From: a virus
Virus record (IMG/VR): IMGVR_UViG_3300018405_000018
Span: 1-63,174 of that record
Reading direction: 5' to 3' (one strand)
DNA: 63,174 nucleotides
In this document: piece after piece, positions 1 to 63,174 of the stretch
How the letters are laid out: each line of letters opens with the position of its first letter
Numbering within the stretch: position 1 is the first letter of the stretch
Made by a program: the position numbers and the translations under genes
The notes under the pieces: model-generated
Told to the model about the DNA's origin: nothing
The model's database searches: none
What the model saw: only the letters and a program-made list of their open reading frames with translations

Positions 1-533
1 CCACCCCCGCCACCGCCCCCGCCACCAATGACAGATTGGTTGTTGATTGCGATTGCGTAATTGATTGCCATTGCCGGGCCACCGTTTGCACCAGCGGTTG
101 CCCTTCCAGCATTTGCTGTTCCGCTATCTCCGTTTGCGCCATTACCGCCGTTGCCACCTTTACCAACAATCCAGCCGAGGTTCGTCAGCGTTACAGTAGA
201 GCCGTTGGGGAAGTTCCCTGTCGTCAGAGCGGGTTGGTTTGTTAGTGTAGAGCCAACAATGGTTCCAGTATTGACTGTCACATTGACGTTAACAACCGAC
301 AAACCGTCCCAACCAGCAGCAATAGCTGCGTTGCGAATGTTGTAGTTGGTTGTGTTAGCAGATATCACCAAGTTGTATGTTGGTGTTGGTGGGATTGGGT
401 CAAACACCAACCGCCACGTACCGCCGTCCTTGACATACACTTTCTTGATGTCCCGCCAGACACCAGCGTCTTTGACAAATAGTTTGTCAACCAACCGTTG
501 AGTGCCCGCGTCTTTAATGTATGTTTTTGCCAT
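1..533 (-). CDS. Glycine-rich tail fibre/adhesin-like protein, C terminus beyond window
   Basis: The ATG at 533 lies six bases after the stop of the upstream fibre gene and lacks a strong ribosome binding site, so translation is probably coupled. Only 177 codons are in the window. The N terminus has three spaced copies of a short K-D-A/G-G unit (YIKDAG, FVKDAGVWRDI, YVKDGGTWRLV), a pattern common at the start of glycine-rich phage tail proteins. A beta-rich middle follows, then a glycine/asparagine-rich stretch (GKGGNGGNGANGDSG) and a run of nine glycines at the edge. Poly-glycine adhesins such as the T-even gp38 class contact receptors, so a distal adhesin role is inferred from composition and from its place at the end of the fibre block. 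The true C terminus is not seen. Confidence 0.6.
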   Translation of the reverse strand, partial: MAKTYIKDAGTQRLVDKLFVKDAGVWRDIKKVYVKDGGTWRLVFDPIPPTPTYNLVISANTTNYNIRNAAIAAGWDGLSVVNVNVTVNTGTIVGSTLTNQPALTTGNFPNGSTVTLTNLGWIVGKGGNGGNGANGDSGTANAGRATAGANGGPAMAINYAIAINNQSVIGGGGGGGG

Positions 534-539
534 CTGTTA

Positions 540-2450
540 TTACGCCACGTATTGGTAAATGATATCACCGTTATTGCCAGTTGCGTTGGATGGAACACCA
601 GCGGTTGTTGGCTGGACCGTCTTTGCGCCCTGCGAGTTCTGTCCTGATGTTTGGATTGCTGTTTGGACAAACGCTGTTGTTGCGATACTGACGTCGTTGT
701 CACCTACTGCTGGTGTTGGAGCGGTTGGGTTGCCTGTGAATGCCGGTGATGCAAGGTTTGCTCTTGTCGAAACTGCGTTCGTAACAAACGCAGTTGTTGC
801 CAGTTGAGTCGTGTTCATTCCTGCAGCCGCAGTTGGTGCTGTTGGAGTTCCGCTGAACGCAGGTGACGTCAGATCAGCTTTTGTTGACACAGCATTCGTG
901 ACAAACGCGGTTGTTGCTAGTTGAGTTGTGTTTGTTCCAGCAGCTGCGGTTGGTGCTGATGGTGTTCCAGAAAACGTTGGCGATAGTGTAGGGGCAGCGC
1001 CGACAGTAGTCACATCGCTCAACGTCAGCGATACAGCGCCTGTACGGCCGTTAAACGAAGCCACAACGTTAGCAGATGTCACAAAGTTGTTTGGGTTTGT
1101 GGTTCCGTTATATGGCGTATAACCAAGCGCTGCTGTAACGTCTGCTTGCGATAAAGTAACAGCACCAGTCCGTGCATTAAATGACGTAACGGGTGATGCC
1201 CACAGAGTGGATGTACCGTTTGTTGTCAGATAACGACCTGCTTGACCAGCTTGCGAGGCAACCTCAGGTGCTTGAGCCAATACATTGTTTGCAATGCCAC
1301 GCCAGTTTGTAAACAAAGCCTGCGATGAACTGATTGCTATCATCACTGGTTTGCTGATTGACCCGATTGATGACGGCTGCGTTTGAATGAATGCGCCTGG
1401 TGTAACGTCAGACAGGAAGTAGGATGATCCTGGGACGAGTCCTGAAAGACCAATGACAACACCTTGAGTCGTGATCACAAACGAATCTGCTGATATAACA
1501 TCACTGACAATACCAATCACTTCCGCGTTCGTTGCGTTGTTTGCTTGTGAGCGAACATATCTCTGAACGCCTGCGGATCCACCATGACGCACAAGAGTGC
1601 CGAGCGTAAAACCGTGTGCAACTTGGCTCACAGAGATTGACGAGTTGGATCCGCCACCTCCACCACCTCCACCGCCTATTCCCCAGAAAGCGTTACCGTC
1701 CGCACCAGACATTAGTACACGACCGACTGTTGACGGCGATTGTGCTGGCAACATATCGTCAATGTCGTTGAACGGGATTGCGTTAGCGATACCGCGCCAG
1801 TTGTAGAAGAACCCGCGTGGTCGTGCTGTGCCTGAAACAGCTGTTGAGTTAATCGCCATCATCAACGGTTTGCTTATGAACCCTGCTTCCGTAGGTTCCA
1901 CATCAGTCATTAACCCCGCTGTTGTTGCTGACAAATAGTATGTCCTGCCTGGCACGAATGCGGTCGAAGGCATTGCGTCGAACACAATGTAACCGTTTGT
2001 TGTTAGAGTGAATCTGTTTGCATCCAAGACTGCAGTAACAACACCGATCACGTCTGCGGTTGCTACAGAGTTTGCTTGAGCGCGGCGGTATGTTGTTCCG
2101 TCGTGGTAGAGAACCGTACCTTGTGTGAACCCGTGTCCGTTCTGCACGATATCAATCGCTGCAGCAGACACAACACTAGGTGTGGACCACTGAACGTTCG
2201 TTCCGTCTGTTGTCAGAAACTTTCCTTGCTGGTTTGTCTGACTCGGGAACGGATTTGCACCAACCTCTACGATTACAGGCGTGAGTGGAGAACCAGTGGT
2301 TGTGTTGACTGGCGTTCTTTTCAGGAAAAGTTTACCGTCAACGGTGTTAATCGCCAGTTCGCCGTCATCGAGCATTGCTGCTGTCGGACGCTTACCAATG
2401 GCAGACAGACCAGTTTGTGATTGTCTTTTTAGTTTGATTTTTTGTGGCAT
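540..2450 (-). CDS. Tail fibre protein with Mtd-like N terminus and fibre repeats
   Basis: 636 residues. The first 45 residues (LDDGELAINTVDGKLFLKR and flanks) match the short N-terminal virion-attachment module found in many phage fibres and in the Bordetella phage major tropism determinant. The middle carries two related halves of about 150 residues, each with a V-x-G-x-x-Y-F/Y-L-S segment and a GFFYNWRGIAN/ALFTNWRGIAN element. The C-terminal third has three tandem fibre repeats of the form FSGTPTAPTAAAG...QLATTAFV, the classic phage fibre repeat, preceded by SFNGRTGAVSLT motifs. The gene is preceded by a late-type promoter and followed six bases on by the glycine-rich gene. It is very likely a trimeric fibre; the receptor is unknown. 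Confidence 0.8.
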   Translation of the reverse strand: MPQKIKLKRQSQTGLSAIGKRPTAAMLDDGELAINTVDGKLFLKRTPVNTTTGSPLTPVIVEVGANPFPSQTNQQGKFLTTDGTNVQWSTPSVVSAAAIDIVQNGHGFTQGTVLYHDGTTYRRAQANSVATADVIGVVTAVLDANRFTLTTNGYIVFDAMPSTAFVPGRTYYLSATTAGLMTDVEPTEAGFISKPLMMAINSTAVSGTARPRGFFYNWRGIANAIPFNDIDDMLPAQSPSTVGRVLMSGADGNAFWGIGGGGGGGGGSNSSISVSQVAHGFTLGTLVRHGGSAGVQRYVRSQANNATNAEVIGIVSDVISADSFVITTQGVVIGLSGLVPGSSYFLSDVTPGAFIQTQPSSIGSISKPVMIAISSSQALFTNWRGIANNVLAQAPEVASQAGQAGRYLTTNGTSTLWASPVTSFNARTGAVTLSQADVTAALGYTPYNGTTNPNNFVTSANVVASFNGRTGAVSLTLSDVTTVGAAPTLSPTFSGTPSAPTAAAGTNTTQLATTAFVTNAVSTKADLTSPAFSGTPTAPTAAAGMNTTQLATTAFVTNAVSTRANLASPAFTGNPTAPTPAVGDNDVSIATTAFVQTAIQTSGQNSQGAKTVQPTTAGVPSNATGNNGDIIYQYVA

Positions 2451-2486
2451 AGCGTGTGACCTATCATTATCCCGTGTTTCATAAAC

Positions 2487-2494
2487 TATTTATG
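2487..2494 (-). promoter_or_regulatory. Late-type promoter CATAAATA
   Basis: CATAAATA on the minus strand, 36 bases before the fibre gene starting at 2450, in the intergenic gap. It matches the T4 late core TATAAATA in 7 of 8 positions. Confidence 0.7.
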
Positions 2495-2507
2495 ACTGCC
2501 ACTGGTG

Positions 2508-3905
2508 TTATTTCACTACAATACACATCACCAACTTCTCGTCAACGTTCTCGTTTGTTTCCAGCGCTGTAGCGAAAGACAAAGCTGTCCCAACAATCGC
2601 ACAGCCAGCACGGTCGCTAGAAACAAGTCGCTGACCTTTACGAACTGGACCGATCACACGGACAGGCACTTTGCCTGTCAGAGCAATAGCTTGGCCGTCT
2701 GATAGGTTGTTCATTAGATATGCTGGGTTTTCAGAGATTACACCAACAACATACTGATACACTTTCGTTGATTGAGTGCATTCGCTATCATCATTTTCGC
2801 CGACAACAATCACGGTGCCAACAGGATATTCAGCATCCGTTGTGTATTTTTCGGCCAAGTCAGCGTAGTTTGCGGACGTTGCACGTCCGTTGAACACGTT
2901 AGCGAATAAGTTTCCGCTAGCATCGCGTTGAGCAATCGTGTTTGGAGTTGCTGGCACCGAAGCCGCCGCACCACCCAACAACCGCGCGTTGGCCACGGTG
3001 GCGCCTGCGACAAACTCGGTTGTTGCGATTGTTGTATTTGATGTTCCTGCAGGCTGTGTTACAGCAGCTGAGCCTGTAGGCAGCTGTGACGACCACGTTG
3101 GCGCCGCGGTTGCTCCGTTGGACATTAAGAACTGGCCTGACGTGCCGAAACTTGTCGTTCCTGTCCCTACACCAAGTTGGCCAGCACTGCCAATGGTGAA
3201 TAGATGGCCGCCGGCGGCTGTTCTGAAGACGTGACCGGAAAAATCATAGTGCATCCATGCGTTGGAGTTTACAGTGCGCAGCTGCCCGTGCGGAACAGCA
3301 CCAGACAAAACATTTAGCGAGACTGCACTGTTAGCAACCGTTGGTGTCAATGTCAGAGATGCTGTCGTTCCGAGAATGTTCAGTGTTGTGTTGCCACTTG
3401 TATTTGTTAGGTGGACTGCACGAAGGCCGCCTAGGTACAAAGAAATAGGCAACTGAGTTCCTGTTCCACGAACATCGGAAACGATTCTCATCTCGCTGCC
3501 TTGAACGTTAGCAAAAGAGAACACAGAGCCATTACCGGTCGAAACTGAACCAACATCTTCAAGATGAAGGGCAGCCGCTGTAGAGTTTGTTGTTACAGCA
3601 CCGTTCGGCAAAATACCAATTTGTGTGCTAGCATTTGTTGTGCGTGTCTGGAACATCGTGCGGCTAGCAACAGTGGCATTGTTAAAGTCACCTCGGATCC
3701 GTGCTCCTGTTCCTGTTAGGTTGACGTTGCCGATTGTTAGAGCGTCCAACGCTGCTTGGGCAGTTGTTTGACCTGTACCGCCGCCAGCAATCGGAAGAAC
3801 TGTCCATTGTGTCCCCCCGCCAGTTGAGACTAGTGGTAGATTTTGCGTCCCACCATAATCGGGTAAAACATTTACTGGTGTAAATCTGGCGAAGGTTGTT
3901 GACAT
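2508..3905 (-). CDS. Tail fibre protein with C-terminal DLAEKY module
   Basis: 465 residues; ATG at 3905 with GAGGAA nine bases upstream. Near the N terminus it has the GGGTGQTTAQAALDAL segment widespread in phage fibres, then a beta-rich body with a SNGATAAPTWSS and TSNTTIATTEFVAGA fibre repeat. The last 100 residues (ANYADLAEKYTTDAEYPVGT, then VGVISENPAYLMNN and GKVPVRVIG) form a compact module shared with the fibre at 5828-7717. That module resembles the Peptidase_G2/intramolecular-chaperone C termini of phage appendage proteins in its order of A-D-Y/L-A-E, I-G-V-I-S and N-P elements; this is a resemblance by eye only. It is a single-gene unit behind its own late-type promoter. Confidence 0.72.
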   Translation of the reverse strand: MSTTFARFTPVNVLPDYGGTQNLPLVSTGGGTQWTVLPIAGGGTGQTTAQAALDALTIGNVNLTGTGARIRGDFNNATVASRTMFQTRTTNASTQIGILPNGAVTTNSTAAALHLEDVGSVSTGNGSVFSFANVQGSEMRIVSDVRGTGTQLPISLYLGGLRAVHLTNTSGNTTLNILGTTASLTLTPTVANSAVSLNVLSGAVPHGQLRTVNSNAWMHYDFSGHVFRTAAGGHLFTIGSAGQLGVGTGTTSFGTSGQFLMSNGATAAPTWSSQLPTGSAAVTQPAGTSNTTIATTEFVAGATVANARLLGGAAASVPATPNTIAQRDASGNLFANVFNGRATSANYADLAEKYTTDAEYPVGTVIVVGENDDSECTQSTKVYQYVVGVISENPAYLMNNLSDGQAIALTGKVPVRVIGPVRKGQRLVSSDRAGCAIVGTALSFATALETNENVDEKLVMCIVVK

Positions 3906-3935
3906 TGTAAATTCCTCTATCTATTTTTGCTGCAA

Positions 3936-3943
3936 TATTTATG
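3936..3943 (-). promoter_or_regulatory. Late-type promoter CATAAATA
   Basis: CATAAATA on the minus strand, 30 bases before the fibre gene starting at 3905 and just outside the upstream gene's stop at 3958. Confidence 0.7.
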
Positions 3944-3957
3944 CTGGCTAACTTGCT

Positions 3958-4536
3958 TTAGATCCCCAAAGCGAACCACGCATATGCAAGTCCTGTCTGT
4001 TCTTGTGGTGCTCCAGTTGCTGTAATTCTCACAGAAGCAATCGTGACAGACGTCGTTGTGGCAGCACCTGTTGGTGCGTGGATTGTTGGTAACATTGGCC
4101 CTGTCCCCCATCCACCTGCACTGCGTTCATTTGCCATTACAACAAAGCACTGAGACGGGAATGCGATTGGGAATGTTACTGTTGATAGTCCGCCCGTGCT
4201 TGACGTTCCTGTCCCCCACTGAATCAACAGCCCGCTTGGCAGGCGTTGATGACCATTTGTTGTCAACGAGCGAGTAGCGAACTGATCAACCCACGAAGAA
4301 GACGTGCCGTTTGTCTGTAACACACGGTTTGCGTTGCCTGTTTGTGACGGCAGAATCGCGTTGAGCACTGTATTTGGTTGTGATTGACCTGGATTTGTGC
4401 CAATCATTGACAGCACTGTATTCCACGATGCAGTAACACCGTTAGAAACAAGTGCGCGGCCGTTTGTGGCTGTCGTTTGTGCTGGCAGTTCGCTGTCAAC
4501 GACGATGGGGCGAGAAGATTGGAATGACGTTGGCAT
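3958..4536 (-). CDS. Short tail fibre with gp53-like C-terminal domain (paralogue A)
   Basis: 192 residues. The reading frame stays open further upstream, but the ATG at 4536 is chosen because it follows AAGGAT by six bases and clears the upstream gene, which stops at 4541. The N-terminal 90 residues (VDSELPAQTTATNGRALVSN, then NTVLSMIG) repeat the LP-x-Q...GR-L-x-S/T-N-G unit. The last 100 residues (RLPSGLLIQWGTG, TFPIAFPSQCFVVMANE, AYAWFALGI) match the gp53-like C-terminal fibre domain, which ends in a small aromatic strand. It is a clear paralogue of the protein at 4939-5790, from which it is separated by a tail assembly chaperone gene. Probable receptor-binding tip. Confidence 0.75.
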   Translation of the reverse strand: MPTSFQSSRPIVVDSELPAQTTATNGRALVSNGVTASWNTVLSMIGTNPGQSQPNTVLNAILPSQTGNANRVLQTNGTSSSWVDQFATRSLTTNGHQRLPSGLLIQWGTGTSSTGGLSTVTFPIAFPSQCFVVMANERSAGGWGTGPMLPTIHAPTGAATTTSVTIASVRITATGAPQEQTGLAYAWFALGI

Positions 4537-4540
4537 GATG

Positions 4541-4927
4541 TTATCCTTGTAAAGCAGGCCAGTTGATTTCTGTTGGGAATCCTGGCTGTTTTGGCAAATC
4601 GCGAAGTGCTTTTCTGTATGTTTTCCAGTTTTCGGGAATCGGAGCGTTGATTTCACATGCTCTAACAACCACCCAGTCACTCTCTGCCAACAATCGGTTG
4701 CGTTGTTGGCGAGCAAACGAAGCAAGTTCCATCAAAGATGGCTGAGCAGCATCAATAACAATCGGTTCTCCCGTTGCAGGATCAGCAGAAAGCGTTTTCC
4801 CACGGTTGCTCAGTTCACGCATGATTTCTGCGTGTCGTGCTGGTGTAACATCAACAGCATCAAAAGGGATATCTGCGCTGAGAGCAGTGTCGTAAAAACT
4901 GTTCGTGGTTTGTGAATATTTGATCAT
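4541..4927 (-). CDS. Tail fibre assembly chaperone-like protein
   Basis: 128 residues from the ATG at 4927, which has AAGGA upstream; the frame is open for 22 more codons but that stretch would overlap the neighbour. The N terminus (MIKYSQTTNSFYDTALSADI) is typical of phage tail fibre assembly proteins, and the C-terminal half (RNRLLAESDWVVVRACE, then IPENWKTYRKALRDLP and GFPTEINWP) matches the phage tail assembly chaperone family, whose hallmark is R-x-x-L-L-x-x-S/T-D-W followed by W-x-x-Y-R-x-x-L-R-x-I/L. Such proteins help fibres trimerise. It sits between two paralogous short fibres in one unit, so it probably serves one or both. Confidence 0.85.
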   Translation of the reverse strand: MIKYSQTTNSFYDTALSADIPFDAVDVTPARHAEIMRELSNRGKTLSADPATGEPIVIDAAQPSLMELASFARQQRNRLLAESDWVVVRACEINAPIPENWKTYRKALRDLPKQPGFPTEINWPALQG

Positions 4928-4938
4928 TTGTCGTCCTT

Positions 4939-5790
4939 TTAAGCGCCAATAGCGATCCAGAATCCTGTGTTGTTGCCGGCAATATCGCCACACAGCAAAC
5001 GATATTGGAACCTGCTAACAGCCTCAGCAGACATGTCGGCAGTGTAGTTTCCTGTCGGATTTGCTGATGCGACAATAACAAAGCACGCGTTCGGGAAAGC
5101 GACGGGGAAGTTTTTAGCAACGTTGTCGTCAGGAGCATTGCCCCACTGAATGATTAAACCACCAGGCAAAACCTGATATCCGGATGACGTCAGAGACTGT
5201 TGCTGGAAGACGGTGGAGAATGTGTTTTGGACAAACGCTGTTGTAGCAAGCTGTGTTGTGCTATTACCTAACGCTGGCGTCGGTGCTGTTGGCGTACCTG
5301 TAAACGCAGGAGACGCAACAGGAGCATAGTTGTGGGCGTGGTTTGCTGCAGCTGCTCCAAGGTTAGTTAGAGCTTGTGCAGCGGTTGTAGCTCCTGTACC
5401 ACCATTGACGATCGCTGTCACACCAGTGATGTTTGTTGCCGTTGTGGCAGACGGAACGTTGGTGATTGTAACAGCGCCTGTAAACGTCTGTGTTCCAATC
5501 GTGATACTGGTTACAGCAGCGTTTTGTCCTGCGTCTTCAACCCACGACAAACTGCCTGCACCATCAGTAGACAGCACTCGGCCTGCTTGACCTAGTTGGT
5601 TTGGCAGAATTGCGTTGGCAACAGCAGCACCTGATGTTTGACCTGGACCAGGGCCGATCATGCTAAGAACTGTGTTCCAGCCCACTGAGGTACCGTTGGA
5701 AATCAATGCACGACCTGCAGTAGACGTGTTTTGTGTCGGCAGGGCGTTATCAATCGGGAGTGCTTGTAAGTTTGTAAATGCTGTGGTCAT
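4939..5790 (-). CDS. Short tail fibre with gp53-like C-terminal domain (paralogue B)
   Basis: 283 residues. The N-terminal third (IDNALPTQNTSTAGRALISN, NTVLSMIGPGPGQ) closely parallels the start of the protein at 3958-4536. A middle insertion has a GGTGATTAAQALTNLGAA element and one FTGTPTAPTPALGNSTTQLA fibre repeat. The C-terminal 90 residues (YQVLPGGLIIQWGNA, FPVAFPNACFVIVA, ending in FWIAIGA) match the gp53-like fibre tip. It is the first gene of a three-gene unit behind a late-type promoter: fibre B, chaperone, fibre A. The two fibres look like a tandem duplication in which B kept or gained extra repeats. Receptor unknown. Confidence 0.78.
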   Translation of the reverse strand: MTTAFTNLQALPIDNALPTQNTSTAGRALISNGTSVGWNTVLSMIGPGPGQTSGAAVANAILPNQLGQAGRVLSTDGAGSLSWVEDAGQNAAVTSITIGTQTFTGAVTITNVPSATTATNITGVTAIVNGGTGATTAAQALTNLGAAAANHAHNYAPVASPAFTGTPTAPTPALGNSTTQLATTAFVQNTFSTVFQQQSLTSSGYQVLPGGLIIQWGNAPDDNVAKNFPVAFPNACFVIVASANPTGNYTADMSAEAVSRFQYRLLCGDIAGNNTGFWIAIGA

Positions 5791-5817
5791 TGTTGTGTCC
5801 GTCCGTTAACTTTGTTG

Positions 5818-5825
5818 TATTTATC
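5818..5825 (-). promoter_or_regulatory. Late-type promoter GATAAATA
   Basis: GATAAATA on the minus strand, 27 bases before the ATG at 5790 and three bases past the stop of the upstream fibre gene. Confidence 0.7.
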
Positions 5826-5827
5826 GA

Positions 5828-7717
5828 TTACCGTTTTCCGACAAACACTTCAATCAGTCCAGCGTCGCCGTCAAAGTCTTCTAATGCAATTGCAACAACA
5901 GAGCCGATTACAGCGTGGGTGTCAGCAACAGCTGTTCCGTCACCATTGGAGACAAGAAAGTCGCCTTTGGTTACTTTACCAGTCACACGACAAGGAACGC
6001 GGCCAACGAGAGCGACAGCTACAACGTTTTCGCCTTCGCATTCGCTATTCATTAGATATGCTGGTTTGGTTGACACAATGCCGATTACTTTGAAGTCGTT
6101 TGGTGTGTTGGAAGCGGTTACTTCCTTTTCACCACCGATTCTGATCAATGTTCCAGGCTCATACGGCTGATCAGCAACATATTTTTCAGCCAAGTCAGCG
6201 TAACGAGCTGCTGTAGCTGTACCGTGAATAACACCACGTGGAACAATCACACCACCAGCAGCGTTCAGCTCAATCATGTCAGCAACATCGTTGTTCACAA
6301 ACAAACGAAGACGTTGAGCTTCACCGCCGTCGGCAGAGTAAGCGTCAATATAGCACTCATCGCCAAGACCACCAAATTGGTCATTTGGCCAGCTGATCCG
6401 ACGGCCTGCTTGTAGTCCGATTCCTGTACAGTTGCTGACAGAACCGTTTGTCAAGTTCGTGGCGTTCGTGGCGTTCTGAACGAATGTTGCACCGAGCGCT
6501 GTCGTCACGTCGGTTGCTGTTAGAGTGATTGCGCCTGTGCGGGTGTTGAATGAACTAACACCCGTAATAATTGTTTGCCAGCTCGGCGACGTGCCGTTAG
6601 TTGTCAGGAACTTGCCTGCATGTCCAGATTGGTTCGGTAGCACTGAAGCAGACGTTGCTGTTGCAACAGCAACTGGCAAGCCACGCTGGTTAAAGAACAC
6701 ACCTTCTGTAGACGACGTTGCAATGAACACCGGCTTGCTGATTGAAGATTGTGTTACAGGTTCAACGGTCGTCATCAGCCCTGCTGTTGAGTCGCTGAGG
6801 TAATACACAGCGCCTGGCATCAGGCCAGAAAGGCCGACAACCAAACCTTGTGTCGTTACTGTATACACTGTCGGCGATGCGTCCGAAATAATACCAAACA
6901 CCTGAGCGTTTGTTACGTTGTTGGCTTGAGCAAGAACATACGGTGATGCAGGGTTGCCCGTTGCACGAACAATCTGTCCACGTGTAAAACTGTTCGCCAT
7001 CTGAACTTCATCAGATGCGACGTATGCTGAGATCGACATCCAGCCAGCAGATACGCCATCAGACACCAACACATTACCAGAGTTGCCTGTTTGTGGCGGC
7101 AGAAGGTCATCAATTTCAATCTCCTGGGAAATCTCAACACCGCGCCAGTTGAAAAATAGGCCAAAGTTTGCACCGAGAGCAATAAACACAGGTTTACTGA
7201 TGTTACCTACAACGGTGGGTTCAACGGTTGTCATTGCACCCGGTGTTGTTGCTGATAGGAAGTATGCTGCACCCGGCGTCAGCGCTATGTTTGGGATATC
7301 AATGATACCGGACGTTGTCACTTCAATTGTGTTTGCGTCCGTTACCTCTGTGATGATACCAACAACGTCGGCTGTTGCATCAGATGCTGCAGAAGCAGGG
7401 ACATAAATTGATCCGTTGAACCGAACAATCGTTCCTACAGTCATTCCGTGGTTGGGTTGGCTTACGCGAGTTGCTGTACCACCTGAATCTGACCAAGATA
7501 CCTGCGAGCCATCCGTTTTAAGGAACATCCCTGCTTTATCCGATTGGTCCGGAAACGGATCACGTGTTACATCGATGATTGATTGCATGCCATTATCACG
7601 CTTGATGTACATTTTACCATCGTGTGTATTGATTGCGATTTCACCAAGTTGCAACTGTGCAACTGTGGGGATTTTGCCAGGCGTAGCGGAACGCTTAGAA
7701 AGAATTGTTTGTGACAT
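5828..7717 (-). CDS. Tail fibre protein, Mtd-like N terminus and DLAEKY C-terminal module
   Basis: 629 residues from the ATG at 7717, which has GGAG eight bases upstream; nine further codons are open upstream but have no ribosome site. The N terminus (LQLGEIAINTHDGKMYIKRD) is the same attachment module as in the 540-2450 protein. Several LP-x-Q-x-G...GKFLTTNGTSPSW units and three V-G-x-I-T/S-x-V-T-D half repeats follow, again as in that protein. The C-terminal 125 residues (ADLAEKYVADQPYEPGTL, IGIVSTKPAYLMNS, GRVPCRVTGKVTKGD) are homologous to the end of the 2508-3905 protein. It therefore looks like a recombinant of the two neighbouring fibre types. Confidence 0.78.
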   Translation of the reverse strand: MSQTILSKRSATPGKIPTVAQLQLGEIAINTHDGKMYIKRDNGMQSIIDVTRDPFPDQSDKAGMFLKTDGSQVSWSDSGGTATRVSQPNHGMTVGTIVRFNGSIYVPASAASDATADVVGIITEVTDANTIEVTTSGIIDIPNIALTPGAAYFLSATTPGAMTTVEPTVVGNISKPVFIALGANFGLFFNWRGVEISQEIEIDDLLPPQTGNSGNVLVSDGVSAGWMSISAYVASDEVQMANSFTRGQIVRATGNPASPYVLAQANNVTNAQVFGIISDASPTVYTVTTQGLVVGLSGLMPGAVYYLSDSTAGLMTTVEPVTQSSISKPVFIATSSTEGVFFNQRGLPVAVATATSASVLPNQSGHAGKFLTTNGTSPSWQTIITGVSSFNTRTGAITLTATDVTTALGATFVQNATNATNLTNGSVSNCTGIGLQAGRRISWPNDQFGGLGDECYIDAYSADGGEAQRLRLFVNNDVADMIELNAAGGVIVPRGVIHGTATAARYADLAEKYVADQPYEPGTLIRIGGEKEVTASNTPNDFKVIGIVSTKPAYLMNSECEGENVVAVALVGRVPCRVTGKVTKGDFLVSNGDGTAVADTHAVIGSVVAIALEDFDGDAGLIEVFVGKR

Positions 7718-7747
7718 AAAGTTCTCCGTGCTTTTGGAGAACACGTT

Positions 7748-7761
7748 GTGGTATATACCAC
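7748..7761. repeat. Perfect 14-bp palindrome
   Basis: GTGGTATATACCAC lies between the late-type promoter at 7796 and the fibre start at 7717, so it falls in the leader transcript. It could be an RNA hairpin or a protein site; no homologous motif is recognised. Confidence 0.6.
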
Positions 7762-7772
7762 GCTGTGTTCTA

Positions 7773-7788
7773 AAGGATATCTATCCTT
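7773..7788. repeat. Inverted repeat, 7-bp arms
   Basis: AAGGATA-TC-TATCCTT lies upstream of the palindrome at 7748 in the same unusually long leader. It may form a small hairpin. There is no T-tract, so it is not a standard terminator. Confidence 0.5.
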
Positions 7789-7795
7789 GATTTAT

Positions 7796-7803
7796 TATTT
7801 ATT
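7796..7803 (-). promoter_or_regulatory. Late-type promoter AATAAATA
   Basis: AATAAATA on the minus strand, 78 bases before the ATG at 7717, about twice the usual spacing in this window. The extra length is filled by two inverted repeats. Confidence 0.6.
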
Positions 7804-7809
7804 GTTAGG

Positions 7810-10800
7810 TTACCTGCCTGCTTTCAGGGTCTCGACTTCTTGTTTGAGTTCTTTGATCGCTTCAATCAGCAAACTAACAATTCTGTCGTATTTGACTGCA
7901 AGTGTACCATCGGTTCGCTGAGAGACAACTTCTGGTAAAACTTGTTGTATCTCTTGTGCAATCACACCAACATCGTGACGACGTACGAAATATTCGTCGA
8001 TGCCACCCTTCGATGCAATATATTCGTCAGACCAATCAAATTCAACTCCACGAATTTGATTAACTTTGTCTAATGCGTTGGCAATCGGGGTAACGTTCTT
8101 TTTGAGTCTAGCATCAGACGAGAAAAACGCTGTGACATCGTTTGTTGCTCGAATTTCGCCGGTTGTTCCTGAAGCTGCTACACCAACGCCAAGAGATGCA
8201 ATCTGTGTGTTTGTGTTTGTTATTACAACCGCATCCGTGATTCCGTAACCAGCAAGTGTTGTCGGATTGGTGCCTGATGACACACGACCGTCGGTTCCTA
8301 CTGTTACTCTCGTGTATGTTCCGCCTGCAACACCTGTGGTTGACAAAGTTGTCGGCAAAGACAGGTTTGGAGACACCAGAGAGATTGATCCTGTGATCGC
8401 GCCTGTTAGTGTCAGAGTAGGCTTTTCAGAAATATTTGGCCAACGTGCTGTTGTCTCGTTTACAGTATAAACATTCTGAGACACCGGATCTGATGCATTT
8501 GTCGTAACGTCACCTATCAGAACTCTACTAAACGTGTTGTTCATTCTCCTTGTGGATGTAAACACTTCAAGAATACGGACATCATTAGTGTTTCTGCGAA
8601 CATAGATGTAGTTTATAGTGTTAGGCAGCAATGTAACAGATGTTGGTTGCAACCTTGACCACTGTCCCGCCACGAACACGTCTTGTGCAGATATGTAGGC
8701 AATTAGCCCCACGCTTCCAGTAACACGTTTAATTATGTTACGATTAACCCCGGTAATGAAGGCTGTTCTAGCAACAATTGATTGTGTCTGATCAACCCAC
8801 CGTACCGTGGGTGTGGTTGTTCGTGTTCCTGTGAATCCCTCATTACTGAACGACATCACATACGTGTTGTTCCACGCAGGAATGTTTGTTAGACCCTGCT
8901 CAACTGTAAACGCTGTACCATCAAATGTCAGTCTGTTATAAGGAGCTTGCAATACATCACCAACACCCATATATGTTTGGTTAACGTACACGTCACCAGA
9001 TTGATCAATCAGTATGTTTGAGGTGGTGCTGTTAATAGCACTCACGTTTACAGCGGTTCCGTGAAAATGGCTGCGAGATGAGTTTGCTATGTGTTCGTTT
9101 ATGAGTGGTGATTCTGTCCAGACCCCTGCCGAAAATGCCAATACACGTGTTGAATTGAACTCACCAGTCTTTCTTACAGCATAATAAAACACATTACGTT
9201 TCGGGTCAAATCCCCAATTGCCTGCAGCAACATATCCAGCAGGGAGGGACGGGCTTGTCCCAACAACGTTGTAAGGTGTTACACTAACCATCAGCGTTGC
9301 TGAGTCTATTGTAATTCTGTGAATGGCTTGTCCCGGTCCAGTGCAAAATAAAAACAGTGGTGTGTCTGTGTGATCAAACGTTACACATATGTGTTGTTGA
9401 TTTGTGATGTGTTGAAAGTTGGCTGGCACAGCATTATCCAACACACTTGTTGGTGCGGTTGATGGACGAGCGTCGAACAATCTCCACCGACCAGGCACGA
9501 TCGACATTGTTGTGCCAATTAACGTGTATTCACCTATCATCCACCGGCCACCGTAAGACGTGCCTACACCAGCAAACATACACATGTTGTTGGGGAACAA
9601 CATCAGCTGTCTCACCGATTTTGACCAAGGCGACGAATCTGGTGTGGCAAAAGATAGTGTTGGCGACCACCAGAAATCAGCGCTACGATCAAATTGTCTT
9701 GTTATTGTTGTTTTGTTGAAAAGAAAGTTTGTGGTGTTCCAAAAGTTGTGTTGCACAAGAAATACCGTGTTTGTTGGTTCATCAAACGAATATCTGCGAG
9801 TGGCTTCTGTTTGTCCAGTGGATGGTCCAAAAAACAAATGTGTAGAATTTGGAATGAGTGATGTAACTTGCCCAACGCCTGTTGACATCACTGACGGTGG
9901 TATGTCATAAGATAGTGTAAACGTTTGAAAACGTAATCCTGTTGTTCCACTAGCCAGCGCTGTTACCATTATGCCAAACACAACAAACAAGTTGTTGGTA
10001 GACGGCACATACATTGGTGAAAAATGTCTGAGTGATATTCCGCTAACACTTGTTATAGTAGGGTGTGTATAGTCAATATCTGCTGTAAAGTTGAACAACG
10101 ATCGATCTGTTCCGAGCTGTGTCCAGGTTTGCGTGTCAAATATACGAAGAACAAACTGCCCGCTAACGGCTACTAAATCGACAGCTCTGTTCTGTGCCAA
10201 CACCATTTTGGCATTTGATGATATTGTGCCTACAGGAACTGCAGTGCGGTTCCAGCTGACAGGACTGTCGAGATTGTTTGTTCTTATCAACGTGAGTGTT
10301 GATGACGACGGAGATGTGTTTGCTATAGTGACTAACAACCAATCATTGCTGCCTCCGTGAACAGCTGTAATGAACTCTGTTGCAGTCAGAAACGGTGGAC
10401 GGACCGCATCTGGATCAAACAACCACGACGTTTCTGTTGAAAGTTTACGAGCTTTGAACATGTCTGGTTGGCTACTCCCGTCACTTGCAATGTAATATAC
10501 ACACTCTTCATCATATTCATTGACTATCGTAACCCCCACACCTTCCATCCACGAATAATCAAACTTGCTGGTTATCCCCACAATGTGATCATTACCTTTA
10601 CCAACTTTTGGCTCAAAGTTCAGGAAGTTGTTGTCAAAGAAATACTGTGCTGTTACCGCCTGGTTCATTTCCTGTGGTTGAGCAAGCGTTAAAGTGCCGT
10701 CTGCGTTCCTGATAGCAATGTTGTCTGTGATTCCATAACCAGACAGCGTTGTTGGTTTAGATGTTACTTGTGTCCAACTAACAGTTGCTGACGACAGAGT

Positions 10801-11058
10801 ACCCGTAATAGCAGATGCTGGAATTGTCGGCGATGCTGTCGTAATGGCGCCGTTAAAAAATACATATCCTGATAAACCTGTCGTGTTTTGGCCAAATCCA
10901 CCATATTGACGAGAGATTGCTGTTGCGTTCCACGTTCCGCTAGTTATTGTACCAACTTGGTTGTTTGTTCCTTGCAAGTTTGTATTGCCCGCAACAACTG
11001 CGTTCCCAGCAACCTGAATACCGTTTTTGATTCTGAAATCTGATTCGATTGTAGACAT
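7810..11058 (-). CDS. Large tail fibre/spike with S74 self-cleaving chaperone domain
   Basis: 1082 residues. The N terminus (FRIKNGIQVAGNAVVAGN, TITSGTWNATAIS) is a common fibre attachment motif. A central region of about 700 residues is rich in short beta strands with recurring aromatic/aspartate turns and could form a propeller or solenoid; I recognise no enzymatic signature. The last 103 residues are a peptidase S74 intramolecular chaperone: S981-D-A-R-L-K986 fits the catalytic Ser/Lys pair of endosialidase-type fibres, followed by GVIAQEIQQVLPEVV and a C-terminal helix. Known family behaviour is trimer folding and self-removal by cleavage just before that serine. Single-gene unit with a late-type promoter upstream; a terminator lies before it. 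Confidence 0.85.
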   Translation of the reverse strand: MSTIESDFRIKNGIQVAGNAVVAGNTNLQGTNNQVGTITSGTWNATAISRQYGGFGQNTTGLSGYVFFNGAITTASPTIPASAITGTLSSATVSWTQVTSKPTTLSGYGITDNIAIRNADGTLTLAQPQEMNQAVTAQYFFDNNFLNFEPKVGKGNDHIVGITSKFDYSWMEGVGVTIVNEYDEECVYYIASDGSSQPDMFKARKLSTETSWLFDPDAVRPPFLTATEFITAVHGGSNDWLLVTIANTSPSSSTLTLIRTNNLDSPVSWNRTAVPVGTISSNAKMVLAQNRAVDLVAVSGQFVLRIFDTQTWTQLGTDRSLFNFTADIDYTHPTITSVSGISLRHFSPMYVPSTNNLFVVFGIMVTALASGTTGLRFQTFTLSYDIPPSVMSTGVGQVTSLIPNSTHLFFGPSTGQTEATRRYSFDEPTNTVFLVQHNFWNTTNFLFNKTTITRQFDRSADFWWSPTLSFATPDSSPWSKSVRQLMLFPNNMCMFAGVGTSYGGRWMIGEYTLIGTTMSIVPGRWRLFDARPSTAPTSVLDNAVPANFQHITNQQHICVTFDHTDTPLFLFCTGPGQAIHRITIDSATLMVSVTPYNVVGTSPSLPAGYVAAGNWGFDPKRNVFYYAVRKTGEFNSTRVLAFSAGVWTESPLINEHIANSSRSHFHGTAVNVSAINSTTSNILIDQSGDVYVNQTYMGVGDVLQAPYNRLTFDGTAFTVEQGLTNIPAWNNTYVMSFSNEGFTGTRTTTPTVRWVDQTQSIVARTAFITGVNRNIIKRVTGSVGLIAYISAQDVFVAGQWSRLQPTSVTLLPNTINYIYVRRNTNDVRILEVFTSTRRMNNTFSRVLIGDVTTNASDPVSQNVYTVNETTARWPNISEKPTLTLTGAITGSISLVSPNLSLPTTLSTTGVAGGTYTRVTVGTDGRVSSGTNPTTLAGYGITDAVVITNTNTQIASLGVGVAASGTTGEIRATNDVTAFFSSDARLKKNVTPIANALDKVNQIRGVEFDWSDEYIASKGGIDEYFVRRHDVGVIAQEIQQVLPEVVSQRTDGTLAVKYDRIVSLLIEAIKELKQEVETLKAGR

Positions 11059-11094
11059 AATGTGAGCCTTCCCTATCCAGCTTTGTTCCTGGGA

Positions 11095-11102
11095 TATTTA
11101 TG
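11095..11102 (-). promoter_or_regulatory. Late-type promoter CATAAATA
   Basis: CATAAATA on the minus strand, 36 bases before the ATG at 11058 and just downstream of the hairpin terminator at 11114-11139. Confidence 0.72.
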
Positions 11103-11113
11103 AGCAGAGCAAT

Positions 11114-11139
11114 AAAAAGGGCGCCGTAGCGCCCTTTTT
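11114..11139 (-). terminator. Rho-independent terminator after the 1102-residue fibre gene
   Basis: Stem GGGCGC/GCGCCC with a four-base loop, flanked by A5 on one side and T5 on the other. It lies 16 bases past the stop at 11155 and is symmetric enough to work in both directions. Confidence 0.85.
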
Positions 11140-11154
11140 GTCGTATCGCAGATA

Positions 11155-14100
11155 TTACACTACTGTCCAGCCACCACTGAGGTAAATCTTCAGCGCAGAT
11201 GCTGTCGTATCGTACCATAGTTGGCCGATTGCTGGCGAAGTTGGAGCAGAGCCAGCAACATTAGCAATTGTGCCGCCAGGAGCACCAGCAGAACCAGTGA
11301 AGCCTGTTGAGCCAACCGCTGCGTCAACCCACTGTGAGCTGTCGCCATCGTTGAACCAAATCTTCAGACGACCGTTTGTGGTGTCAAACCACAGATCACC
11401 ATCAGCAGGCGACACAGGAGCAGTTGCACCTGTGAACGTTGACGCGTCAGCACCAGCAGAACCGGTGAAGCCAGCACTACCCGTGAAGCCAGCTCCTTGT
11501 GAACCGGTGAAACCGATCAAGCCTTGCGAGCCTGTGTAGCCTTGAACACCCTGGATACCTTGCAGACCTTGAACGCCCTGAGCACCCTGCGAACCAGTGT
11601 AGCCTTGGATGCCTTGTGGTCCCTGAGGGCCCTGAACACCTTGTTCACCTTGTGAACCTGTGAAGCCAGTTGGGCCAGCCACGGTAGAAGCAGAACCGGT
11701 AAAACCGATAGGACCCTGCGGGCCAGTTGCACCTTGAGGACCAGTGATACCAGTAGCACCTGATAGGTCGTTGACGTACGAGTACGATGTACCGTCCCAC
11801 AGATACAGACGGCTGTTTTCCGGATCGTTGACATTTGCTGTCTCAATGATAGCAAACTGACCTGCTGTGATGCCAGTAGGTGCTGTATCAGCGGTTAGAG
11901 CGGCAACAGAAGCGTACACTTTTGCAATCGTGAAGCCCATACCGGTGTCACCTTTGGAACCGGTAAAGCCAATCTCACCTTGTACACCCCGAACGCCTTG
12001 TGAACCTGTGAAGCCAGTAGCACCAACAGAACCTGTGAAGCCAGTAGCACCAACAGAACCTGTGAAGCCAACATCACCCTGAACGCCCTGAACGCCTTGT
12101 GAACCTGTGAAGCCAGTAGCACCAACAGAACCTGTGAAGCCAGTAGCACCTTGCGGGCCAGCGGCACCAGTGGAACCTGTTAGACCGATATCACCCCGAG
12201 AGCCTGTGTAGCCGAGTACACCCTGTGAACCAACATCGCCCTTAGAGCCTGTGTAGCCGATTGGGCCTTGAATCCCTTGTTCACCTTGAACGCCTTGAGG
12301 ACCGATTGGACCTCGAATCCCTTGTTCACCTTGTGAACCTGTGAAGCCAATAGAACCGGTGAAACCTGTTGGACCAGCAACTGTAGAAGCAGAACCTGTA
12401 AAGCCTGTTGGGCCTTGCGGACCTGTCAGACCAGCAGTACCTGACAGATCTGTTACGTATGAGTAAACAGAACCGTTCCACAGATATAACTTAGCATTGT
12501 CAGCGTCGTTGACGTTACCAGTTTCAATGATAGCAAACTGACCAGCAGAGATGCCAGTAGGTGTCGTATCAGCGGTTAGAGCGGCAACAGAAGCGTATGT
12601 CTTTGCGATTGTGAAGCCCATACCGGTGTCACCCTTGGAACCAGTAAAGCCTGTCGCACCTGCTACGCCAGTCGCACCTTGAGAGCCAGTGAAGCCGGTT
12701 GTGCCTTGTGAACCAGCCGGTCCAGCAGATCCTGTGAAACCTTGTTCGCCCTGAGAGCCTGTGAAACCGGTTGTGCCTGCAGCACCGGTTGCGCCTGTGT
12801 TGCCCTTAGAGCCTGTGTATCCGATAGGACCTTGAACGCCCTGGATACCCTGTACACCTTGAACACCCTGTACACCTTGAACGCCTTGTGAACCCGTGAA
12901 ACCGATAGAACCAGTGAAACCTGTTGGACCAGCAACAGTAGAAGCAGAACCAGTGAAACCAGCAGAACCAGTGAAACCTTGCAGACCTTGCTCACCAACG
13001 TCTCCCCTGGAGCCAGTGAAACCAGTTGTACCTTGTGGTCCTTGCAGGCCTTGAGAGCCTGTGAAACCAGTTGCGCCTTGCGGACCAGCGACGGTAGAAG
13101 CAGAACCTGTAAAGCCTGTATCACCCTTGGAGCCAGTATAACCAATCGCACCTTGTGGACCAGCAACGGTAGAAGCAGAACCAGCGTAACCGATCGGACC
13201 TCGCGGGCCAGTTAAGCCTGTTGTACCAGACAAATCTGTTACATATGTGTAGGCAGTGCCTGACCACAGATACAACTTAGCGTTGTCTGCGTCATTGACG
13301 TTGCCTGTTTCAATAACAGCAAACTGACCAGGAACGATTCCTGTCGGTGCTGTATCAGCGGTTAGAGCGGCAACAGAAGCGTACACTTTTGCAATCGTGA
13401 AGCCCATCCCTGTTTCGCCTTTGGAGCCAGTGAAGCCGATTGAACCAGTAAAACCAACAGAGCCTGTCAGACCAGTCGGTCCTTGAATACCTTGCTCGCC
13501 TTGTGAACCTGTGTATCCACGAGAGCCTGTAAAACCTTGCGCGCCTTCCGCACCGTTTGTACCGTTTGTACCAGCAGAGCCAGTGAAACCGGTTGCACCT
13601 TGAACGCCCTGTGAACCAGTGAAGCCGATTGGGCCTTGGGTTCCTTGAGGTCCTTGAATACCTTGTTCACCTTGAATGCCTTGAGCACCCTGCGGGCCCT
13701 GAATACCTTGAGAGCCAGTGAAACCGGTTGCACCTTGAGCACCCTGTGAGCCTGTGAAGCCAGCACCGGCTGGACCTATGGAACCTGTGAAACCAGTCTC
13801 ACCTTGGATGCCTTGAACACCCTGCGGGCCTTGAACACCCTGCGGGCCTTGTGAACCGGTGAAACCGATTGAACCAGTGAAGCCTGTTGGACCAGCAACA
13901 GTAGAAGCAGAACCAGTGAAACCAGTTGCACCCTGCGGGCCAGTGATGCCCTGTGTACCCGACAAATCTGTCACATACGAGTATGATGTGCCGTTCCACA
14001 GATATAACTTAGCGTTGTCTGCGTTTTGTGGATCACCTGTTTCAATAACAGCGAACTGGCCTGCAACAATCCCTGTAGGTGTCAGATCTGCTTCCAGAGC

Positions 14101-14463
14101 AGCAACAGATACGTACGACTTCGCGATGCTGAAGCCCATCCCTGTATCACCTTTGGAACCGGTGAAACCACGCTCGCCTTGCGCTCCGTTAGTGCCAGCT
14201 GAGCCTGTAAAGCCCTGAACGCCCTGAATACCTTGTGTACCCTGCGGGCCCTGTGGGCCTTGAACACCCTGTGGGCCTTGTGAACCGGTGAAACCAGCTA
14301 CACCCTGAATACCTTGCAGGCCCTGTGAACCGGTGAAACCGATTGAACCCTGATAACCTACTGTTGCGCCTGCCCAAGATGTGCCGTCCCATGTATAGAC
14401 TTTAGTGCCGATAGAGTAGATGTCACCAATCTGCGGACTAGCTGGAAAATTTAAAGCAGCCAT
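11155..14463 (-). CDS. Collagen-like GFTGS tail fibre, 1102 residues
   Basis: The N terminus (FPASPQIGDIYSIGTKVYTW) is a short globular module. The rest is an almost unbroken Gly-X-Y array built from GFTGSQG, GPQG, GIQG and GYTGSKG units. It is interrupted four times by a near-identical 63-residue non-collagen module (YASVAALTADTAPTG, GQFAIIETG, AKLYLW, ending in DLSG). Near the C terminus are W-F/Y-D-T-T-x-x-x-L-K-I-W/Y elements (LWFDTTNGRLKIWF, LWYDTTASALKIYL). Collagen-like phage fibres form long trimeric rods; the modules probably make beads along the rod. ATG at 14463 has AAGGGA upstream. It has its own late-type promoter and terminator. Confidence 0.85.
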   Translation of the reverse strand: MAALNFPASPQIGDIYSIGTKVYTWDGTSWAGATVGYQGSIGFTGSQGLQGIQGVAGFTGSQGPQGVQGPQGPQGTQGIQGVQGFTGSAGTNGAQGERGFTGSKGDTGMGFSIAKSYVSVAALEADLTPTGIVAGQFAVIETGDPQNADNAKLYLWNGTSYSYVTDLSGTQGITGPQGATGFTGSASTVAGPTGFTGSIGFTGSQGPQGVQGPQGVQGIQGETGFTGSIGPAGAGFTGSQGAQGATGFTGSQGIQGPQGAQGIQGEQGIQGPQGTQGPIGFTGSQGVQGATGFTGSAGTNGTNGAEGAQGFTGSRGYTGSQGEQGIQGPTGLTGSVGFTGSIGFTGSKGETGMGFTIAKVYASVAALTADTAPTGIVPGQFAVIETGNVNDADNAKLYLWSGTAYTYVTDLSGTTGLTGPRGPIGYAGSASTVAGPQGAIGYTGSKGDTGFTGSASTVAGPQGATGFTGSQGLQGPQGTTGFTGSRGDVGEQGLQGFTGSAGFTGSASTVAGPTGFTGSIGFTGSQGVQGVQGVQGVQGIQGVQGPIGYTGSKGNTGATGAAGTTGFTGSQGEQGFTGSAGPAGSQGTTGFTGSQGATGVAGATGFTGSKGDTGMGFTIAKTYASVAALTADTTPTGISAGQFAIIETGNVNDADNAKLYLWNGSVYSYVTDLSGTAGLTGPQGPTGFTGSASTVAGPTGFTGSIGFTGSQGEQGIRGPIGPQGVQGEQGIQGPIGYTGSKGDVGSQGVLGYTGSRGDIGLTGSTGAAGPQGATGFTGSVGATGFTGSQGVQGVQGDVGFTGSVGATGFTGSVGATGFTGSQGVRGVQGEIGFTGSKGDTGMGFTIAKVYASVAALTADTAPTGITAGQFAIIETANVNDPENSRLYLWDGTSYSYVNDLSGATGITGPQGATGPQGPIGFTGSASTVAGPTGFTGSQGEQGVQGPQGPQGIQGYTGSQGAQGVQGLQGIQGVQGYTGSQGLIGFTGSQGAGFTGSAGFTGSAGADASTFTGATAPVSPADGDLWFDTTNGRLKIWFNDGDSSQWVDAAVGSTGFTGSAGAPGGTIANVAGSAPTSPAIGQLWYDTTASALKIYLSGGWTVV
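11758..11945 (-). repeat. 188-bp fibre module, copy in 1102-residue fibre (C-proximal)
   Basis: Encodes GMGFTIAKVYASVAAL...YLWDGTSYSYVNDLSG. One of six dispersed copies, four of them in this gene. Confidence 0.8.
12439..12626 (-). repeat. 188-bp fibre module, second copy from the C-terminal end
   Basis: Encodes the same module with AKTYASVAALTADTTPTG and LYLWNGSVYSYVTDLSG; flanked on both sides by GFTGS repeats. Confidence 0.8.
13225..13412 (-). repeat. 188-bp fibre module, third copy from the C-terminal end
   Basis: Encodes AKVYASVAALTADTAPTG and LYLWSGTAYTYVTDLSG. The DNA is strongly conserved with the copies at 11758 and 12439 over the threonine/alanine stretch. Confidence 0.8.
13957..14144 (-). 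repeat. 188-bp fibre module, N-proximal and most diverged copy in this gene
   Basis: Encodes GMGFSIAKSYVSVAALEAD and LYLWNGTSYSYVTDLSG, differing from the other copies mainly in its first third. Confidence 0.75.
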
Positions 14464-14503
14464 TGTTTTGTCCCTTTAGAAAACTGTTGTTGAATGATTG
14501 ATA

Positions 14504-14511
14504 TATTTATG
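14504..14511 (-). promoter_or_regulatory. Late-type promoter CATAAATA
   Basis: CATAAATA on the minus strand, 40 bases before the ATG at 14463, in the 92-base gap after the upstream gene. Confidence 0.7.
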
Positions 14512-14555
14512 ATGATGCTGTCAATAGTTAAACATCTGCTGTATTTGTGTCTGGG

Positions 14556-16037
14556 TTAACCATTTAAGGTAGCAGCAAACACAAAATCAACGTTGTTCAA
14601 TGAAGTATCAGCAACAGACGGTCCTACCAGCGTTAGAAGATCGCCTTGTGCGACTACGATCTCTGTTGAGGCTGAAAAAGTTCCAGTCGTGCTGCCAGCA
14701 CCAAACGTTACAGTACCTAGCTGAACATTGTGTCTCCGGAATGAAAATACACGTTGTGCAGTAGGACCTGCATCCGCACGGGCTAACGAGCCTGCAAAGT
14801 TAGCCGGAATTGTGAACGAGCGTGGTGACAGAAACCGTAAAATCTGCTGGTTAGTTGTTGTAAGACCACCAATCACGCTAGCAAACACGTCGTAAGGCAC
14901 ACCTTGAATTGATCCTGCTGAGCCTGTGTAGCCGATCGAACCTGTGTAGCCAGTTAGACCAATTGTACCAATCGCTGCGTCTACCCATTGTGCACTGTCG
15001 CCGTCAACGTAGTAAATCTTCAGTTGGCCGTCAACCGATGACCACCACTGATCGCCGGGTGCTGGATTAGCAGGAGGAGCAACGTCAATAAACGTTACAC
15101 CACGTGACCCCGTAAAGCCGAGTTCACCTCGCGAGCCAGTAAAACCCACGCCTTGAGAGCCAGTGAAACCAACAGAACCTGTGAAACCTGTCGGGCCAGG
15201 AACTTCAGATGCAGACCCAGTGAAACCTATGGATCCAGTGAAACCTATGGATCCAGTGAAACCCACAGATCCAGTGAAACCCTCAACACCTTGAGATCCT
15301 GTAAAGCCCCGCGATCCTGTAAAGCCTGTTGGACCAGCAACCGTCGACGCAGAACCGGTGAAGCCGATATCACCGCGGGAGCCTGTGAACCCAGCGCCAG
15401 CAGAGCCAGTGAAACCGATTGAGCCTGTAAAACCTAGATTCCCTCGTGAACCAGTGAAACCGCGAGAACCGGCAAAACCTATTGCACCCTGCGAACCTGT
15501 AAAACCTATAACACCAGCAGAGCCTGTGAAGCCGACACTACCCGTGAAACCTACAGAACCAGTAAATCCTGACCCTCCACCACCGCCTGTTGCACTGATA
15601 GTTATCGTTTGTGGATCTGCTAGGTTGTCTGTTGTAATTGTTACGTTGTTACCTGCAACTAATCTCAACGTATCGAGTCCTACTGCAGTCAATGTTCCCT
15701 GCCCACCAACCTCAATAAACTTAAACGTTGAATTCATGCCAACCTTGACAGCACCGCCGCCGAGATCGGTTATGTCAAACCCTGAAGCTGTATCAAAGCG
15801 CAACGATGTTGTAGTAATGTCACCCGGAAGCACAGTCATCCCGTTGATCAAGCCGACAGTTAAAGCAGCTGACGAACCAGTAAACCCGATAACACCACGA
15901 GATCCAGTGTATCCAACAGGACCTTGGACGGTTCCAGTTGTTAGCGCCCAACCCTTGCCGTTGTATATCCACGATCTCCCACCAAGAGAGTAAACATCAC
16001 CTACAGATGGCGATGAGGGAAAATCAATAAAAGACAT
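14556..16037 (-). CDS. Collagen-like GFTGS tail fibre with globular C-terminal domain
   Basis: 493 residues from the ATG at 16037; the longer frame begins at a TTG with no better ribosome site. The N terminus (FPSSPSVGDVYSLGGRSWIY) parallels the 1102-residue fibre. A globular module (SGFDITDLGGGAVKVGMNST, QGTLTAVGLDTLRLVAG) is shared with the 947-residue fibre. The Gly-X-Y region of GFTGS units and a WWSSVDGQLKIYYVDGDSAQ element follow. The last 115 residues (RFLSPRSFTIPANFAG to DFVFAATLNG) form a beta-rich tip of a type often seen at the end of phage collagen-like fibres. It is the last gene of a four-gene unit. Confidence 0.82.
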   Translation of the reverse strand: MSFIDFPSSPSVGDVYSLGGRSWIYNGKGWALTTGTVQGPVGYTGSRGVIGFTGSSAALTVGLINGMTVLPGDITTTSLRFDTASGFDITDLGGGAVKVGMNSTFKFIEVGGQGTLTAVGLDTLRLVAGNNVTITTDNLADPQTITISATGGGGGSGFTGSVGFTGSVGFTGSAGVIGFTGSQGAIGFAGSRGFTGSRGNLGFTGSIGFTGSAGAGFTGSRGDIGFTGSASTVAGPTGFTGSRGFTGSQGVEGFTGSVGFTGSIGFTGSIGFTGSASEVPGPTGFTGSVGFTGSQGVGFTGSRGELGFTGSRGVTFIDVAPPANPAPGDQWWSSVDGQLKIYYVDGDSAQWVDAAIGTIGLTGYTGSIGYTGSAGSIQGVPYDVFASVIGGLTTTNQQILRFLSPRSFTIPANFAGSLARADAGPTAQRVFSFRRHNVQLGTVTFGAGSTTGTFSASTEIVVAQGDLLTLVGPSVADTSLNNVDFVFAATLNG

Positions 16038-16076
16038 AGTTGGCAGCCCCAATCAAACGTGTTTGCAAGCTGCTAA

Positions 16077-16316
16077 TTAAGCGCTTGGTTGTTCTGTGTT
16101 TTCTTCTAATGTAGCGTCAATAGGTTGGTTGAGGTGCGCTGGACGCTCGATTGCCGTGTGTGCAAGCGCTTCCACTGGCTCGTTAGTGCCGACGTACCAA
16201 TCTTTACCAACAGAAGTTGCCCAGCTTTGCACAGGAACATCGAACGCTTGTTCCCTTGTCACTGGACCATAGTAGTAGTATGCTTGTGTTAACAGTTCTG
16301 AAAGTTGTTCGTACAT
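16077..16316 (-). CDS. Small protein of unknown function in fibre operon (79 aa)
   Basis: The ATG at 16316 is preferred over one four codons earlier because GGGGAT sits six bases before it. It follows the stop of the upstream gene by two bases, indicating coupled translation. It has a tyrosine cluster (QAYYYYGPVTREQAF), a W-A-T-S-V-G-K-D-W-Y-V-G segment and an acidic, proline-containing tail. There is no signal peptide or membrane segment. I do not recognise it. Its place between fibre genes in a tightly packed unit suggests a small virion component or a fibre assembly factor, but nothing in the sequence proves either. Confidence 0.6.
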   Translation of the reverse strand: MYEQLSELLTQAYYYYGPVTREQAFDVPVQSWATSVGKDWYVGTNEPVEALAHTAIERPAHLNQPIDATLEENTEQPSA

Positions 16317-16318
16317 GT

Positions 16319-16687
16319 TTATCCCCATGAGTAAGTTGTTTGTGTTATTGGCAGAGCAGCAATGTTTATTACAGGTCTGTACAATGTCATGAAGTATGCC
16401 CCTTCGGTTGGTATTGGATTAGAAGCCCAAACACCTGGGACATCAGACCCTTCCAAACCTGAAGGATTATACACTGTTCCTGTAAACATTGGAACAGTTG
16501 CCCATTCACCAGGAACATTTATGTTTTGTTCGCTGTATCCACCGCCTGTTGTATTGAATGGCAGTATTGCTGACGGACCAAACAGCACTTCTGGGCGCGT
16601 GCCTATGACATAGTAGGATGTTATATCAGGCAGCGCTGCACCAGACAGCATTTCTGCTGATGCAGGTAGAATGGTCCAGTCAGCCAT
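16319..16687 (-). CDS. Unknown structural-type protein (122 aa) in fibre operon
   Basis: The start is two bases after the stop of the 680-residue gene. The sequence is hydrophobic and proline/glycine rich, with short strands (DITSYYVIGTRPEVLFG, YFMTLYRPVINIAALPIT) and no charged helices, as expected of a beta-structured virion protein. No recognisable family. The tight spacing on both sides argues that it is made together with the 680- and 79-residue proteins, perhaps as parts of one appendage. Confidence 0.6.
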   Translation of the reverse strand: MADWTILPASAEMLSGAALPDITSYYVIGTRPEVLFGPSAILPFNTTGGGYSEQNINVPGEWATVPMFTGTVYNPSGLEGSDVPGVWASNPIPTEGAYFMTLYRPVINIAALPITQTTYSWG

Positions 16688-16689
16688 TA

Positions 16690-18732
16690 TTATGCTCTAA
16701 ACAGAATGTGAGCAGTAACGTTGCCTGTGTTGTTTGCAACGGGCGCTTGGTTAAACACACGAGCAAACTGAGCTGTTGTTGTACCAGTATACAATGCTAC
16801 ACCGTCCGTTGTTACAGCTTGGTGAGCGCTGAGGTTGAACCCGTTTGTAACAGCGAATGGTTGCCCGTAAGAAGCTAGCGTTCCTGGCGTAGCTCTGTTA
16901 AATAGCCCAGTAATCCACACGTTTGCGGCGGCGGAACCACACATCAGTGACCCTTTAAAAGGAACAATCTTGGTGCCAATACCACTACCGGCTCCGGCTA
17001 CGGTTCCGGCTCCGGTTGGCCCCAGCAATGATAGGAAAAAAGGTCCTGTTACGGTTGCTAGTGTTGTTGCTGTCAGTACACTCCAGCTTAACAAATTGTC
17101 TGAAGCGTTGAAGCGCATCACAAACAGTTGGTTATCCCACACCGCAATTCCTGACCCTCCGAATCCTCCTCTGTGTGCATGAACAGTCACATGCGCACCT
17201 TCACCTGTGTTTCCCTGAACGCGCCACACGCTGTGGTTAATAGCAAGGGAGGGGGTGTTACCTATACCGTTGTGCATGTACACAAATCCTTTATAGTCAA
17301 CTGTCATGTCTGTGAACCCGGGAACAGCCAATGGGGATGCGCCTGCTCCGCTTGTGAACGTTCTTTCAGAAGTAAACGTGGACAGGTTGATGATCTCCAT
17401 TCGAGGGGCTGTTGCAACAATTTCTCTGTATGATGCGTATAGGTAGTCGTCGTCAATTGCCAGCGCCCGGGTTCCTGTAGGCACAGCCAGCGCTGTAACC
17501 GTCATATCCGTCCAGTTCAGACGAGCAACACCCGTTGGTGTTGAAAAATACAGATTAACACCGCCGTCATAGACAACGTCCAACACATCTCCGCTAATTC
17601 CAGTTACAGCAGACCACGACAGCGTATCAAGATCCAACCTGAACACACCGCTGCTTGTTGCTGCATACACGAACCGACCGTTGATTATAACAATATTGCG
17701 AATTGCATGACCACCGCCAGAGTTGTATGATACTGCCTGTATTCTGTTTGGACCGCTGATAGCAGCGTCTAAAGGACCCCCAGTGATTGGCATAATATAG
17801 TGAACAGCGCTTGTGCCGTTAGAACTGAAGAACCCGTTACCGTCTACAGGCAGCTGTGTCGTATCCAAAGCGGCACCGGTCGGTGGGATTACGTGCAGAC
17901 CATAAATTCTACCAGTGTTGTATGCTGATGTAGCACCAGCAAGTTTCAGTGAGCTGACAATCTTCTTGCCGCTATCCCACACATATTCGTGACCGCTACC
18001 AAAGTTACCCAACATACCATGGTGGTTATTTGGGAACTGTATGGTAGAACCATAAATGATTTGTGTGCTGTTTGGTGGGTACATACCAAACGACGTGTTA
18101 ATCACAAACTGTTGGCAAGCAGCCCAACCTGTGTGTCCGTTGCGGGTACGCGGAACCCAGAAAGAGTGTGGGCGAGCGGTTGTTACAGAAGTTGTGTTAC
18201 CATAAAACTCACCAATAGTTAACGCGCTCGTCCAACCGAAGCAAGGAACTGTTTTGTCCAGAATGTCTTCAGGTGCTTCGCGTTCAAATTCAAACACACC
18301 CTGCCAAGGTCCGAGTTCCGAACGAACGGCAGTAGCAAATGCAGCGTATCGTGCTGTTGCAAACACATAGATTACGTTGTTGCTGTACTGGAGACTCAGA
18401 GGGAATGCACCTTGGTTCATAAACGTTTCGTTTGTGGGAACGTTAGTTGATGTATTCCAGTGTTCACAAGCATTGACGTACCATAGCCCTGCAGGTGTAT
18501 CATACCGCAGGATCATGTATTTTGTTGTTGGATTAGGTCCGTCATTGTTTGGTGCTGCGTACACTTTGGTAACGTGTGCGCCTCTCACGCCAGACGAGAC
18601 TGTATCAATCAAAGACCACCCCAATGAGGTTAGTGCTGTATTGACAGCATCAATAATGTTTGTTGCGCTTTGTTCGTTTGAAATCACAATTTGACGGCTT
18701 GCTGTGCCCGTCACGTTAATGTTTACGCTCAT
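16690..18732 (-). CDS. Large beta-rich tail appendage protein, propeller-like (680 aa)
   Basis: The N-terminal 110 residues (ATNIIDAVNTALTSLGWSLI, then VTKVYAAPNN and KYMILRYDT) form a compact module of a kind found in phage tail-tip/appendage proteins that ends before a W-x-x-N-x-C motif. Residues from about 330 on contain successive strand pairs with short turns (GRFVYAATSSGVFRLDLDTL, NLYFSTPTGVARLNW, DDYLYASYREIV, GFVYMHNGIG), which reads like blades of a beta propeller. No catalytic motif is seen. It is the first gene of a four-gene unit ending in a collagen-like fibre, with a late-type promoter in front. Likely an appendage head or receptor-contacting body. Confidence 0.65.
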   Translation of the reverse strand: MSVNINVTGTASRQIVISNEQSATNIIDAVNTALTSLGWSLIDTVSSGVRGAHVTKVYAAPNNDGPNPTTKYMILRYDTPAGLWYVNACEHWNTSTNVPTNETFMNQGAFPLSLQYSNNVIYVFATARYAAFATAVRSELGPWQGVFEFEREAPEDILDKTVPCFGWTSALTIGEFYGNTTSVTTARPHSFWVPRTRNGHTGWAACQQFVINTSFGMYPPNSTQIIYGSTIQFPNNHHGMLGNFGSGHEYVWDSGKKIVSSLKLAGATSAYNTGRIYGLHVIPPTGAALDTTQLPVDGNGFFSSNGTSAVHYIMPITGGPLDAAISGPNRIQAVSYNSGGGHAIRNIVIINGRFVYAATSSGVFRLDLDTLSWSAVTGISGDVLDVVYDGGVNLYFSTPTGVARLNWTDMTVTALAVPTGTRALAIDDDYLYASYREIVATAPRMEIINLSTFTSERTFTSGAGASPLAVPGFTDMTVDYKGFVYMHNGIGNTPSLAINHSVWRVQGNTGEGAHVTVHAHRGGFGGSGIAVWDNQLFVMRFNASDNLLSWSVLTATTLATVTGPFFLSLLGPTGAGTVAGAGSGIGTKIVPFKGSLMCGSAAANVWITGLFNRATPGTLASYGQPFAVTNGFNLSAHQAVTTDGVALYTGTTTAQFARVFNQAPVANNTGNVTAHILFRA

Positions 18733-18774
18733 GGTTTTCCTTTGAGAAATAAGAGTGTTGGGTGAGGTGTTATC

Positions 18775-18782
18775 TATTTATG
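18775..18782 (-). promoter_or_regulatory. Late-type promoter CATAAATA
   Basis: CATAAATA on the minus strand, 42 bases before the ATG at 18732; drives the four-gene unit down to 14556. Confidence 0.7.
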
Positions 18783-18799
18783 ATTTGACTTTGGTAACA

Positions 18800-21643
18800 T
18801 TATGTGTAAACCAAACAAATCACAGCATTGACTGCACCGCCTGCTTGCACAACGTCAACGGTCAGGAAATCTGTTATGGCCATAGGGACATTGACAGTAT
18901 AGTTGGGTGATCTGAACTCATTCGCTTGCACGCGTGGTAGTGTTGTCGGCCCGCCAAAAATAGACGTTCCGTTTACTTTTATATCAATGACAGTTGCTCT
19001 GTTTCCTGGTGTTCCAACGCTGAAATATACTTTTGTTAGAACGATAGGATCGTGAGGATACCACCGCAACGTTCCTGTGCTCTGCACAACAGGCCCGTGG
19101 ATGTTGTATTTTGACACTGTTGTTGCTGGCAATCCTTGAGATCCTGTATACCCCAATGTACCTGCATTGGCGAGTTCTACCCACTGATTGGTGTTGCCAT
19201 CAAACATGTAGAAATACTGAATGCCAGTGGTTGAGTCTATCCATATATCGTTCAACTCGGCACTCAAAGGAGGTTGATCAGCCAGATGCGTGGTTATGGA
19301 TCCTTTCGAGCCTGTAAACCCAGTAGCCCCTCTTGAACCAGTAAAGCCAAGATCACCACGTGAACCGGTAAAACCAAACGATCCTGTAAAACCAAACGAT
19401 CCTGTAAAACCAAACGATCCTTGTGAACCAACAAAGCCTGTTATACCTTGAGATCCTGTGAAGCCACGCGAACCAGTAAAGCCAGCAGGGCCTGGTTCGG
19501 TTGATGCCGAACCGGTGAAGCCAGCACTACCCGTGAAGCCAACAGAACCTGTAAAACCGATTGAACCAGTGAAGCCCAAATCACCACGGTCACCTCGTGA
19601 ACCGGTAAAGCCAGCGCCGGCAGAACCTGTGAAACCTGTTGAGCCAGTGAAGCCTTGAATACCTTGTTGTCCGGCAGAACCTGTAAAACCGACCCCGGCG
19701 GGGCCTTGCGAACCGGTGAAACCTGTATCACCCCGAGAGCCTGTGAAACCAGCGCCTGCTGAACCTGTGAAACCGACAGAACCAGTATATCCTAAATCTC
19801 CGCGCTCACCTTGTGAACCTGTGAAACCAGCGCCTGCTGAACCTGTGAAACCGACTGAGCCAGTGAAGCCTGTTGCTCCATCTTGACCGTTTATACCATC
19901 AGCACCACGTGAACCTGTGTAACCCTCCGATCCTGTGAAACCAACCAATCCGCGAGAACCAGTGAAGCCAATGTTACCTGGATTACCTTGAACACCCCGC
20001 GAACCAGTAAAACCGATGCCGCCCTGCGACCCTGTAAAACCTGTTGCACCAACTGAGCCTGTAAAGCCCGTATCACCACGAGGACCCTCTACACCTGCAC
20101 TACCAGTGTAACCGAATGTACCCTGCGAACCGGTGAAACCGATGTCACCACGGGGGCCCTCTACGCCTGCACTACCTGTATAACCAAATGCACCCTGTGA
20201 TCCTGTGAAACCTACTGGACCGATAATACCTTGGGCACCAGATAGATCGCTCGTATACACATATTGCGCACCATCCCACAAATAGATTCTGCTGTTTTCA
20301 GGATTGTTAACGTCGCCTGTCTCAATAATCGCAAACTGGCCTGCAACGATTCCAGTCGGTGCTGTGTCTGCAGTTAATGCAGCGACAGAAGCATACACTT
20401 TTACAACCGCAAATCCTAATCCAGTATCACCTTTGGAACCTGTGAAGCCAACTTCACCTTGTGAACCAGTAAAACCAATGGAGCCTGTGTAGCCGAGTTC
20501 ACCTCGAGATCCAGTGAAGCCTGTTGAACCTGTAAAACCAGGCAAGCCTTGATCGCCCTCAGGGCCTTGCACACCTGCACTACCTGTGAAACCGCGCGAA
20601 CCGGTAAAACCAACACCCTGCGAACCGGTGTAACCAGTCTCACCTTGAATACCTTGAACACCCTGCGAACCGGTGTAACCAGTCTCACCTTGAATACCTT
20701 GAACACCCCGCGAACCAGTGTAACCCGTGTCGCCTTTATCGCCTGTTTTTGCAAACGTAATAATGACGTCTTCACCGTCAACAAACGTCAACTGTCCTGA
20801 AAGAGCGCCAATAACAAACTCAAAATATCCGGAATGATCGATCACATTAGTGATTGTAAACATTGCGAAGTTCGTGTTGTCGAACTTTTTCGCAATGTGG
20901 AAATGACCTTTGATTGCACTTGTGCTTTGTGCAATCATCAAAAAGAAAGTTCTGGCGCTTGTGCCACCGTCGTCTGCATCATCGATGTACACACGTGTTG
21001 CTGATGTGATGTTTGGTGTGTCAAACCTAACTTTACCGACACCCGGATCTTCTGCTGTTGTCAGTGACGAATATGTGTAGTCGAAAGCCGCGCCACCAAA
21101 GTTACCGTCTTGTCCAGCGGAACCGGTGTATCCGGTTGAGCCTGGTGGCAGTGATGCGCTAATCGTTAGCGTTTGCGGCGATGCTGTGTTGTTTGTGGTG
21201 ATCGTGACGTTGTCGCCAGCAACAATCTTTAGTGTATCAAGACCGACAGCAGTTAGCGTCCCTTGTCCGTTCACTTGAATGAACTTGAACGTTGAGTTCA
21301 TCCCAACTTTAACCTCACCGTTTCCAAGATTTGTTAGGCCAAAACCAGAATCGGTGTCAAAGCGAAGCATGCTAACGTTTGCAATCTCGCCTGATTTTGC
21401 GTTTGCGCTGTTAATCAGACCGACAGAAACACTTCCGGATGGAACAGTTCCCCAACTGACGGTTGTTCCATCAGTTGTTAAAAACTTACCCCCATTGTTC
21501 GTCTGTAATGGCAATAAATTATTAGTCGCATCTTGCAGTGTTGTGGCGCCTGTACCACCGTGCTCAATAGGGACTACGTCACCCGTTCTAAATCGTGTGA
21601 GTGATCCGTCTTGGGAAAGTTTTAACGGTTTGATGTCTGCCAT
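18800..21643 (-). CDS. Collagen-like GFTGS tail fibre, 947 residues
   Basis: The N terminus (KLSQDGSLTRFRTGDVVPIE) and GGTGATTLQDATNNLL plus GGKFLTTDGTTVSW are fibre attachment modules. Next comes the globular module shared with the 493-residue fibre (KVGMNSTFKFIQVNGQGTL), then a separate beta-rich domain of about 120 residues (FDYTYSSLTTAEDPGVGKVR, HFHIAKKFDNTNFAMFTI). A long Gly-X-Y region of GFTGS, GYTGS and GVQG units follows, interrupted by one copy of the YASVAALTADTAPTG module. The C-terminal 85 residues (RWYHPHDPIVLTKVYFSV to VNAVICLVYT) form a globular beta tip. Single-gene unit behind its own late-type promoter. Confidence 0.83.
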   Translation of the reverse strand: MADIKPLKLSQDGSLTRFRTGDVVPIEHGGTGATTLQDATNNLLPLQTNNGGKFLTTDGTTVSWGTVPSGSVSVGLINSANAKSGEIANVSMLRFDTDSGFGLTNLGNGEVKVGMNSTFKFIQVNGQGTLTAVGLDTLKIVAGDNVTITTNNTASPQTLTISASLPPGSTGYTGSAGQDGNFGGAAFDYTYSSLTTAEDPGVGKVRFDTPNITSATRVYIDDADDGGTSARTFFLMIAQSTSAIKGHFHIAKKFDNTNFAMFTITNVIDHSGYFEFVIGALSGQLTFVDGEDVIITFAKTGDKGDTGYTGSRGVQGIQGETGYTGSQGVQGIQGETGYTGSQGVGFTGSRGFTGSAGVQGPEGDQGLPGFTGSTGFTGSRGELGYTGSIGFTGSQGEVGFTGSKGDTGLGFAVVKVYASVAALTADTAPTGIVAGQFAIIETGDVNNPENSRIYLWDGAQYVYTSDLSGAQGIIGPVGFTGSQGAFGYTGSAGVEGPRGDIGFTGSQGTFGYTGSAGVEGPRGDTGFTGSVGATGFTGSQGGIGFTGSRGVQGNPGNIGFTGSRGLVGFTGSEGYTGSRGADGINGQDGATGFTGSVGFTGSAGAGFTGSQGERGDLGYTGSVGFTGSAGAGFTGSRGDTGFTGSQGPAGVGFTGSAGQQGIQGFTGSTGFTGSAGAGFTGSRGDRGDLGFTGSIGFTGSVGFTGSAGFTGSASTEPGPAGFTGSRGFTGSQGITGFVGSQGSFGFTGSFGFTGSFGFTGSRGDLGFTGSRGATGFTGSKGSITTHLADQPPLSAELNDIWIDSTTGIQYFYMFDGNTNQWVELANAGTLGYTGSQGLPATTVSKYNIHGPVVQSTGTLRWYPHDPIVLTKVYFSVGTPGNRATVIDIKVNGTSIFGGPTTLPRVQANEFRSPNYTVNVPMAITDFLTVDVVQAGGAVNAVICLVYT
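20237..20424 (-). repeat. 188-bp fibre module, copy in 947-residue fibre
   Basis: Encodes GLGFAVVKVYASVAAL...IYLWDGAQYVYTSDLSG; same length and placement between GFTGS arrays as the four copies in the 1102-residue fibre. Confidence 0.78.
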
Positions 21644-21678
21644 GTTTTATCGCCCAGTAGAGATTATAGTGTATTCCA

Positions 21679-21686
21679 TATTTATG
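21679..21686 (-). promoter_or_regulatory. Late-type promoter CATAAATA
   Basis: CATAAATA on the minus strand, 35 bases before the ATG at 21643; sits back-to-back with the plus-strand sigma70-like promoter at 21710. Confidence 0.7.
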
Positions 21687-21709
21687 ACTAACTGCTTGAT
21701 ATACATTTG

Positions 21710-21738
21710 TTGTCTTGGCAGAAAGTTTGTGGTACAAT
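21710..21738 (+). promoter_or_regulatory. Sigma70-like promoter for the glycosyltransferase gene
   Basis: TTGTCT, a 17-base spacer and TACAAT (4/6 and 5/6 to consensus), 28 bases before the ATG at 21767. No NATAAATA motif lies on this strand here, unlike the other plus-strand genes. Confidence 0.65.
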
Positions 21739-21766
21739 AACGCACGCTGTAGAACAAGGAGATTTT

Positions 21767-24700
21767 ATGACAAAAGTAGCACTGATTGACGTAATCGGGC
21801 TGACGTATGATGGAACAACGCTGTCCAAACGAGGTTTGGGTGGGTCTGAATCCGCTGTAATCTTGATGAGCAAAGAACTTGCTGCCCTCGGTTTTGATGT
21901 TACTGTTTTCAACAACTGTATTGACCGCGAAGCACAGGAAGGTGTGTATGACGGTGTCAAATACATTGACATCAACCGTTTGCGTCAGCCATACGATTAT
22001 CAGTTTGATGTTGTAATCTCGTCTCGCACCGTATTTCCATTTGTTCGCGAGCAAGATCAGCCTCATATTCAGTATGACTGTCGCCATTTCCGCAAACTTG
22101 CTGAAGCAGCGAAGTTAAAGATTGTCTGGCTGCACGATACGTTCTGTCAAGGTGACCACATTCTCGAGCATATGCTCGTCACCGGTGCGATTGACGAAAT
22201 CTTTACACTGTCCGACTTCCATACAACATATGTTGGCACATGCGATCACGGTCGCAAGCGTATGATGGAAGTGACGAAGCGAAAAATCTTTATGACAAGG
22301 AACGGCGCAATGCTGTATCCTGGTGAGGTGGATATTAAGGCAAAAGACCGCAATCTTTTCGTATATAACGCTTCCGTAACGAAGGGTATGATCCCTCTCG
22401 TCAATACAGTATGGCCAATCGTTAAACGGCAAATCCCTGACGCCAAACTCAAGGTGATTGGTGGTTACTACAGGTTCCGTGAAAATGCTGCTCCTGACGA
22501 GCAAGAGAAAACTTGGCGACAGATGGTTGCTGACCCAAAGTATGCTGATCTCGGGATTGAGTTCACTGGGGTTATCAAGCAAAGTGAGATTGCCGAGATC
22601 CTCAAACAGGCATCGTTTATGATCTATCCGCCAGCGTTTCCTGAAACGTTTGGCATTTCGTCGCTAGAAAGCCTGCTGTACAACACCCCGTTGATTACCA
22701 GCCGTTTTGGTGCTTTGGAAGAGACAGCGATTGATCAGGCAAGTTACTTTACAGACTATTCGGCAACACCAAATGGTCTGTACCCGTGGATTGATGAGAA
22801 TGCACAGTGTGTTCGGATCGCTGAGCTAGCCATCCATGCTTACCACAACCCATATCTCCACCAGCAGAAGATGTACTACTGCAACATCGTCAAGGGAATA
22901 CACGGGTGGGACAGTGTTGCTCTTCAGTGGAAGCAGCACTTATACAACAAACTTGGTCTGTATCTGTCTGCTGACGAGTATCGCAAGGTTAGTTATGTTA
23001 ATGCGCGTGTTCGCGAAGTATTTGGCCGTCGGTTTTCTAACCCTGACGATATCTACTATCCTCGCAACGCTCAACAACGGATTGTTGTTGTATCTCCTGT
23101 CTATAACGCAGAGAAATACGTCGAGAAGTGTATCCGTTCTGTTGCCTCACAGGATTACGACAACTGGGTTATGTATGTTGTAGACGATCGTTCTACTGAC
23201 ACGACTTTTGCAACTGCAAAGAAGGCAGCGCAGATTTACGGACGCGATCGTGTTCACGTTATCCGCAACGAAGAAAACAAAGGCGCGGTTTACAATCACG
23301 TGAGCACAATCCTGGAACATTGTAAACCAGACGACGTTGTGATGTTGATTGACGGCGATGACGCTCTTGTTGCGGACAACCAAATCTTCCACAAGTATAA
23401 CAACTTGTATGACGGAACAACGGACTTCACGTATGGTTCGTGCTGGTCTATGGTTGATAGCATTCCGCTTGTTGCTCAACCATATCCAGAGCACATTAAA
23501 CAAGCAAGAGCATATCGCCAGCACAAATTTAACTGGAATATGCCGTACACTCATCTGCGAACATTTAAGGCTTCGTTGATGTTAGATAACGTTGACTTGT
23601 CAATGTTCCAAGACAGCAACAGGAAGTGGTACAAGGCAGGTGGTGATGGTGCTGTGTTCTACGCTATGATCGAGCGCGCAAGACCGGAGGCTGTTAAGGC
23701 CATTCAGGATATCGTCTATCTGTACAATGACATCAACCCGCTAAATGATTACAAAATCAACGGCGGCGAGCAAACGAGAGCAGCAAATGAAATCCTGAAC
23801 AAAAAGCAAGGTATTGCTCCATCACAATCAGCATTGAAAACACAACTTACAACAACAAAGCCTATTATGAACAAAACGATTCTAATCGCTATTCCAACAA
23901 ACAAATATATTGAACCTGACACGTTCAAGTCAATCTACGACTTAGAGATCCCAGAAGGATACACAACAACGTTCCAGTATTTCTTCGGCTATCAAGTAGA
24001 CCAAATCCGCAACCTGATCGCTCACTGGGCAGAGAGGTTTGATTATCTGTTCGCTGTTGACAGCGATATGTCGTTCCCGCCTGATACGTTGAAGAAGCTG
24101 CTCGCTCACAACAAGGATGTTGTTTCTGGCCTGTACATCCAGCGGAAGCCGGGCCAACACATCCTTGAGATTTACCGGAACGGACGAAATGTTCCGTATC
24201 AGGACATTAAGGGTCTAGGGCTGGTTGAGGTTGACGGCTGTGGGTTCGGATGTGTTCTCGTCAACAGCGATGTCATCCGCAAGATTGGCTATCCGCAGTT
24301 TGTCTATAAATCAGCGCTTGACCACAAGGACACGTTCAGTGAAGACACGTACTTCTGTATGAAGGCAAAGCAACACGGTTTCCGCATTTGGGCAGACACA
24401 ACAATCCAGTGTAAGCATCACGGTAGTTCCGTATTTGAGGTTGACAACACGATTGAGCAGACGCCGGCAGACCGTCTCCGCGAACTCGGTCGTATCATGC
24501 TGTTGCCAAAGCCACACGTTGACCATCTGTTCTATATGGCAAGCTGCGGGATTAAACCAAAGGTGATTTATGACATCGGCAGTTGTGTTCTCCACTGGAC
24601 GAGTGTTGCTAAGCAAGTGTGGCCTGATGCTGAGTTCTGTCTGTGCGAGGCAATGCCAGAAGTAGAGCCAATCTACAACGAGAACGGGATCGTCAACTAC

Positions 24701-25141
24701 AACCTCGGCGTATTGTCTGATGTTGATGGCAAAGAACTGACATTCTACCAGAATACCACTCACCCTGGTGGTAACTCATACTACAAAGAGAACTCGGAAG
24801 TCAATCCTGTTGCTGATACGTATTTTAATGAAAAGCATGCTCGCAAGGTCAAAGCACGGACGCTGGATGCTGTTGTTGCTGAGAAGAAATGGCCGTTGCC
24901 TGATCTAATCAAGATGGATGTCCAAGGTGCTGAAATGGACGTGCTAAAAGGCGCCACAAACACGTTACAACAATGCGAACATCTGATAATGGAGCTCCAG
25001 AATGTTGAGTACAACAAAGGCGCTCCACTGAAAGATACTGTGATCGACTATCTGAAGACGATTGGTTTTGAGCCAGTTGGCGGAGGATTATTCTGTGCAA
25101 ACGGCGTAGACGGAGACTATCACTTCCGTAGAGTGAAATAA
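21767..25141 (+). CDS. Four-domain glycosyltransferase / FkbM-type methyltransferase fusion
   Basis: 1124 residues from the ATG at 21767, preceded by a perfect AAGGAG. Domain 1 (about 1-395) is GT4-like: GGSESAV at 25-31 and FPETFGISSLESL with the E-x7-E pattern. Domain 2 (about 437-640) is a GT2 domain: VVVSPVYNAEKYVEKCIRSV, VVDDRSTD, and DGDD near 528. Domain 3 (about 701-900) is a second GT-A-like domain with DSDMSFPPD near 765 and a VDGCGFGCVLVNSDVI segment. Domain 4 (about 930-1124) is FkbM-like: YDIGSCVL and KMDVQGAEMDVLKGA near 1048. Known roles of these families are sugar transfer and O-methylation of glycans. Substrate is unknown: phage fibres or host surface glycans are both possible. 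It stands alone on the plus strand with its own promoter and terminator. Confidence 0.85.
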   Translation: MTKVALIDVIGLTYDGTTLSKRGLGGSESAVILMSKELAALGFDVTVFNNCIDREAQEGVYDGVKYIDINRLRQPYDYQFDVVISSRTVFPFVREQDQPHIQYDCRHFRKLAEAAKLKIVWLHDTFCQGDHILEHMLVTGAIDEIFTLSDFHTTYVGTCDHGRKRMMEVTKRKIFMTRNGAMLYPGEVDIKAKDRNLFVYNASVTKGMIPLVNTVWPIVKRQIPDAKLKVIGGYYRFRENAAPDEQEKTWRQMVADPKYADLGIEFTGVIKQSEIAEILKQASFMIYPPAFPETFGISSLESLLYNTPLITSRFGALEETAIDQASYFTDYSATPNGLYPWIDENAQCVRIAELAIHAYHNPYLHQQKMYYCNIVKGIHGWDSVALQWKQHLYNKLGLYLSADEYRKVSYVNARVREVFGRRFSNPDDIYYPRNAQQRIVVVSPVYNAEKYVEKCIRSVASQDYDNWVMYVVDDRSTDTTFATAKKAAQIYGRDRVHVIRNEENKGAVYNHVSTILEHCKPDDVVMLIDGDDALVADNQIFHKYNNLYDGTTDFTYGSCWSMVDSIPLVAQPYPEHIKQARAYRQHKFNWNMPYTHLRTFKASLMLDNVDLSMFQDSNRKWYKAGGDGAVFYAMIERARPEAVKAIQDIVYLYNDINPLNDYKINGGEQTRAANEILNKKQGIAPSQSALKTQLTTTKPIMNKTILIAIPTNKYIEPDTFKSIYDLEIPEGYTTTFQYFFGYQVDQIRNLIAHWAERFDYLFAVDSDMSFPPDTLKKLLAHNKDVVSGLYIQRKPGQHILEIYRNGRNVPYQDIKGLGLVEVDGCGFGCVLVNSDVIRKIGYPQFVYKSALDHKDTFSEDTYFCMKAKQHGFRIWADTTIQCKHHGSSVFEVDNTIEQTPADRLRELGRIMLLPKPHVDHLFYMASCGIKPKVIYDIGSCVLHWTSVAKQVWPDAEFCLCEAMPEVEPIYNENGIVNYNLGVLSDVDGKELTFYQNTTHPGGNSYYKENSEVNPVADTYFNEKHARKVKARTLDAVVAEKKWPLPDLIKMDVQGAEMDVLKGATNTLQQCEHLIMELQNVEYNKGAPLKDTVIDYLKTIGFEPVGGGLFCANGVDGDYHFRRVK

Positions 25142-25166
25142 AAAAGGGGCCCGAAGGCCCCTTTTT
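25141..25166. terminator. Bidirectional rho-independent terminator
   Basis: Stem GGGGCC/GGCCCC with CGAA loop, A5 on the left and T5 on the right, between the convergent glycosyltransferase gene and the 727-residue fibre gene. Confidence 0.88.
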
Positions 25167-25188
25167 ATTGACTGAAAGTCCTTACGGA

Positions 25189-27372
25189 TTACAGTTGGAT
25201 TGGCATACCAATTTGGATTGCCAGAGATGTTGCAGAGAGGGCAATGCCAACTGGAGCAACGAACTGACCTTCGGTTGTCGGCACTGTTGTTGTAACAGCG
25301 CCAGCAACTGTCGGAGACAGGAAGTAGCGAGCACCTGCTGTCAGACCAGTCAGACCAGTCAGAGCACCTGCTGTAGCAACCTTGCCGGTCACGCCAACTG
25401 ATGTAACAAAGCCGATTACCTTCACAGCACCAGCCGCGTTAGCTTGTGCTCTAGCAACACCACCTGTGCCTGTTGCGTACACAGCATCACCAACAGCCAG
25501 ACCAGTTGTGTCAGCTGTGATTGTCGATGCAGCAGTGTCGATAGCAACGGTACCAGCAGCTGTCAGACGACCATCAGCACCAACGGTGAATGTTGGGATT
25601 GCTGTTGCGGAACCGTATGAACCTGCTGTAACTGTTGTGTTAGCGATAGAAACAACACCTGCTGTAGCTGTCAGACCTGTACCGATCTGTACAACACCTT
25701 TGGATGTTGCTGTTGCGTCGTCGACAGTGATTGTCAGTGTGTTGTTGCCGCCAACGGTGGTGCGAACACCTTGCGCGTTGTCGCCCAGGAAAGCAAACGT
25801 TTCACCAAGAGCCAACTGGTCCGTGGTTGTACCATCACCCAGAGTAACGCTGGTGCTTGCCAACATTGCGTTGGTGATAGCACCAGTACCGATGAACAGG
25901 CCATCAGCGTCTGTAGACAGACCACCAGAAGCTTTCAGTTTCAGAGCAAGAGTAGATGTTTCTGAAACTTGGTCAGGGGTGAAGTGCAGGCCACCAGTTG
26001 CAGCCAGTTCCACGTCCAGACGGTTACCTGTCTTAGACAGACCCAGACCAGCTGTAATCTGACCAGTACCTGTGAACTGAACCCAAGCTGTACCAGAGAA
26101 TACGTAACCGGTTTCTGTCGAGCTGTCGAACAGGGCGAAGCCATCAGTAGGCGTTACACCAGCACCCCAGCTCGAACCGTCGGAAGTGTAGATCCGGTTG
26201 TCTGTTGTGTTGACAAAACGTGTACCAGCTGCAGGAACTATGACAGGAAGAACAGCACCGATACCGGCCACTGGTTCTTGCCAGCTCAGGCCACCAGCCA
26301 GCGAGTCAACATAACCCTTAGTAGCAGCGTGCAGAGCAGTTGTAGGAGCAGCGTTCAATGTCAGGAAGCCTGTCATTGTATCGCCAGTTTTGCTTACCTT
26401 ACCGTCAATGTTTATCTGCAAATCTCTGTCAGCGGCTGCACGAGTAGATGCTTCAGCTGTGATGTTACCTTGCAGAGTTGTGTCGGCCTGACCGCGCGCG
26501 GTTGCTTCATTGCTGATAGCAGATGCGTTTGCGGCTACTGCTGCAGCCAACAGAACGTCAGCGTTGTTCAGAGATGTAGCAGCACTGATGTATGCGCTTC
26601 CAACATTTGCTACGTATGCGCCAGTATCAGACAGACCAGCACCAGCTTGTGTTGCGTCCAACTCACCTTGCAGAGCACCGACAGCGTTTGTACGAGCGGT
26701 TACTTCGTTGTTGATGGATGTTTGCAGAGCACCGTCAGCAGTCGTGCGAGCTGTTTCTTCAGCTTTCAGAGCTGTGTCGAGAGTTGTCAGGGCAGAACGG
26801 ATTGTCAGAGTGCCTGCTGACAGACCAGCCAAATAGTTTGAACCTGTGAATGCTGTTAGTGCACCTTCTGTTGTTAGACCAACAGAAGCTTCGATTGCGT
26901 CGATTTGCGACTGCAGATCTGTGCTACCAGTGGCGGCGGCGGCGGCAACGGCGTTGATAGCGCCAACAATAGATGTAGCACCTGCAGCAGAGTTAGTGAA
27001 TGTAACACCTGTCAGAGTGCCGTCAAGAGCTGTACCAATAGACAGCTGTGTAGCGTCCAACTCACCCTGCAGAGCACCGACAGCGCTTGTACGAGCGGTT
27101 GCTTCAGCGTTGATGGCTGTTTGCAGTGCTGTGTCAGCGCTTGCGCGGGTGGAAGCTTCTGAAGCTAGGTCAGCATCGAGTTCGTTGATAGCAGCAACGA
27201 GGCTTGTCTTAGCTGTTGTTGTCAGCAGCGTCAGGTCACCAGTACGTGACGTAACGAACGGTTGGGTAGCGGCTAAATCACCATTAACCAGACCAAATAC
27301 GGTATCTCCGCTTTGCAGCTGTTGCAGTTCCCCGGTTAACGGGTTTAATACGAGAACTTTTCTAGTAGCCAT
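25189..27372 (-). CDS. Coiled-coil-rich tail fibre protein (727 aa)
   Basis: ATG at 27372 with AAGGAG eight bases upstream. The N-terminal half carries at least four copies of a helical repeat ([58 protein letters not shown]), spaced by V/I-G-A-x-Q-G-E-L-D-A-T-Q segments; this is a long parallel coiled coil as in whisker or long-fibre shafts. After it come [20 protein letters not shown] and GYVDSLAGG, a classic fibre hinge. A beta-rich C-terminal part includes [18 protein letters not shown] and a [20 protein letters not shown] module shared with neighbouring fibres. Ends in QIGMPIQL, similar to the end of the next protein upstream (EPPIQL). Single-gene unit. Confidence 0.8.
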
Positions 27373-27423
27373 TGATTTTCTCCTTGAAATTTAGAAGGCT
27401 TGTGTTAACATTTTTTTGCTGGT

Positions 27424-27437
27424 GATTGGGCCCAATC
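27424..27437. repeat. Perfect 14-bp palindrome in fibre leader
   Basis: GATTGGGCCCAATC, extendable by three more pairs (CTG/CAG) past a two-base bulge. It lies between the late-type promoter at 27450 and the ATG at 27372. It is the second unusually long leader with a palindrome; it may be an RNA hairpin. Confidence 0.55.
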
Positions 27438-27449
27438 CAGCAATGGACT

Positions 27450-27457
27450 TATTTATG
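27450..27457 (-). promoter_or_regulatory. Late-type promoter CATAAATA
   Basis: CATAAATA on the minus strand, 77 bases before the ATG at 27372, with a palindrome in the leader. Confidence 0.65.
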
Positions 27458-27492
27458 GTCAATCGTAAGTTTTTCTCAAATTCCGCAATATC

Positions 27493-28164
27493 TTACAGCT
27501 GAATTGGGGGTTCTACGTTGACATCAATCATTGTTGGTGACAACGCTTTGCCAACTTTAACAACGAACAGATTATCGCCAACGGGCGGTGTTGACGTGAT
27601 TCCGCCAGGGAAGTCTGAACGCAAGAAATAATCTCGTCCAGCAACCAGACCGCCTGTAGCGCCTGTCAAAATGTCCCATTCAGGAGTAATCTTTTCAACA
27701 ACGCCCTTCGTGGTGATTTCAACAACCTCACCTGGGTTAGCAACAGTGTTTGTTACTAAACCAACAACGGCTGACTTTTCGTGATCGTTTGCTTGTGCCT
27801 TTTTACATTCTGCTCCGTTAGCTAGCGTGATATAAACAGCCATGCCTTTGAGGATGGCTGATGTTTCACCGTTCAGTTTAGTGAATGTTTGAACTGCTGT
27901 GCCACCGCTGCCAACTGGCGCCCACTGAACCCAGTCAGCGTTTGTAATGCCTGCTTTAAGTGTGAAATATTGGTCAGCAGCAATGACATAGACCAACATC
28001 CCTAGTTTGCGGCGGTCGGCAGTAATAGCATCACGGTCGGCCAACGTAGCAACGGACCTATAGCCACCACGGTTGTATTGCTCGTCTGTTACCGCATATG
28101 TGTCCGTTGAGTCAGTTGGGGCAATAAACCCTGCTACCCGTACTGATCCTGGTATCGCTGCCAT
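27493..28164 (-). CDS. Tail fibre-associated structural protein (223 aa)
   Basis: The ATG at 28164 is preceded by AGGAG. The N-terminal half has the module VATLADRDAITADRRKLGML...ADWVQWA, a 45-residue unit frequent in T4-like fibres. The C-terminal half (TFTKLNGETSAILKGMAVYI, KKAQANDHEKSAVVGLVTN, GLVAGRDYFLRSDFPGGITS) matches the half repeats in the 540-2450, 5828-7717 and 25189-27372 proteins. It lacks a shaft, so it could be a short fibre, a collar or a connector subunit. Third gene of the unit starting at 32750. Confidence 0.62.
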   Translation of the reverse strand: MAAIPGSVRVAGFIAPTDSTDTYAVTDEQYNRGGYRSVATLADRDAITADRRKLGMLVYVIAADQYFTLKAGITNADWVQWAPVGSGGTAVQTFTKLNGETSAILKGMAVYITLANGAECKKAQANDHEKSAVVGLVTNTVANPGEVVEITTKGVVEKITPEWDILTGATGGLVAGRDYFLRSDFPGGITSTPPVGDNLFVVKVGKALSPTMIDVNVEPPIQL

Positions 28165-28183
28165 TATTGTTTTCTCCTGATTA

Positions 28184-29377
28184 TTAGCTTACAGCGATCG
28201 TAATCGCGCCGCCGAGAACGTTTGTCGTTCTGTGAACACGATAATCTTGGACAACACCAAACGCGTTCGTGACTGAGACAATGACAGGCGGTTCGAAAGG
28301 AACGTCTAGGTTTGTTGATGTATCTTTAAATGTTGTTGCGGTTCCAAACACAGTCGGGTAAGCAATCCACTTATACCCACCAGCGTTGAATGAATAGTTG
28401 CCTGCGAGCCCAGAAACAAGTCCGTTAACTCGCAACGCTTCTATTTGGTTTTCCGTCAATGTAGTATTTACACTTTCACCAAAAAATCTCCGCCATTGCC
28501 AAGTCACTGTAAAGTCGCGTGTGAATACTGTTGTCTGTGTGTTTGTTGCCCGAATCCGCCAAACGTGCGTTGTTGCTGTCGTCTTTGTCGCGTCAGCAAA
28601 GGAAAGCACTTCTGTTCCGTCGTTAGCCAAACCGACTGCTAGCGACGTTGTGCCACCAGTGATGTTCTGGATCTCGACGGTGTTTGCGGTGATGTTGGAT
28701 GCGTTGGTTGCTGTCCATGTAAACGTTCTGTTTGCGCCCGTAACGGTTGCGCCAACTTCTAGCGTTGTTGATTGTCCAGAGATCGAGAAAGCGCTGAATG
28801 TGGGCGCTTGATAAGGATACAGCAAACTCTGCAACACAACTTCCACAGGCACGCTGTTAAATGTTGTGCCAGCAGGGATGCCGCCCAGTGCTGTCGGCGT
28901 TGGGGTTGTTGAGTTGAGCACCTGTGGCGGACTACCGCCAGAAATGTTGTCAACGATCTTAACGAAGTTGTAGTTCTGAACGTATTCTGTGTATTTGTCA
29001 TTAACACCTTGGAAATCTTTGGATACAACAGGAAGCAGCCCAAGATTAGTTGACGGTCTAGCGACAGTACACAATGCACCTATGACAGAACCAATATCCG
29101 GTGGGCCGAAAATCAGATCATTGTTGTCTATGAATGTGGCACGAACCTGCAGGTTCGTGCCTCCGGGCGATACAATTTCATTGATTGTATAGAAGGAGAA
29201 TGACCCAGTTTCATGCGGAGATGTGTCTACTGCAATTACATCTCCCACGGTAACATCAAGACCTGTGTAAGCACCATCAGCGTCAAAGAATTCAAGGTCG
29301 CATATCCACTCGCGCATTTCAGCGTCGTTTGGTACAACACTTGTTAAAGTGACTCTAGCTTGAAAAGATGTTTTCAT
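28184..29377 (-). CDS. Tail structural protein with Ig-like region (397 aa)
   Basis: The first 130 residues (FQARVTLTSVVPNDAEMREW, then VTVGDVIAVDTS) look like a small beta barrel. The middle (VVLQSLLYPYQAPTFSAFSI, then QSTTLEVGATVTGANRTFTW) is a segment I associate with phage structural proteins; it introduces an Ig-like fold with V-W-R-I-R-A-T-N and F-T-V-T-W-Q-W-R-R-F-F-G elements. No enzyme motif is seen. It lies in the middle of a tight three-gene unit (10-base and 19-base gaps), between the mixed 1120-residue fibre and the 223-residue protein, so a role as an accessory component of the same appendage is inferred. Confidence 0.6.
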   Translation of the reverse strand: MKTSFQARVTLTSVVPNDAEMREWICDLEFFDADGAYTGLDVTVGDVIAVDTSPHETGSFSFYTINEIVSPGGTNLQVRATFIDNNDLIFGPPDIGSVIGALCTVARPSTNLGLLPVVSKDFQGVNDKYTEYVQNYNFVKIVDNISGGSPPQVLNSTTPTPTALGGIPAGTTFNSVPVEVVLQSLLYPYQAPTFSAFSISGQSTTLEVGATVTGANRTFTWTATNASNITANTVEIQNITGGTTSLAVGLANDGTEVLSFADATKTTATTHVWRIRATNTQTTVFTRDFTVTWQWRRFFGESVNTTLTENQIEALRVNGLVSGLAGNYSFNAGGYKWIAYPTVFGTATTFKDTSTNLDVPFEPPVIVSVTNAFGVVQDYRVHRTTNVLGGAITIAVS

Positions 29378-29387
29378 GTGAAATCTC

Positions 29388-32300
29388 TTACATCAACGAA
29401 TAACGTGTAATCCACGGCGATGCTGCAGTAAAGCTACCTGATTGGCCCATAGTTACCACACCTCCTGTGTTCGTTACAGTGGTGCCTGTAATAGCTTGAA
29501 CGCCGCCGGCACCATTATATCTGGTGATTACAGGTACCATCATTGTTGTCAGGCTTGCGTCTCCGTTTGGATCGGTGTATCGAACGAAGAAAGCGGTGCC
29601 TGACGGAATGAAAGAGGCTGGTGTGTGTATTGTTATTGTCTGTAGTTTAAACGTGGCTGGAATATTATCAAACCTGACTGTATCTCCGAACACACCCGCT
29701 TGATCAAGACGAACGGTAATCGCGTCGATGTCTGTTTGTGATCCGTAACCAACAAGATGGATGTTTGCAGTTTGATTCCCTGCAGCGTTCTGTATCGTCA
29801 TTTTACGTAGCACGACTGAAGCTCCGCCTGATCCGCCACCACCAGGAACGTTAACTGTAACAGCCCCGCCGCTATTTGTTGCAGTAACACCCGCACCCGT
29901 GAAGTTGATTGACGTAGCGCCTGTCGTCAACGAAGTGCCTTCGTCCAGAACAGCCAGAGCGCTTCCGCCGCCTCCACCAGGAATGTTGACAATCACACCA
30001 TCTGTTGACGATGTTGCTGTAACGCCAGCACCTGTGAAGTTTATGAACGTTGGAGCGGTGTGAACAACAGTTCCTTCGTCTTGAACGGCAAAGTTTGTTG
30101 TTCCAGACGAGCCGGTGAAGCCTTGAATACCCTGCGATCCAGTGAAGCCAGTCGCACCAGCAGGACCTGCAGAACCTGCAGAACCTGTAAAACCAGTTGG
30201 GCCAGCAGGTCCTGCAACCGTAGAGGTGGAGCCCGTGAAACCAGCACTGCCTGTGAAACCTACACCAGCACTGCCTGTGAAACCTTGTGAGCCATTGAAA
30301 CCTTGAATACCCTGTTGACCAGCGCTACCTGTAAAGCCGGCACCAGCACTACCTGTGAAACCAACTGAACCAGTGAAACCGTTCGTGCCTGCACTACCAG
30401 TAAAGCCGGCTGCACCTGCGCTACCAGTGAAGCCTGCACCAGCAGAACCAGTGAAACCAACTGAGCCGGCTGGTCCTGCAACGCCTGCACTACCAGTGAA
30501 ACCAGTGGCGCCAGCGGAGCCTGCAGGACCTGCGCTACCAGTGAAGCCTGTGGCGCCAGCAGAACCAGTAAAGCCTTGAATGCCTTGTTGACCTGCCGAA
30601 CCCGTGAAGCCAGCGCCGGCACTGCCTGTGAAACCAACTGAACCGGCAGGACCAGCTGCTCCTGCAGAACCTGTAAAGCCGGTTGCACCGGTGGAACCTG
30701 TAAAGCCGGTTGCACCAGTCGTTCCAGCTGCTCCTGCAGAACCAGTGAAGCCCGTAGCACCAGCACTACCTGTAAAGCCAGCACCAGCACTACCCGTAAA
30801 GCCAGTAGGTCCAGCAACTGTTGATGCAGAACCAGTGAAACCTGTTGCACCTTGAGGTCCTTGTGGACCAGTCACACCTTGTGTTCCAGAAAGGTCGGTT
30901 ACATATGAGTAAGCGGTGCCATTCCACAGATACAGTTTAGCATTATCTACATCGTTGACGTTGCCTGTTTCAATAATCGCAAACTGGCCTGATGCAATGC
31001 CAGTAGGCGCTGTGTCTGCAGTTAATGCAGCGACAGAAGCGTATACTTTTGCAATCGTGAATCCAATACCAGTGTCGCCTTTGGAACCTGTGAAACCGAT
31101 TGCACCTTGTGAGCCCGTAAAACCTACAGAACCTGCCGAGCCTGTGAAGCCTGTGCCTGCCGAGCCTGTGAAGCCTTGAATACCTGCAGTTCCTGCAGAA
31201 CCAGTGAAACCAGCACTGCCGGTGAAACCTGCTGTGCCTGATGGGCCTGCTGGTCCAGTGGACCCAGTAAAGCCTATTGCACCAGAAATACCTTGTGAAC
31301 CTGTGAAACCTGCATCACCACGCGAACCAGTGAAGCCTGCACCAGCAGAACCAGTGAAGCCTTGCGCACCAGGAGCGCCGTTTGTTCCAGCGCTTCCTGT
31401 GAATCCTGTGTCTCCACGAGAGCCTGTGAACCCAGCGCCAGCGGACCCAGTGAAACCGATTGAACCTGTGAATCCTGTTGCGCCTTGAGCGCCTGCCGAG
31501 CCTGTGAAACCAAATCCTGACGGTCCTTGCGAGCCAGTAAAACCACGCTCACCGGACAGACCTTGTGCACCATCTGCTCCAGCAGAACCGGTGAAGCCTT
31601 GGGATCCTGTGTAGCCTTGAGAGCCCGGACCAGTCACAACAGAAGCAATCTGTGCGTCAACGTATGCTTTATTAACAACTGATGTTGGCAATAATGGTGC
31701 ATCAACAATATCAATCTTCAATCCAGCAGGAACAAAAATGTCACCTGTCGTAACACCTGCCAGTTCAGTAATCCCACCACCTGTTCCTGGAGCACCACCG
31801 AGCATTGTTGTTGATGCTCGCATCATAATGGCGTGACGATCGATCACTGTTGCGACGGGTACTGGCGGAATCGCTGGTGTTAATGTTAAGGCACCGTATT
31901 CATCAACGTATAAAGGAGCGTTGATTTCTGCACCAGCAGCAAGCCAGTCCCAAGCACCATTGTAGATAACACCATCCAACGCAACGTTAATGAAATCGCC
32001 CGCTGCAGCATCAAACTCAATGATACCGTACGTCACCTGGGTAATGTTATGCGGGCTTGCAGCGATAACTTTGTTGTAGTCGGAGAACTGAACAATCGTG
32101 TGAGACGGCATTGATTCTTCTGCTTCTGCACGAAGTTGTACCGATCCGAGCTTAACTTGTGTGCTGTTAGCAATCCCTGTAACAGCATAGTCTTCTGTTG
32201 TGAAGTATGTGCCGTCTTTCTTCTTTAGAACGCCACCAAAGTTGTCATAGATCAGTGCACCCGCGTGAGTTGGACGGATGATACCAACTTGTGTGCCAGT

Positions 32301-32750
32301 AAACACGCCAACGTTGTTGCTCATACTGACAAACACGCCACCCTGCGTCAGTTGCGCTGCGAACACGCGAATCACACGCTGCCATCTGTTAGCAGCCGCA
32401 ACATACACTTTCATCTGGCCAGACGATGTGTCAAACCAATGTTGGTCATTTGCTGCGTTTGCTGGTGGGGTTGGGCCTTCAACAGGCTCTAACAACGTGT
32501 GTCCGAACGAACGAGCACCAGTGACAAGGTGCATATCCCAGTACAGCCAGTAGTTTGTACCAGAAACAAAAGGACCAGCCCACGCATTTGCTACAGTTTG
32601 TTTTTCAGAAAGCAAATAATCAGACGATCCGTCAGCAAATGCAACCAATACGGTGTCGTTAGGCGGGACTTGCAAAGATACTGCTGATCCAGAACGAGAT
32701 AAAAAGTTCGCTGGTGCACGGACCAAGCCTTGTCTAAAGTCGATTAACAT
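29388..32750 (-). CDS. Fibre with baseplate-anchor-like N terminus and collagen-like GFTGS shaft (1120 aa)
   Basis: The N-terminal 330 residues (LIDFRQGLVRAPANFL, YWLYWDMHLVTGARSFG, NDQHWFDTSSGQMKVY, IRVFAAQL) are homologous to the start of the 1334-residue neighbour, pointing to a shared virion attachment domain. About 420 residues of GFTGSAG repeats follow, interrupted by one YASVAALTADTAPTG module. Next come two copies of a LDEGTSLTTGATSINFTGAG element, which recurs as VQDEGTVVHTAPTFINFTGAG. The final 130 residues (VVLRKMTIQNAAGNQTANIH to SPWITRYSLM) form a globular tip. First gene of a three-gene unit behind the only fully canonical TATAAATA in the fibre block. Confidence 0.83.
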   Translation of the reverse strand: MLIDFRQGLVRAPANFLSRSGSAVSLQVPPNDTVLVAFADGSSDYLLSEKQTVANAWAGPFVSGTNYWLYWDMHLVTGARSFGHTLLEPVEGPTPPANAANDQHWFDTSSGQMKVYVAAANRWQRVIRVFAAQLTQGGVFVSMSNNVGVFTGTQVGIIRPTHAGALIYDNFGGVLKKKDGTYFTTEDYAVTGIANSTQVKLGSVQLRAEAEESMPSHTIVQFSDYNKVIAASPHNITQVTYGIIEFDAAAGDFINVALDGVIYNGAWDWLAAGAEINAPLYVDEYGALTLTPAIPPVPVATVIDRHAIMMRASTTMLGGAPGTGGGITELAGVTTGDIFVPAGLKIDIVDAPLLPTSVVNKAYVDAQIASVVTGPGSQGYTGSQGFTGSAGADGAQGLSGERGFTGSQGPSGFGFTGSAGAQGATGFTGSIGFTGSAGAGFTGSRGDTGFTGSAGTNGAPGAQGFTGSAGAGFTGSRGDAGFTGSQGISGAIGFTGSTGPAGPSGTAGFTGSAGFTGSAGTAGIQGFTGSAGTGFTGSAGSVGFTGSQGAIGFTGSKGDTGIGFTIAKVYASVAALTADTAPTGIASGQFAIIETGNVNDVDNAKLYLWNGTAYSYVTDLSGTQGVTGPQGPQGATGFTGSASTVAGPTGFTGSAGAGFTGSAGATGFTGSAGAAGTTGATGFTGSTGATGFTGSAGAAGPAGSVGFTGSAGAGFTGSAGQQGIQGFTGSAGATGFTGSAGPAGSAGATGFTGSAGVAGPAGSVGFTGSAGAGFTGSAGAAGFTGSAGTNGFTGSVGFTGSAGAGFTGSAGQQGIQGFNGSQGFTGSAGVGFTGSAGFTGSTSTVAGPAGPTGFTGSAGSAGPAGATGFTGSQGIQGFTGSSGTTNFAVQDEGTVVHTAPTFINFTGAGVTATSSTDGVIVNIPGGGGGSALAVLDEGTSLTTGATSINFTGAGVTATNSGGAVTVNVPGGGGSGGASVVLRKMTIQNAAGNQTANIHLVGYGSQTDIDAITVRLDQAGVFGDTVRFDNIPATFKLQTITIHTPASFIPSGTAFFVRYTDPNGDASLTTMMVPVITRYNGAGGVQAITGTTVTNTGGVVTMGQSGSFTAASPWITRYSLM
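30885..31072 (-). repeat. 188-bp fibre module, copy in 1120-residue fibre
   Basis: Encodes GIGFTIAKVYASVAAL...LYLWNGTAYSYVTDLSG, nearly identical to the copies in the 1102-residue fibre almost 17 kb away. Confidence 0.78.
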
Positions 32751-32782
32751 TCCGTAAACTCCATTTGTGTGGTCGGTTGTAT

Positions 32783-32790
32783 TATTTATA
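32783..32790 (-). promoter_or_regulatory. Canonical T4-type late promoter TATAAATA
   Basis: A perfect match to the T4 late core on the minus strand, 32 bases before the ATG at 32750; drives the 1120-, 397- and 223-residue genes. Confidence 0.8.
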
Positions 32791-32806
32791 CAAATGCTGG
32801 TGGAAA

Positions 32807-35800
32807 TCAGATGATGTCATTCATGAACAGCGTTGCGTTATACTTAAAGGTAGTGTTAGCAGTGAATGGTGTTGTAATCGTTGTCTCTGCATAGATTTCA
32901 ACTTGAGCCAAGGTGGAGTTGTAGAGAGCAGACCATTGAACAAACGCTGTGCCAACACTAGTGTGTGTTAGATACACATTACCGGCATCATCATAAGCAG
33001 CATACAGCTCAGCCAAGCAAGTATCTTCAGATCCGTAGTTGCGAACGTTAACAAGGTATTTTCCTGCTGTAAACTGGGCGATAGCAAAACTATCAACCAT
33101 TATTGGCAGATTGCTGTTGTGTGTAAACTTACCGTTGCGAACAACTGTAACATCACCGAATGTCACCTCGCTGTCAACTTGGTTTAGGTTGGTTGATCCG
33201 TTCCATGTAGCTACAACTTTGTTGGGGTGAAGGCTAGTGATCCATATTGGATCGGCATAGCTGCCGTTTGTATACACACCGTTGGTTACTGTAGAGGCGT
33301 TGCCGAGAATGCTGATATCCCACGTTCCTGTTGCTCCTGTGCCGTTTAGCGGAACACCACCAAGGTTAGACAGTGCTGCAGGCGCCGTACTTGCTCCTGT
33401 GCCGCCCTGAGCAATCGTCAGTACGCCTGTGATTTGTGCCGCAGGAATGTCGTTAACTGTACCCCACGTATTTGCTGCTGTTCTAACAACGTATCCAGTC
33501 GTTGACAAGTTTTCTACAGCGGCGAGGTCATCAGCAAGCGATAGTGATATTGAACCAGCGGTCGTGATTGGACCACCAGAAATAGCCAGGCCCGGTGATG
33601 TTGTTGTCACGTTGACGGATGTCACTGTTCCGTTGCCGCCTTGTGGGAAAATAATCTGGGCCCAGTTTGCTATGTTTGTCGGATCTTCGTTAACAAGAAT
33701 GAACGTAGAACTCAAATCTGAGCGGATAACGATGTCACCGCGCGTGGCCGACAGTCCAAGCATTTCTGCTTGTGTAGTAACCGTAAACGTTCTTGTTCTA
33801 ACATAGTCAGGCAGCTGCACAGCAGGAACCTTTCCTGTCATGTCAAGACCTGCAACTGTGACGCCAATATCAACAGGCTTCAAATATACGCCATCGTGGT
33901 TGTGAATCAGCGGAGCAGCATCGGTAATACCGTAACCAGCTAGTGTTGTTGGTGTGTTAGTGATTGCAGACCAGTTCCACGTCTTAGCATCAACTTCTGC
34001 TTTTGTATACGCGTTGATGATTCCATAACCAGCCAACGTTGTCGGGCGGTTAGTGATTGCAGACCAGTTCCATGTCAGCGCTTGTGTTTGTGCTTGTGTA
34101 TAAGCATCCGTAATCCCGTAACCAGCAAGCGTTGTTGGACGGTTAATGATTGCAGACCAGTTCCACGTCAAAGCGTTAACTTGCGTCTGGGTATATGCAT
34201 CAGTAATCCCATAACCAGCGAGTGTTGTCGGTCTTCCTGTTATGCCAGCCCACGGTACTGTGTTTGCAGACGCTGCGTTGATGTTCCAGTTACCAAATGC
34301 TCCAAAACCGTTTGTAAGAGCAATCGTGCCAATGCTGTTTGGCATATTGTACGTGATTGTTGAGCCGGAAGTGATATTGCCAGCCTCAAACTTAAACCGT
34401 TTGGTTACATCTAACGCGTCAACAACAGTGAAGTTTGCATCACGGACTGTGGTCGTGTTTGTATCGTCAAATGTTTTTCCTGAAATCACGGTCGGCAATG
34501 CAGCGTTGTCCAAGCCAAGAGCGGACCAGTTTGTTCCGTTCCAGTGCAAGATGTCGCCAACGTTCTTTACGGATGTGTTGACGTCCTCCAACAATTCCAG
34601 TCTGTGGTTGTGAGCCAGTGGGGCAGCATCAGTAATCCCATAACCAGCGAGCGTTGTTGCCACATTTGCTTTTGTCGCTAAGAACGTATCAACTTCTGTC
34701 TTGGAATAGATGTCAGTGATTCCGTAACCAATATAACTTGTTGGACGGTTAGTGATCGCAGACCAGTTCCACGTCAGCGCGTCTGTTTGTACACGGGTGT
34801 ACGCGTCAGTGATCCCGTATCCTGATATCGTTGTTGGGCGGCCAGTTATTCCGGTCCAAGCAACCGATGATGCGGCTGGGACTGTTCCCGAAATGTCAGA
34901 GCCAGGAATTTGATTAAGGACGGAATACGTTGTTCCATTTCCTTTCAGGTAGCCAGAGACGGATGATAGTCCTGTACCGCCGTTACCCATCGGCAAAACG
35001 CCAACAACAATCCCCGAACCTGCGTTCAGATCTACTGGACGAACTTCCCAAGTGTCAATCCCAATCCTATGTGCAACACCAGTGCCTGAAATGTTTTCCA
35101 GTGCAGCAAGGTCGTTAGCAAGAGAAAGAGAAATCGTTCCGCTGCTGGTTACAGGACCGCCTGTTGTGACAATCCCCTGTTGTCCTGCAGCAGGTGTGAC
35201 GTTGACCCACACAACACCGTCCGGACGTGTTAGTAACTCTTGCCAATCGCCAATCAATGTAGGGTTGGAGCCCCGAAGAACGTACGTGATTCCTTGGTCA
35301 GTGCGAACTGCAAGATCACCCGTTTGTGCAGTCAGGCTGAGCATCTCTGTTTGCGACGAAACAACAAACGTGTTGGAGATTGCCATAGGAGGCAGTTGGC
35401 TTATTGTGATTTTGCCTGTTGCATCAAGAGTAGCGACGCCGTTTGCAGCACCCCGTTGTGATTTTTCAACAAACAGATCAACATATTGTTTTGGAGCAGC
35501 CGCGAGGTCGTGTGTTGGATTACCACTCAACAGTAGAGGGCCTGTCATCGTGTCGCCAGCACGTCCCACCTTAGCGCTTTCCAGGTTTTGCAGCGAGGAT
35601 TGAACCGTGCCCGTAATGTTTGCGCCAAATGGAGCGGGAATTACATCCTCTGCTGTGTGAGTGTGAGGAAGTGGGAGCCGCGGATCAGACAGACGAGGAT
35701 CGTTAGTTTCAACAGCATATGGTGAACCCGGATCGGTCGGCGTTGCTGTTAACTTTACCTTGCCGAGTTCAAATTGTGTTGCCGCTTCACCGACCCCGCC

Positions 35801-36811
35801 ACCGGCAAGAGCGCTATCACCCTTCTCACCTTTGCCGCCGAGCCCTTGGTCAAAGATGATTGTGTGACGACCGATCACACGAGCAACAGGTGCTTTCGCG
35901 ATGTTAAAAACAACAACGTCTGTTGTGTGTGGATCGGTCTCAGTTAGTTGGCCGCCTGTAGAAACCCACAGAGGAGCACCAACGACATGCCAGTTCCACT
36001 CCGGGTTAGTGATTGTTCCTTGTACTACAAATGTGCCAACATCATCACGCTGAACACCCTGCATTGCAATCGCGATGGCGCTATTTTGCAGGTCGTGGTA
36101 TGACGCGAGAGCAGTTCTGCCAAAATCAACAAACTTAACAACTTGATAGCCAGCGATATTCTCAATAGGCGATGCTGTTAGGACGTTTGCTTCTAGGCGA
36201 ATCGTGTTGATTGGTGAGCCATTAACGAAGAAATCATCTTCGGTGGTGAAGAACTGATTGTTGCTCTTTGTGATCGGGCGGCCTGTGTTGTCAACGATGA
36301 TCCTTCCGACGTTGACTTGCTCACCTTGAATACCAACTTGTGTTCCGTCAAATCTACCAGAAGTGCTGAGAACACTAACGCTGATGAATGTAGCAGATCC
36401 TGGATTGTATTCAGCAGCAAAAACACGAATCTTTTCTTGCCAGCGGGCACCATTCCATACCTTCATCACGTTGTAGCCGGTGTCAAACCAGTGTTGGTCA
36501 ACTTCAGGGCTAGCAGGCGCGGACGGTTGGAACATCGGCTCAATATCCGTAAAGCCGAATGTTCTAGCACCTGTCAGATTGTTAATGTCCCAGTACAGCC
36601 AAACAGGGTAAGGATCGGTGAAGGGGCCCCAGGCATTTGAAACTGAAGTGGCTTCTGTGAGAAGGTAGTTTGACTGCTTGTGAGCAAAAGCAACATCTGT
36701 AACGCCGTTTGTTGTACTCAGTGAGACATACTGGCCTGTAGGGGCAAGAAATTGCTGGGCACCGCCTGATGACGGATATGAAATGATACCCTGACGGAAG
36801 TTGATAATCAT
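32807..36811 (-). CDS. Very large tail fibre with WNW/YGITD repeats (1334 aa)
   Basis: The longest gene in the window. The N terminus (IINFRQGIISYPSSGG, VWLYWDINNLTGARTFGF, DQHWFDTGYNVMKVW, IRVFAAEYNPG) is homologous to that of the 1120-residue fibre. The shaft has at least seven YGITDAY/YGITDAA units alternating with LTWNWSAITNRPTTLAG, two copies of a T-x-A-E-M-L-x-L-x-A-x-x-G-D-x-x-I-R-S/T-D module, and repeated SGTISLSLANDLAALENISG/STTG elements. The C terminus (FTAGKYLVNVRNYGSEDTCL, then FKYNATLFMNDII) is a jelly-roll-like tip known from phage proteins of this size. Long tail fibre shaft plus tip is the best reading. Confidence 0.82.
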   Translation of the reverse strand: MIINFRQGIISYPSSGGAQQFLAPTGQYVSLSTTNGVTDVAFAHKQSNYLLTEATSVSNAWGPFTDPYPVWLYWDINNLTGARTFGFTDIEPMFQPSAPASPEVDQHWFDTGYNVMKVWNGARWQEKIRVFAAEYNPGSATFISVSVLSTSGRFDGTQVGIQGEQVNVGRIIVDNTGRPITKSNNQFFTTEDDFFVNGSPINTIRLEANVLTASPIENIAGYQVVKFVDFGRTALASYHDLQNSAIAIAMQGVQRDDVGTFVVQGTITNPEWNWHVVGAPLWVSTGGQLTETDPHTTDVVVFNIAKAPVARVIGRHTIIFDQGLGGKGEKGDSALAGGGVGEAATQFELGKVKLTATPTDPGSPYAVETNDPRLSDPRLPLPHTHTAEDVIPAPFGANITGTVQSSLQNLESAKVGRAGDTMTGPLLLSGNPTHDLAAAPKQYVDLFVEKSQRGAANGVATLDATGKITISQLPPMAISNTFVVSSQTEMLSLTAQTGDLAVRTDQGITYVLRGSNPTLIGDWQELLTRPDGVVWVNVTPAAGQQGIVTTGGPVTSSGTISLSLANDLAALENISGTGVAHRIGIDTWEVRPVDLNAGSGIVVGVLPMGNGGTGLSSVSGYLKGNGTTYSVLNQIPGSDISGTVPAASSVAWTGITGRPTTISGYGITDAYTRVQTDALTWNWSAITNRPTSYIGYGITDIYSKTEVDTFLATKANVATTLAGYGITDAAPLAHNHRLELLEDVNTSVKNVGDILHWNGTNWSALGLDNAALPTVISGKTFDDTNTTTVRDANFTVVDALDVTKRFKFEAGNITSGSTITYNMPNSIGTIALTNGFGAFGNWNINAASANTVPWAGITGRPTTLAGYGITDAYTQTQVNALTWNWSAIINRPTTLAGYGITDAYTQAQTQALTWNWSAITNRPTTLAGYGIINAYTKAEVDAKTWNWSAITNTPTTLAGYGITDAAPLIHNHDGVYLKPVDIGVTVAGLDMTGKVPAVQLPDYVRTRTFTVTTQAEMLGLSATRGDIVIRSDLSSTFILVNEDPTNIANWAQIIFPQGGNGTVTSVNVTTTSPGLAISGGPITTAGSISLSLADDLAAVENLSTTGYVVRTAANTWGTVNDIPAAQITGVLTIAQGGTGASTAPAALSNLGGVPLNGTGATGTWDISILGNASTVTNGVYTNGSYADPIWITSLHPNKVVATWNGSTNLNQVDSEVTFGDVTVVRNGKFTHNSNLPIMVDSFAIAQFTAGKYLVNVRNYGSEDTCLAELYAAYDDAGNVYLTHTSVGTAFVQWSALYNSTLAQVEIYAETTITTPFTANTTFKYNATLFMNDII

Positions 36812-36840
36812 GTGAATCTGCCTCGCTTTACGTTATTCTG

Positions 36841-36848
36841 TATTTATC
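36841..36848 (-). promoter_or_regulatory. Late-type promoter GATAAATA (minus, divergent pair)
   Basis: GATAAATA, 29 bases before the ATG at 36811; back-to-back with a plus-strand copy at 36890. Confidence 0.7.
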
Positions 36849-36889
36849 AACAGACACAAGGCAGATTGGTGTATACTATTGTGAATATG

Positions 36890-36897
36890 GATAAATA
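36890..36897 (+). promoter_or_regulatory. Late-type promoter GATAAATA (plus, divergent pair)
   Basis: GATAAATA on the plus strand, 22 bases before the ATG at 36920. The same motif follows gene orientation, supporting a functional role. Confidence 0.72.
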
Positions 36898-36919
36898 ACA
36901 TTCACCGTGGAGACAAACG

Positions 36920-37684
36920 ATGTCAGAACAATCAAACAATGAAAACTTGCCTGCAACATTCAGCTTTCTGTTAGACGGCTATAAAGACGCTACCGTGGAT
37001 GTATTAACTCGAGTTGTGATCGAAGGTGCTGTTAACGGAGGTGGAGTAATAGTAAAAGCAACGCTCAACGATGACGGTTGCTGGACTGCCCTAATCCCCA
37101 AAACCATTCCTGAAGGATCGTATGATGCTGTTGTTGAAGTGGTGAGCAACGACCGTCTAACATTTCCGTTAAAGTGCCGAATTAAACTAAACAACCACAC
37201 AGTTGCTGTAGTAACACAACCCATCCACACAACAGAATTAACGGAGGCACAGTTCGTCAACAGCGGGACATCACACGTTGCTGGTCCAGAGGAACCCGTC
37301 GATACAAAGCCACAAAAACCTGAAAGACCTATCGAAAACAAACTGCGTTACTCGCCAGGTCAGAACAACGATGAAGCAATCGATCACGATGCATTGAATA
37401 GTGCCAGGACCAAAGAGATTGCCTCCCGTGTTACCAGCGTGCAAGGTCCGCAATTACCGTTCAATGATGATAACAGTGTGAGGGACGCCATCAAAAAGGC
37501 AATCCAAAGCAGTTTTCCTGTTACCAGAACAAAGGCGGAAGGTAAGGGCAAGCTGTTTGATGCTAAGACAAAACATCGTTTAACCAGAAGCCCGAAATAC
37601 GCGGCTGAGGCTGTTGAAGAAGAGAAACGGGAAGTAGAGAAACAAAAACGCTCACGCAAAGTGAGAGAAGTTCTCGGTCTCTAA
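36920..37684 (+). CDS. Unknown late protein with Ig-like N terminus and basic coiled-coil tail (254 aa)
   Basis: ATG at 36920 with GGAG nine bases upstream and a late-type promoter. Residues 10-95 (TFSFLLDGYKDATVDVLTRV, KATLNDDGCWTALIPK, GSYDAVVEVVSND) read as a seven-strand Ig-like sandwich. Residues 110-190 are polar and probably unstructured. The C terminus is rich in K/R/E (EAVEEEKREVEKQKRSRKVR) and helical. No family recognised. It is oriented against its neighbours, and its stop overlaps the convergent SWIM protein gene by four bases. The late promoter suggests a virion or assembly protein. Confidence 0.65.
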   Translation: MSEQSNNENLPATFSFLLDGYKDATVDVLTRVVIEGAVNGGGVIVKATLNDDGCWTALIPKTIPEGSYDAVVEVVSNDRLTFPLKCRIKLNNHTVAVVTQPIHTTELTEAQFVNSGTSHVAGPEEPVDTKPQKPERPIENKLRYSPGQNNDEAIDHDALNSARTKEIASRVTSVQGPQLPFNDDNSVRDAIKKAIQSSFPVTRTKAEGKGKLFDAKTKHRLTRSPKYAAEAVEEEKREVEKQKRSRKVREVLGL

Positions 37685-38211
37685 CTAACGATACGCTGTT
37701 GTTTCAGATGTTGAACAACACGCATGAGATGTTTACATATCCCGGGCAGATTTGATGGATTTGCTTCCGGTCTGTTGCTGCCTGGCACTTTCTGATACTG
37801 TGGTGGAGGTTCGCCAGCCAGACTGTCGTCTTGGTGGTTGTGAGGAGCAAACCTAAACCGAAAGTCCATGCATGAACAAGCTACACGAGACGTTTCTGCC
37901 GTCAGTTTAATCGGCTGAACACCAACTTCTTGATCGGGCAGTGGAACTAAGTTTGGCTCACCATTCTGACCGAATCGGACGCGGTATAGAATGATCCTTT
38001 GTGTATGGGCGTTCCCTGACCTTGATCTTGTTCTGGTATCGATAGTCAGTTCGTTTTTAGGAACGTTTGGAGCATAAACAATCCCAGGCAATACAGTAAC
38101 ACTACCAACATCATTCTGACGCTTGCGAGTGTTGGGGAATGCTTGACGTGCTTTGGCGTCAAGCTGTGGGATTGTCGAGGCTTCTACCAGCCACTGTTTG
38201 AATGTTAGCAT
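37681..38211 (-). CDS. SWIM-type zinc protein with capsid-targeting-like N terminus (176 aa)
   Basis: The ATG at 38211 is chosen; an in-frame GTG two codons earlier is also possible. Residues C112-x-C114 and C159-x-H161 make a C-x-C...C-x-H SWIM zinc-binding pattern (ACSCMDFRFRF, PGICKHLMRVV), known in nucleic-acid-associated proteins. The first ten residues (MLTFKQWLVE, then AS) closely resemble T4 capsid targeting sequences such as those of the internal proteins, and end in L-V-E-A, a fit to the gp21 protease site (L/I)-x-E. This suggests, as inference, a DNA- or protein-binding factor packed into the prohead and delivered with the genome. A late-type promoter overlaps the end of the kinase gene just upstream. 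Confidence 0.7.
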   Translation of the reverse strand: MLTFKQWLVEASTIPQLDAKARQAFPNTRKRQNDVGSVTVLPGIVYAPNVPKNELTIDTRTRSRSGNAHTQRIILYRVRFGQNGEPNLVPLPDQEVGVQPIKLTAETSRVACSCMDFRFRFAPHNHQDDSLAGEPPPQYQKVPGSNRPEANPSNLPGICKHLMRVVQHLKQQRIVS

Positions 38212-38234
38212 AAACACACCGCGATCATGTGTGC

Positions 38235-38750
38235 TTATTTATTCTCCAGGTTGTGATTACTGACAATCACCCGATCAAACTCGCCAGCAGCAGGGCGCTC
38301 AAGGCGACCGTACTGGTCGCGAACAGCATCTGCTTTGACATTCTTATCACCACGTGTTTGCTGACGAGCAATGATCGTCTCAAGATCAACAGGCATCTCA
38401 ATGCCAACAACACGGTATCCGGCACGGCGAGCAATGTCAATGTAGAACTTCCTCCGCTTGACAGTCAGGTTCGTGTTGTCAACGTAGATGTCGTTGCCTG
38501 ACTTGATCATCTGGCGGAACACAGCATATGCTTTGTTGTTGAACTCTTTGTCTTCTGTCGACAGCCTAAATGCCCGCGCGTAGTTTTCTTGATCGTACCA
38601 TTGATGGCGGAGATCGTCAAACGAGAATGAATCAATCTGACGGTCCGGATTTTCTGCGCGCAGTTTTTTCAGGAACGTAGATTTGCCTGAACCACTAGCT
38701 CCTATCGGAATCCAGATTGTGGGATGCATATTCAATTCAGATAGTTTCAT
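38235..38750 (-). CDS. Polynucleotide 5'-kinase, kinase domain only
   Basis: 171 residues. P-loop GASGSGKST at 17-25, D45-D-L-R48 matching the D-D-x-R phosphoacceptor/catalytic motif of T4 Pnk, then DNTN at 91-94 and a lid-type region (ARQQTRGDKNVKADAVRDQY). T4 Pnk transfers the gamma phosphate of ATP to 5'-OH ends of DNA or RNA, as in tRNA repair; here the C-terminal 3'-phosphatase half of the T4 enzyme is absent. The ATG at 38750 has GGAAGG upstream and overlaps the HNH-like gene by 14 bases; a later ATG at 38729 lacks a ribosome site. No RNA ligase is present in the window. Confidence 0.85.
   Translation of the reverse strand: MKLSELNMHPTIWIPIGASGSGKSTFLKKLRAENPDRQIDSFSFDDLRHQWYDQENYARAFRLSTEDKEFNNKAYAVFRQMIKSGNDIYVDNTNLTVKRRKFYIDIARRAGYRVVGIEMPVDLETIIARQQTRGDKNVKADAVRDQYGRLERPAAGEFDRVIVSNHNLENK
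38236..38243 (-). promoter_or_regulatory. Late-type promoter AATAAATA overlapping kinase stop codon
   Basis: AATAAATA is formed by the last codons of the kinase gene (N-K-stop). It lies 24 bases before the SWIM gene ATG at 38211. Confidence 0.65.
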
Positions 38751-39270
38751 TTAGTTGTGCCTTCCACCATAGGTATATTTGTTCAAACTCTTCAAATGTA
38801 GCGTCAGTTTTAATCTTGTTTGCCCGGAATGATATATATCTTACATTCCCTTTGACATATCCTTTCGTTGAATCAAATCTATCAAGACTTGCTCGTTCGG
38901 CGTCTTGAATGTTAGGTTCACCAAAACCAAAGCGTATTGGCGTGTTTGTTATCGGACACACACCTGTCCATATACTCGCAAGGTAATCAACGTCAAGATT
39001 GTTTTCCCAACCTTCTGTTTTAGACCTGTATTTTACTTGATTCAAAGTTTGTTGAAAAGGATTATCTTTCCGTCGTTGCTTTTGATATTCTTTGTCTCGT
39101 TCTTTGTATTCCAGTCGGTTTCTACTTCGTTTGTGTCCTTCGAGATATTTGTCGCGGCATTCTGCCCGCCACCGCCTCGAGTTTTGTTTCATTCTTTCCA
39201 GATTGCCGGGCTTGGACTTCCATTTGTCCCGATATTGCTTTTGTTTTGCTTTCTTCTCTTCATCAGTCAT
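38737..39270 (-). CDS. HNH-like (free-standing homing-type) endonuclease
   Basis: 177 residues with a very strong ribosome site (GGGAGGAG). The N-terminal 75 residues are almost all charged (KQKQYRDKWKSKPGNLERM, RSRNRLEYKERDKEYQKQRR), typical of a DNA-binding helix. The C-terminal part (GVCPITNTPI, ASLDRFDSTKGYVKGNVRYI, RANKIKTDAT) carries the S-L-D-R-x-D...G-Y-x-x-G-N-V...N-x-x-K-x-D-A-T pattern of an HNH-related nuclease family frequent in phages. Such genes are often mobile and sit beside the locus they invade; here that is the large terminase gene. Only one C-P-x-T cysteine is evident, so metal binding may differ from the classical fold. Confidence 0.7.
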   Translation of the reverse strand: MTDEEKKAKQKQYRDKWKSKPGNLERMKQNSRRWRAECRDKYLEGHKRSRNRLEYKERDKEYQKQRRKDNPFQQTLNQVKYRSKTEGWENNLDVDYLASIWTGVCPITNTPIRFGFGEPNIQDAERASLDRFDSTKGYVKGNVRYISFRANKIKTDATFEEFEQIYLWWKAQLNETI

Positions 39271-39294
39271 TTCGTTCTCCTCCCTGTGTTATGT

Positions 39295-39302
39295 TATTTA
39301 TG
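39295..39302 (-). promoter_or_regulatory. Late-type promoter CATAAATA
   Basis: CATAAATA on the minus strand, 24 bases before the HNH-like gene at 39270; drives the endonuclease and the kinase. Confidence 0.68.
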
Positions 39303-39308
39303 GGAGGT

Positions 39309-39366
39309 ACACAAAATTCAACTATCGTCAGAACACAAAATTCAACTATCGCTCAGAACACAAAAT
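39309..39366. repeat. Tandem 24-25 bp repeat at the end of the terminase gene
   Basis: Copies at 39309-39332 and 39333-39357, then a 9-base partial copy at 39358-39366 inside the last codons of the large terminase. The unit begins ACACAAAATTCAACTATCG. It looks like slippage or recombination of the terminase 3' end into the spacer. Confidence 0.8.
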
Positions 39367-40876
39367 CCATACCATAATCGTTTTCGTCGTAATCGTCAAC
39401 AGGTTTGTATGCGTGAGCGTACAATTTGTCATACGCGTCTTGGTCGTATGTGCTGATTTCGCTCAACAACCGGAGAACAATCAAGCAGGCAGAGATGTTG
39501 TCGTCTGTCCCGCCAACTTTTGCTGCGTATGATCCTGCTTTGCGGGTGAACATCTTCATCTCCGCAAGCGTGATCTGTGAGTTCACTTTCATAGCGGCTC
39601 GCTCGATCATCTCTTTCATCAGTAAGCACGCGGACATCTTAGATTTGCCTGTCGTTGTCATCCCTTTGCGGTTCTGCCCTGTCTCAGAAACAAACTCTGC
39701 GGCCGCTGGTGGGTTCTCGTCAGCCTCATACAGCGCAATGATCGCTTCACCAACGCCGTTGTTCTCAACAGAGAAATAGACGTTCGCATTGACCTTCTCA
39801 AGCAGTGCGAGCACTTTTTTCAGTTGATGATATGTCATCACGGAAGACATTGTGTTCGACCGCCACTCGGCTACCTGTTCGAGGCTCGGGAAATCAAACA
39901 CCTGGATAGCGGCGTAATCGGCGCCAGAACCCGTTGCCGGATCGACGCCGACAAGGTAGGTCCCATTTTGTTGTGGTTGCTTGAAAAACACAACATCACC
40001 GATTGTTCCAACAGGCTTGATATCCTTGATTGCGGCTGTAAGGTTAGAGAGAACGATTGTGTCAAACAGTAGTGGGTCATTGGACAAGAACTCGTTTTCG
40101 TATTCTTGACGCCAACGGACCTCGCCAATCTTTGCCATCTCTTTCTTCTTGAACTCTTCATCACGGCCTGGCGGCTCATTCCACTTGACTTCAACAGCCT
40201 TGAAACCGTTTGCTTGCAGAACGGCACCGCGCCACAGTTGAGCGTACAGGTTTGCGTCTCCGTTCGGCGTTGATGCGATGATGCACGCGCCACCAGTAGC
40301 AAGCGTAGGAGCAATAGATGTCCAGAATTCGGTCTGAATGCTTTCACGAACAAACGCAAATTCGTCCAGGAACAGCAGAGAGATAGACATACCACGACCT
40401 GTGTTCTCTGATGTCGCTTGCGAGTGGATACGACTGCCGTTGTCAAACCCAAGGCTGTGCTTGTTATAGCCGTCAGCAGCGAGACCTGGCTTCAACCAAT
40501 GAGGCAGTCGCTCATAGACGAACTTGATCCGATAGATCATCTCCATCGCGTTATCGTTCTTGTTTGACGCGATCAGGATTGTCTTCTCAAAGTGGAAGAT
40601 CGCATACCACAACAGGTAGATACACGACATTGTTGACTTGCCGGTTTGGCGAGCAGATAGAACGATTGTATTTCTGTTATCACGAAAGTCATATAGCATC
40701 CGCTTTTGATACGGATACAATTCAACAGGGACGGAGCCCTTGACGGGGTGTTGAATGTGGCAATACCTCTCAGCAAAGTATACAGGGTCGGTCATACATT
40801 TCTGTATTTCCAGCACCTGTTCTGCTGTGTATTCCATTACATGATTTGCGTCTTTCAGGTATGGGTTTTTGGCCAT
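39353..40876 (-). CDS. gp17: Terminase large subunit (DNA packaging ATPase/nuclease)
   Basis: 507 residues. The ATPase domain has the adenine/Q segment LYPYQKRML, Walker [10 protein letters not shown] at 74-82, Walker [11 protein letters not shown] and coupling motif STPNG. The C-terminal RNase H-like nuclease has [14 protein letters not shown] (first metal aspartate), [13 protein letters not shown] and [13 protein letters not shown] (third acidic cluster). It docks on the portal, cuts concatemers and pumps DNA into the prohead. It is shorter than T4 gp17 (610), lacking N- and C-terminal extensions, as in many aquatic T4-like phages. Own late-type promoter; no intron or insertion is seen in the gene. 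Confidence 0.97.
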
Positions 40877-40908
40877 CTGTGTAATCCTTCGGTTTTAGTG
40901 GGGTAGCG

Positions 40909-40916
40909 TATTTATT
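40909..40916 (-). promoter_or_regulatory. Late-type promoter AATAAATA
   Basis: AATAAATA on the minus strand, 32 bases before the terminase large subunit ATG at 40876. Confidence 0.68.
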
Positions 40917-40938
40917 ACCCCATTTTCCACCGTGACCT

Positions 40939-41967
40939 TTATGCGAGTGTTACTTTGATCCCAACACGCATAGCGCCACCGGAGGGACCGCCGTATGTTG
41001 CGATCTTGAACCCGCGCAGTGCTGGCAGAGGTGGCAGTTTCAGTGGGTTAGGTTCATATTCCGTGTGATAAATTACAGGATCCCCACTTGATGGGCTGAC
41101 AGCAAAATAGTTGTCACCGCCTTCAGCAAAGTGATCAATCAGCAGCTGGCGCATCGCTTGCAGAGCACCAGCATCAACAATGTTAAACTCACTCGGCAAC
41201 TTTCCTGACTTTCCTGTTCCTTCGTCGCCAGGGAACCCGATCGTAGGATCTTTTTGTTTGTATTCATCAACAAGCTGCGTGAAGTCACCAACACGACCTT
41301 TCGTCAAGACAGAAGCAAAGTGGTCAAGTATCTCAACCTTCACTCCACGTCGAACAGACTTGTCAAAGAATGTGATTGGTGCTTTCGGATTGCTCGCTCC
41401 TTTAATCTCAAACTGGATCGATTTGCCGTACACTTTGACAATCAGGTCAGCAACAGTACTTCCTTTCTTTGCTGTGGATACAAACTCGTAGTTCTCTTCA
41501 CCAACCATATCCTTGACATACTCAGCAATAGAGTTTTGAGCATTTGCACCAGTGCCAACTCGCGACTGGTTTTTTCCTGCTGGTTTGGTTACCTTAGATA
41601 GTTGAATATAACCAAGAAAGTCTTCGGGCTCAGGAGAAACAACGCTAACCTTAGCGTATACACCTGAACCATCAGCAGCACCAATGTCTTTACCACGTGC
41701 AAGTTTACCAGGCCGTGTTAGATACACACGGTCACCTTGTGCAACGTCAACCTTCGTGCCGTCTGGTTTGATGATTTTGGATGGTTGGTTTACGACAAAT
41801 CCCCGTTCGTTGTGTTCTGATGCTACATAGTTTGTTCGCTCGCCAACACTATTGAATTGTTCATTACCATCGCTTGGGAAATTCTTTGGTGTAAACGACG
41901 TCTCATGCAACTCATAGAAGTGTTCAGACAATGGGGTGTATAGTCGGTCAAGGCGATAAAATCTCAT
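40939..41967 (-). CDS. Unknown protein with PD-(D/E)XK-like motif between terminase genes (342 aa)
   Basis: No named family recognised. The middle contains ADLIVKVYGKSIQFEIKGAS, which reads as the D-x(n)-E-x-K core of PD-(D/E)XK nucleases (D on one strand, E-I-K on the next), preceded by an acidic helix (AEYVKDMVGEENYEFV). The N-terminal 130 residues have a conserved-looking HNERGFVVNQPSKII and DVAQGDRVYLTRPGK barrel-like stretch. The C-terminal 90 residues include NIVDAGALQAMRQLLIDHF and end in a beta-rich RVGIKVTLA. It sits between gp16 and gp17 with its own late-type promoter, so a role in packaging, in DNA end processing or as an ejected nuclease is possible. Confidence 0.6.
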   Translation of the reverse strand: MRFYRLDRLYTPLSEHFYELHETSFTPKNFPSDGNEQFNSVGERTNYVASEHNERGFVVNQPSKIIKPDGTKVDVAQGDRVYLTRPGKLARGKDIGAADGSGVYAKVSVVSPEPEDFLGYIQLSKVTKPAGKNQSRVGTGANAQNSIAEYVKDMVGEENYEFVSTAKKGSTVADLIVKVYGKSIQFEIKGASNPKAPITFFDKSVRRGVKVEILDHFASVLTKGRVGDFTQLVDEYKQKDPTIGFPGDEGTGKSGKLPSEFNIVDAGALQAMRQLLIDHFAEGGDNYFAVSPSSGDPVIYHTEYEPNPLKLPPLPALRGFKIATYGGPSGGAMRVGIKVTLA

Positions 41968-41991
41968 AACGATTCCAGTATAAGTGGTGTT

Positions 41992-42435
41992 TTATTTATC
42001 TGTCCTGTTGCCCATCAGCGTCCGCAAAATCTCATTGCGATCAGCAACGATCAAGTTTTGGTTCAGCGTTTGTGGCGTCCCTGCAGTTTTTGCTGTCACG
42101 CCTAACTTATCCTTGTGCTCTTTCATCATCCGCTTTTCACGAACCGCGCCAAGAGCAACGTTGAGCATCGTCGCCGTAACTTCACCAATACGCGCCTTGA
42201 ACTTCCCTTCTACGCGTTCCATTTCGTCGCCAATCACCTCGACTTGGCCCATCGCTACGGCATAGATTTCTTCAAGTTTTTCTTCAATCTCGCCGTCTTT
42301 CTCGTCGTAGCCAACAGCGGGCAGAATTTCTGTAGGGACGACCTCTGTGTATTCAACCGGTGTTGTTCCAGGCTCAATGTCAAACTCCACTTCTAGTGGG
42401 TGCTCAACGATCTTTTCTTTCTTGACGACTTTCAT
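41992..42435 (-). CDS. gp16: Terminase small subunit candidate
   Basis: 147 residues, close to T4 gp16 (164). Acidic N terminus (EVEFDIEPGTTPVEYTEVVP), then a long helical core (EIYAVAMGQVEVIGDEMERV, RIGEVTATMLNVALG) and a conserved-looking tail NQNLIVADRNEILRTL. T4 gp16 has the same plan: acidic N terminus, central coiled-coil oligomerisation core with A-x-x-M-G-Q, and an N-I-Q-N-A-T-V-F tail. The small subunit forms rings that regulate the large terminase. ATG at 42435 follows GAGGAAC; its stop codon TAA lies inside the late promoter of the next gene. Confidence 0.78.
   Translation of the reverse strand: MKVVKKEKIVEHPLEVEFDIEPGTTPVEYTEVVPTEILPAVGYDEKDGEIEEKLEEIYAVAMGQVEVIGDEMERVEGKFKARIGEVTATMLNVALGAVREKRMMKEHKDKLGVTAKTAGTPQTLNQNLIVADRNEILRTLMGNRTDK
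41993..42000 (-). promoter_or_regulatory. Late-type promoter GATAAATA overlapping gp16 stop codon
   Basis: GATAAATA is formed by the last codons of the small terminase gene (D-K-stop), 25 bases before the ATG at 41967. Confidence 0.65.
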
Positions 42436-42442
42436 AAGTTCC

Positions 42443-42880
42443 TCACTTGAAGATTGTTTTCTCTGTCAGCACACGGAACTTTAGTCGTCGAGCCTCGCAC
42501 CATTTCTGCGCTGCTTCCCACTTTGCCATATTCTGAACGTACGTCAGGTTTTCAAACAACTGCGTCCGTGGGTTCCTTGACCTAGACTGCTTTGTTTGGT
42601 GGAGAGGCTTGACCTCAACAATCTCCTTGATTATTTCCCCATCTTTAGTTATATATTCACAAAAATAATCAGGATAATAATTTGCCATCCGTTTCTTTAC
42701 AGGGTTATAGTACGGAATTGCAATCTCTTCGCTTCCCCAGTGGAGAATCTGTGGGTTGTTGTCAAAAAACTTGTGAACTTCCAATTCCCAGCTGGATCGA
42801 TAGACAATCTTCGTAACATCGCCTATGTACTTTTCTGGATGCTTCGGCTGAAAGTATCCTTGTTTGTACTTAAATGCCAT
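42443..42880 (-). CDS. gp4: Head completion protein, T4 gp4-like
   Basis: 145 residues versus about 150 in T4 gp4. Family hallmarks are HPEKYIGDVTKIVYRSSWEL near the N terminus, HWGSEEIAIPYYNPV, YYPDYFCEYI and IVEVKP (a PD...E-x-K nuclease-like core), then AKWEAAQKWCEAR. In T4 it acts late in head maturation, after DNA packaging, before tail joining; the nuclease-like fold is known for the family. ATG overlaps the stop of the upstream gene by one base (TGATG), so translation is coupled. Confidence 0.92.
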   Translation of the reverse strand: MAFKYKQGYFQPKHPEKYIGDVTKIVYRSSWELEVHKFFDNNPQILHWGSEEIAIPYYNPVKKRMANYYPDYFCEYITKDGEIIKEIVEVKPLHQTKQSRSRNPRTQLFENLTYVQNMAKWEAAQKWCEARRLKFRVLTEKTIFK

Positions 42881-44232
42881 CAGAAAATCTCATCAGAAAA
42901 TCTCCTCAGTGCTCCTGATACACCATCAACCGCACTAGTGACAAAACTAGATATACTATTAAGACAGCCATTTCTCTTGATCCTGGCAGCATCTGTCTCA
43001 GCGTAGTTGATCTGACCGCGTGGTTGCGGATTGCCAACATGTCGAAGTGGATACAGCGCTGTGGCTAAAGCACCGAAATCTACTTTGTTCATAGCCACAT
43101 CGACTTCTGTGTGAACGCTATCATAGTTAAACTTCATTTCAACCATGTTGATATCACTGACTGCCATATCAAGATCATCTAGTTCAAAAGATGTAATTCT
43201 CGGGTTGATGAATGTGTAGATGTTGACTTTTCTTCCGTTGTCGTAAACGTGATACAGCTTGATCTCACGGATGATGTTCTTATTATCGTTTGCAAGAGGT
43301 CCTGTGGAACCAGCGCCGTTTGCTATTACAGGAACTTGTTGCTGTATTCCGGATACACGAGAGGACGAGAAGTTGCCAGCCATCCCTTCCATTTCAGCCA
43401 TGTCCATTTCTTTTGCTGAAGCATAGTTTAACACAGGGCTCATCGCACGAGTATACGCAGTATATAGAGCATGAACGCTGTTTCTACCATCATCGTAAAA
43501 CTCCATGTTCATCTCTTCAAACTCTGCTTTTGTCGTCACCTTAGTACGGAAGTTGTAGTAGTTAACATCTTCCATTGTGTACTTGACGGACGGTCTGGTC
43601 GACTGTTTGATCACAAACGCAAACTTCCTTTGGAAGTCTTGATCTTGCATATATTCAGGACTAAATGTGAATTGAACAACAAACAGAAACTTGTACTTTG
43701 GTAGCGCTCTGTCAAGATCAACAGCATATGGTGATGCTGACACTTTGTTTAGAACACCCTCAGATACTTCATTAAATGTTCTCAGCGTGTCAGCCCTAGC
43801 TACTCTATAAGCATCCTCGAGCGGTGGGCGGAAAATCGGAATATCGTTGATTGTAAACCGTCCATTCTTCACGCGATCAAACACGCCCTTTGCTGCTTCT
43901 GTTGCTGCTTCAGCGATCGTTTTGTTTCTCAGTTCACCAGTCTCTGGATCACGGATTTTTCCTTGTCCTGCTTTATAAAGTGCTTGTGAATTGATTCCTA
44001 ATGTGTCTAAAACCCACTTAACATCCGAGTTGATGTTGTCGATTGACACAGGCAACTTGCCGCCTTTTCCTAACGCTTGCGAAATTGACACGAGCGAACG
44101 AAGTCCTGATCCAACACGCGTTGCTGCTGGGTTGTTCGGATTGACGGCACGGCAGAACTCTGTCATTGCGTTTAGGCCGCGCGATGTAGAGATAGACCGT
44201 ACCGATCTACCGATGATGCGTCTTGGATCCAT
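42880..44232 (-). CDS. Tail-tube-like baseplate protein (gp48/gp54 candidate)
   Basis: 450 residues from the ATG at 44232 (AGGGA upstream); the frame is open for 24 more codons across the late promoter. The first 200 residues are helical and polar. From about 200 the chain reads like a tail-tube fold: ALPKYKFLFVVQFTFSPEYM, KFAFVIKQSTRPSVKYTMED, a MNMEFYDDGRNSVHALYTAY segment and, near the end, IREIKLYHVYDNG...FINPRITSFELDDLDMAVSD. T4 gp54 and gp48 form the platform from which the gp19 tube grows and share that plan (V-x-M-x-F-x-x-D...F-x-x-C/N-P-x-x-S). Which of the two it is cannot be decided here. It follows gp19 and precedes gp4. Confidence 0.55.
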   Translation of the reverse strand: MDPRRIIGRSVRSISTSRGLNAMTEFCRAVNPNNPAATRVGSGLRSLVSISQALGKGGKLPVSIDNINSDVKWVLDTLGINSQALYKAGQGKIRDPETGELRNKTIAEAATEAAKGVFDRVKNGRFTINDIPIFRPPLEDAYRVARADTLRTFNEVSEGVLNKVSASPYAVDLDRALPKYKFLFVVQFTFSPEYMQDQDFQRKFAFVIKQSTRPSVKYTMEDVNYYNFRTKVTTKAEFEEMNMEFYDDGRNSVHALYTAYTRAMSPVLNYASAKEMDMAEMEGMAGNFSSSRVSGIQQQVPVIANGAGSTGPLANDNKNIIREIKLYHVYDNGRKVNIYTFINPRITSFELDDLDMAVSDINMVEMKFNYDSVHTEVDVAMNKVDFGALATALYPLRHVGNPQPRGQINYAETDAARIKRNGCLNSISSFVTSAVDGVSGALRRFSDEIF

Positions 44233-44260
44233 TATATGTCCCTGTGAATACCGTTTAGGG

Positions 44261-44268
44261 TATTTATA
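44261..44268 (-). promoter_or_regulatory. Canonical TATAAATA late promoter fused to terminator T-tract
   Basis: A perfect T4 late core on the minus strand, 28 bases before the ATG at 44232. Its first T is the last T of the terminator that closes the gp19 unit. Confidence 0.8.
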
Positions 44269-44300
44269 AAAAGGAAAAGGCGACCGAAGTCGCCTTTTCC
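44268..44300 (-). terminator. Rho-independent terminator after gp19
   Basis: A perfect 12-bp stem (GGAAAAGGCGAC with its complement), UUCG-type loop on the minus strand, then T5. It lies 18 bases after the gp19 stop at 44319. Confidence 0.9.
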
Positions 44301-44318
44301 GCAATGGCTGATAGCTGA

Positions 44319-44903
44319 TTAAGTACCAGCACCACCTGTAGCAACGCCGGGACCGCGAGCGTAACCGCCAACGAGTTGACGTGCGTGGTCATAGCTCATA
44401 GTGATAGATATTTTCACAGCGTCTGATGTACCATAGTCAAGGTCACCATACTTAACGTTCTCAAGGAAGCAACCTTCCATTGTCCACGATTCAGTCACTT
44501 GATCGTTACCGTCCATCATGTCAATCTTAGCAGCAAACTTGTAGATCGAGCCTTCACCTGCTGCAGCCAACCACTGACCCTCAGCACCGATCAGCCACTG
44601 TTGGTTTTGCAGTTGAGCTTGCAACACTGCTGTTGCTGAGCCAGTAACATCGTCTTCGATCACGATTTCGATAGGATCCCACCTGTGTTTTCCGGCGATA
44701 TATGACACCGAATTGTAACGGTGTAGTTCAACTTTTGCAAACTGAACAGTTGGACGCTGAACTGTTACAGCTTGCATTGAAATCGGCTGGCTGTCTGCTC
44801 CAGCGCCCATGTTCTGGAAAGTTACGCGCCATTTATTGGTCTGTTTCGGTTGCAGAATACCAGTGCCAACGCCTGGGATACCGATATCATTGATTGTTGA
44901 CAT
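44319..44903 (-). CDS. gp19: Tail tube protein
   Basis: 194 residues from the ATG at 44903, with AGGAG nine bases upstream; the longer open frame runs back over the promoter. It has gp19-type elements: QTNKWRVTFQNMGAGADSQP at the N terminus, HRYNSVSYIAGKHRWDPIEI, YKFAAKIDMMDGNDQVTESW and TMEGCFLENVKYGDLDYGTS before the last strand. The protein stacks as hexamers to form the inner tube of the contractile tail. Size is close to T4 gp19 (163) with a short C-terminal glycine-rich extension. Unit of one gene with its own late-type promoter and a strong terminator. Confidence 0.93.
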   Translation of the reverse strand: MSTINDIGIPGVGTGILQPKQTNKWRVTFQNMGAGADSQPISMQAVTVQRPTVQFAKVELHRYNSVSYIAGKHRWDPIEIVIEDDVTGSATAVLQAQLQNQQWLIGAEGQWLAAAGEGSIYKFAAKIDMMDGNDQVTESWTMEGCFLENVKYGDLDYGTSDAVKISITMSYDHARQLVGGYARGPGVATGGAGT

Positions 44904-44941
44904 ATTACACTCCTGTTGGTAACAAAAATCTTGTTCGGAGG

Positions 44942-44949
44942 TATTTATT
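44942..44949 (-). promoter_or_regulatory. Late-type promoter AATAAATA
   Basis: AATAAATA on the minus strand, 38 bases before the gp19 ATG at 44903. Confidence 0.68.
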
Positions 44950-44991
44950 CTGCTGACACCAATTTTGCCCAAAAACCGACGGTGCAAAACA

Positions 44992-45017
44992 AGAAAGGCG
45001 GTATATACCGCCTTTCT
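44992..45017 (-). terminator. 26-bp perfect palindrome after gp18, probable terminator
   Basis: AGAAAGGCGGTAT/ATACCGCCTTTCT lies 19 bases after the sheath stop at 45037, followed on the minus strand by TGTTTTG. The loop must open from the palindrome centre and the T-tract is short, so efficiency is uncertain. Confidence 0.65.
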
Positions 45018-45036
45018 GTTTGATCTAGTCTGATGA

Positions 45037-46776
45037 TTAGATCTGTGCGCCTGTATTCACAACTCTGATCGGGATGTAAATAAATTCCGCGGCTTTGACT
45101 GGTTTCAACGCGACGTCGATGTACAGCTCGTTACGATCAATACGATCAGGCGTGTTGTTCGACTCGTCACAAACGGTAACAAAGTCATACAGTCCGCGCT
45201 TGACGAGCAGGTCACCGAGGAAGCTGTCGACAGTTGCTTTCAGGTTATCGCGCGTCAGTTGGTCGTTTGGTTCAAACACGAACGACATTGTGTTCTTACG
45301 GAGCTGACGCTTGATGTACATCATCAGACGAACAACGTTAACACGATCCAGAGCAGATGCGTCTGGTGCAGATGTCTTCTGACCCCACACGATCAGACCG
45401 CGACCTGGGAAGAACACGATCGGATTGATGTTGGTGAAGTACTTATACAGGTTGTCGCGTTGACCGAGGTTCAGAGCGGTCTCGTTGAACACTGTCGGTG
45501 TGCCAAGAGTGCCAGAGATGTACCCAACTGTTGTCGCACCAGAAACCATGCCACGACGAGTACCTGCTGGTGCAAACCACAGTTCAGACACTTCGTCGCT
45601 GTGTGCGATTGTACGAAGAGCGATACCTGATGCTGCACAAACTACGTTATTACCGTCGAGGTTTGATGCCCAGCCGTGCGGGTAGTAGTAAGCAACGTTG
45701 CGTGATTTAGCGCGCGTCGATGTTTCGCCCCAAGCGACAACTTGATTTGGGTCAAGGTCCATAGGCGTGTCAGCAATGACGATTGCTTCTTCGTTGGTGT
45801 CGATGCACAGGTTAACCATCTCATCAACAACTTCTGGGAAGCCAGGGCACAGAATCAGGTTGAATTCGTAAGTTTCTGAACGGATGTCTGTGTTGCTGTT
45901 GATAGCTTCCTGCAAAGCACGAACAACTTCAACACGGCGCGATGCATCGTTAGCACCAAGGCTAGTAGCATTGAGGAATTCCATTGTGTACTTAACGAGC
46001 TGTGATGCTTCAACAAGATAATCACCAGCTTCTTCAGGCGTCCACTCTGTCGGAATAACAGAGCCCCTTGTGTTCAGTTCCCATTCAGTCAGCATATACT
46101 TAAAGCCGGAGTATGCGTCTGTTGGAGGCTGACTGAAGCCGTTGCCGTAGACATCAAGCGGTGCCGCACTGTGATCAACCATGAATTCGTCTTGTGCACG
46201 ACGGAACGAGTATTGTTCCCACACAGCTGTTGTTGCCTGAACAGTCAGAGCGCTGACTTCACTTTTCGTCAGAGTGCGCTTATAGCTAGAATGAGCAGGA
46301 GTGAAACCGTTTGTCAGGTTGAACGTGTTGATATGAGCGTTAGCGAGGTTTGTCAGCACGTATGATGCTTCTTGCATCTTGACATCCCACATAGAGCGAA
46401 TTGATGCTGGGTTGTCGTCCAAGTTGACGTTGGCACGAACAACGAAAGCACGATTACCAACACCAAGATACTGGTTTAGAGCGAACAGACCATATTCGTT
46501 GCGGACATCACCGTGGTGAGCTGCGCCTGATGTGTCTTGCAGAAAGCGTGGGATGCCGTACAGAGCAACAGATTGCTTCAGTGACGTAACAGTGCGGATA
46601 ACACCGTGCTCAAATGTACCGTTTGCGTCCAACTGTGATGTAGGACCAACAGGAGCTTGCTTCTTCTCGTCAGCGGTAGCGATGAAAATCAGTGGGACAG
46701 TTGCTGCTGCCGCTGGAATGAAAAACGATTCGTCAGTGATTGTGACGGAAACGCCTGGGGAAATTAGACTTGCCAT
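45037..46776 (-). CDS. gp18: Tail sheath protein
   Basis: 579 residues. The N terminus (ISPGVSVTITDESFF, then ATVPLIFIATADEKK) is the sheath signature. The middle has RAFVVRANVNLDDNPASI and FNLILCPGFPEVVDEMV. The C-terminal domain (PGRGLIVWGQKTSAPDASAL, RVNVVRLMMYIKRQLRKNTM, FVFEPNDQLTRDNLKATVDS) is the conserved phage sheath domain that contacts the tube. The sheath contracts to drive the tube through the envelope. T4 gp18 is 659 residues, so peripheral domains are somewhat reduced. Transcribed from its own late-type promoter, back-to-back with a small plus-strand gene. Confidence 0.97.
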   Translation of the reverse strand: MASLISPGVSVTITDESFFIPAAAATVPLIFIATADEKKQAPVGPTSQLDANGTFEHGVIRTVTSLKQSVALYGIPRFLQDTSGAAHHGDVRNEYGLFALNQYLGVGNRAFVVRANVNLDDNPASIRSMWDVKMQEASYVLTNLANAHINTFNLTNGFTPAHSSYKRTLTKSEVSALTVQATTAVWEQYSFRRAQDEFMVDHSAAPLDVYGNGFSQPPTDAYSGFKYMLTEWELNTRGSVIPTEWTPEEAGDYLVEASQLVKYTMEFLNATSLGANDASRRVEVVRALQEAINSNTDIRSETYEFNLILCPGFPEVVDEMVNLCIDTNEEAIVIADTPMDLDPNQVVAWGETSTRAKSRNVAYYYPHGWASNLDGNNVVCAASGIALRTIAHSDEVSELWFAPAGTRRGMVSGATTVGYISGTLGTPTVFNETALNLGQRDNLYKYFTNINPIVFFPGRGLIVWGQKTSAPDASALDRVNVVRLMMYIKRQLRKNTMSFVFEPNDQLTRDNLKATVDSFLGDLLVKRGLYDFVTVCDESNNTPDRIDRNELYIDVALKPVKAAEFIYIPIRVVNTGAQI

Positions 46777-46819
46777 TGTTTTCTCCTTGTGGAAAGTGTT
46801 GCTTATTGTAGCATGATGA

Positions 46820-46827
46820 TATTTATT
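46820..46827 (-). promoter_or_regulatory. Late-type promoter AATAAATA (minus, divergent pair)
   Basis: AATAAATA, 43 bases before the sheath ATG at 46776; faces away from the plus-strand motif at 46853. Confidence 0.68.
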
Positions 46828-46852
46828 GAAACGGCCCTGTTGCTAGTGTAAA

Positions 46853-46860
46853 TATAAATG
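46853..46860 (+). promoter_or_regulatory. Late-like motif TATAAATG for plus-strand zinc-finger gene
   Basis: TATAAATG, 7 of 8 to the T4 late core, 16 bases before the ATG at 46877. It ends in G where all other sites end in A, so it is weaker evidence. A poor sigma70-like pair (TTGAAA, 17 bases, TAAATA) overlaps. Confidence 0.4.
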
Positions 46861-46876
46861 GACCTGTGGAGAAGAT

Positions 46877-47188
46877 ATGACAAGAGGAATGTTGATCGCC
46901 GTACTCAACCAACGAAAAGTATTTACCGAGACGGGTAAGGTTAGCCCGCGTTACCTTGACATATTGTATGCAAAGCCTGCGTTATTGCAGGAGATTTTGT
47001 TGCATACGCAGTTCCTGAAATACAATGCTCCGATCAAAGCACGGCTGAGGTGCTTGCGAGATGGAATTAGTGAGCAGCCGTTGTGTCAATGCGGAACGGT
47101 TTTGCAGATGAGAGAAACAGGAAGGTTTGCTGGAACATTCCCGTCAAGCTGTTCTAATAAATGTTCAGCAGCAAAGCGGTTTATCTAA
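46877..47188 (+). CDS. Small zinc-finger protein, homing-endonuclease-fragment-like (103 aa)
   Basis: ATG at 46877 with GGAG upstream. The first 60 residues are helical (SPRYLDILYAKPALLQEILL). The end carries CQCG, 17 residues, then C-S-N-K-C (LCQCGTVLQMRETG, SSCSNKCSAAK), a C-x-C-G...C-x-x-x-C treble-clef-like zinc site. The same C-x-C-G...C-S-x-K-C arrangement is common in phage homing-endonuclease-associated proteins, where a nuclease domain normally follows. Here the protein stops right after the finger, so it may be a remnant or a stand-alone DNA-binding factor. It is inserted between gp15 and gp18 on the opposite strand, and its stop overlaps that of gp15 by 8 bases. Confidence 0.55.
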   Translation: MTRGMLIAVLNQRKVFTETGKVSPRYLDILYAKPALLQEILLHTQFLKYNAPIKARLRCLRDGISEQPLCQCGTVLQMRETGRFAGTFPSSCSNKCSAAKRFI

Positions 47189-47951
47189 TCCCAACATTGG
47201 CACCATTTGCAATCTCTTCATAGTCAATACCAAGATCATCCAATGCGGCAATCACATCTCCACTCTCTCGGATTGCATTATTGACGACACCAAGACGCAT
47301 TCGGATGATCTTGATGAAATCAGCTCGGACATCCGCAGGAGAACCAAGATAAACAGGCATCTCAAACATCACTGTGCTCTGGATGATACGACGGTCGGTA
47401 CCGATGGGATACTGCTGGTCAATGTTAATGCTTGTCAGCTTGACGGTGGTTAAGCGTGTCCAGTCAAACGGTGCATCACTGATCTGAATGACCAACTGTG
47501 GATCGAACAACATTAGAATCTGCTCCATGATCTGAAAATGTTGGTCAGTGTTGCTTGCGTAGATCCCAAGCTGGACGGTCATCCTGTATGGAACGGGAGC
47601 GCGTTGATGAACGACCTTGACATCATCAGGCAGTAGCCCACCCGTTGGAACATAGCTGTTCCTCCGTTCAACACCAATACCATGCATCAAATCGGGTGCT
47701 ATGTCAAGGTTCTGCATGTATGCAGTCATCATCGGCAAGCGAATCGGCTTGTTTTGTGTGTTGTCCGCCATCAATGCAGCGACAACACGATCGTGGTTGC
47801 CGTAGTGGATTGTTACAGGAATCAACGACTCTTGTCCTGTCTGCTCGTTGCGACCGATCTGAACTTGTAGACCACTGAAGATCGTCATAAACTGAATGAT
47901 GTAACGCTTCAGTTGGTCATTGTACCAATACGCTTGTTTTGGGATTGCCAT
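47181..47951 (-). CDS. gp15: Tail completion / sheath stabiliser protein
   Basis: 256 residues, near T4 gp15 (272). Hallmarks are YWYNDQLKRYIIQFMTIFSG at the N terminus, VTIHYGNHDRVVAALMADNT, RAPVPYRMTVQLGIYASNTD, QIMEQILMLFDPQLVIQISD and VMFEMPVYLGSP. In T4 it caps the finished tail and joins it to the neck. It is the last gene of a gp13-gp14-gp15-like unit, as in T4, with 11- and 3-base gaps inside the unit. Confidence 0.93.
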   Translation of the reverse strand: MAIPKQAYWYNDQLKRYIIQFMTIFSGLQVQIGRNEQTGQESLIPVTIHYGNHDRVVAALMADNTQNKPIRLPMMTAYMQNLDIAPDLMHGIGVERRNSYVPTGGLLPDDVKVVHQRAPVPYRMTVQLGIYASNTDQHFQIMEQILMLFDPQLVIQISDAPFDWTRLTTVKLTSINIDQQYPIGTDRRIIQSTVMFEMPVYLGSPADVRADFIKIIRMRLGVVNNAIRESGDVIAALDDLGIDYEEIANGANVGIR

Positions 47952-47962
47952 TGTCTGTCCTC

Positions 47963-49516
47963 TTATTTGATGTCATCAACACCAGTTCTGTTTGGTGCTA
48001 TCAGGTATTCATTCAGAAGAGCCTTCTGGTTGTTGTATTGCTGACGACGGTCTGTCTCGAGGTAAATCCATCGTGTTTTCTTCTCTGACCAGCGATATAA
48101 CCGAGCTGGAACGTTCTTTGCTAGACCAACGTACGTCAGACGGTGGAAATCGCCATCTTTTGGATTTTCAGGATACTCTGGCCCTTCTGTGAACGGAGCG
48201 TTGTTAGACGGCAGTGCATCCTCAACGAACAACCCTCTCGGATTGAAACCAAACTTGTTGATGTGTGGCGCGCCAGCTTCTGCAGCAGTTCTCAGTTCTT
48301 CTTGCGAAAACTCACGGATTGTGTTTGAGCCCTCAGAACCACGCGCTGGCACACCTTCCAATGCTGTTTGTGCAATCTGCTCGTTCACCCCTGTGAAGTC
48401 TTGCCACATTGGGTGGTCGCCTTCGTCTTGATCGAACAGACCAGACGAATCAATCGCTTTAGCCAACTTCCCAAAGATGTCTTGCGTCTCTTGAGAAGCA
48501 AGCGCTGGTTGAGCGGTGACAAGCAGCATTAGCGGTTGCCATGTCGGTGTATATGAATCAGCATCCCATGTGACATCTGTCACCTCAAGATATCGTTTCA
48601 TGGCCCTTAGGTCAGGTGTGTATTGTGTTTCGCTTGGCAACTCTATGATGTCACCGATCACAACAGGCCGTCCAAGTTGTGCAACGATAGAGTTGAAATT
48701 CAACTTGATATTGTATGTTGCTGACGGAATCTCAATGCCAAATCGCGTCAATTCTGTTTGCGGGCTAATCAGGTTGTAAAACCCTTTAACCAGTACAGGA
48801 TCCTGCGCGTAGTCTCGATCGCGGTTTTCCACGAAGATTTTGTCTTGGATGTTGTTAAGAGCAGTTGCTGAGAAATCGTGCATTTCGAATGCCTGAACAC
48901 CCCAGCTGTCGCACTCATCACCTGTAAAATCAAGAGGACGGAGTCGCCAGTATCTGTTGATTACGGAGTGCTTGATGTGAATCGTGTTCAGATTATCATT
49001 GTTTGGCAGATTGACGATTGCCACACCAAACCACTGCGATCCGTTTTGTGACCGCTCAACTCGCGCCTTCGTTACACGCATGTTTGGATTAGCACTCTGT
49101 TTGATCTTGATTGTAGTGATCATGTGGCGAACGTGAGCGTCAATGCCGTACCGCTGACGGCCTGTTTGAATTCGTAGGATGCCGAAGTCATAACCAAGAT
49201 ATGCAGATGCTACGATTGCTGCTTCACCCGTCTGTTTTGATCTCCACTCCGTTCTTGTTTTTTGAAACGCGTACTTAGCGAGATACTTTGGAGCATCACC
49301 ACCTGATATTGGAGAGCCGTTTTTTGCCAAGTCAATCAAATCGGTTTGCTCGTGAACACCAAGCAGTTTATAGATGTTCACTTGAGCACCTGCAATCGCC
49401 AATGCTTCTTGGCTCTGTTGGTCCATAAAGCACGTGTCTATGCTCTGGGTCATATCCCAGGGCTTGCACGGCGTAAATTGTGATGCAGGTGGGCAGCAAT
49501 CTTTTCTGTTTTTCAT
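47963..49516 (-). CDS. gp14: Neck protein, gp14 candidate, with discoidin-like insertion (517 aa)
   Basis: About twice the length of T4 gp14 (256). A cysteine-rich N terminus (CCPPASQFTPCKPWD) is followed by a stretch that resembles an F5/8 type C (discoidin) fold: DFGILRIQTGR, ITTIKIKQSANPNMRVTKAR, SQNGSQWFGVAIV, NRYWRLRPLDF. The gp14-like part follows: ELTRFGIEIPSATYNIKLNF, VVIGDIIELPSE, MKRYLEVTDVTWDADSY and QPALASQETQDIFG. A polar C-terminal tail of about 130 residues has a GDFHRLTYVGLAKNVPARLY element. Position between gp13- and gp15-like genes supports the assignment. The discoidin-like part could bind carbohydrate or be an extra collar decoration. Confidence 0.62.
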   Translation of the reverse strand: MKNRKDCCPPASQFTPCKPWDMTQSIDTCFMDQQSQEALAIAGAQVNIYKLLGVHEQTDLIDLAKNGSPISGGDAPKYLAKYAFQKTRTEWRSKQTGEAAIVASAYLGYDFGILRIQTGRQRYGIDAHVRHMITTIKIKQSANPNMRVTKARVERSQNGSQWFGVAIVNLPNNDNLNTIHIKHSVINRYWRLRPLDFTGDECDSWGVQAFEMHDFSATALNNIQDKIFVENRDRDYAQDPVLVKGFYNLISPQTELTRFGIEIPSATYNIKLNFNSIVAQLGRPVVIGDIIELPSETQYTPDLRAMKRYLEVTDVTWDADSYTPTWQPLMLLVTAQPALASQETQDIFGKLAKAIDSSGLFDQDEGDHPMWQDFTGVNEQIAQTALEGVPARGSEGSNTIREFSQEELRTAAEAGAPHINKFGFNPRGLFVEDALPSNNAPFTEGPEYPENPKDGDFHRLTYVGLAKNVPARLYRWSEKKTRWIYLETDRRQQYNNQKALLNEYLIAPNRTGVDDIK

Positions 49517-49519
49517 ATC

Positions 49520-52477
49520 TTATCCAAATATGATCGTAGAGTTCAGGCCCCAGTCTTCTGGTGTATCCGTGACAAAGTCAAAGATACTACCCATGCACTG
49601 GTCCTTGTCCTGCTGTGCTTGCGCGCGCAAATCGTTTGCGTTCAACGAGACACCACCACCTGCTCCTGGTAATGTCACATACTTACCACGAGTGTTAGCA
49701 AGGATTAGCATCGCTTCTGCTGTTGCCCATTTTCTGATCCACGGGCCAGTAATACGGTCAGACATTAGTTCTTGTTCAGTTCGTTCAACCGCAGCATCAA
49801 TCAAACACAAGCGCTCTGCAAACGGGAATCTGTGGTGGATCCACAATTCACGCGTTTGCTCATTCCAATTGTACGTGATACGGCCAGCAAACAGGATCTC
49901 GAGGTTCTTTGTGTATTCTGTCATAATGTGATATGACAGCAAGTCAAACGTCCCCATGTTGTACAAGTGTTGGAGAACAATTTGTCCGTATACGCCTGCC
50001 CCGTGTGCTGACGATAGAAATGCTGATGTTAATCTATGAACTCCAAGAACATTAACGATCTTGTTCATTCCTGATATTTTGTTGGTCAGCAAATATTTCT
50101 GTGTGTTACCGTGAACTTGCAAAAAGAAGAACCCTCTTTTGTACGCTATCGAAGAGTTTGCTCTTAGTGTACTGATTGCACGATCAATTGCAAAATCAAG
50201 CTGCTCAGGTTGCAGTTCTACATCAACTGTTGGATATCCGAGCGCATAGCGAATGCCGTTTTGCATTGCTAGTCGTTCATCGTGTGTCCCATCAGTTCCA
50301 ATCCCCACTTCATTGTATAGCGGTTCTGACGATACACCGTCTGTTCCCGGCTCTGGGTTATCAATGCGGAATTGGTGTGTTAGCGCATCAAACAAGTCAA
50401 TGTTTTCAATGCTAGCCCATGACAAAGACCCTGGTGTTGTGTCTGTGAAGATGAAGTTGCCGTTGCAGTTGAATTCAACTTTCAACAATGGTTTACCGAA
50501 CACCCATTCATGGCCATTCCACGTCATCAGTTTGTTGGATGTTGTGTCAAACCACATTGCTGATTTTGCTGGTGTTAGCGGTTTTATAGAATATGTGATT
50601 GACACCCAAGCAGCGCCGTTCCACATTTGCAGCGCTTGGGATGTAGGGTTGTACCACATCGTTCCCGCAGCAAGGTTATTCGGATCGGTCTCAGCAAAGG
50701 TAACGTCAATCGGATCCCACCCTGCTGACGTTTTAACAAACCACAGATCGTTTGTTGTATCATGCCAAACGTATCCGTCAGGAATAGTCGTCCTCGGATC
50801 CGTTACAAACATCAAAAACGGAGTTGATATAAAGCAGTTATTCTGCCAATAGTGCAATTTGTTTGTTGACGGATTGTACCACAGTTCGCCTTCTTCAAAT
50901 GCTGGTGGGTCTGTAGGGTCTGTTGGCTGTTGATAAAAATCAACAACGGTTACCCAAACGCTGTTGACACCGTCCCACACCTTGATGGTGTCTGTTGTTG
51001 TATCCCACCAGTTAGAGCAGTATTCAACGACCGTTGGGTCGCTTTCAAACACGATCAGATCAACTGTCGTCCATGCTGTGTCAGCAACGTTGCGTTGTTT
51101 TAACACCATCGTCGACGGATTGTACCACAGTGTTCCTGCTACTACCGTCAGTGTAGGCTCTGTTTCAGCAATCCTTGCTGTTGAAAGTTCATTCCATCCG
51201 ATACCAGGTGTGTTATAAGCAAATAGTTTATTGATTGTCGTGTTGAACCAATACGTACCATCAGACAGTTGGTTTGGTGCTTGTGAATACTGAACAGCGT
51301 TAGCGGAGACCCACATTTCGCGCTTGTCATCCCACGATGATAACTCAAACGTTTGTGTGTTATACCAAAACGATCCGCATGGTGCTGGACGATATAGTGA
51401 CGGATCCGTTGTTCCTATATGCGTCGTGTGTTGACACCACGCGTTCCCCGACCACGTGTGTCCAACAGTGCTGTTAAACCAATATACACCTTCACACTCA
51501 GGAACTGATGGGTTCGTGTGGTAGTTGATCACAGGGGTTGTCAGCCATCCAGCACCATTCCAGCGTTTTAAAACGTTGGCTGCTGTGTCGTACCAGAATG
51601 ATCCATTAACCACACCGTTTGGTGCTGACGTCTGGACGATTACATTTACATCAGTATGGCTATGTCCATCCCACACTTGCAACCTGTTGGTTTTGCGATC
51701 AAAGTAGTAGCCACCGGTATTTGGAGGGGTAGGGCCTTGAGGAGGGTCGTCAACAAGCTGTAACTGAATGTTGATTGCGTCCAGCAGGTCGTCGTATGTT
51801 TGTGCTTGCGCACCCTCAACTTCTATCGTGTATGAAAACGGTGTTGGCACACATTCTTGTGAACCAACAGGACGTTGAGGTCTAGGTACTAACCCCCTGC
51901 GGATCTTGAACGAGTATGTTGTTGCCGCATCAAGGCCTGTCGCATCTGTTGGTTCAATCCCACCCTCACGACTTGTATCCGGCGCAAAAACAACAACTTG
52001 TGTACCGTTCGTCGGTTGTGTACCATCTTGTTTGTAGTCTAGCGAGTAGGCATGAACGCCTTCTTTGTAATATCTATGTTGACAGTCAACAGGAAAGCCA
52101 GAAACAAAATACGCTGTATTCTCTTGCAGACCGGAAACATCAAGGAATGTGGAGTGTCTATCCTCGTAGAACGCTCCCACAACCTTAGAAGTTCCAATCA
52201 TATCGCCAGCGAAAAGGTTACTGTCACCCGTAGGATCGCTGCTGTATACGGTACCGCTTACAGGCAGTTTAGTGCTGTTGTTGCTTGTTGTATCCAGGGT
52301 GATCACGATTCCGCAATATGCTTGCGTTTCTGCTGTGCACCCAGCCGCCGGACGAGGAATATTCCACGACACGCGAGCGGTATCTGGTCCTGTTCTGTCA
52401 AATTTTAGCGTGATCCCCATTGCCTCTGTGCGAAGGGCACCTGGCGCATCATTCCTGATATCTAGCAGTGACGTCAT
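49520..52477 (-). CDS. gp13: Neck protein gp13-like fused to a long W-repeat array (985 aa)
   Basis: ATG at 52477 after GGAG. Residues 1-240 look like two fibronectin-III-like domains (KFDRTGPDTARVSWNIP, NTAYFVSGFP; GLDAATTYSFKIRR). Residues 256-660 hold eleven repeats of 34-43 residues with the core G-x-x-W-Y/F-D/N-x-x-T-x-x-L-x-x-W-x-G-x-x-W (for example GELWYNPSTNKLHYW, GTMWYNPTSQALQMW). Residues from about 735 on are the neck domain: VDVELQPEQLDFAIDRAIST, RGFFFLQVHGNTQKYLLTNK, GPWIRKWATAEAMLILANTR. T4 gp13 (309 residues) joins heads to tails; this protein is three times longer because of the N-terminal array. The array is probably exposed on the virion collar. Confidence 0.72.
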   Translation of the reverse strand: MTSLLDIRNDAPGALRTEAMGITLKFDRTGPDTARVSWNIPRPAAGCTAETQAYCGIVITLDTTSNNSTKLPVSGTVYSSDPTGDSNLFAGDMIGTSKVVGAFYEDRHSTFLDVSGLQENTAYFVSGFPVDCQHRYYKEGVHAYSLDYKQDGTQPTNGTQVVVFAPDTSREGGIEPTDATGLDAATTYSFKIRRGLVPRPQRPVGSQECVPTPFSYTIEVEGAQAQTYDDLLDAINIQLQLVDDPPQGPTPPNTGGYYFDRKTNRLQVWDGHSHTDVNVIVQTSAPNGVVNGSFWYDTAANVLKRWNGAGWLTTPVINYHTNPSVPECEGVYWFNSTVGHTWSGNAWCQHTTHIGTTDPSLYRPAPCGSFWYNTQTFELSSWDDKREMWVSANAVQYSQAPNQLSDGTYWFNTTINKLFAYNTPGIGWNELSTARIAETEPTLTVVAGTLWYNPSTMVLKQRNVADTAWTTVDLIVFESDPTVVEYCSNWWDTTTDTIKVWDGVNSVWVTVVDFYQQPTDPTDPPAFEEGELWYNPSTNKLHYWQNNCFISTPFLMFVTDPRTTIPDGYVWHDTTNDLWFVKTSAGWDPIDVTFAETDPNNLAAGTMWYNPTSQALQMWNGAAWVSITYSIKPLTPAKSAMWFDTTSNKLMTWNGHEWVFGKPLLKVEFNCNGNFIFTDTTPGSLSWASIENIDLFDALTHQFRIDNPEPGTDGVSSEPLYNEVGIGTDGTHDERLAMQNGIRYALGYPTVDVELQPEQLDFAIDRAISTLRANSSIAYKRGFFFLQVHGNTQKYLLTNKISGMNKIVNVLGVHRLTSAFLSSAHGAGVYGQIVLQHLYNMGTFDLLSYHIMTEYTKNLEILFAGRITYNWNEQTRELWIHHRFPFAERLCLIDAAVERTEQELMSDRITGPWIRKWATAEAMLILANTRGKYVTLPGAGGGVSLNANDLRAQAQQDKDQCMGSIFDFVTDTPEDWGLNSTIIFG
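50498..51712 (-). repeat. Eleven-copy W-Y/F-D/N protein repeat in the neck protein
   Basis: Repeat cores start near residues 258, 294, 332, 370, 409, 450, 489, 532, 569, 607 and 641. DNA copies are diverged, so the array is old rather than a recent slippage product. The same core occurs singly in the collagen-like fibres (LWFDTTNGRLKIWF). Confidence 0.8.
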
Positions 52478-52503
52478 TGATAACTCCGGTCATTATTGGA
52501 GTG

Positions 52504-52511
52504 TATTTATG
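52504..52511 (-). promoter_or_regulatory. Late-type promoter CATAAATA
   Basis: CATAAATA on the minus strand, 26 bases before the gp13-like ATG at 52477 and directly after the terminator at 52521-52546. Confidence 0.72.
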
Positions 52512-52520
52512 ACGCAGCAA

Positions 52521-52546
52521 AAAGAAAAAGGCTCTTGCGAGCCTTT
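52521..52546 (-). terminator. Rho-independent terminator after the 57-aa gene
   Basis: Stem AAAGGCTC/GAGCCTTT with a four-base loop, followed on the minus strand by TTCTTTTT; it begins two bases after the stop at 52548. Confidence 0.85.
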
Positions 52547-52547
52547 G

Positions 52548-52721
52548 TTAGTTGCCGAGGAGGTCGTCGACTGTCATCTCGGATAGTGGACGACAATCTG
52601 TCAGTCCTACTGCGTATGCAAACTGGTTAATTGGTTCCAAAACGCGGATGGCGAAGCCACAAGCATCCTCAAAGGGAGTACCGTGCTGCGAAGAGAGAAA
52701 GTTGTACAGTTGAGCCCACAT
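52548..52721 (-). CDS. 57-aa protein in an early-type single-gene cassette
   Basis: The ATG at 52721 is chosen because GGTGA lies four bases upstream; an in-frame GTG three codons earlier overlaps that site. The sequence (MWAQLYNFLSSQHG, then GFAIRVLEPINQFAYAVGLT, SEMTVDDLLGN) has one amphipathic helix and a hydrophobic middle but no clear membrane span. No family recognised. It has a near-consensus sigma70 promoter and its own terminator and is the only such gene among the head and tail genes, so it is probably made before the late genes. Small early phage proteins often bind host enzymes; that is inference only. Confidence 0.7.
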   Translation of the reverse strand: MWAQLYNFLSSQHGTPFEDACGFAIRVLEPINQFAYAVGLTDCRPLSEMTVDDLLGN

Positions 52722-52754
52722 AATGTTCACCAGGAATCAGTTGTTGATGTGCCC

Positions 52755-52783
52755 AGTATACCATAGTTAGGGTCAAAAGTCAA
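52755..52783 (-). promoter_or_regulatory. Strong sigma70-like promoter for the 57-aa gene
   Basis: On the minus strand TTGACT (52783-52778), 17 bases, TATACT (52760-52755): 5/6 and 5/6 to consensus. It is the best host-type promoter in the window, 33 bases before the ATG at 52721. Confidence 0.85.
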
Positions 52784-52790
52784 CAGTTAT

Positions 52791-53336
52791 TTACGCAGGG
52801 GCGAAACCTCGAGTTTGCGGTTGTGTGGGTGCCTGTTGCTGAAGTGCACGGTCAACAGCCATACGAACGCGTCCAACGGCGTCAAGGATCGTCTTCGCAG
52901 CCTGCTTATCACCAGTCTCATTGTACTGGGCGATTGCTGCCGCTAACACTTGCTTCTTCTGCTGATTCTTCTCTTGACCGATCTGGCTAACCTTAGCAAC
53001 GGCATCTAGGTGCGTCATTTGACCATTACGGACTGTCACAGCTGCAAAAAACCTACGCGAGCCGTCAGACACTTTAGGCTGCGCTGCTAACAGTTCTACG
53101 CCTGCGATGAATGCAGCCAGTGTATCATGGCGACCGTAAGCAAGGTTTGTATTGACAGGCTTGCCGCTTTGCACGCTCATAGCGATGTTTGCAAGAGCGT
53201 GTGTAATACTCTCGTTCACAGTTTGCACGCTCTCTTTCAGTGCAGCTGCCACGTCAACAATGTTGGTAGCATATGTTTCAGTGGATTGAGTGGCTACCAC
53301 GTCACGTGTGTGAGCTTCTTTGATTAGTTTCAGCAT
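52791..53336 (-). CDS. Unknown helical protein, possible internal head protein (181 aa)
   Basis: The ATG at 53336 is chosen because it follows AAAGG by eight bases and lies one base past the upstream stop; the longer frame would overlap that gene by 95 bases. The whole chain is helical and alanine/glutamine rich (NIVDVAAALKESVQTVNESI, AAAIAQYNETGDKQAAKTIL). The start MLKLIKEA contains I-K-E-A, a possible gp21 cleavage site ((L/I)-x-E) close to the N terminus, as in T4 internal proteins. Tail is PTQPQTRGFAPA. No family recognised; co-transcribed with the 108-residue gene upstream from a late-type promoter. Confidence 0.62.
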   Translation of the reverse strand: MLKLIKEAHTRDVVATQSTETYATNIVDVAAALKESVQTVNESITHALANIAMSVQSGKPVNTNLAYGRHDTLAAFIAGVELLAAQPKVSDGSRRFFAAVTVRNGQMTHLDAVAKVSQIGQEKNQQKKQVLAAAIAQYNETGDKQAAKTILDAVGRVRMAVDRALQQQAPTQPQTRGFAPA

Positions 53337-53337
53337 G

Positions 53338-53664
53338 TTAGACACCTTTCGTGTGGCGACGGAGCCACTTTTGCATTTTTTCGTTAGACCAGAATGTTTG
53401 GTGTCGTTCATCACTATCGACGCTATCGACACCCTCTAAACGAATTGATTGTGGGGTGGGGTCTGTCATGCTGTCATACCGCCACTCAACAATAATCTTT
53501 TGTCGTGGCTTTAAGCTGACGGTCACTTTGTCTTCTTCGTACTCACCAAGAGGCAGCGTGCAATAGTGGACAATGGTATATTCGTTCTCAGCAATAGGAA
53601 CATTCTCAACTGCTTTTAGCAGCTGTTCTTTGCTTTCCAGATACTGTTTGAATGTTAGTTTCAT
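53338..53664 (-). CDS. Unknown late protein with capsid-targeting-like N terminus (108 aa)
   Basis: ATG at 53664. The N terminus MKLTFKQYLESKEQLLKAVE resembles the capsid targeting sequences of T4 internal proteins and the start of the SWIM protein at 38211 (MLTFKQWLVE), but the cleavage triplet is less exact (Y-L-E-S). The rest is a small alpha/beta domain with alternating charged strands (YTIVHYCTLPLG, KVTVSLKPRQKIIVEWRY) and a C-terminal helix (NEKMQKWLRRHTKGV). No family is recognised. The own late-type promoter and position between head and neck genes fit a head-associated protein. Confidence 0.62.
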   Translation of the reverse strand: MKLTFKQYLESKEQLLKAVENVPIAENEYTIVHYCTLPLGEYEEDKVTVSLKPRQKIIVEWRYDSMTDPTPQSIRLEGVDSVDSDERHQTFWSNEKMQKWLRRHTKGV

Positions 53665-53696
53665 AACGCTTGTAAACTATCTAATGGATGTGTTAA

Positions 53697-53704
53697 TATT
53701 TATG
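53697..53704 (-). promoter_or_regulatory. Late-type promoter CATAAATA
   Basis: CATAAATA on the minus strand, 32 bases before the ATG at 53664; drives the 108- and 181-residue genes. Confidence 0.7.
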
Positions 53705-53766
53705 CATTACTGTAGTGTGAAGACGAGTGCGGTTGTCGCATATGTGTCAGGAGAATCAGTGATTTG

Positions 53767-54579
53767 TTAGCTGTTGGTCCACGTCACTAAAATATCGTCA
53801 ATAGCAATCCGGTTTCCATTCATCGTTGTGCTAATAGCTGCAGTTATTGTGTAGTTTGCACCAGCTGTGAGGTTGTATGAGAAAGGTACGTTTGCGGCTT
53901 CACCCCACAGTCGAAGCGGTCCAACTGTCGCAAATGTTGTGCCATTGCGTCTGATAACTAAGTTTGTCTGGTCGAAAGAGTTGCCTGCTTTAAACGATAC
54001 TACTGGGTTGATTGCGCCTGCAGGAACTGAAAACGCAACAGTGAAGTTTGCTCCGTTGAAACTCAAAGCGTTTGCGTCCGTAGTCATAAGTATGTTTGTC
54101 TGCGTCTGTGCTGGTTGTCCGTTGTGCGTGCCGGCACGCACCACGTGACCGGAGCCACTTATTGTGAATATACCTGTTGTTACAGGTGACGGAAATCCCT
54201 GCCTGTCTGAGAATTGTTCAAAGTTAAGCAGTCTCGATACAGCTTGGTTGATACTTGTGTCATTTACTGCTACAGTAATGCGCGAGCCATTGAATAACAC
54301 AACATCAAACGCTTCAGGACCTTCAGTGGTGTTATCTGCGGCTAATTGCAAAACAACTTGTGCAGACCCATCTCGCTGGACAACAAACGCGCCTGACAGG
54401 CTAGCTAGTCCTACAAAATCTGCAAGAGATGTACCTTCGATCGTGTAAGGGATTTGTTGAAGATATTGAACACCAGTTGTCTGCAACGTGATTGTAACGG
54501 TGCTGCCTTCATCAACACTGCCTACTGAAGACGTAACTTGATATGTTGCTGAAGGGGAAGTTGTTGACAATTTAAACAT
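53767..54579 (-). CDS. Calx-beta/Ig-like domain protein next to the capsid gene (270 aa)
   Basis: ATG at 54579 with GGAG eight bases upstream. Residues 12-105 (SSVGSVDEGSTVTITLQTTG, IPYTIEGTSLADFVG, DGSAQVVLQLAADNTTEGPE) match the Calx-beta-like/Ig-like repeat common in phage virion proteins (V-x-E-G-x-x-V-x-x-x-L...T-E-G-P/x-E). Residues 115-270 form a second beta-rich domain (FTVAFSVPAGAINPVVSFKA, ending IAIDDILVTWTNS) like carbohydrate-binding jelly rolls. It is a single-gene unit immediately after gp23, separated by a terminator and a late promoter. A head-surface decoration role, comparable to T4 Hoc with its Ig-like domains, is inferred; a small fibre is the alternative. Confidence 0.68.
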   Translation of the reverse strand: MFKLSTTSPSATYQVTSSVGSVDEGSTVTITLQTTGVQYLQQIPYTIEGTSLADFVGLASLSGAFVVQRDGSAQVVLQLAADNTTEGPEAFDVVLFNGSRITVAVNDTSINQAVSRLLNFEQFSDRQGFPSPVTTGIFTISGSGHVVRAGTHNGQPAQTQTNILMTTDANALSFNGANFTVAFSVPAGAINPVVSFKAGNSFDQTNLVIRRNGTTFATVGPLRLWGEAANVPFSYNLTAGANYTITAAISTTMNGNRIAIDDILVTWTNS

Positions 54580-54603
54580 TACTGCTCCAAAAAGGTGTTC
54601 TTG

Positions 54604-54611
54604 TATTTATG
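54604..54611 (-). promoter_or_regulatory. Late-type promoter CATAAATA
   Basis: CATAAATA on the minus strand, 24 bases before the ATG at 54579, right behind the gp23 terminator. Confidence 0.72.
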
Positions 54612-54620
54612 GCTTACGCA

Positions 54621-54650
54621 AAAAAGAAACCCGCCGAAGCGGGGTTCTTT
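54621..54650 (-). terminator. Rho-independent terminator after gp23
   Basis: A 12-bp stem with one mismatch (AAAGAACCCCGC pairing with GCGGGTTTCTTT on the minus strand), TTCG loop and T-tract, 28 bases after the gp23 stop. Confidence 0.87.
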
Positions 54651-54677
54651 GATCGTGTTGTCTAACCGACTTGCTGA

Positions 54678-56099
54678 TTAAGCAAAGTTGAAGTTGGAAA
54701 CATTGATTTTTCCGTAGTAGTCCGCACTGTTACCCAGAGATGTTTCGGTCTGAGTGAATGCTGTCTTACCGTAGCGAGTCATCATGGAAACGACTGGCTG
54801 GAATGTCACTGGGTTGATAACAACGCCAGACGACATCAGTGGGATGTACGGGCAGTAGAAGTAGCCTGTATCGGTTTCACCGTTACCACCTTTGTAGCCA
54901 ATCAGAATAGTGTCAGACACAGGCGAGCCTAGACCAGACGCTTGGTTCCACAGGTAGCTGTAAACCTTGATGGTGCCGTTCAGAGTACCAGCCAACATTG
55001 TGTTGTTAGGACCCTTGAACGAGCCAGAGATAGCAGGTGCGAACACCGACTTAGCAGCAGATTGCAGCACGGAAATGATCATCGGCGAAACGACGATGAA
55101 GTTACCAGGACCACGACGTGTCTTACGAGCGATTTCGTTAGCAACGGCGTTGATCACGATACCCAGGTTAGCGAAACGGTCGCCCAGGTATGCTGGCTGA
55201 TAGTTTGGGCCCATGCCGATAGTAGCGTAATCAAACGCACCAATGGTGCCAGCCAGAGCGATCAGGTCGGACAGGATTTCGGAGTCGATTTCCTGAACGA
55301 TTTCTGCGGACACAACTTGTGTCAGTTCGCTTTCCAGATCCAGACCATGCTGAGACTTCAGGTCTTGCATAGCTTCAACGGTCCAACCGGCTTGCAGCTT
55401 ACGTGTACCAGCTTCAACAGCTTGTGACACAACTTCCAGCTTGACGTTACGGCCGCCGGAACCTTCGATGAACGAACCGGAACCACCGTACAGACGACCA
55501 GCGTGTCGCTTGCCGATCTCGTCAGTACCACTAGCTGGGAACGGACCGAACAGCGAGCTGTTGTAAGCTGGCAGGCTTGAAGGCCATGCGCCCGACGATG
55601 CTGCACTGTCGATGTCGCCTTCGTCAGCAGCTGCGTTAGCGATACCAGAAGCACCAGCAGGCTGAGCACGGCCACCATCACCAACAATTGCACCAGCTGC
55701 GGACGAGTAGAACTGACGCAGAGCTGGGTTGTTACCGAACAGTTCGTCGCCAGCGTTAATGTTGAGAGACGTAGGTGTGAACGGTGTGTTTGGTTGCTGT
55801 ACAGACTCGCCGTACTTGTAGCGCATTGTGTACACCAGGCCAACCGGACCTTGCATTGGCTGAACACCAACGATTTCAGTAGCAATCGTGCCAGGGATGA
55901 TACGACGGATCATCGGAATCAGGATCTTGCGGAAACCTGCGATGTCGTTAGCTTGCACAGCACCAGCAGCTGCCGTTTCCGACAGGATTTGCTGCTTTTG
56001 GTTCTCCATCAGAGTACCAACGATTTGCTTCTTTTGGCTGTCAAGGCCTTCGAGAAGGGCGTCCTTTACTTCGGACCAGTTTTCAAATAGATCATTCAT
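54678..56099 (-). CDS. gp23: Major capsid protein
   Basis: 473 residues (T4 gp23 is 521). Start has a strong AAAGGAG site. The N-terminal 41 residues are a helical delta segment (WSEVKDALLEGLDSQKK, QILSE) ending in L39-S-E41, followed by TAAAG: a fit to the (L/I)-x-E gp21 cleavage rule, so mature protein probably begins at T42. HK97-fold landmarks follow: IAGFRKILIPMIRRIIPGTI, ATEIVGVQPMQGPVGLVYTM, RKLQAGWTVEAMQDLKSQHG, LDLESELTQVVSAEIVQEID, ARKTRRGPGNFIVVSPMIIS and ILIGYKGGNGETDTGYFYCP. Forms the hexamers of the head shell. Transcribed with gp22; no late-type motif lies in the 39-base gap between them. Confidence 0.97.
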   Translation of the reverse strand: MNDLFENWSEVKDALLEGLDSQKKQIVGTLMENQKQQILSETAAAGAVQANDIAGFRKILIPMIRRIIPGTIATEIVGVQPMQGPVGLVYTMRYKYGESVQQPNTPFTPTSLNINAGDELFGNNPALRQFYSSAAGAIVGDGGRAQPAGASGIANAAADEGDIDSAASSGAWPSSLPAYNSSLFGPFPASGTDEIGKRHAGRLYGGSGSFIEGSGGRNVKLEVVSQAVEAGTRKLQAGWTVEAMQDLKSQHGLDLESELTQVVSAEIVQEIDSEILSDLIALAGTIGAFDYATIGMGPNYQPAYLGDRFANLGIVINAVANEIARKTRRGPGNFIVVSPMIISVLQSAAKSVFAPAISGSFKGPNNTMLAGTLNGTIKVYSYLWNQASGLGSPVSDTILIGYKGGNGETDTGYFYCPYIPLMSSGVVINPVTFQPVVSMMTRYGKTAFTQTETSLGNSADYYGKINVSNFNFA

Positions 56100-56138
56100 T
56101 TTAATCTCCTTTAGATTGAATGTTTTGTTTGCCTAGCT

Positions 56139-57086
56139 TTATACCAAGCCTGCCAGACGGCGCAAACGGAGCTTTTCGCTCTCTGTGATTGTCGGTGTGA
56201 CTTCTGCAGCAGATGCATCAGCTTCTTTCAGTTGCTGTTGCTCTTTCTTCAGAGTAACGTCGTCACCACTCTTTGCTACGCCTGATACCACAGGCTTCTG
56301 TTTACCTTCAGCTAGTACTGTCTCTTCCTTCTCTGAAGTATCTTCAACGACGGTCGTCTCTTTCAGGACACGACCAACGTATGTCTTGTATGCTTCTTCA
56401 AGCATTGTTGTTTCCACGTTCTTGAGGATTGCTTCCATCACTTCACGCGAACGACCAGACAGCGGCTTCAGCACGCTTTCCAGCTTGATAGAACGCTCGA
56501 GCTTAGTAGCCTTCTTCTCAGCAGATTCCAGGGCGAGCATTGCATCAGCCAGACGCTGTTCAGCTTCGTTCAGCTTGCCTTCAATGCTGTTGTCACCGGC
56601 ATAGTGCTTCTTGAACTCTTCAACAAAAGCCTCAAACACTGTCTTACCAAATTGTTGCTTCTTAACAACTTCAAAGTCTTCACGTAGCTCTTCCAGCTCA
56701 GAAGATAGACGGACTTCTAGGAATGCGTCGAGCTTTTCGATCAGCTGAGCAATATCACCCTTCAGTTGGTCAGCCATTTCTGATTTAGATTCAACCAGCT
56801 TCTCAGCATACTCAGCTTCGAGGTCACGGAAGCGATCAATGTCAGCACGAAGTTCAGCAACTTCTTCTGTCAGTGCTTCAGTAATCTTAGCGTCAAGAGC
56901 TTCGATCAGAGTTTCGCGCTCGGTGATCCACTGTTCGTTCAGTTCAGCAGTTACTTGAGCAGTAGCTTCTTCACGAGCTTTTGCCATTGTTTCATCGATC
57001 TGCTTTTTAACAGCAGACTCGATTTCCGTCTTTGTTTCTTCAGTCAGAACCTCTGCTTCAAGCAGCTTCTTCAACAGTTCATCCAT
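56139..57086 (-). CDS. gp22: Prohead scaffold (core) protein
   Basis: 315 residues from the ATG at 57086, preceded by AAGGAG; the longer frame starts at GTG over the promoter. Almost fully helical and very rich in E/K (KIEDELLKKL-like starts, ELNEQWITERETLIEALDAK, RFRDLEAEYAEKLVESKSEM), with a conserved-looking segment FGKTVFEAFVEEFKKHYAG and LKPLSGRSREVMEAIL. T4 gp22 (269) forms the inner core around which gp23 assembles and is later destroyed by gp21; many L-x-E triplets are available for cleavage here. Lies in the T4 order gp21-gp22-gp23. Confidence 0.92.
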   Translation of the reverse strand: MDELLKKLLEAEVLTEETKTEIESAVKKQIDETMAKAREEATAQVTAELNEQWITERETLIEALDAKITEALTEEVAELRADIDRFRDLEAEYAEKLVESKSEMADQLKGDIAQLIEKLDAFLEVRLSSELEELREDFEVVKKQQFGKTVFEAFVEEFKKHYAGDNSIEGKLNEAEQRLADAMLALESAEKKATKLERSIKLESVLKPLSGRSREVMEAILKNVETTMLEEAYKTYVGRVLKETTVVEDTSEKEETVLAEGKQKPVVSGVAKSGDDVTLKKEQQQLKEADASAAEVTPTITESEKLRLRRLAGLV

Positions 57087-57120
57087 CGTAATCTCCTTGG
57101 TGTGTGTTTTCACGTGTTAT

Positions 57121-57128
57121 TATTTATG
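57121..57128 (-). promoter_or_regulatory. Late-type promoter CATAAATA
   Basis: CATAAATA on the minus strand, 34 bases before the gp22 ATG at 57086; drives scaffold and major capsid protein. Confidence 0.72.
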
Positions 57129-57170
57129 GCCCCCGTGAGTTTTTTTATTAAGATCTGCTAGCAGCAGGGT

Positions 57171-57196
57171 AAAAAACCCACAGAAAACAGGGGTTT
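57171..57196 (-). terminator. Possible weak terminator after gp21
   Basis: On the minus strand AAACCC, an 11-base loop, GGGTTT and three more T, in the 95-base gap after the protease gene. The long loop makes it doubtful. Confidence 0.4.
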
Positions 57197-57223
57197 ACAG
57201 CGACCCCCGTTTTTCCAGTTTTG

Positions 57224-57865
57224 TTATTTTGTTTTTGCGAAAACGCCCCCAGACAGCCACTTCATAATCTCTTTCTTGAAGTATTTCTGGGCAGCTGGGT
57301 CATGTCTGACCTGTTCTGCAAGCGTCAAGATGCGATTGCCATTTTTGGCTTGTTCCAAGGACTCATAAACGAGTCCTGGGTAGGCATTAGGGGCTGATGG
57401 TGTAACAACAATGTCGTAGGTGATGAACTGGAACCCAGATACGTTACCGCCTTCATTGACGTTACCAGCACCACGACTTGAGACACCAATCTTGACACCG
57501 CTACGAAGCAGTTCTTGAGCAATGTTCCCCATCGGAGTGTTGATCAGTTTTGCCTTACCGTAGGCGTCGTTGCCGTTCATCCACATTTCTGTGATCACGT
57601 GCGAAATGCGGTCGCTGTTGATCTGAAGCGTTTGTGGGTGATCCAACTCACCAAAAATCCCATTACATTCTTTGATACGCTGTTGGGCGTTCTGAACTGC
57701 TGCTGAGATTTCATTGATCGGATAGTTACGGCCATTGCGATTCTTGATAGAGCTTTGCATACAGATTCCTGTAAGCCACATGCTCTTGCCGTCAGAAGAC
57801 GACTCTTGAATCACACGAGCTTCGCCTGGTGTGAATTCTTCGACGAGTAAGAGTGGAGTAGTCAT
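57224..57865 (-). CDS. gp21: Prohead core maturation protease
   Basis: 213 residues, equal in size to T4 gp21 (212). S77-type serine protease: catalytic histidine H76 in FGELDHP, serine in IGVSSRGAG (S129/S130), and the conserved ICMQSSIKNRNGRNYP near the N terminus. A VVTPSAPNAYPG segment follows, as in prohead proteases generally. It sits inside the prohead, removes the scaffold and trims gp23 and other head proteins at (L/I)-x-E sites. Transcribed with the acidic core protein upstream; the gap is 38 bases. Confidence 0.95.
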   Translation of the reverse strand: MTTPLLLVEEFTPGEARVIQESSSDGKSMWLTGICMQSSIKNRNGRNYPINEISAAVQNAQQRIKECNGIFGELDHPQTLQINSDRISHVITEMWMNGNDAYGKAKLINTPMGNIAQELLRSGVKIGVSSRGAGNVNEGGNVSGFQFITYDIVVTPSAPNAYPGLVYESLEQAKNGNRILTLAEQVRHDPAAQKYFKKEIMKWLSGGVFAKTK

Positions 57866-57903
57866 TTAAATGCCCCCGTTAGGTTTGAGTCAGAAAGAAC
57901 TGA

Positions 57904-58218
57904 TTAGCAGCTTTTCTGCATCTTACCTTTTTTGCCCTTACCTTCTTCGTCCTCTTCACCTTTCTTTTTTAGGAAAGCTGGACGCTTATCTTCCTTTTCA
58001 TCTTTGTCCTCGCCGGAACCTTCATCTTTGTCCTCGCCGGAACCTTCATCTTTGTCCTCGCCGGAACCTTCATCTTCATCTTTGTCTGCTTTCTCACCCA
58101 GCACTTCTTGGGTCTTCAAACGCAGGTACTCGTGGAACGCTTCCTTAGCAGCTGCTGCATCTTCATTAACGATAGATGTAACAACCGTTTCCAGGTATTG
58201 TTTCATTTCTTTAGTCAT
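57904..58218 (-). CDS. Acidic/lysine-rich prohead core protein (gp67/gp68 position)
   Basis: 104 residues from the ATG at 58218, nine bases after GGAG; the frame is open 13 codons further without a ribosome site. A helical start (MTKEMKQYLETVVTSIVNED, AFHEYLRLKTQEVLGE) is followed by three exact EDKDEGSG repeats and a lysine-rich tail (KGEEDEEGKGKKGKMQK). T4 carries small charged core proteins gp67 and gp68 between gp20 and gp21, so position and composition both fit. The strongly mixed charge suggests a disordered tail that fills the core. Sequence identity to T4 gp67 is not visible by eye. Confidence 0.7.
   Translation of the reverse strand: MTKEMKQYLETVVTSIVNEDAAAAKEAFHEYLRLKTQEVLGEKADKDEDEGSGEDKDEGSGEDKDEGSGEDKDEKEDKRPAFLKKKGEEDEEGKGKKGKMQKSC
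58001..58072 (-). repeat. Three tandem 24-bp repeats in core protein gene
   Basis: Three perfect copies of a 24-bp unit (58001-58024, 58025-58048, 58049-58072) encode EDKDEGSG. Perfect DNA identity implies recent expansion. Confidence 0.92.
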
Positions 58219-58273
58219 AGTAATTGCTCCTTTTGCAAAAAGATTCACCGGCTCCATTTTGGGGCCTGTTCAA

Positions 58274-58281
58274 TATTTATC
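58274..58281 (-). promoter_or_regulatory. Late-type promoter GATAAATA
   Basis: GATAAATA on the minus strand, 55 bases before the core protein ATG at 58218; drives the core protein and the protease. Confidence 0.68.
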
Positions 58282-58313
58282 AGTACGATGTTGTTTTTCG
58301 CGGGTTTTTTATT

Positions 58314-59948
58314 TTATGCTGCGGGAGCGCCTTGATTTGGTTGAGGATTTTCGGGACCACCACCTTCAAGTTCTCCTCCTAAGTCGCCTGTGTCACCGCC
58401 AGCTTCCATGCCACCTAAGTCCATGCCTGCAACCATCCCTGGGCCATCCATTCCAGCATCTTCAGCCGGAACGTAGATTGCTCTGAGGTCTTCCATTCCG
58501 CCATTCGGGTTCAAGCCTAGTTCCTCACGACGCATCCGCTCGTTCGTCAGAATTTCTTCATCAGTCAACTGCAGATATTTCTTCATCGTGAATCGTGGAG
58601 ACAAGAACTGAACACCTGAAGCCGTCTGGAATGTGTTCAACAACGCGTTGTCAAGTTCTTGGCGACGGTAGATACCAAAGTTCTCAGGCTCAGGCAATGA
58701 AATGTTGAAGATTGCAGGATCGACGTGGATACCAACGTTGCGAAGATAACGCTTGAATTCCTTATCCATGATTCTAGCGATGTACCCCTGCAGGCGTTTG
58801 ACATACATAGCAAACCGCAATTCTTGAATGTATGCTGTGCCAACTTTACCGTCATTCACAGTAGCACCATCGGTACCCTCGCGCATATACGATAGAGGAA
58901 TACGAAGACCACGAAACACCTTCCATTGGAAGTATTCCAAGTCAGCGAGTTCGCCAAGCCCTTGACCACCAGGCAACGTCTCAACCTTCGATCCGCGGCC
59001 GTCTGGACGCTGTGCAAAGAAAAAGTCCTCACTCATAGCCTGTGGGTTATAGACGGAATCAACTTGATCAACGCCACCGCCTGCTGTTGGGATCTTACGC
59101 TGACGGATCTCATTCTTGATTCCTTCCAAGTATGCCTTAACACGTTGAGGAGGCATTTTGCCAACATCGATGTAGAAAACACGACGTTCCGGAGCACGCT
59201 GAATGCGGTAAATCAGGATAGCATCTTCCAGCAGTTCTTTTTGTTTTTGAGCACGATAGATTGCACGAAGGGCAGATTCACCAAACGGTGCTGCTTCGGA
59301 CATATCATCGTTCAATGAAAACACGATTACCTCATCAGACGAGAACGTATCAACCATCTCTGTCGAGTATGACCCGAAGTGACCAACAGGATTGCTGTAT
59401 GGAGAATTAGGGGTTTTTGCGTCACGACGGATCTGCCAGCCGACAACGCGTGTCATGTCACGGTCATCAACAATCGCTGCGACAACGTTTTTTGGATGGA
59501 CGTATTCCCACCTTTGTGTCTCTTTATGACGGATGAAGAAACAGTCACCGTACTTAATCGTCACACGAGCAACAGCAAACAAACGGTTCCGCCAGTCGTG
59601 CATATCACACCAGTATCTCAGCGCTGACTTCAATGTCAGTACCGTACTTGTTGGGATGTGCTCTGTCTTTTCAGACACAATGTTCAGGTCCAACGGCATC
59701 TCTTGGTTTGGGTCTGAACCGATCATCTCTTCTGCTATCGTATCAAGAGATCGTGCAATTTCAACATCGTTGTCCATTAGGTCATATTCACGATAACGTG
59801 TGATACGTGATGCTGAACCTTGGATTAGACGCTGGTACCAAGTGTAGTTGGAGTACGCGCCTTGGTCTCCTACACCTTGACTGTCCGTCATTGTTGTTAC
59901 GCCTGGTTTTGGCGTAACAACTTTAAAATAATTTGAGAACTTTGCCAT
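58314..59948 (-). CDS. gp20: Portal vertex protein
   Basis: 544 residues (T4 gp20 is 524). T4-type portal hallmarks are YREYDLMDNDVEIARSLDTI, DPNQEMPLDLN, RIQRAPERRVFYIDVGKMPP (the best-known gp20 signature), EDFFFAQRPDGRGSKVETLP, GGQGLGELADLEYFQWKVFR and LRIPLSYM. The C-terminal 70 residues are glycine/acid rich (GMDGPGMVAGMDLGGMEAGG) and probably flexible. Twelve copies form the ring that starts head assembly, docks the terminase and later binds the neck. Single-gene unit with its own late-type promoter. Confidence 0.98.
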   Translation of the reverse strand: MAKFSNYFKVVTPKPGVTTMTDSQGVGDQGAYSNYTWYQRLIQGSASRITRYREYDLMDNDVEIARSLDTIAEEMIGSDPNQEMPLDLNIVSEKTEHIPTSTVLTLKSALRYWCDMHDWRNRLFAVARVTIKYGDCFFIRHKETQRWEYVHPKNVVAAIVDDRDMTRVVGWQIRRDAKTPNSPYSNPVGHFGSYSTEMVDTFSSDEVIVFSLNDDMSEAAPFGESALRAIYRAQKQKELLEDAILIYRIQRAPERRVFYIDVGKMPPQRVKAYLEGIKNEIRQRKIPTAGGGVDQVDSVYNPQAMSEDFFFAQRPDGRGSKVETLPGGQGLGELADLEYFQWKVFRGLRIPLSYMREGTDGATVNDGKVGTAYIQELRFAMYVKRLQGYIARIMDKEFKRYLRNVGIHVDPAIFNISLPEPENFGIYRRQELDNALLNTFQTASGVQFLSPRFTMKKYLQLTDEEILTNERMRREELGLNPNGGMEDLRAIYVPAEDAGMDGPGMVAGMDLGGMEAGGDTGDLGGELEGGGPENPQPNQGAPAA

Positions 59949-59981
59949 CAGAAAATGTCCATACGCGCGTTGGTTATGTAC

Positions 59982-59989
59982 TATTTATC
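59982..59989 (-). promoter_or_regulatory. Late-type promoter GATAAATA
   Basis: GATAAATA on the minus strand, 33 bases before the portal ATG at 59948. Confidence 0.72.
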
Positions 59990-60019
59990 ACGACTAACCG
60001 TTAGGGGATGTTACCCTGG

Positions 60020-62842
60020 TTACAAGTATTGGAAAGACGCTGCAGCTAAGCCTGAGCTTTTACGAACAGAATCACGATTGCGTTCTTTTTCTTTTTCTGT
60101 TAGTGTCATAGCTATCAGTTGTCGGTTAGCTAAATCAACAAGCGTTGGAACATTGTCGGCAACGGTTTTTAGGTAGTTATTTGCTTCTGTTGCTACTGTG
60201 AGATGCTTGATCTGGTTCTCGATTGTCTGAGCGATCGAGAGGCGGTCCTTATCTGTTTCGTCTTCTGCCTTCTTCTCTTCATCAGTAACTTTGTCATCAC
60301 GTTGCGACGTTGGCTCAGCAATCTTGGCGGGTGTTGTTGGTGTTACGGCTCTTGCCGTTGCAGACTGTTGAGACGGAGCAACAGCAGCAGTTGGTGTTTG
60401 AACTACTTGTTGAATGTTGGGGGTTGCTTTTGCAACTTCGCTATCTGCTTGTGGCGGATTCATCCAATCATAAATCAACCCACCCAGGGTTTGTCCTTGT
60501 TCGCCTGTTGCTTTCTGGACCAACCCATTGACAACATCATTAACAAAGTTGTTGCCACTCCCACCTCGCAGGATCCCATCTTCACCGACCAACGCCTGCC
60601 CGGCTCCGGCTATTCCTATGCCCGCAGCGCTAGCAGCCGCTACCCCACCAGCTGTCACACCACCAAGTATGCCAAGTCCAGCACGTCCAACGTTCATTAA
60701 CGAGCCACCCGCACGAGAGGCAATCTGTCCCAGGCGGCCTCTGGTTCCGCGATCACGGGTGTCGTCAACCCCGTCAATCGGCGGAAAGTCTATGCCACCC
60801 CCACGATCTCTCCCACCACCGCGGCCGAACCACCCTTTGACCTTATCCAGCAAGCCGTCGAAACTTTTTGATCCCTTGAACAAAGCTACTGTGTGAGCAA
60901 CCATTGCTGCCGAGTGACCCATCATTACAGGAACGAGCAATGCTGTACCACCCGCCAACTGAATAATCGGGTTCTTTAGAATACCAAGCCCGCGTTGAAC
61001 CGCCTCGTTAATTGTTTGACCGATTTCACCTATTTGTCCCATGGTGTCAGCTGTCGCTTGCGGATTGCCCATAGCAGATTGAGCCTGTGCAGTGTTAAAG
61101 ACTGCCATTCCTCGTTCATCGTATCCAGTTTTGTCCGCTAGTGCTTCGGTGTATAGTTGTGTGCCAAAGTTGCTGCTGCCAAGACCACTCATAATACCTT
61201 GGTTGAGCTGATTTTGGAATTCTGCCATCCTTCTGTTTTCTTCTTCCGTCAGCATTGAAGCGGGCTTCATCGCAAGCCGAATCATCTCATCGCCACCACT
61301 AATCCCCATAGCCCCTGCCAGAGCAGCCTGTTTAACCGCTTGCTGGAAGCGAGATTTTGGTCTTTGGTTTTGCATCTCCATTTGTTTTTTCAACATTGCA
61401 CGCGTCTGCTCTTCGGATATACCACGGAGACGGTTTTCTCTGTACCGAGCAGCAACAGAGTCAGCGATAGCAACACGTTCAGCTTCTGTTGTTGCCAAAC
61501 GCATTTGATACATCGATTCTTCATTCTCCATGATGTCACGCATTGACGTGTTGAATTCTTCTAACGTCATTCCTGTGACAGCGTGTATTGACTTAAAAGT
61601 CTCTCCCATTGCTCGCACACGATCTGTTGTTGGACGAACACCCATGTTGGCAAACATTTCCATTTGCTGTGCAGCAAATTTGGCCGCTTCAGCTCTGCTA
61701 GCAACGTTGCCGTCGAGTTGTTGTGCAGTAGCTGATAATGTGTTGAGACTTTCTGTCATTCCGCCAGCTGCTAACATACCACGTCGGTATTCACCCGTCA
61801 TCTCCATAAACTCTGTTGGAGACATGTTCAGCTGCGATACTTGTGCTTGCTGCACCACATCCAGAATACCAACAGAGCGGTTAAGTCCAGTTTGAATTTG
61901 CGTGAAGATCCCGTTGACACCCATTGCAACACCGAAGAAACCGGTGTTTTCCATTGCGTTGATGAAGTTCTCCGTCATTCGTCCAACAGCACCTTTGACG
62001 TCAACTTTTCTGAATTCATCAACCGCTTTGGTAAGTTCTACCTGCGTTTCTGCCATACTGGCTTCTATTAGAGGGATTTGCCCAGACAGCGCGGTAAGAT
62101 TGTTGTTTATGGAATGAATGTTTGCAACATAACGAACCATCCCAGCCTTGAGATCATCATGAAGTTTCTGCTCTTCATCAAGACGTTTTTGTTCTTCCTC
62201 AAGCTCACGTTTAGCCAAATCCGCCAATGTCTGAGCGGTTTCGATTTCCTTCTGTGTACCATCCAGACCTGCTTGGAACAGCGCTGCCTGAGCCGTCGAA
62301 TAAGCTGCACTTTTAGCATCTACTTTAGACTGAATACTTGCAATCGTGTTAGCGCGTGACTGCAGTTGTTTTTCCTGCTCTTTGTAAGCGTCAGACAGCT
62401 TTTGTTTTTCCGCTTCCTCGTCGGTTATCTGCTTCTGTATTTCTTTTAGCTTACGTTGGTGGAGCTGTTCAGATTCTTTAAGATGTTCTGCTCGCTGGCG
62501 TGCTTCAGCAGCATTTAGTTGCCACGTTTCGTAAAAGAAAAACGATTGATTGTTGAGACGTCGCTCAAACATCGCTCGCTCACGGTTAACAGCCTGATCG
62601 AGCTTGGTGTTAGTGATTACATCACCAGCTTTTTGTATCTGACTCTCCAACGTGCGGATAAACCTATCCATCCCACGGTCAAATGAATCGGCTTGTACAG
62701 ATGAGCTGCTACCAACTTTCCGCAGCACAGCCGCCATGTTGTCAGCAGCATTGATCATTTGATTGCCAGCGCTATTCATCTGCGCAACTATAGACGCTAA
62801 CGTTCTGCTCAACTCAGCTGCTTGTTGGTCGGTACCCGCCAT
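60020..62842 (-). CDS. Tail tape-measure protein candidate (940 aa)
   Basis: Plan typical of tape measures: a helical N terminus, a long coiled coil from about 110 to 250 (RQRAEHLKESEQLHQRKLKE, KRELEEEQKRLDEEQKL), a helical middle with NGIFTQIQTGLNRSVGILDV, then hydrophobic stretches (IQLAGGTALLVPVMMG and GGVTAGGVAAASAAGIGIAG) and a proline/threonine-rich linker before a helical end. These proteins fill the tail tube, set its length and may form a channel in the host membrane. T4 gp29 is 590 residues; I see no direct identity. The divergent gp26/gp51-type baseplate gene next door, in T4 part of the hub cluster with gp29, supports the call. A packed internal head protein is the alternative. 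Confidence 0.6.
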   Translation of the reverse strand: MAGTDQQAAELSRTLASIVAQMNSAGNQMINAADNMAAVLRKVGSSSSVQADSFDRGMDRFIRTLESQIQKAGDVITNTKLDQAVNRERAMFERRLNNQSFFFYETWQLNAAEARQRAEHLKESEQLHQRKLKEIQKQITDEEAEKQKLSDAYKEQEKQLQSRANTIASIQSKVDAKSAAYSTAQAALFQAGLDGTQKEIETAQTLADLAKRELEEEQKRLDEEQKLHDDLKAGMVRYVANIHSINNNLTALSGQIPLIEASMAETQVELTKAVDEFRKVDVKGAVGRMTENFINAMENTGFFGVAMGVNGIFTQIQTGLNRSVGILDVVQQAQVSQLNMSPTEFMEMTGEYRRGMLAAGGMTESLNTLSATAQQLDGNVASRAEAAKFAAQQMEMFANMGVRPTTDRVRAMGETFKSIHAVTGMTLEEFNTSMRDIMENEESMYQMRLATTEAERVAIADSVAARYRENRLRGISEEQTRAMLKKQMEMQNQRPKSRFQQAVKQAALAGAMGISGGDEMIRLAMKPASMLTEEENRRMAEFQNQLNQGIMSGLGSSNFGTQLYTEALADKTGYDERGMAVFNTAQAQSAMGNPQATADTMGQIGEIGQTINEAVQRGLGILKNPIIQLAGGTALLVPVMMGHSAAMVAHTVALFKGSKSFDGLLDKVKGWFGRGGGRDRGGGIDFPPIDGVDDTRDRGTRGRLGQIASRAGGSLMNVGRAGLGILGGVTAGGVAAASAAGIGIAGAGQALVGEDGILRGGSGNNFVNDVVNGLVQKATGEQGQTLGGLIYDWMNPPQADSEVAKATPNIQQVVQTPTAAVAPSQQSATARAVTPTTPAKIAEPTSQRDDKVTDEEKKAEDETDKDRLSIAQTIENQIKHLTVATEANNYLKTVADNVPTLVDLANRQLIAMTLTEKEKERNRDSVRKSSGLAAASFQYL

Positions 62843-62873
62843 CTGCTTTACCTTAAAACATCATTTGTGAGGC

Positions 62874-62881
62874 TATTTATG
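62874..62881 (-). promoter_or_regulatory. Late-type promoter CATAAATA (minus, divergent pair)
   Basis: CATAAATA, 31 bases before the tape-measure ATG at 62842; back-to-back with the plus-strand site at 62907. Confidence 0.7.
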
Positions 62882-62906
62882 GTGTGTTGCCCCTGTTGTT
62901 CGCGAT

Positions 62907-62914
62907 GATAAATA
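62907..62914 (+). promoter_or_regulatory. Late-type promoter GATAAATA (plus, divergent pair)
   Basis: GATAAATA on the plus strand, 24 bases before the ATG at 62939. Confidence 0.72.
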
Positions 62915-62938
62915 ACAGGCCGCATAGGAGATGCTAAT

Positions 62939-63174
62939 ATGTCAGAAACAAAAAACCCACTAATGCAACGCTTGCAAATTCCAGGCGAAACATTTCGCCT
63001 GCCTTCACAAGGGTTGTTCTATACGAACAGTGAACTGACGGATGACGTAACCAACGGCGAGGTTCACGTCTTTCCAATGACAGCGTATGACGAGATAGTG
63101 TTTAAGACGCCGGACATGTTGCTGTCCGGCAAGGCAATCGATGAGGTGTTCCAACGATGCATTCCTCAGATCAA
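62939..63174 (+). CDS. Baseplate hub assembly protein, gp26/gp51 type, 3' end beyond window
   Basis: 78 codons are visible, starting after GGAG. The sequence matches the T4 baseplate protein family that includes gp26 and gp51: IPGETFRLPSQGLFYTNSEL, then GEVHVFPMTAYDEIVFKTPD, MLLSGKAIDEVFQRCIPQI. The segments P-x-E-x-F-x-L-P-S-x-G, H-V-x-P-M-T-A-x-D-E and L-L-x-G-K-A are the parts conserved in this family. In T4 these proteins are needed to build the baseplate hub. An earlier ATG at 62931 is out of frame. Transcribed from a plus-strand late-type promoter, so it probably opens a baseplate operon that continues to the right. Confidence 0.82.
   Translation, partial: MSETKNPLMQRLQIPGETFRLPSQGLFYTNSELTDDVTNGEVHVFPMTAYDEIVFKTPDMLLSGKAIDEVFQRCIPQI

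What the first reader, a model, noticed from the sequence alone, without database searches (positions are those of the whole stretch)
21767..25141. Four-domain fusion: GT4, GT2, second GT-A and FkbM methyltransferase
A single 1124-residue chain combines three glycosyltransferase domains with an FkbM-type O-methyltransferase. That could build and cap a short methylated glycan in one polypeptide. It stands as an independent unit with sigma70-like promoter and strong terminator in the middle of the late fibre block.
Basis: partly seen in the sequence, partly recalled or inferred. Interest (0 to 1): 0.7.

Follow-up and report, generated by a model that had tools for sequence, protein, structure and literature searches.

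The report
Phage collagen-fibre sugar-coating enzyme
A virus of bacteria carries one long protein that joins three sugar-adding enzymes to a methyl-adding one, and the evidence suggests that it decorates a recurring five-residue motif in the virus's own collagen-like fibres.

Summary
21767-25141 (+) is an intact 1124-residue frame: GT4, GT2, a third GT-A domain, FkbM methyltransferase. Catalytic motifs are intact and almost invariant in relatives; there is no frameshift. It is not unique: 116 viral copies (65 clusters at 85% identity) share the GT4-GT2 core, nearly all with GTA, and varying extra modules.

The neighbouring collagen-like fibres carry 156 copies of G-[FY]-T-G-S; wherever G-[FY]-T-G occurs, S follows (156 of 156), using all codons. 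Of 48 viral contigs picked only for such arrays, 35 hold the cassette, against 0 of 34 picked for another collagen repeat and 0 of 29 terminase relatives. Nearest solved folds of the third domain include human collagen-modifying enzymes. The cassette has a sigma70-type promoter, the fibres T4-type late motifs.

Best explanation (0.62): a phage-encoded, modular O-glycosylation enzyme building a short, methylated glycan on Thr or Ser of its own collagen-like fibres. Main rival: host-surface modification. No biochemistry exists. Against: 13 of 48 array contigs lack a strong cassette, and tight adjacency holds in only part of the family. New variant of a known kind (compare SgtA/BclA3, mimivirus L230, PBCV-1 A064R).

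The parts
21767..25141 (+). Cassette gene, 1124 aa: GT4-GT2-GT-A-FkbM
21767..23026 (+). Domain 1, GT4 (GT-B fold), residues 1-420; E293/E301 (E-x7-E), K206, G25-G26
23072..23806 (+). Domain 2, GT2 (GT-A fold), residues 436-680; D474, D529-x-D531-D532, D627
23810..23866 (+). Disordered linker, residues 682-700; in many relatives the gene is split near here (start of the GT-A ORF, 4-base overlap)
23867..24445 (+). Domain 3, GT-A fold, residues 701-893; D765-x-D767, E859-D860, H884; nearest solved folds STIV A197, LH3 residues 293-526, COLGALT1 N-terminal part
24464..25138 (+). Domain 4, FkbM-type methyltransferase, residues 900-1124
21710..21738 (+). sigma70-like promoter TTGTCT-17-TACAAT with TG before the -10
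21756..21761 (+). Shine-Dalgarno AAGGAG, 5 nt before the ATG
   Evidence: sequence
25141..25166 (.). Symmetric hairpin with A- and T-runs: terminator, probably for both convergent genes
21679..21686 (-). T4-type late motif CATAAATA, 43 nt before the divergent fibre gene
18800..21643 (-). Divergent collagen-like fibre, 947 aa, 44 G[FY]TGS (proposed acceptor)
29388..32750 (-). Collagen-like fibre, 1120 aa, 41 G[FY]TGS (proposed acceptor)
11155..14463 (-). Collagen-like fibre, 1102 aa, 48 G[FY]TGS (proposed acceptor)
14556..16052 (-). Collagen-like fibre, 498 aa, 23 G[FY]TGS (proposed acceptor)

Best explanation
The gene encodes a soluble, multi-step glycosylation enzyme that modifies the phage's own collagen-like tail fibres. 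One of the GT domains attaches a first sugar to the Thr (or the Ser) of the recurring pentapeptide G-[FY]-T-G-S while the fibre chains are unfolded in the cytoplasm; the other GT domains extend it; the FkbM domain O-methylates the glycan and so caps it. The cassette is read from a host-type sigma70 promoter before or alongside the late fibre genes. Likely uses: stabilising proline-poor triple helices, protecting long fibres, and varying the fibre surface by gain, loss and exchange of modules. Shown by computation: domains, intact motifs, motif conservation, co-occurrence, promoter class, fold resemblance. Inferred: acceptor, sugar types, order of steps, purpose.
For: G[FY]TG is followed by S in 156 of 156 cases and G[FY]xG has x = T in 156 of 161, with all 4 Gly, 4 Thr and 6 Ser codons in use, so the protein motif is what is kept. 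35 of 48 array-selected contigs of 25 kb or more carry a strong cassette match, against 0 of 34 contigs selected for another collagen repeat and 0 of 29 terminase-related contigs; Fisher 1.5e-12 and 3.5e-11, not corrected for relatedness. Conversely 22 of 28 records with the cassette (window included) hold the array. Six public phage records with collagen-like proteins but without a full cassette have 0 G[FY]TGS in 981 triplets. Lone distant relatives of the third domain: 0 of 42 loci with the array. Nearest solved folds of the third domain: STIV A197, then human COLGALT1 and LH3. Precedent: SgtA, encoded beside bclA3, puts GlcNAc on Thr of collagen repeats.
Against: 13 of 48 array contigs have no strong cassette; a profile finds only lone or weak domains in 4 of these 13, and two of the 13 are over 115 kb long. 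Only 20 of 56 cassette clusters with enough flank have the array divergent within 3 kb upstream, and 6 more on the same strand. Array and cassette could share a lineage rather than a function: the control contigs are other phages. The fold match to LH3 lies in residues 293-526, by recall the accessory, non-catalytic GT-like domain; a shared fold shows no acceptor. An early promoter also suits a host-surface enzyme. No activity, sugar or glycopeptide has been seen.
Confidence: 0.62

Rival explanations
1. Host-surface modification: the cassette extends and methylates a host glycan (LPS core or O-chain), blocking superinfection or helping release. This is the usual reading of glycosyltransferases in the host-recognition region of T4-like phages.
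For: GT2 and GT4 domains are close to polysaccharide enzymes; sigma70 promoters suggest early action; the reading is in print for pelagimyophages. Some relatives carry nucleotide-sugar genes beside the cassette.
Against: No membrane segment in the protein (highest 19-residue hydropathy 1.51); strong tie to the G[FY]TGS fibre type and not to another collagen type; the tie is hard to explain if the acceptor is a host glycan.
Confidence: 0.23
2. Co-inheritance: array fibres and cassette belong to one phage lineage and travel together, with the enzyme acting on some other virion protein (capsid, sheath).
For: Many array contigs are related and near-copies occur; tight adjacency only in part of the family.
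Against: 65 clusters at 85% identity with fast module turnover; the pentapeptide is invariant in spite of free codon change, which asks for a cause of its own.
Confidence: 0.12
3. Modification of phage DNA (glucosylated bases).
For: Phage glycosyltransferases can glucosylate DNA (recalled).
Against: Three GT domains plus an FkbM methyltransferase and the tie to fibres do not fit; no DNA glucosyltransferase family among the hits.
Confidence: 0.03

Closest known systems
Clostridioides difficile SgtA with BclA3
   Same: GT gene beside a gene for a collagen-like surface protein; Thr in the Y position of Gly-X-Y repeats; a glycan that can be capped (passages)
   Different: Cellular spore protein with GPT repeats; SgtA only starts the glycan; here three GT domains and a methyltransferase in one chain and a G[FY]TGS motif
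Mimivirus L230 (lysyl hydroxylase and glucosyltransferase) and R699
   Same: Virus-encoded enzyme acting on the virus's own proline-poor collagen-like proteins (passages); R699 is among the structural neighbours of domain 3
   Different: L230 acts on lysine and hydroxylysine; giant virus of a eukaryote; no methyltransferase named for L230
PBCV-1 A064R (and A111/114R)
   Same: Several transferase domains in one viral chain building the end of a virion glycan, with a methyltransferase in A064R; domain damage changes the glycan (passages)
   Different: N-glycan of the capsid of an algal virus; two GT domains in A064R; membership of the same GT families not tested
Bacillus BclA exosporium glycosylation
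   Same: Collagen-like protein carrying a glycan whose terminal sugar is O-methylated (abstract in listing)
   Different: Cellular; by recall, separate genes
STIV A197
   Same: Best structural neighbour of domain 3 (Z 19.6, 159 aligned, rmsd 2.0)
   Different: Single-domain archaeal virus protein

Membership tests
GT4 (domain 1) | Pfam GT4/GT1-group profile over cut-off; E-x7-E | tested here: met
   PF00534 44.1 bits over 26.4; E293 and E301 in 31 of 31 rows that have the column
GT2 (domain 2) | PF00535 over cut-off; DxD and catalytic Asp | tested here: met
   82.2 bits over 23.3; D529, D531, D532, D627 in 31 of 31 rows
GT-A fold enzyme (domain 3) | GT-A fold, DxD, acidic base, metal-binding His | tested here: met
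   fold; D765, D767, E859, D860, H884 in 30 of 30 rows; in the wider set of 30 rows both Asp of DxD, the Asp of ED and the His are invariant
GT25 collagen galactosyltransferase (domain 3) | Sequence membership in PF01755 | tested here: not met
   no PF01755 match to P0001 at E up to 1; only fold resemblance to COLGALT1. Extra C-terminal domains of relatives L009 and L019 do match PF01755
FkbM methyltransferase (domain 4) | TIGR01444 or PF05050 over cut-off; SAM-binding motif | tested here: met
   68.4 over 37.7; 65.3 over 22.7; D936, G938, D1051, G1054, E1056 in 22 of 22 rows
SgtA-BclA-type collagen-repeat O-glycosylation | GT gene next to the collagen-like gene | tested here: met
   window: 123 bases between divergent starts; family: 20 of 56 clusters divergent within 3 kb
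SgtA-BclA-type collagen-repeat O-glycosylation | Thr or Ser in the repeats as acceptor, shown by glycopeptide | not testable with these tools
   only the motif is seen
A064R-type multi-transferase of a virion glycan | Two or more GT domains and a methyltransferase in one chain | tested here: met
A064R-type multi-transferase of a virion glycan | Sequence homology to A064R | not tested
   no comparison with A064R was run
GtrB-type O-antigen conversion enzyme | Membrane helices for the undecaprenyl-linked donor | tested here: not met
   no 19-residue window above 1.51 on the Kyte-Doolittle scale; only a 33-bit PHROG match of the GT2 domain

The most novel reading that the evidence does not exclude
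A self-contained phage system in which a dedicated pentapeptide sequon, G-[FY]-T-G-S, repeated tens to hundreds of times in collagen-like fibres, is read by one modular multi-transferase; shuffling of its GT and methyltransferase modules rewrites the glycan on the fibres and thus what the phage sticks to or hides from.
Probability: 0.45. Interest if true: 0.8.

Novelty: new variant of a known kind. Interest (0 to 1): 0.66.

Why it matters
It would explain how phages could make long, proline-poor collagen-like fibres stable without hydroxyproline, give a bacterial-virus counterpart of animal and mimivirus collagen glycosylation, and offer a compact one-chain enzyme plus a short sequence tag for making glycosylated collagens in bacteria. 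It also gives a testable role for a class of phage glycosyltransferases that are usually put down to host LPS modification.

Tried and rejected
Frameshift or artefact: rejected; the frame is open here and in many relatives, and split relatives have a clean 4-base overlap. Cellular origin: no relative found in 84,980 species genomes at close-relative sensitivity. Isolated phages: no record in the phage collection covers 80% of the protein. Close terminase relative (L267, 84%) as a natural empty site: its contig ends before the fibre block, so it says nothing. Standalone relatives of domain 3 as fibre enzymes: one archaeal virus (vir323) has it two genes before a collagen-like protein, but 42 of 42 distant viral loci lack the array, so no general rule. 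PDB sequence search of domain 4 found nothing at E 0.01. The single sigma70 match of the window is not significant alone; only the family count is. The paper searches for such a system and for the motif as letters listed no paper whose title or abstract start is on this system, in open-licence PubMed Central text; subscription papers and preprints were not searched, and only the papers were opened (passages only).

Dropped before counts: 27 of the 32 relatives' records were searched (L006, L018, L022, L028, L029 left out as near-copies or short). In one search only contigs of 25 kb or more (48) of those found were used. In one search, 34 contigs of 25 kb or more; L038 and L041, which that scan also returned, were left out because they were already in the array scan. 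The 29 terminase contigs are those of about 16 kb or more out of 80, many shorter than 25 kb. The six cassette-free records were hand-picked from hits, not drawn at random; a seventh, L034, had no Gly-X-Y run of the length asked and was dropped. The 35 of 48 includes near-copies (G035, G036, G040 share one score; G037 and G067 too). Three rows (two cut-off cassettes and L007) were left out of the tree, and open-ended rows out of its FkbM count. An earlier count gave 156 of 160 for G[FY]xG; the right figure is 156 of 161.

Full report
What is there. The window is a 63,174-base virus record. Its terminase is nearest, at 51%, to Xanthomonas jumbo phage XacN1, and it has a contractile-tail sheath, so it is probably a piece of a large myovirus. 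The host is not known. At 21767-25141 on the + strand lies one intact frame of 1124 residues, between genes on the other strand in a block rich in tail fibres.

Domains. Pfam places GT4, GT2 and FkbM over their cut-offs; the third GT-A region has no Pfam family over cut-off and matches phrog_1574 of unknown function. AlphaFold2 on an alignment of 34 rows gives four domains and a disordered linker at 682-700. Motif residues of GT4, GT2, domain 3 and FkbM are the same in all rows that have them (31, 31, 30 and 22 rows; G530 and G626 of GT2 vary a little, and some flanking positions vary). Domain 3 alone (pLDDT 94) has STIV A197 as its best solved neighbour, followed by human COLGALT1 and LH3. 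In the second look the LH3 match falls on residues 293-526, which by recall is the accessory GT-like domain, and a COLGALT1 match on 47-298. The whole model also matches two-domain polymerases (heparosan synthase 2, chondroitin polymerase), MshA/BshA-type GT4 enzymes and, at rank 49, the O-GlcNAc transferase GtfA.

A family, not a singleton. A scan of viral contigs found 32 relatives, later 116 copies in 65 clusters at 85% identity. The core GT4-GT2-GTA is nearly constant; a second GT2, a second GT4, FkbM, a GT25-type domain or another methyltransferase come and go, and the gene may be split between GT2 and GTA. On a tree of 62 GT4-GT2 parts the second GT2 needs at least 9 changes, the FkbM label 16 and the split 6 (SH-aLRT support only). 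The FkbM count is of window-like FkbM: in L005 the next gene is a more distant FkbM protein, so not every loss is a loss of methylation.

The fibres. Four nearby genes hold Gly-X-Y repeats poor in proline: in 567 triplets in runs of six or more, 53 have Pro at X and 3 at Y. G[FY]TG occurs 156 times in these four proteins and S follows every time; G[FY]xG has Thr in 156 of 161; all Gly, Thr and Ser codons are used. This is a motif kept at the protein level, like an enzyme's recognition site. Six public phage records with collagen-like proteins but no full cassette had 0 such motifs in 981 triplets.

Co-occurrence. I drew contigs only by two spaced motif copies; 37 of 48 of 25 kb or more have a P0001 match and 35 a strong one (E under 1e-100). 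Contigs drawn by a GPQ collagen repeat: 4 of 34 with lone, weaker domain matches, 0 with the cassette. Terminase relatives: 0 of 29 with array, 0 with cassette, 1 with a lone domain 3, though many are short. From the other side, 22 of 28 cassette records hold the array. Against: 13 array contigs lack a strong cassette; four of these have under 12 motif hits, but nine have 12 to 170, and the profile finds only lone or weak domains in 4 of the 13. One (G068) has GT4-, GTA- and GT2-like hits within 2.2 kb, perhaps a distant cassette. Adjacency is clade-bound: divergent array within 3 kb in 20 of 56 clusters, same-strand in 6, convergent downstream in 3 of 50.

Transcription. NATAAATA, the T4-type late motif (recalled), occurs 25 times on the - strand and twice on the + strand; ATAAATA lies within 80 nt upstream of 22 of 40 genes, the divergent fibre included, but not of the cassette. 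In 55 distinct cassette upstream regions a sigma70 promoter with 11 or more of 12 matches is seen in 25 (shuffles: mean 0.31, at most 2) and with 12 of 12 in 9 (shuffles 0); on the opposite strand 1 of 55 has 11 or more. The late motif is found on the opposite strand in 23 of 55 (shuffles 5.6) and in sense in 15 (shuffles 4.9); some of the latter overlap the opposite one in a palindrome. The enzyme is thus probably made from host-type promoters and the fibre late. This suits an enzyme that must wait for its substrate, but also an early host-surface enzyme.

Reading and precedents. SgtA of C. difficile, encoded beside bclA3, adds GlcNAc to Thr of collagen repeats (passages, PMC7157674). Mimivirus L230 modifies viral collagens, and A064R builds and methylates the end of a virion glycan (passages, PMC9614988). 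Pelagimyophage glycosyltransferases near fibres were read as LPS modifiers (passages, PMC7029224); that is my main rival. I hold fibre glycosylation at 0.62. The sugars, the order of steps and the use are inferred.

Noticed in passing
window 540-62842, - strand: NATAAATA motifs stand 15-59 nt before many structural genes, a T4-like late promoter signal in a jumbo-phage-like genome.
   Followed up: partly
window 46877-47188 (+): 103-aa remnant matching the C-terminal part of a 252-aa gene of a relative that looks like a homing endonuclease (54% identity; the family is my reading, not tested): probably a decayed mobile endonuclease.
   Followed up: no
L027 3204-5940, L033 same, L031 3917-4945: Beside the cassette: an epimerase, a cupin, a PfkB kinase fused to a cytidylyltransferase-like domain as in HldE (L027), or a GDP-mannose dehydratase-like gene (L031): possible donor-sugar supply, perhaps heptose in L027.
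   Followed up: partly
L011 6988-10584, L013 6456-11152: Genes with radical-SAM-like CxxxCxxC starts follow the cassette region; function not examined.
   Followed up: no
L352 18535-19131 (S-CAM7); L034 8673-9284 (S-SCSM2R): Cyanophages without the cassette carry an annotated prolyl 4-hydroxylase near collagen-like genes, or a 2OG-Fe(II) oxygenase near a lone domain-3 relative: perhaps another way to stabilise phage collagen.
   Followed up: no
L035 6001-8140 (archaeal virus vir323): Lone phrog_1574 glycosyltransferase two genes before a Thr-rich collagen-like tail protein.
   Followed up: partly
L203, L204, L205, L211: Cassettes with two tandem GT4 domains before GT2 and GTA.
   Followed up: no

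Follow-up and report, generated by a model that had tools for sequence, protein, structure and literature searches.

The gene at 49520..52477 on the minus strand of the window (the whole 63,174-nucleotide stretch analyzed here, IMG/VR virus record IMGVR_UViG_3300018405_000018) begins with an ATG codon, matches PHROG_211 and encodes a 985-residue neck protein of the Ad2 (T4 gp13) type. T4 gp13 (structures 9mkb, 9mof and 9lu4–9lu7) is a homologous adaptor domain with the equivalent place in the gene order, before the gp14-position gene and gp15, but it has 309 residues and no N-terminal extension. What precedes the neck domain in this protein, how is it built, and what could it do in the virion? 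A sequence-only reading had described two FnIII-like domains and eleven repeats with a W-Y/F-D/N core placed ahead of a gp13-type C-terminus, the repeats projecting from the collar to bind host glycans or to serve as a whisker-like sensor.

Identity of the neck domain

The PHROG_211 profile ("head-tail adaptor Ad2") covers residues 8–968 (E 2.6e-169). This profile has 976 positions, about the length of the XacN1 protein; the full-length score would reflect likeness to XacN1-like long forms, with the Ad2 name resting on the C-terminal part. The neck adaptor domain itself occupies residues 733–985 (49523..50281, minus strand), and the record has no second neck-domain match. A profile built from twelve such domains matches the solved T4 gp13 structures 9mkb and 9lu4 in the PDB (E 8.8e-16), and the same profile detects gp13 in the T4 genome (E 8.7e-12). 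A profile was required, as a phmmer search of the PDB with the single neck sequence gave no match. The curated gp13 family of Pfam, PF11649, had no match over the window and was silent on its control too. In a Foldseek search with the full-chain model, T4 gp13 chains were the top matches (probability 1.00) at modest TM scores; the model of the neck domain is weak in parts, with pLDDT below 50 in stretches of residues 819–846.

The order of the genes agrees with this assignment. Necks of Virfam Type 2 are encoded in the order Ad2-Hc2-Tc2 (PMC4362835). Here three consecutive genes are found: the Ad2 neck gene, then, after 3 bases, a gene for a 517-residue protein in the gp14 (head-closure) position (47963..49516, minus strand), and then the gene for the tail sheath stabilizer gp15, or Tc2 (47181..47951, minus strand; PF16724, E 4.9e-41). 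Homology of the 517-residue protein to gp14 was sought and not detected. It belongs to a family with an F5/8 type C (discoidin-like) domain, which is matched in 11 of 13 relatives, while the window's own copy falls below the cut-off. In RaK2 and PA5oct its conserved core adjoins a gene whose annotation reads tail sheath or sheath stabilizer, and is itself annotated as a structural protein. The PA5oct record reports mass-spectrometric detection of this structural protein and lists that phage's homologue of the neck domain, likewise by mass spectrometry, in the virion. Because profile, Foldseek match and the Ad2/gp14-position/gp15 gene order concur, the C-terminal ~250 residues are identified as a T4 gp13-type neck adaptor (Ad2, Virfam Type 2), as had been proposed from the sequence; the comparison with gp13 and other neck proteins that was called for at that time gave a match to T4 gp13 by both profile and fold.

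Exactly one copy of the neck domain was found in each of nine records, the window and eight related ones, four of which are phage records titled complete genome. In XacN1, RAS14, three further records (G001, G002 and G003) and the window, the sole copy is the long form, so that no other gp13-type protein was detected in XacN1 and RAS14.

The WYD repeat array

Eleven W-Y/F-D/N cores, at residues 257, 295, 333, 371, 409, 451, 490, 533, 571, 608 and 642, are spaced by 34–43 residues. The corresponding repeats, all on the minus strand, are repeat 1 (residues 251–288, 51614..51727), repeat 2 (289–326, 51500..51613), repeat 3 (327–364, 51386..51499), repeat 4 (365–402, 51272..51385), repeat 5 (403–444, 51146..51271), repeat 6 (445–483, 51029..51145), repeat 7 (484–526, 50900..51028), repeat 8 (527–564, 50786..50899), repeat 9 (565–601, 50675..50785), repeat 10 (602–635, 50573..50674) and repeat 11 (636–661, 50495..50572). 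Significance was assessed with leave-one-out HMMs against 1,000 shuffles per repeat; nine of the eleven outscored every shuffle, and the two degenerate ones, repeats 3 and 9, were equaled by 6 and 16 shuffles, respectively. Between phages, repeat 3 is strongly conserved despite its degeneracy within the protein, and conservation is highest in repeat 7. An HMM trained on 293 repeat segments recovered all eleven, so that the count proposed earlier was confirmed. The same HMM finds one or two copies of the WYD repeat in the collagen-like fiber genes at 11155-14463 and 14556-16052, with weak single copies in 25189-27372 and 32807-36811; the occurrence of the core in the fibers of this phage had also been noted correctly.

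Searches for known families gave little. The neck protein had no match in NCBIfam, and DUF7360 (PF24059) scored 22.5 bits, below its curated cut-off of 27.6, over one repeat only. Matches of the array profile to the OCRE domain of RBM10 (E 0.17) and to Toxoplasma TLAP2 (E 0.29) were not significant, and both were rejected as kin of the array.

An AlphaFold model of residues 176–706, computed with 28 sequences, had a mean pLDDT of 90 and a pTM of 0.51 (0.43 for the whole chain). The structure prediction that had been suggested for the repeats thus yields, for every one of them, a beta-meander of three or four short strands, while the predicted placement of one repeat relative to the next is not reliable. 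Matches of the array to PDB folds are local and mostly resemble beta-propeller blades, with probabilities of 0.38 or less, mostly below 0.25, and rmsd values of 20–60 Å. A closed beta-propeller gains no clear support: the blade-like matches are local, and in other proteins one or two repeats suffice.

Strong structural matches were found in BFVD, where the array matches Orpheovirus proteins, several of them named collagen-like (E 2.4e-23 to 3e-14, probability 1.00). Since the rmsd is large, the likeness lies in the modules and not in the overall shape. In giant viruses, Orpheovirus among them, predicted structures of collagen-like proteins correspond to the WYD array one module at a time, but these are proteins of eukaryotic viruses in which no neck domain is known. 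A surface module of a phage is thereby linked to giant-virus collagen-like proteins. As a separate observation, BFVD also holds WYD-like arrays in proteins, several named collagen-like, from Orpheovirus, Fadolivirus, Yasminevirus and Hokovirus.

Probable insertion of the array into a single domain

The segments that flank the array, residues 176–243 (51749..51952, minus strand) and residues 662–706 (50360..50494, minus strand), are most likely the two halves of one domain between which the array has been inserted. This conclusion comes from a relative, L033, in which the whole domain is inserted within repeat 7 as an extra, uninterrupted complete copy (residues 535–640). A junction profile, in which both flanks were joined and the array omitted, was built from 24 other proteins; it scored 43.7 bits across the junction of the continuous copy, while the best of 2,000 shuffles reached 13.9, and either flank half alone also matches that copy. 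The continuous domain of L033 matched neither a phage record at E 0.01 nor a Pfam family. If the array is nested in this way, its two ends should lie close together, and anchorage at both ends makes a free-ended whisker less likely.

The remaining part of the extension carries an FnIII-like domain at about residues 20–150 (52028..52420, minus strand; boundaries approximate). Foldseek with the whole chain returned FnIII matches (124 columns, TMt up to 0.76), whereas with residues 176–706 alone none of the 50 matches listed was to FnIII; residues 1–175 are therefore the most likely source of the similarity. The two FnIII-like domains originally placed before the array are consequently reduced to one: the first is FnIII-like by fold, but the second is a half-domain whose other half lies past the array. 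A tandem of two complete FnIII domains was rejected, as the second is the split domain, which contains a helix and is without a Pfam match.

Relatives and the series of neck forms

The same layout extends over the full length in ORF268 of the Xanthomonas phage XacN1 (36% identity) and in the Stenotrophomonas phages RAS14 and CM1 (34%); across these relatives (34–37% identity) the eleven repeats are in register. RaK2, PA5oct, GAP32, 121Q, XaC1 and others have the neck domain only. The short Ad2 necks of RaK2, 121Q, GAP32 and PA5oct share the C-terminal domain at 25–30% identity but consist of 250–268 residues with nothing ahead of it. A scan of IMG/VR gave 43 loci, mostly long forms of 876–1126 residues, some ended by contig ends, and a second scan gave further two-repeat forms. 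Most two-repeat forms have open frames of 657–724 codons, with additional sequence at the N-terminus. By HMM, eleven repeats are present in most long forms, eight in L035, thirteen in L026 and two in the intermediate form; counts of nine or ten in some relatives may reflect degenerate repeats that were missed.

In a tree of 40 neck domains, the short (5), two-repeat (9) and long (26) forms each occupy one side of a branch, with support of 89/63 for the long form and 100/99 for the short and two-repeat forms. The long form is thus a single change on the neck-domain tree, and its frame is intact down to about 30–35% identity. One neck family therefore presents a series with no repeats, two repeats and about eleven repeats; in this way a phage could incorporate an appendage into its connector rather than recruit one.

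The family is already known by annotation, as PHROG_211 and as unnamed proteins of XacN1 and RAS14, where the neck proteins are annotated as hypothetical; that of CM1 is unannotated. The open-access papers searched contained no neck protein with such an extension, and neither the nesting of the array nor the series of neck forms is described in the papers found. The earlier remark that no neck protein of this layout had been described holds for published descriptions, as no paper found describes it, but not for the layout itself, which is present in XacN1, RAS14, CM1, many IMG/VR contigs and PHROG_211. The cultured phages XacN1 and RAS14, in which the gene is still called hypothetical, offer a concrete target for testing.

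Homing-endonuclease-like genes were seen directly after the neck gene in several of these loci: at 9821-11824 of L003 (RaK2), where it is annotated as such, and, by a look at the sequence only, at L009 4751, L024 13207, L040 11288, L044 3096 and L047 11354.

Evolution of the array

Repeats of the same index in different phages resemble each other more closely (mean score 48.8) than do different repeats within one protein (29.2), so the array appears to be old and position-specific and not recently amplified. In close pairs, dN of the array is 2–3 times that of the FnIII domain, or more relative to the neck domain; no part of the protein evolves more slowly than the FnIII and neck domains. Where omega could be computed it was 0.01–0.23, a rough figure since dS is near saturation or saturated in many pairs; it points to purifying selection over the full length wherever an estimate was possible. 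The array is probably relatively free and exposed, and the near-invariant tryptophans of its repeats would represent a structural core.

A possible built-in collar

T4 gp13 binds fibritin through its domain III, residues 193–238 (PMC12270204). In the alignment of the neck profile to gp13, however, T4 segment 189–240 faces only about 10 profile positions, so that the fibritin-binding domain III is missing in this family. No match to Fibritin_C (PF07921, the foldon) was found in the window, a genome fragment, or in the eight related records, with a positive T4 control. The short-neck phages RaK2 and PA5oct are likewise without a Fibritin_C match; the absence therefore does not track the long form or tie the array to the loss of fibritin. 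The candidate identity of the neck protein as a fibritin or whisker protein was rejected, as Fibritin_C was not found. T4 fibritin (whiskers and collar) and the neck fibers of A-1(L) are neck appendages as well, but they are separate trimeric proteins that bind the neck and are not fused to it. Neck protein 1 of phage Milano (gp14) is also an adaptor ring with a peripheral beta-rich domain and a collar around it, but it has 199 residues and its collar consists of other proteins crosslinked by disulfides.

We propose, as a reading somewhat more probable than its negation, that the extension forms a covalently attached collar around the neck, outside the ring. The C-terminal domain most likely forms a twelve-membered ring between the portal and the head-closure protein, and ahead of it would be fused the FnIII-like domain and the small domain with its eleven nested beta-meander (WYD) modules. 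An extension of roughly 700 residues would have to lie outside the ring, since twelve copies of about 80 kDa cannot fit the channel; by this reasoning the earlier placement of the array outside the neck gains support. The job of the collar is most likely mechanical, to brace the head-tail joint and/or to offer a docking surface for fibers, and it would take over the task for which T4 gp13 recruits fibritin through domain III. A more specific arrangement, to which we give a little less than an even chance, is that the twelve subunits contribute 132 WYD modules, each array looping out from one domain and back to it, and that these form a belt, closed or folded back on itself, around the head-tail joint in place of gp13 domain III and fibritin.

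An adhesin or sensor role, in which the array would stand out from the neck and bind glycans of the host or the environment, seems unlikely; the original suggestion was of this kind. The WYD module does recur in the collagen-like fibers of the window and in giant-virus collagen-like proteins, and the neighboring gene encodes a discoidin-like domain; sugars or surfaces are frequent ligands of that fold. The array is also the fastest-evolving part of the protein; this makes ligand binding possible and, as a purely mechanical role would not require it, counts against the collar. However, the array has no match to a carbohydrate-binding family, and its PDB fold matches are the low-probability, mostly propeller-like ones described above. 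The number and identity of the repeats are largely fixed by position, mostly at eleven position-specific orthologues with near-invariant tryptophans, and a single domain holds the array at both ends. For A-1(L), no host binding was seen with a neck fiber that does carry a carbohydrate-binding module (PMC10966104). The proposed glycan binding is thus left without direct support, and nesting in one domain, with both ends tied, makes the free projecting whisker less likely.

Two other explanations keep the extension close to the head or dispense with it. In one, which we also consider improbable, the extension folds against the portal vertex, binds the major capsid protein and bridges the 12-to-5 symmetry mismatch. 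The beta-sandwich of Milano gp14 and the swing domain of T4 gp13 make such contacts with the capsid (PMC10491603, PMC12270204), and slowest evolution of the FnIII and neck domains would suit a clamp, but in T4 and Milano the contact comes from a domain inside the core, whose equivalent region is still present within the C-terminal 250 residues here, and eleven extra modules far exceed the need. In the other, the extension is split off as a protein of its own, or was fused by chance, and only the C-terminal domain acts in the neck. Short necks do work alone in RaK2, PA5oct and their relatives. This explanation is nevertheless very hard to reconcile with a long form confined to one side of a branch (89/63) by one change on the tree, with a frame kept intact and apparent purifying selection over the whole length where estimable, and with the finding of no second neck gene in the same records.

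Putative late promoters and neighboring genes

An octamer resembling T4-type late promoters, CATAAATA, lies at 52504..52511 on the minus strand, about 26 bases upstream of the neck start codon. The consensus of T4-type late promoters is TATAAATA. The octamer matches the pattern HATAAATA, which occurs 20 times in the window, where 2.6 sites are expected; all lie on the minus strand, many of them a short way upstream of structural genes, and the set looks like T4-type late promoters. Further upstream, at 52527..52546 on the same strand, is a hairpin resembling an intrinsic terminator, a candidate by pattern match.

The large collagen-like fiber proteins encoded at 11155-14463, at 29388-32750 and by neighboring genes on the minus strand (Pfam Collagen, E 4.5e-98 and 2.2e-53) are rich in GFTGS-type repeats. 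Between fiber genes, on the opposite strand (21707-25141, plus), lies a gene whose product of 1144 residues combines two glycosyltransferase domains, one of group 1 and one of family 2, with an FkbM methyltransferase domain. Virions of XacN1 carry glycoproteins (PMC5852040), and by analogy the fibers of the window might be glycosylated. A further fiber-like protein, encoded at 7810-11058 on the minus strand, ends in a C-terminal Peptidase_S74 intramolecular chaperone (E 2.7e-17).
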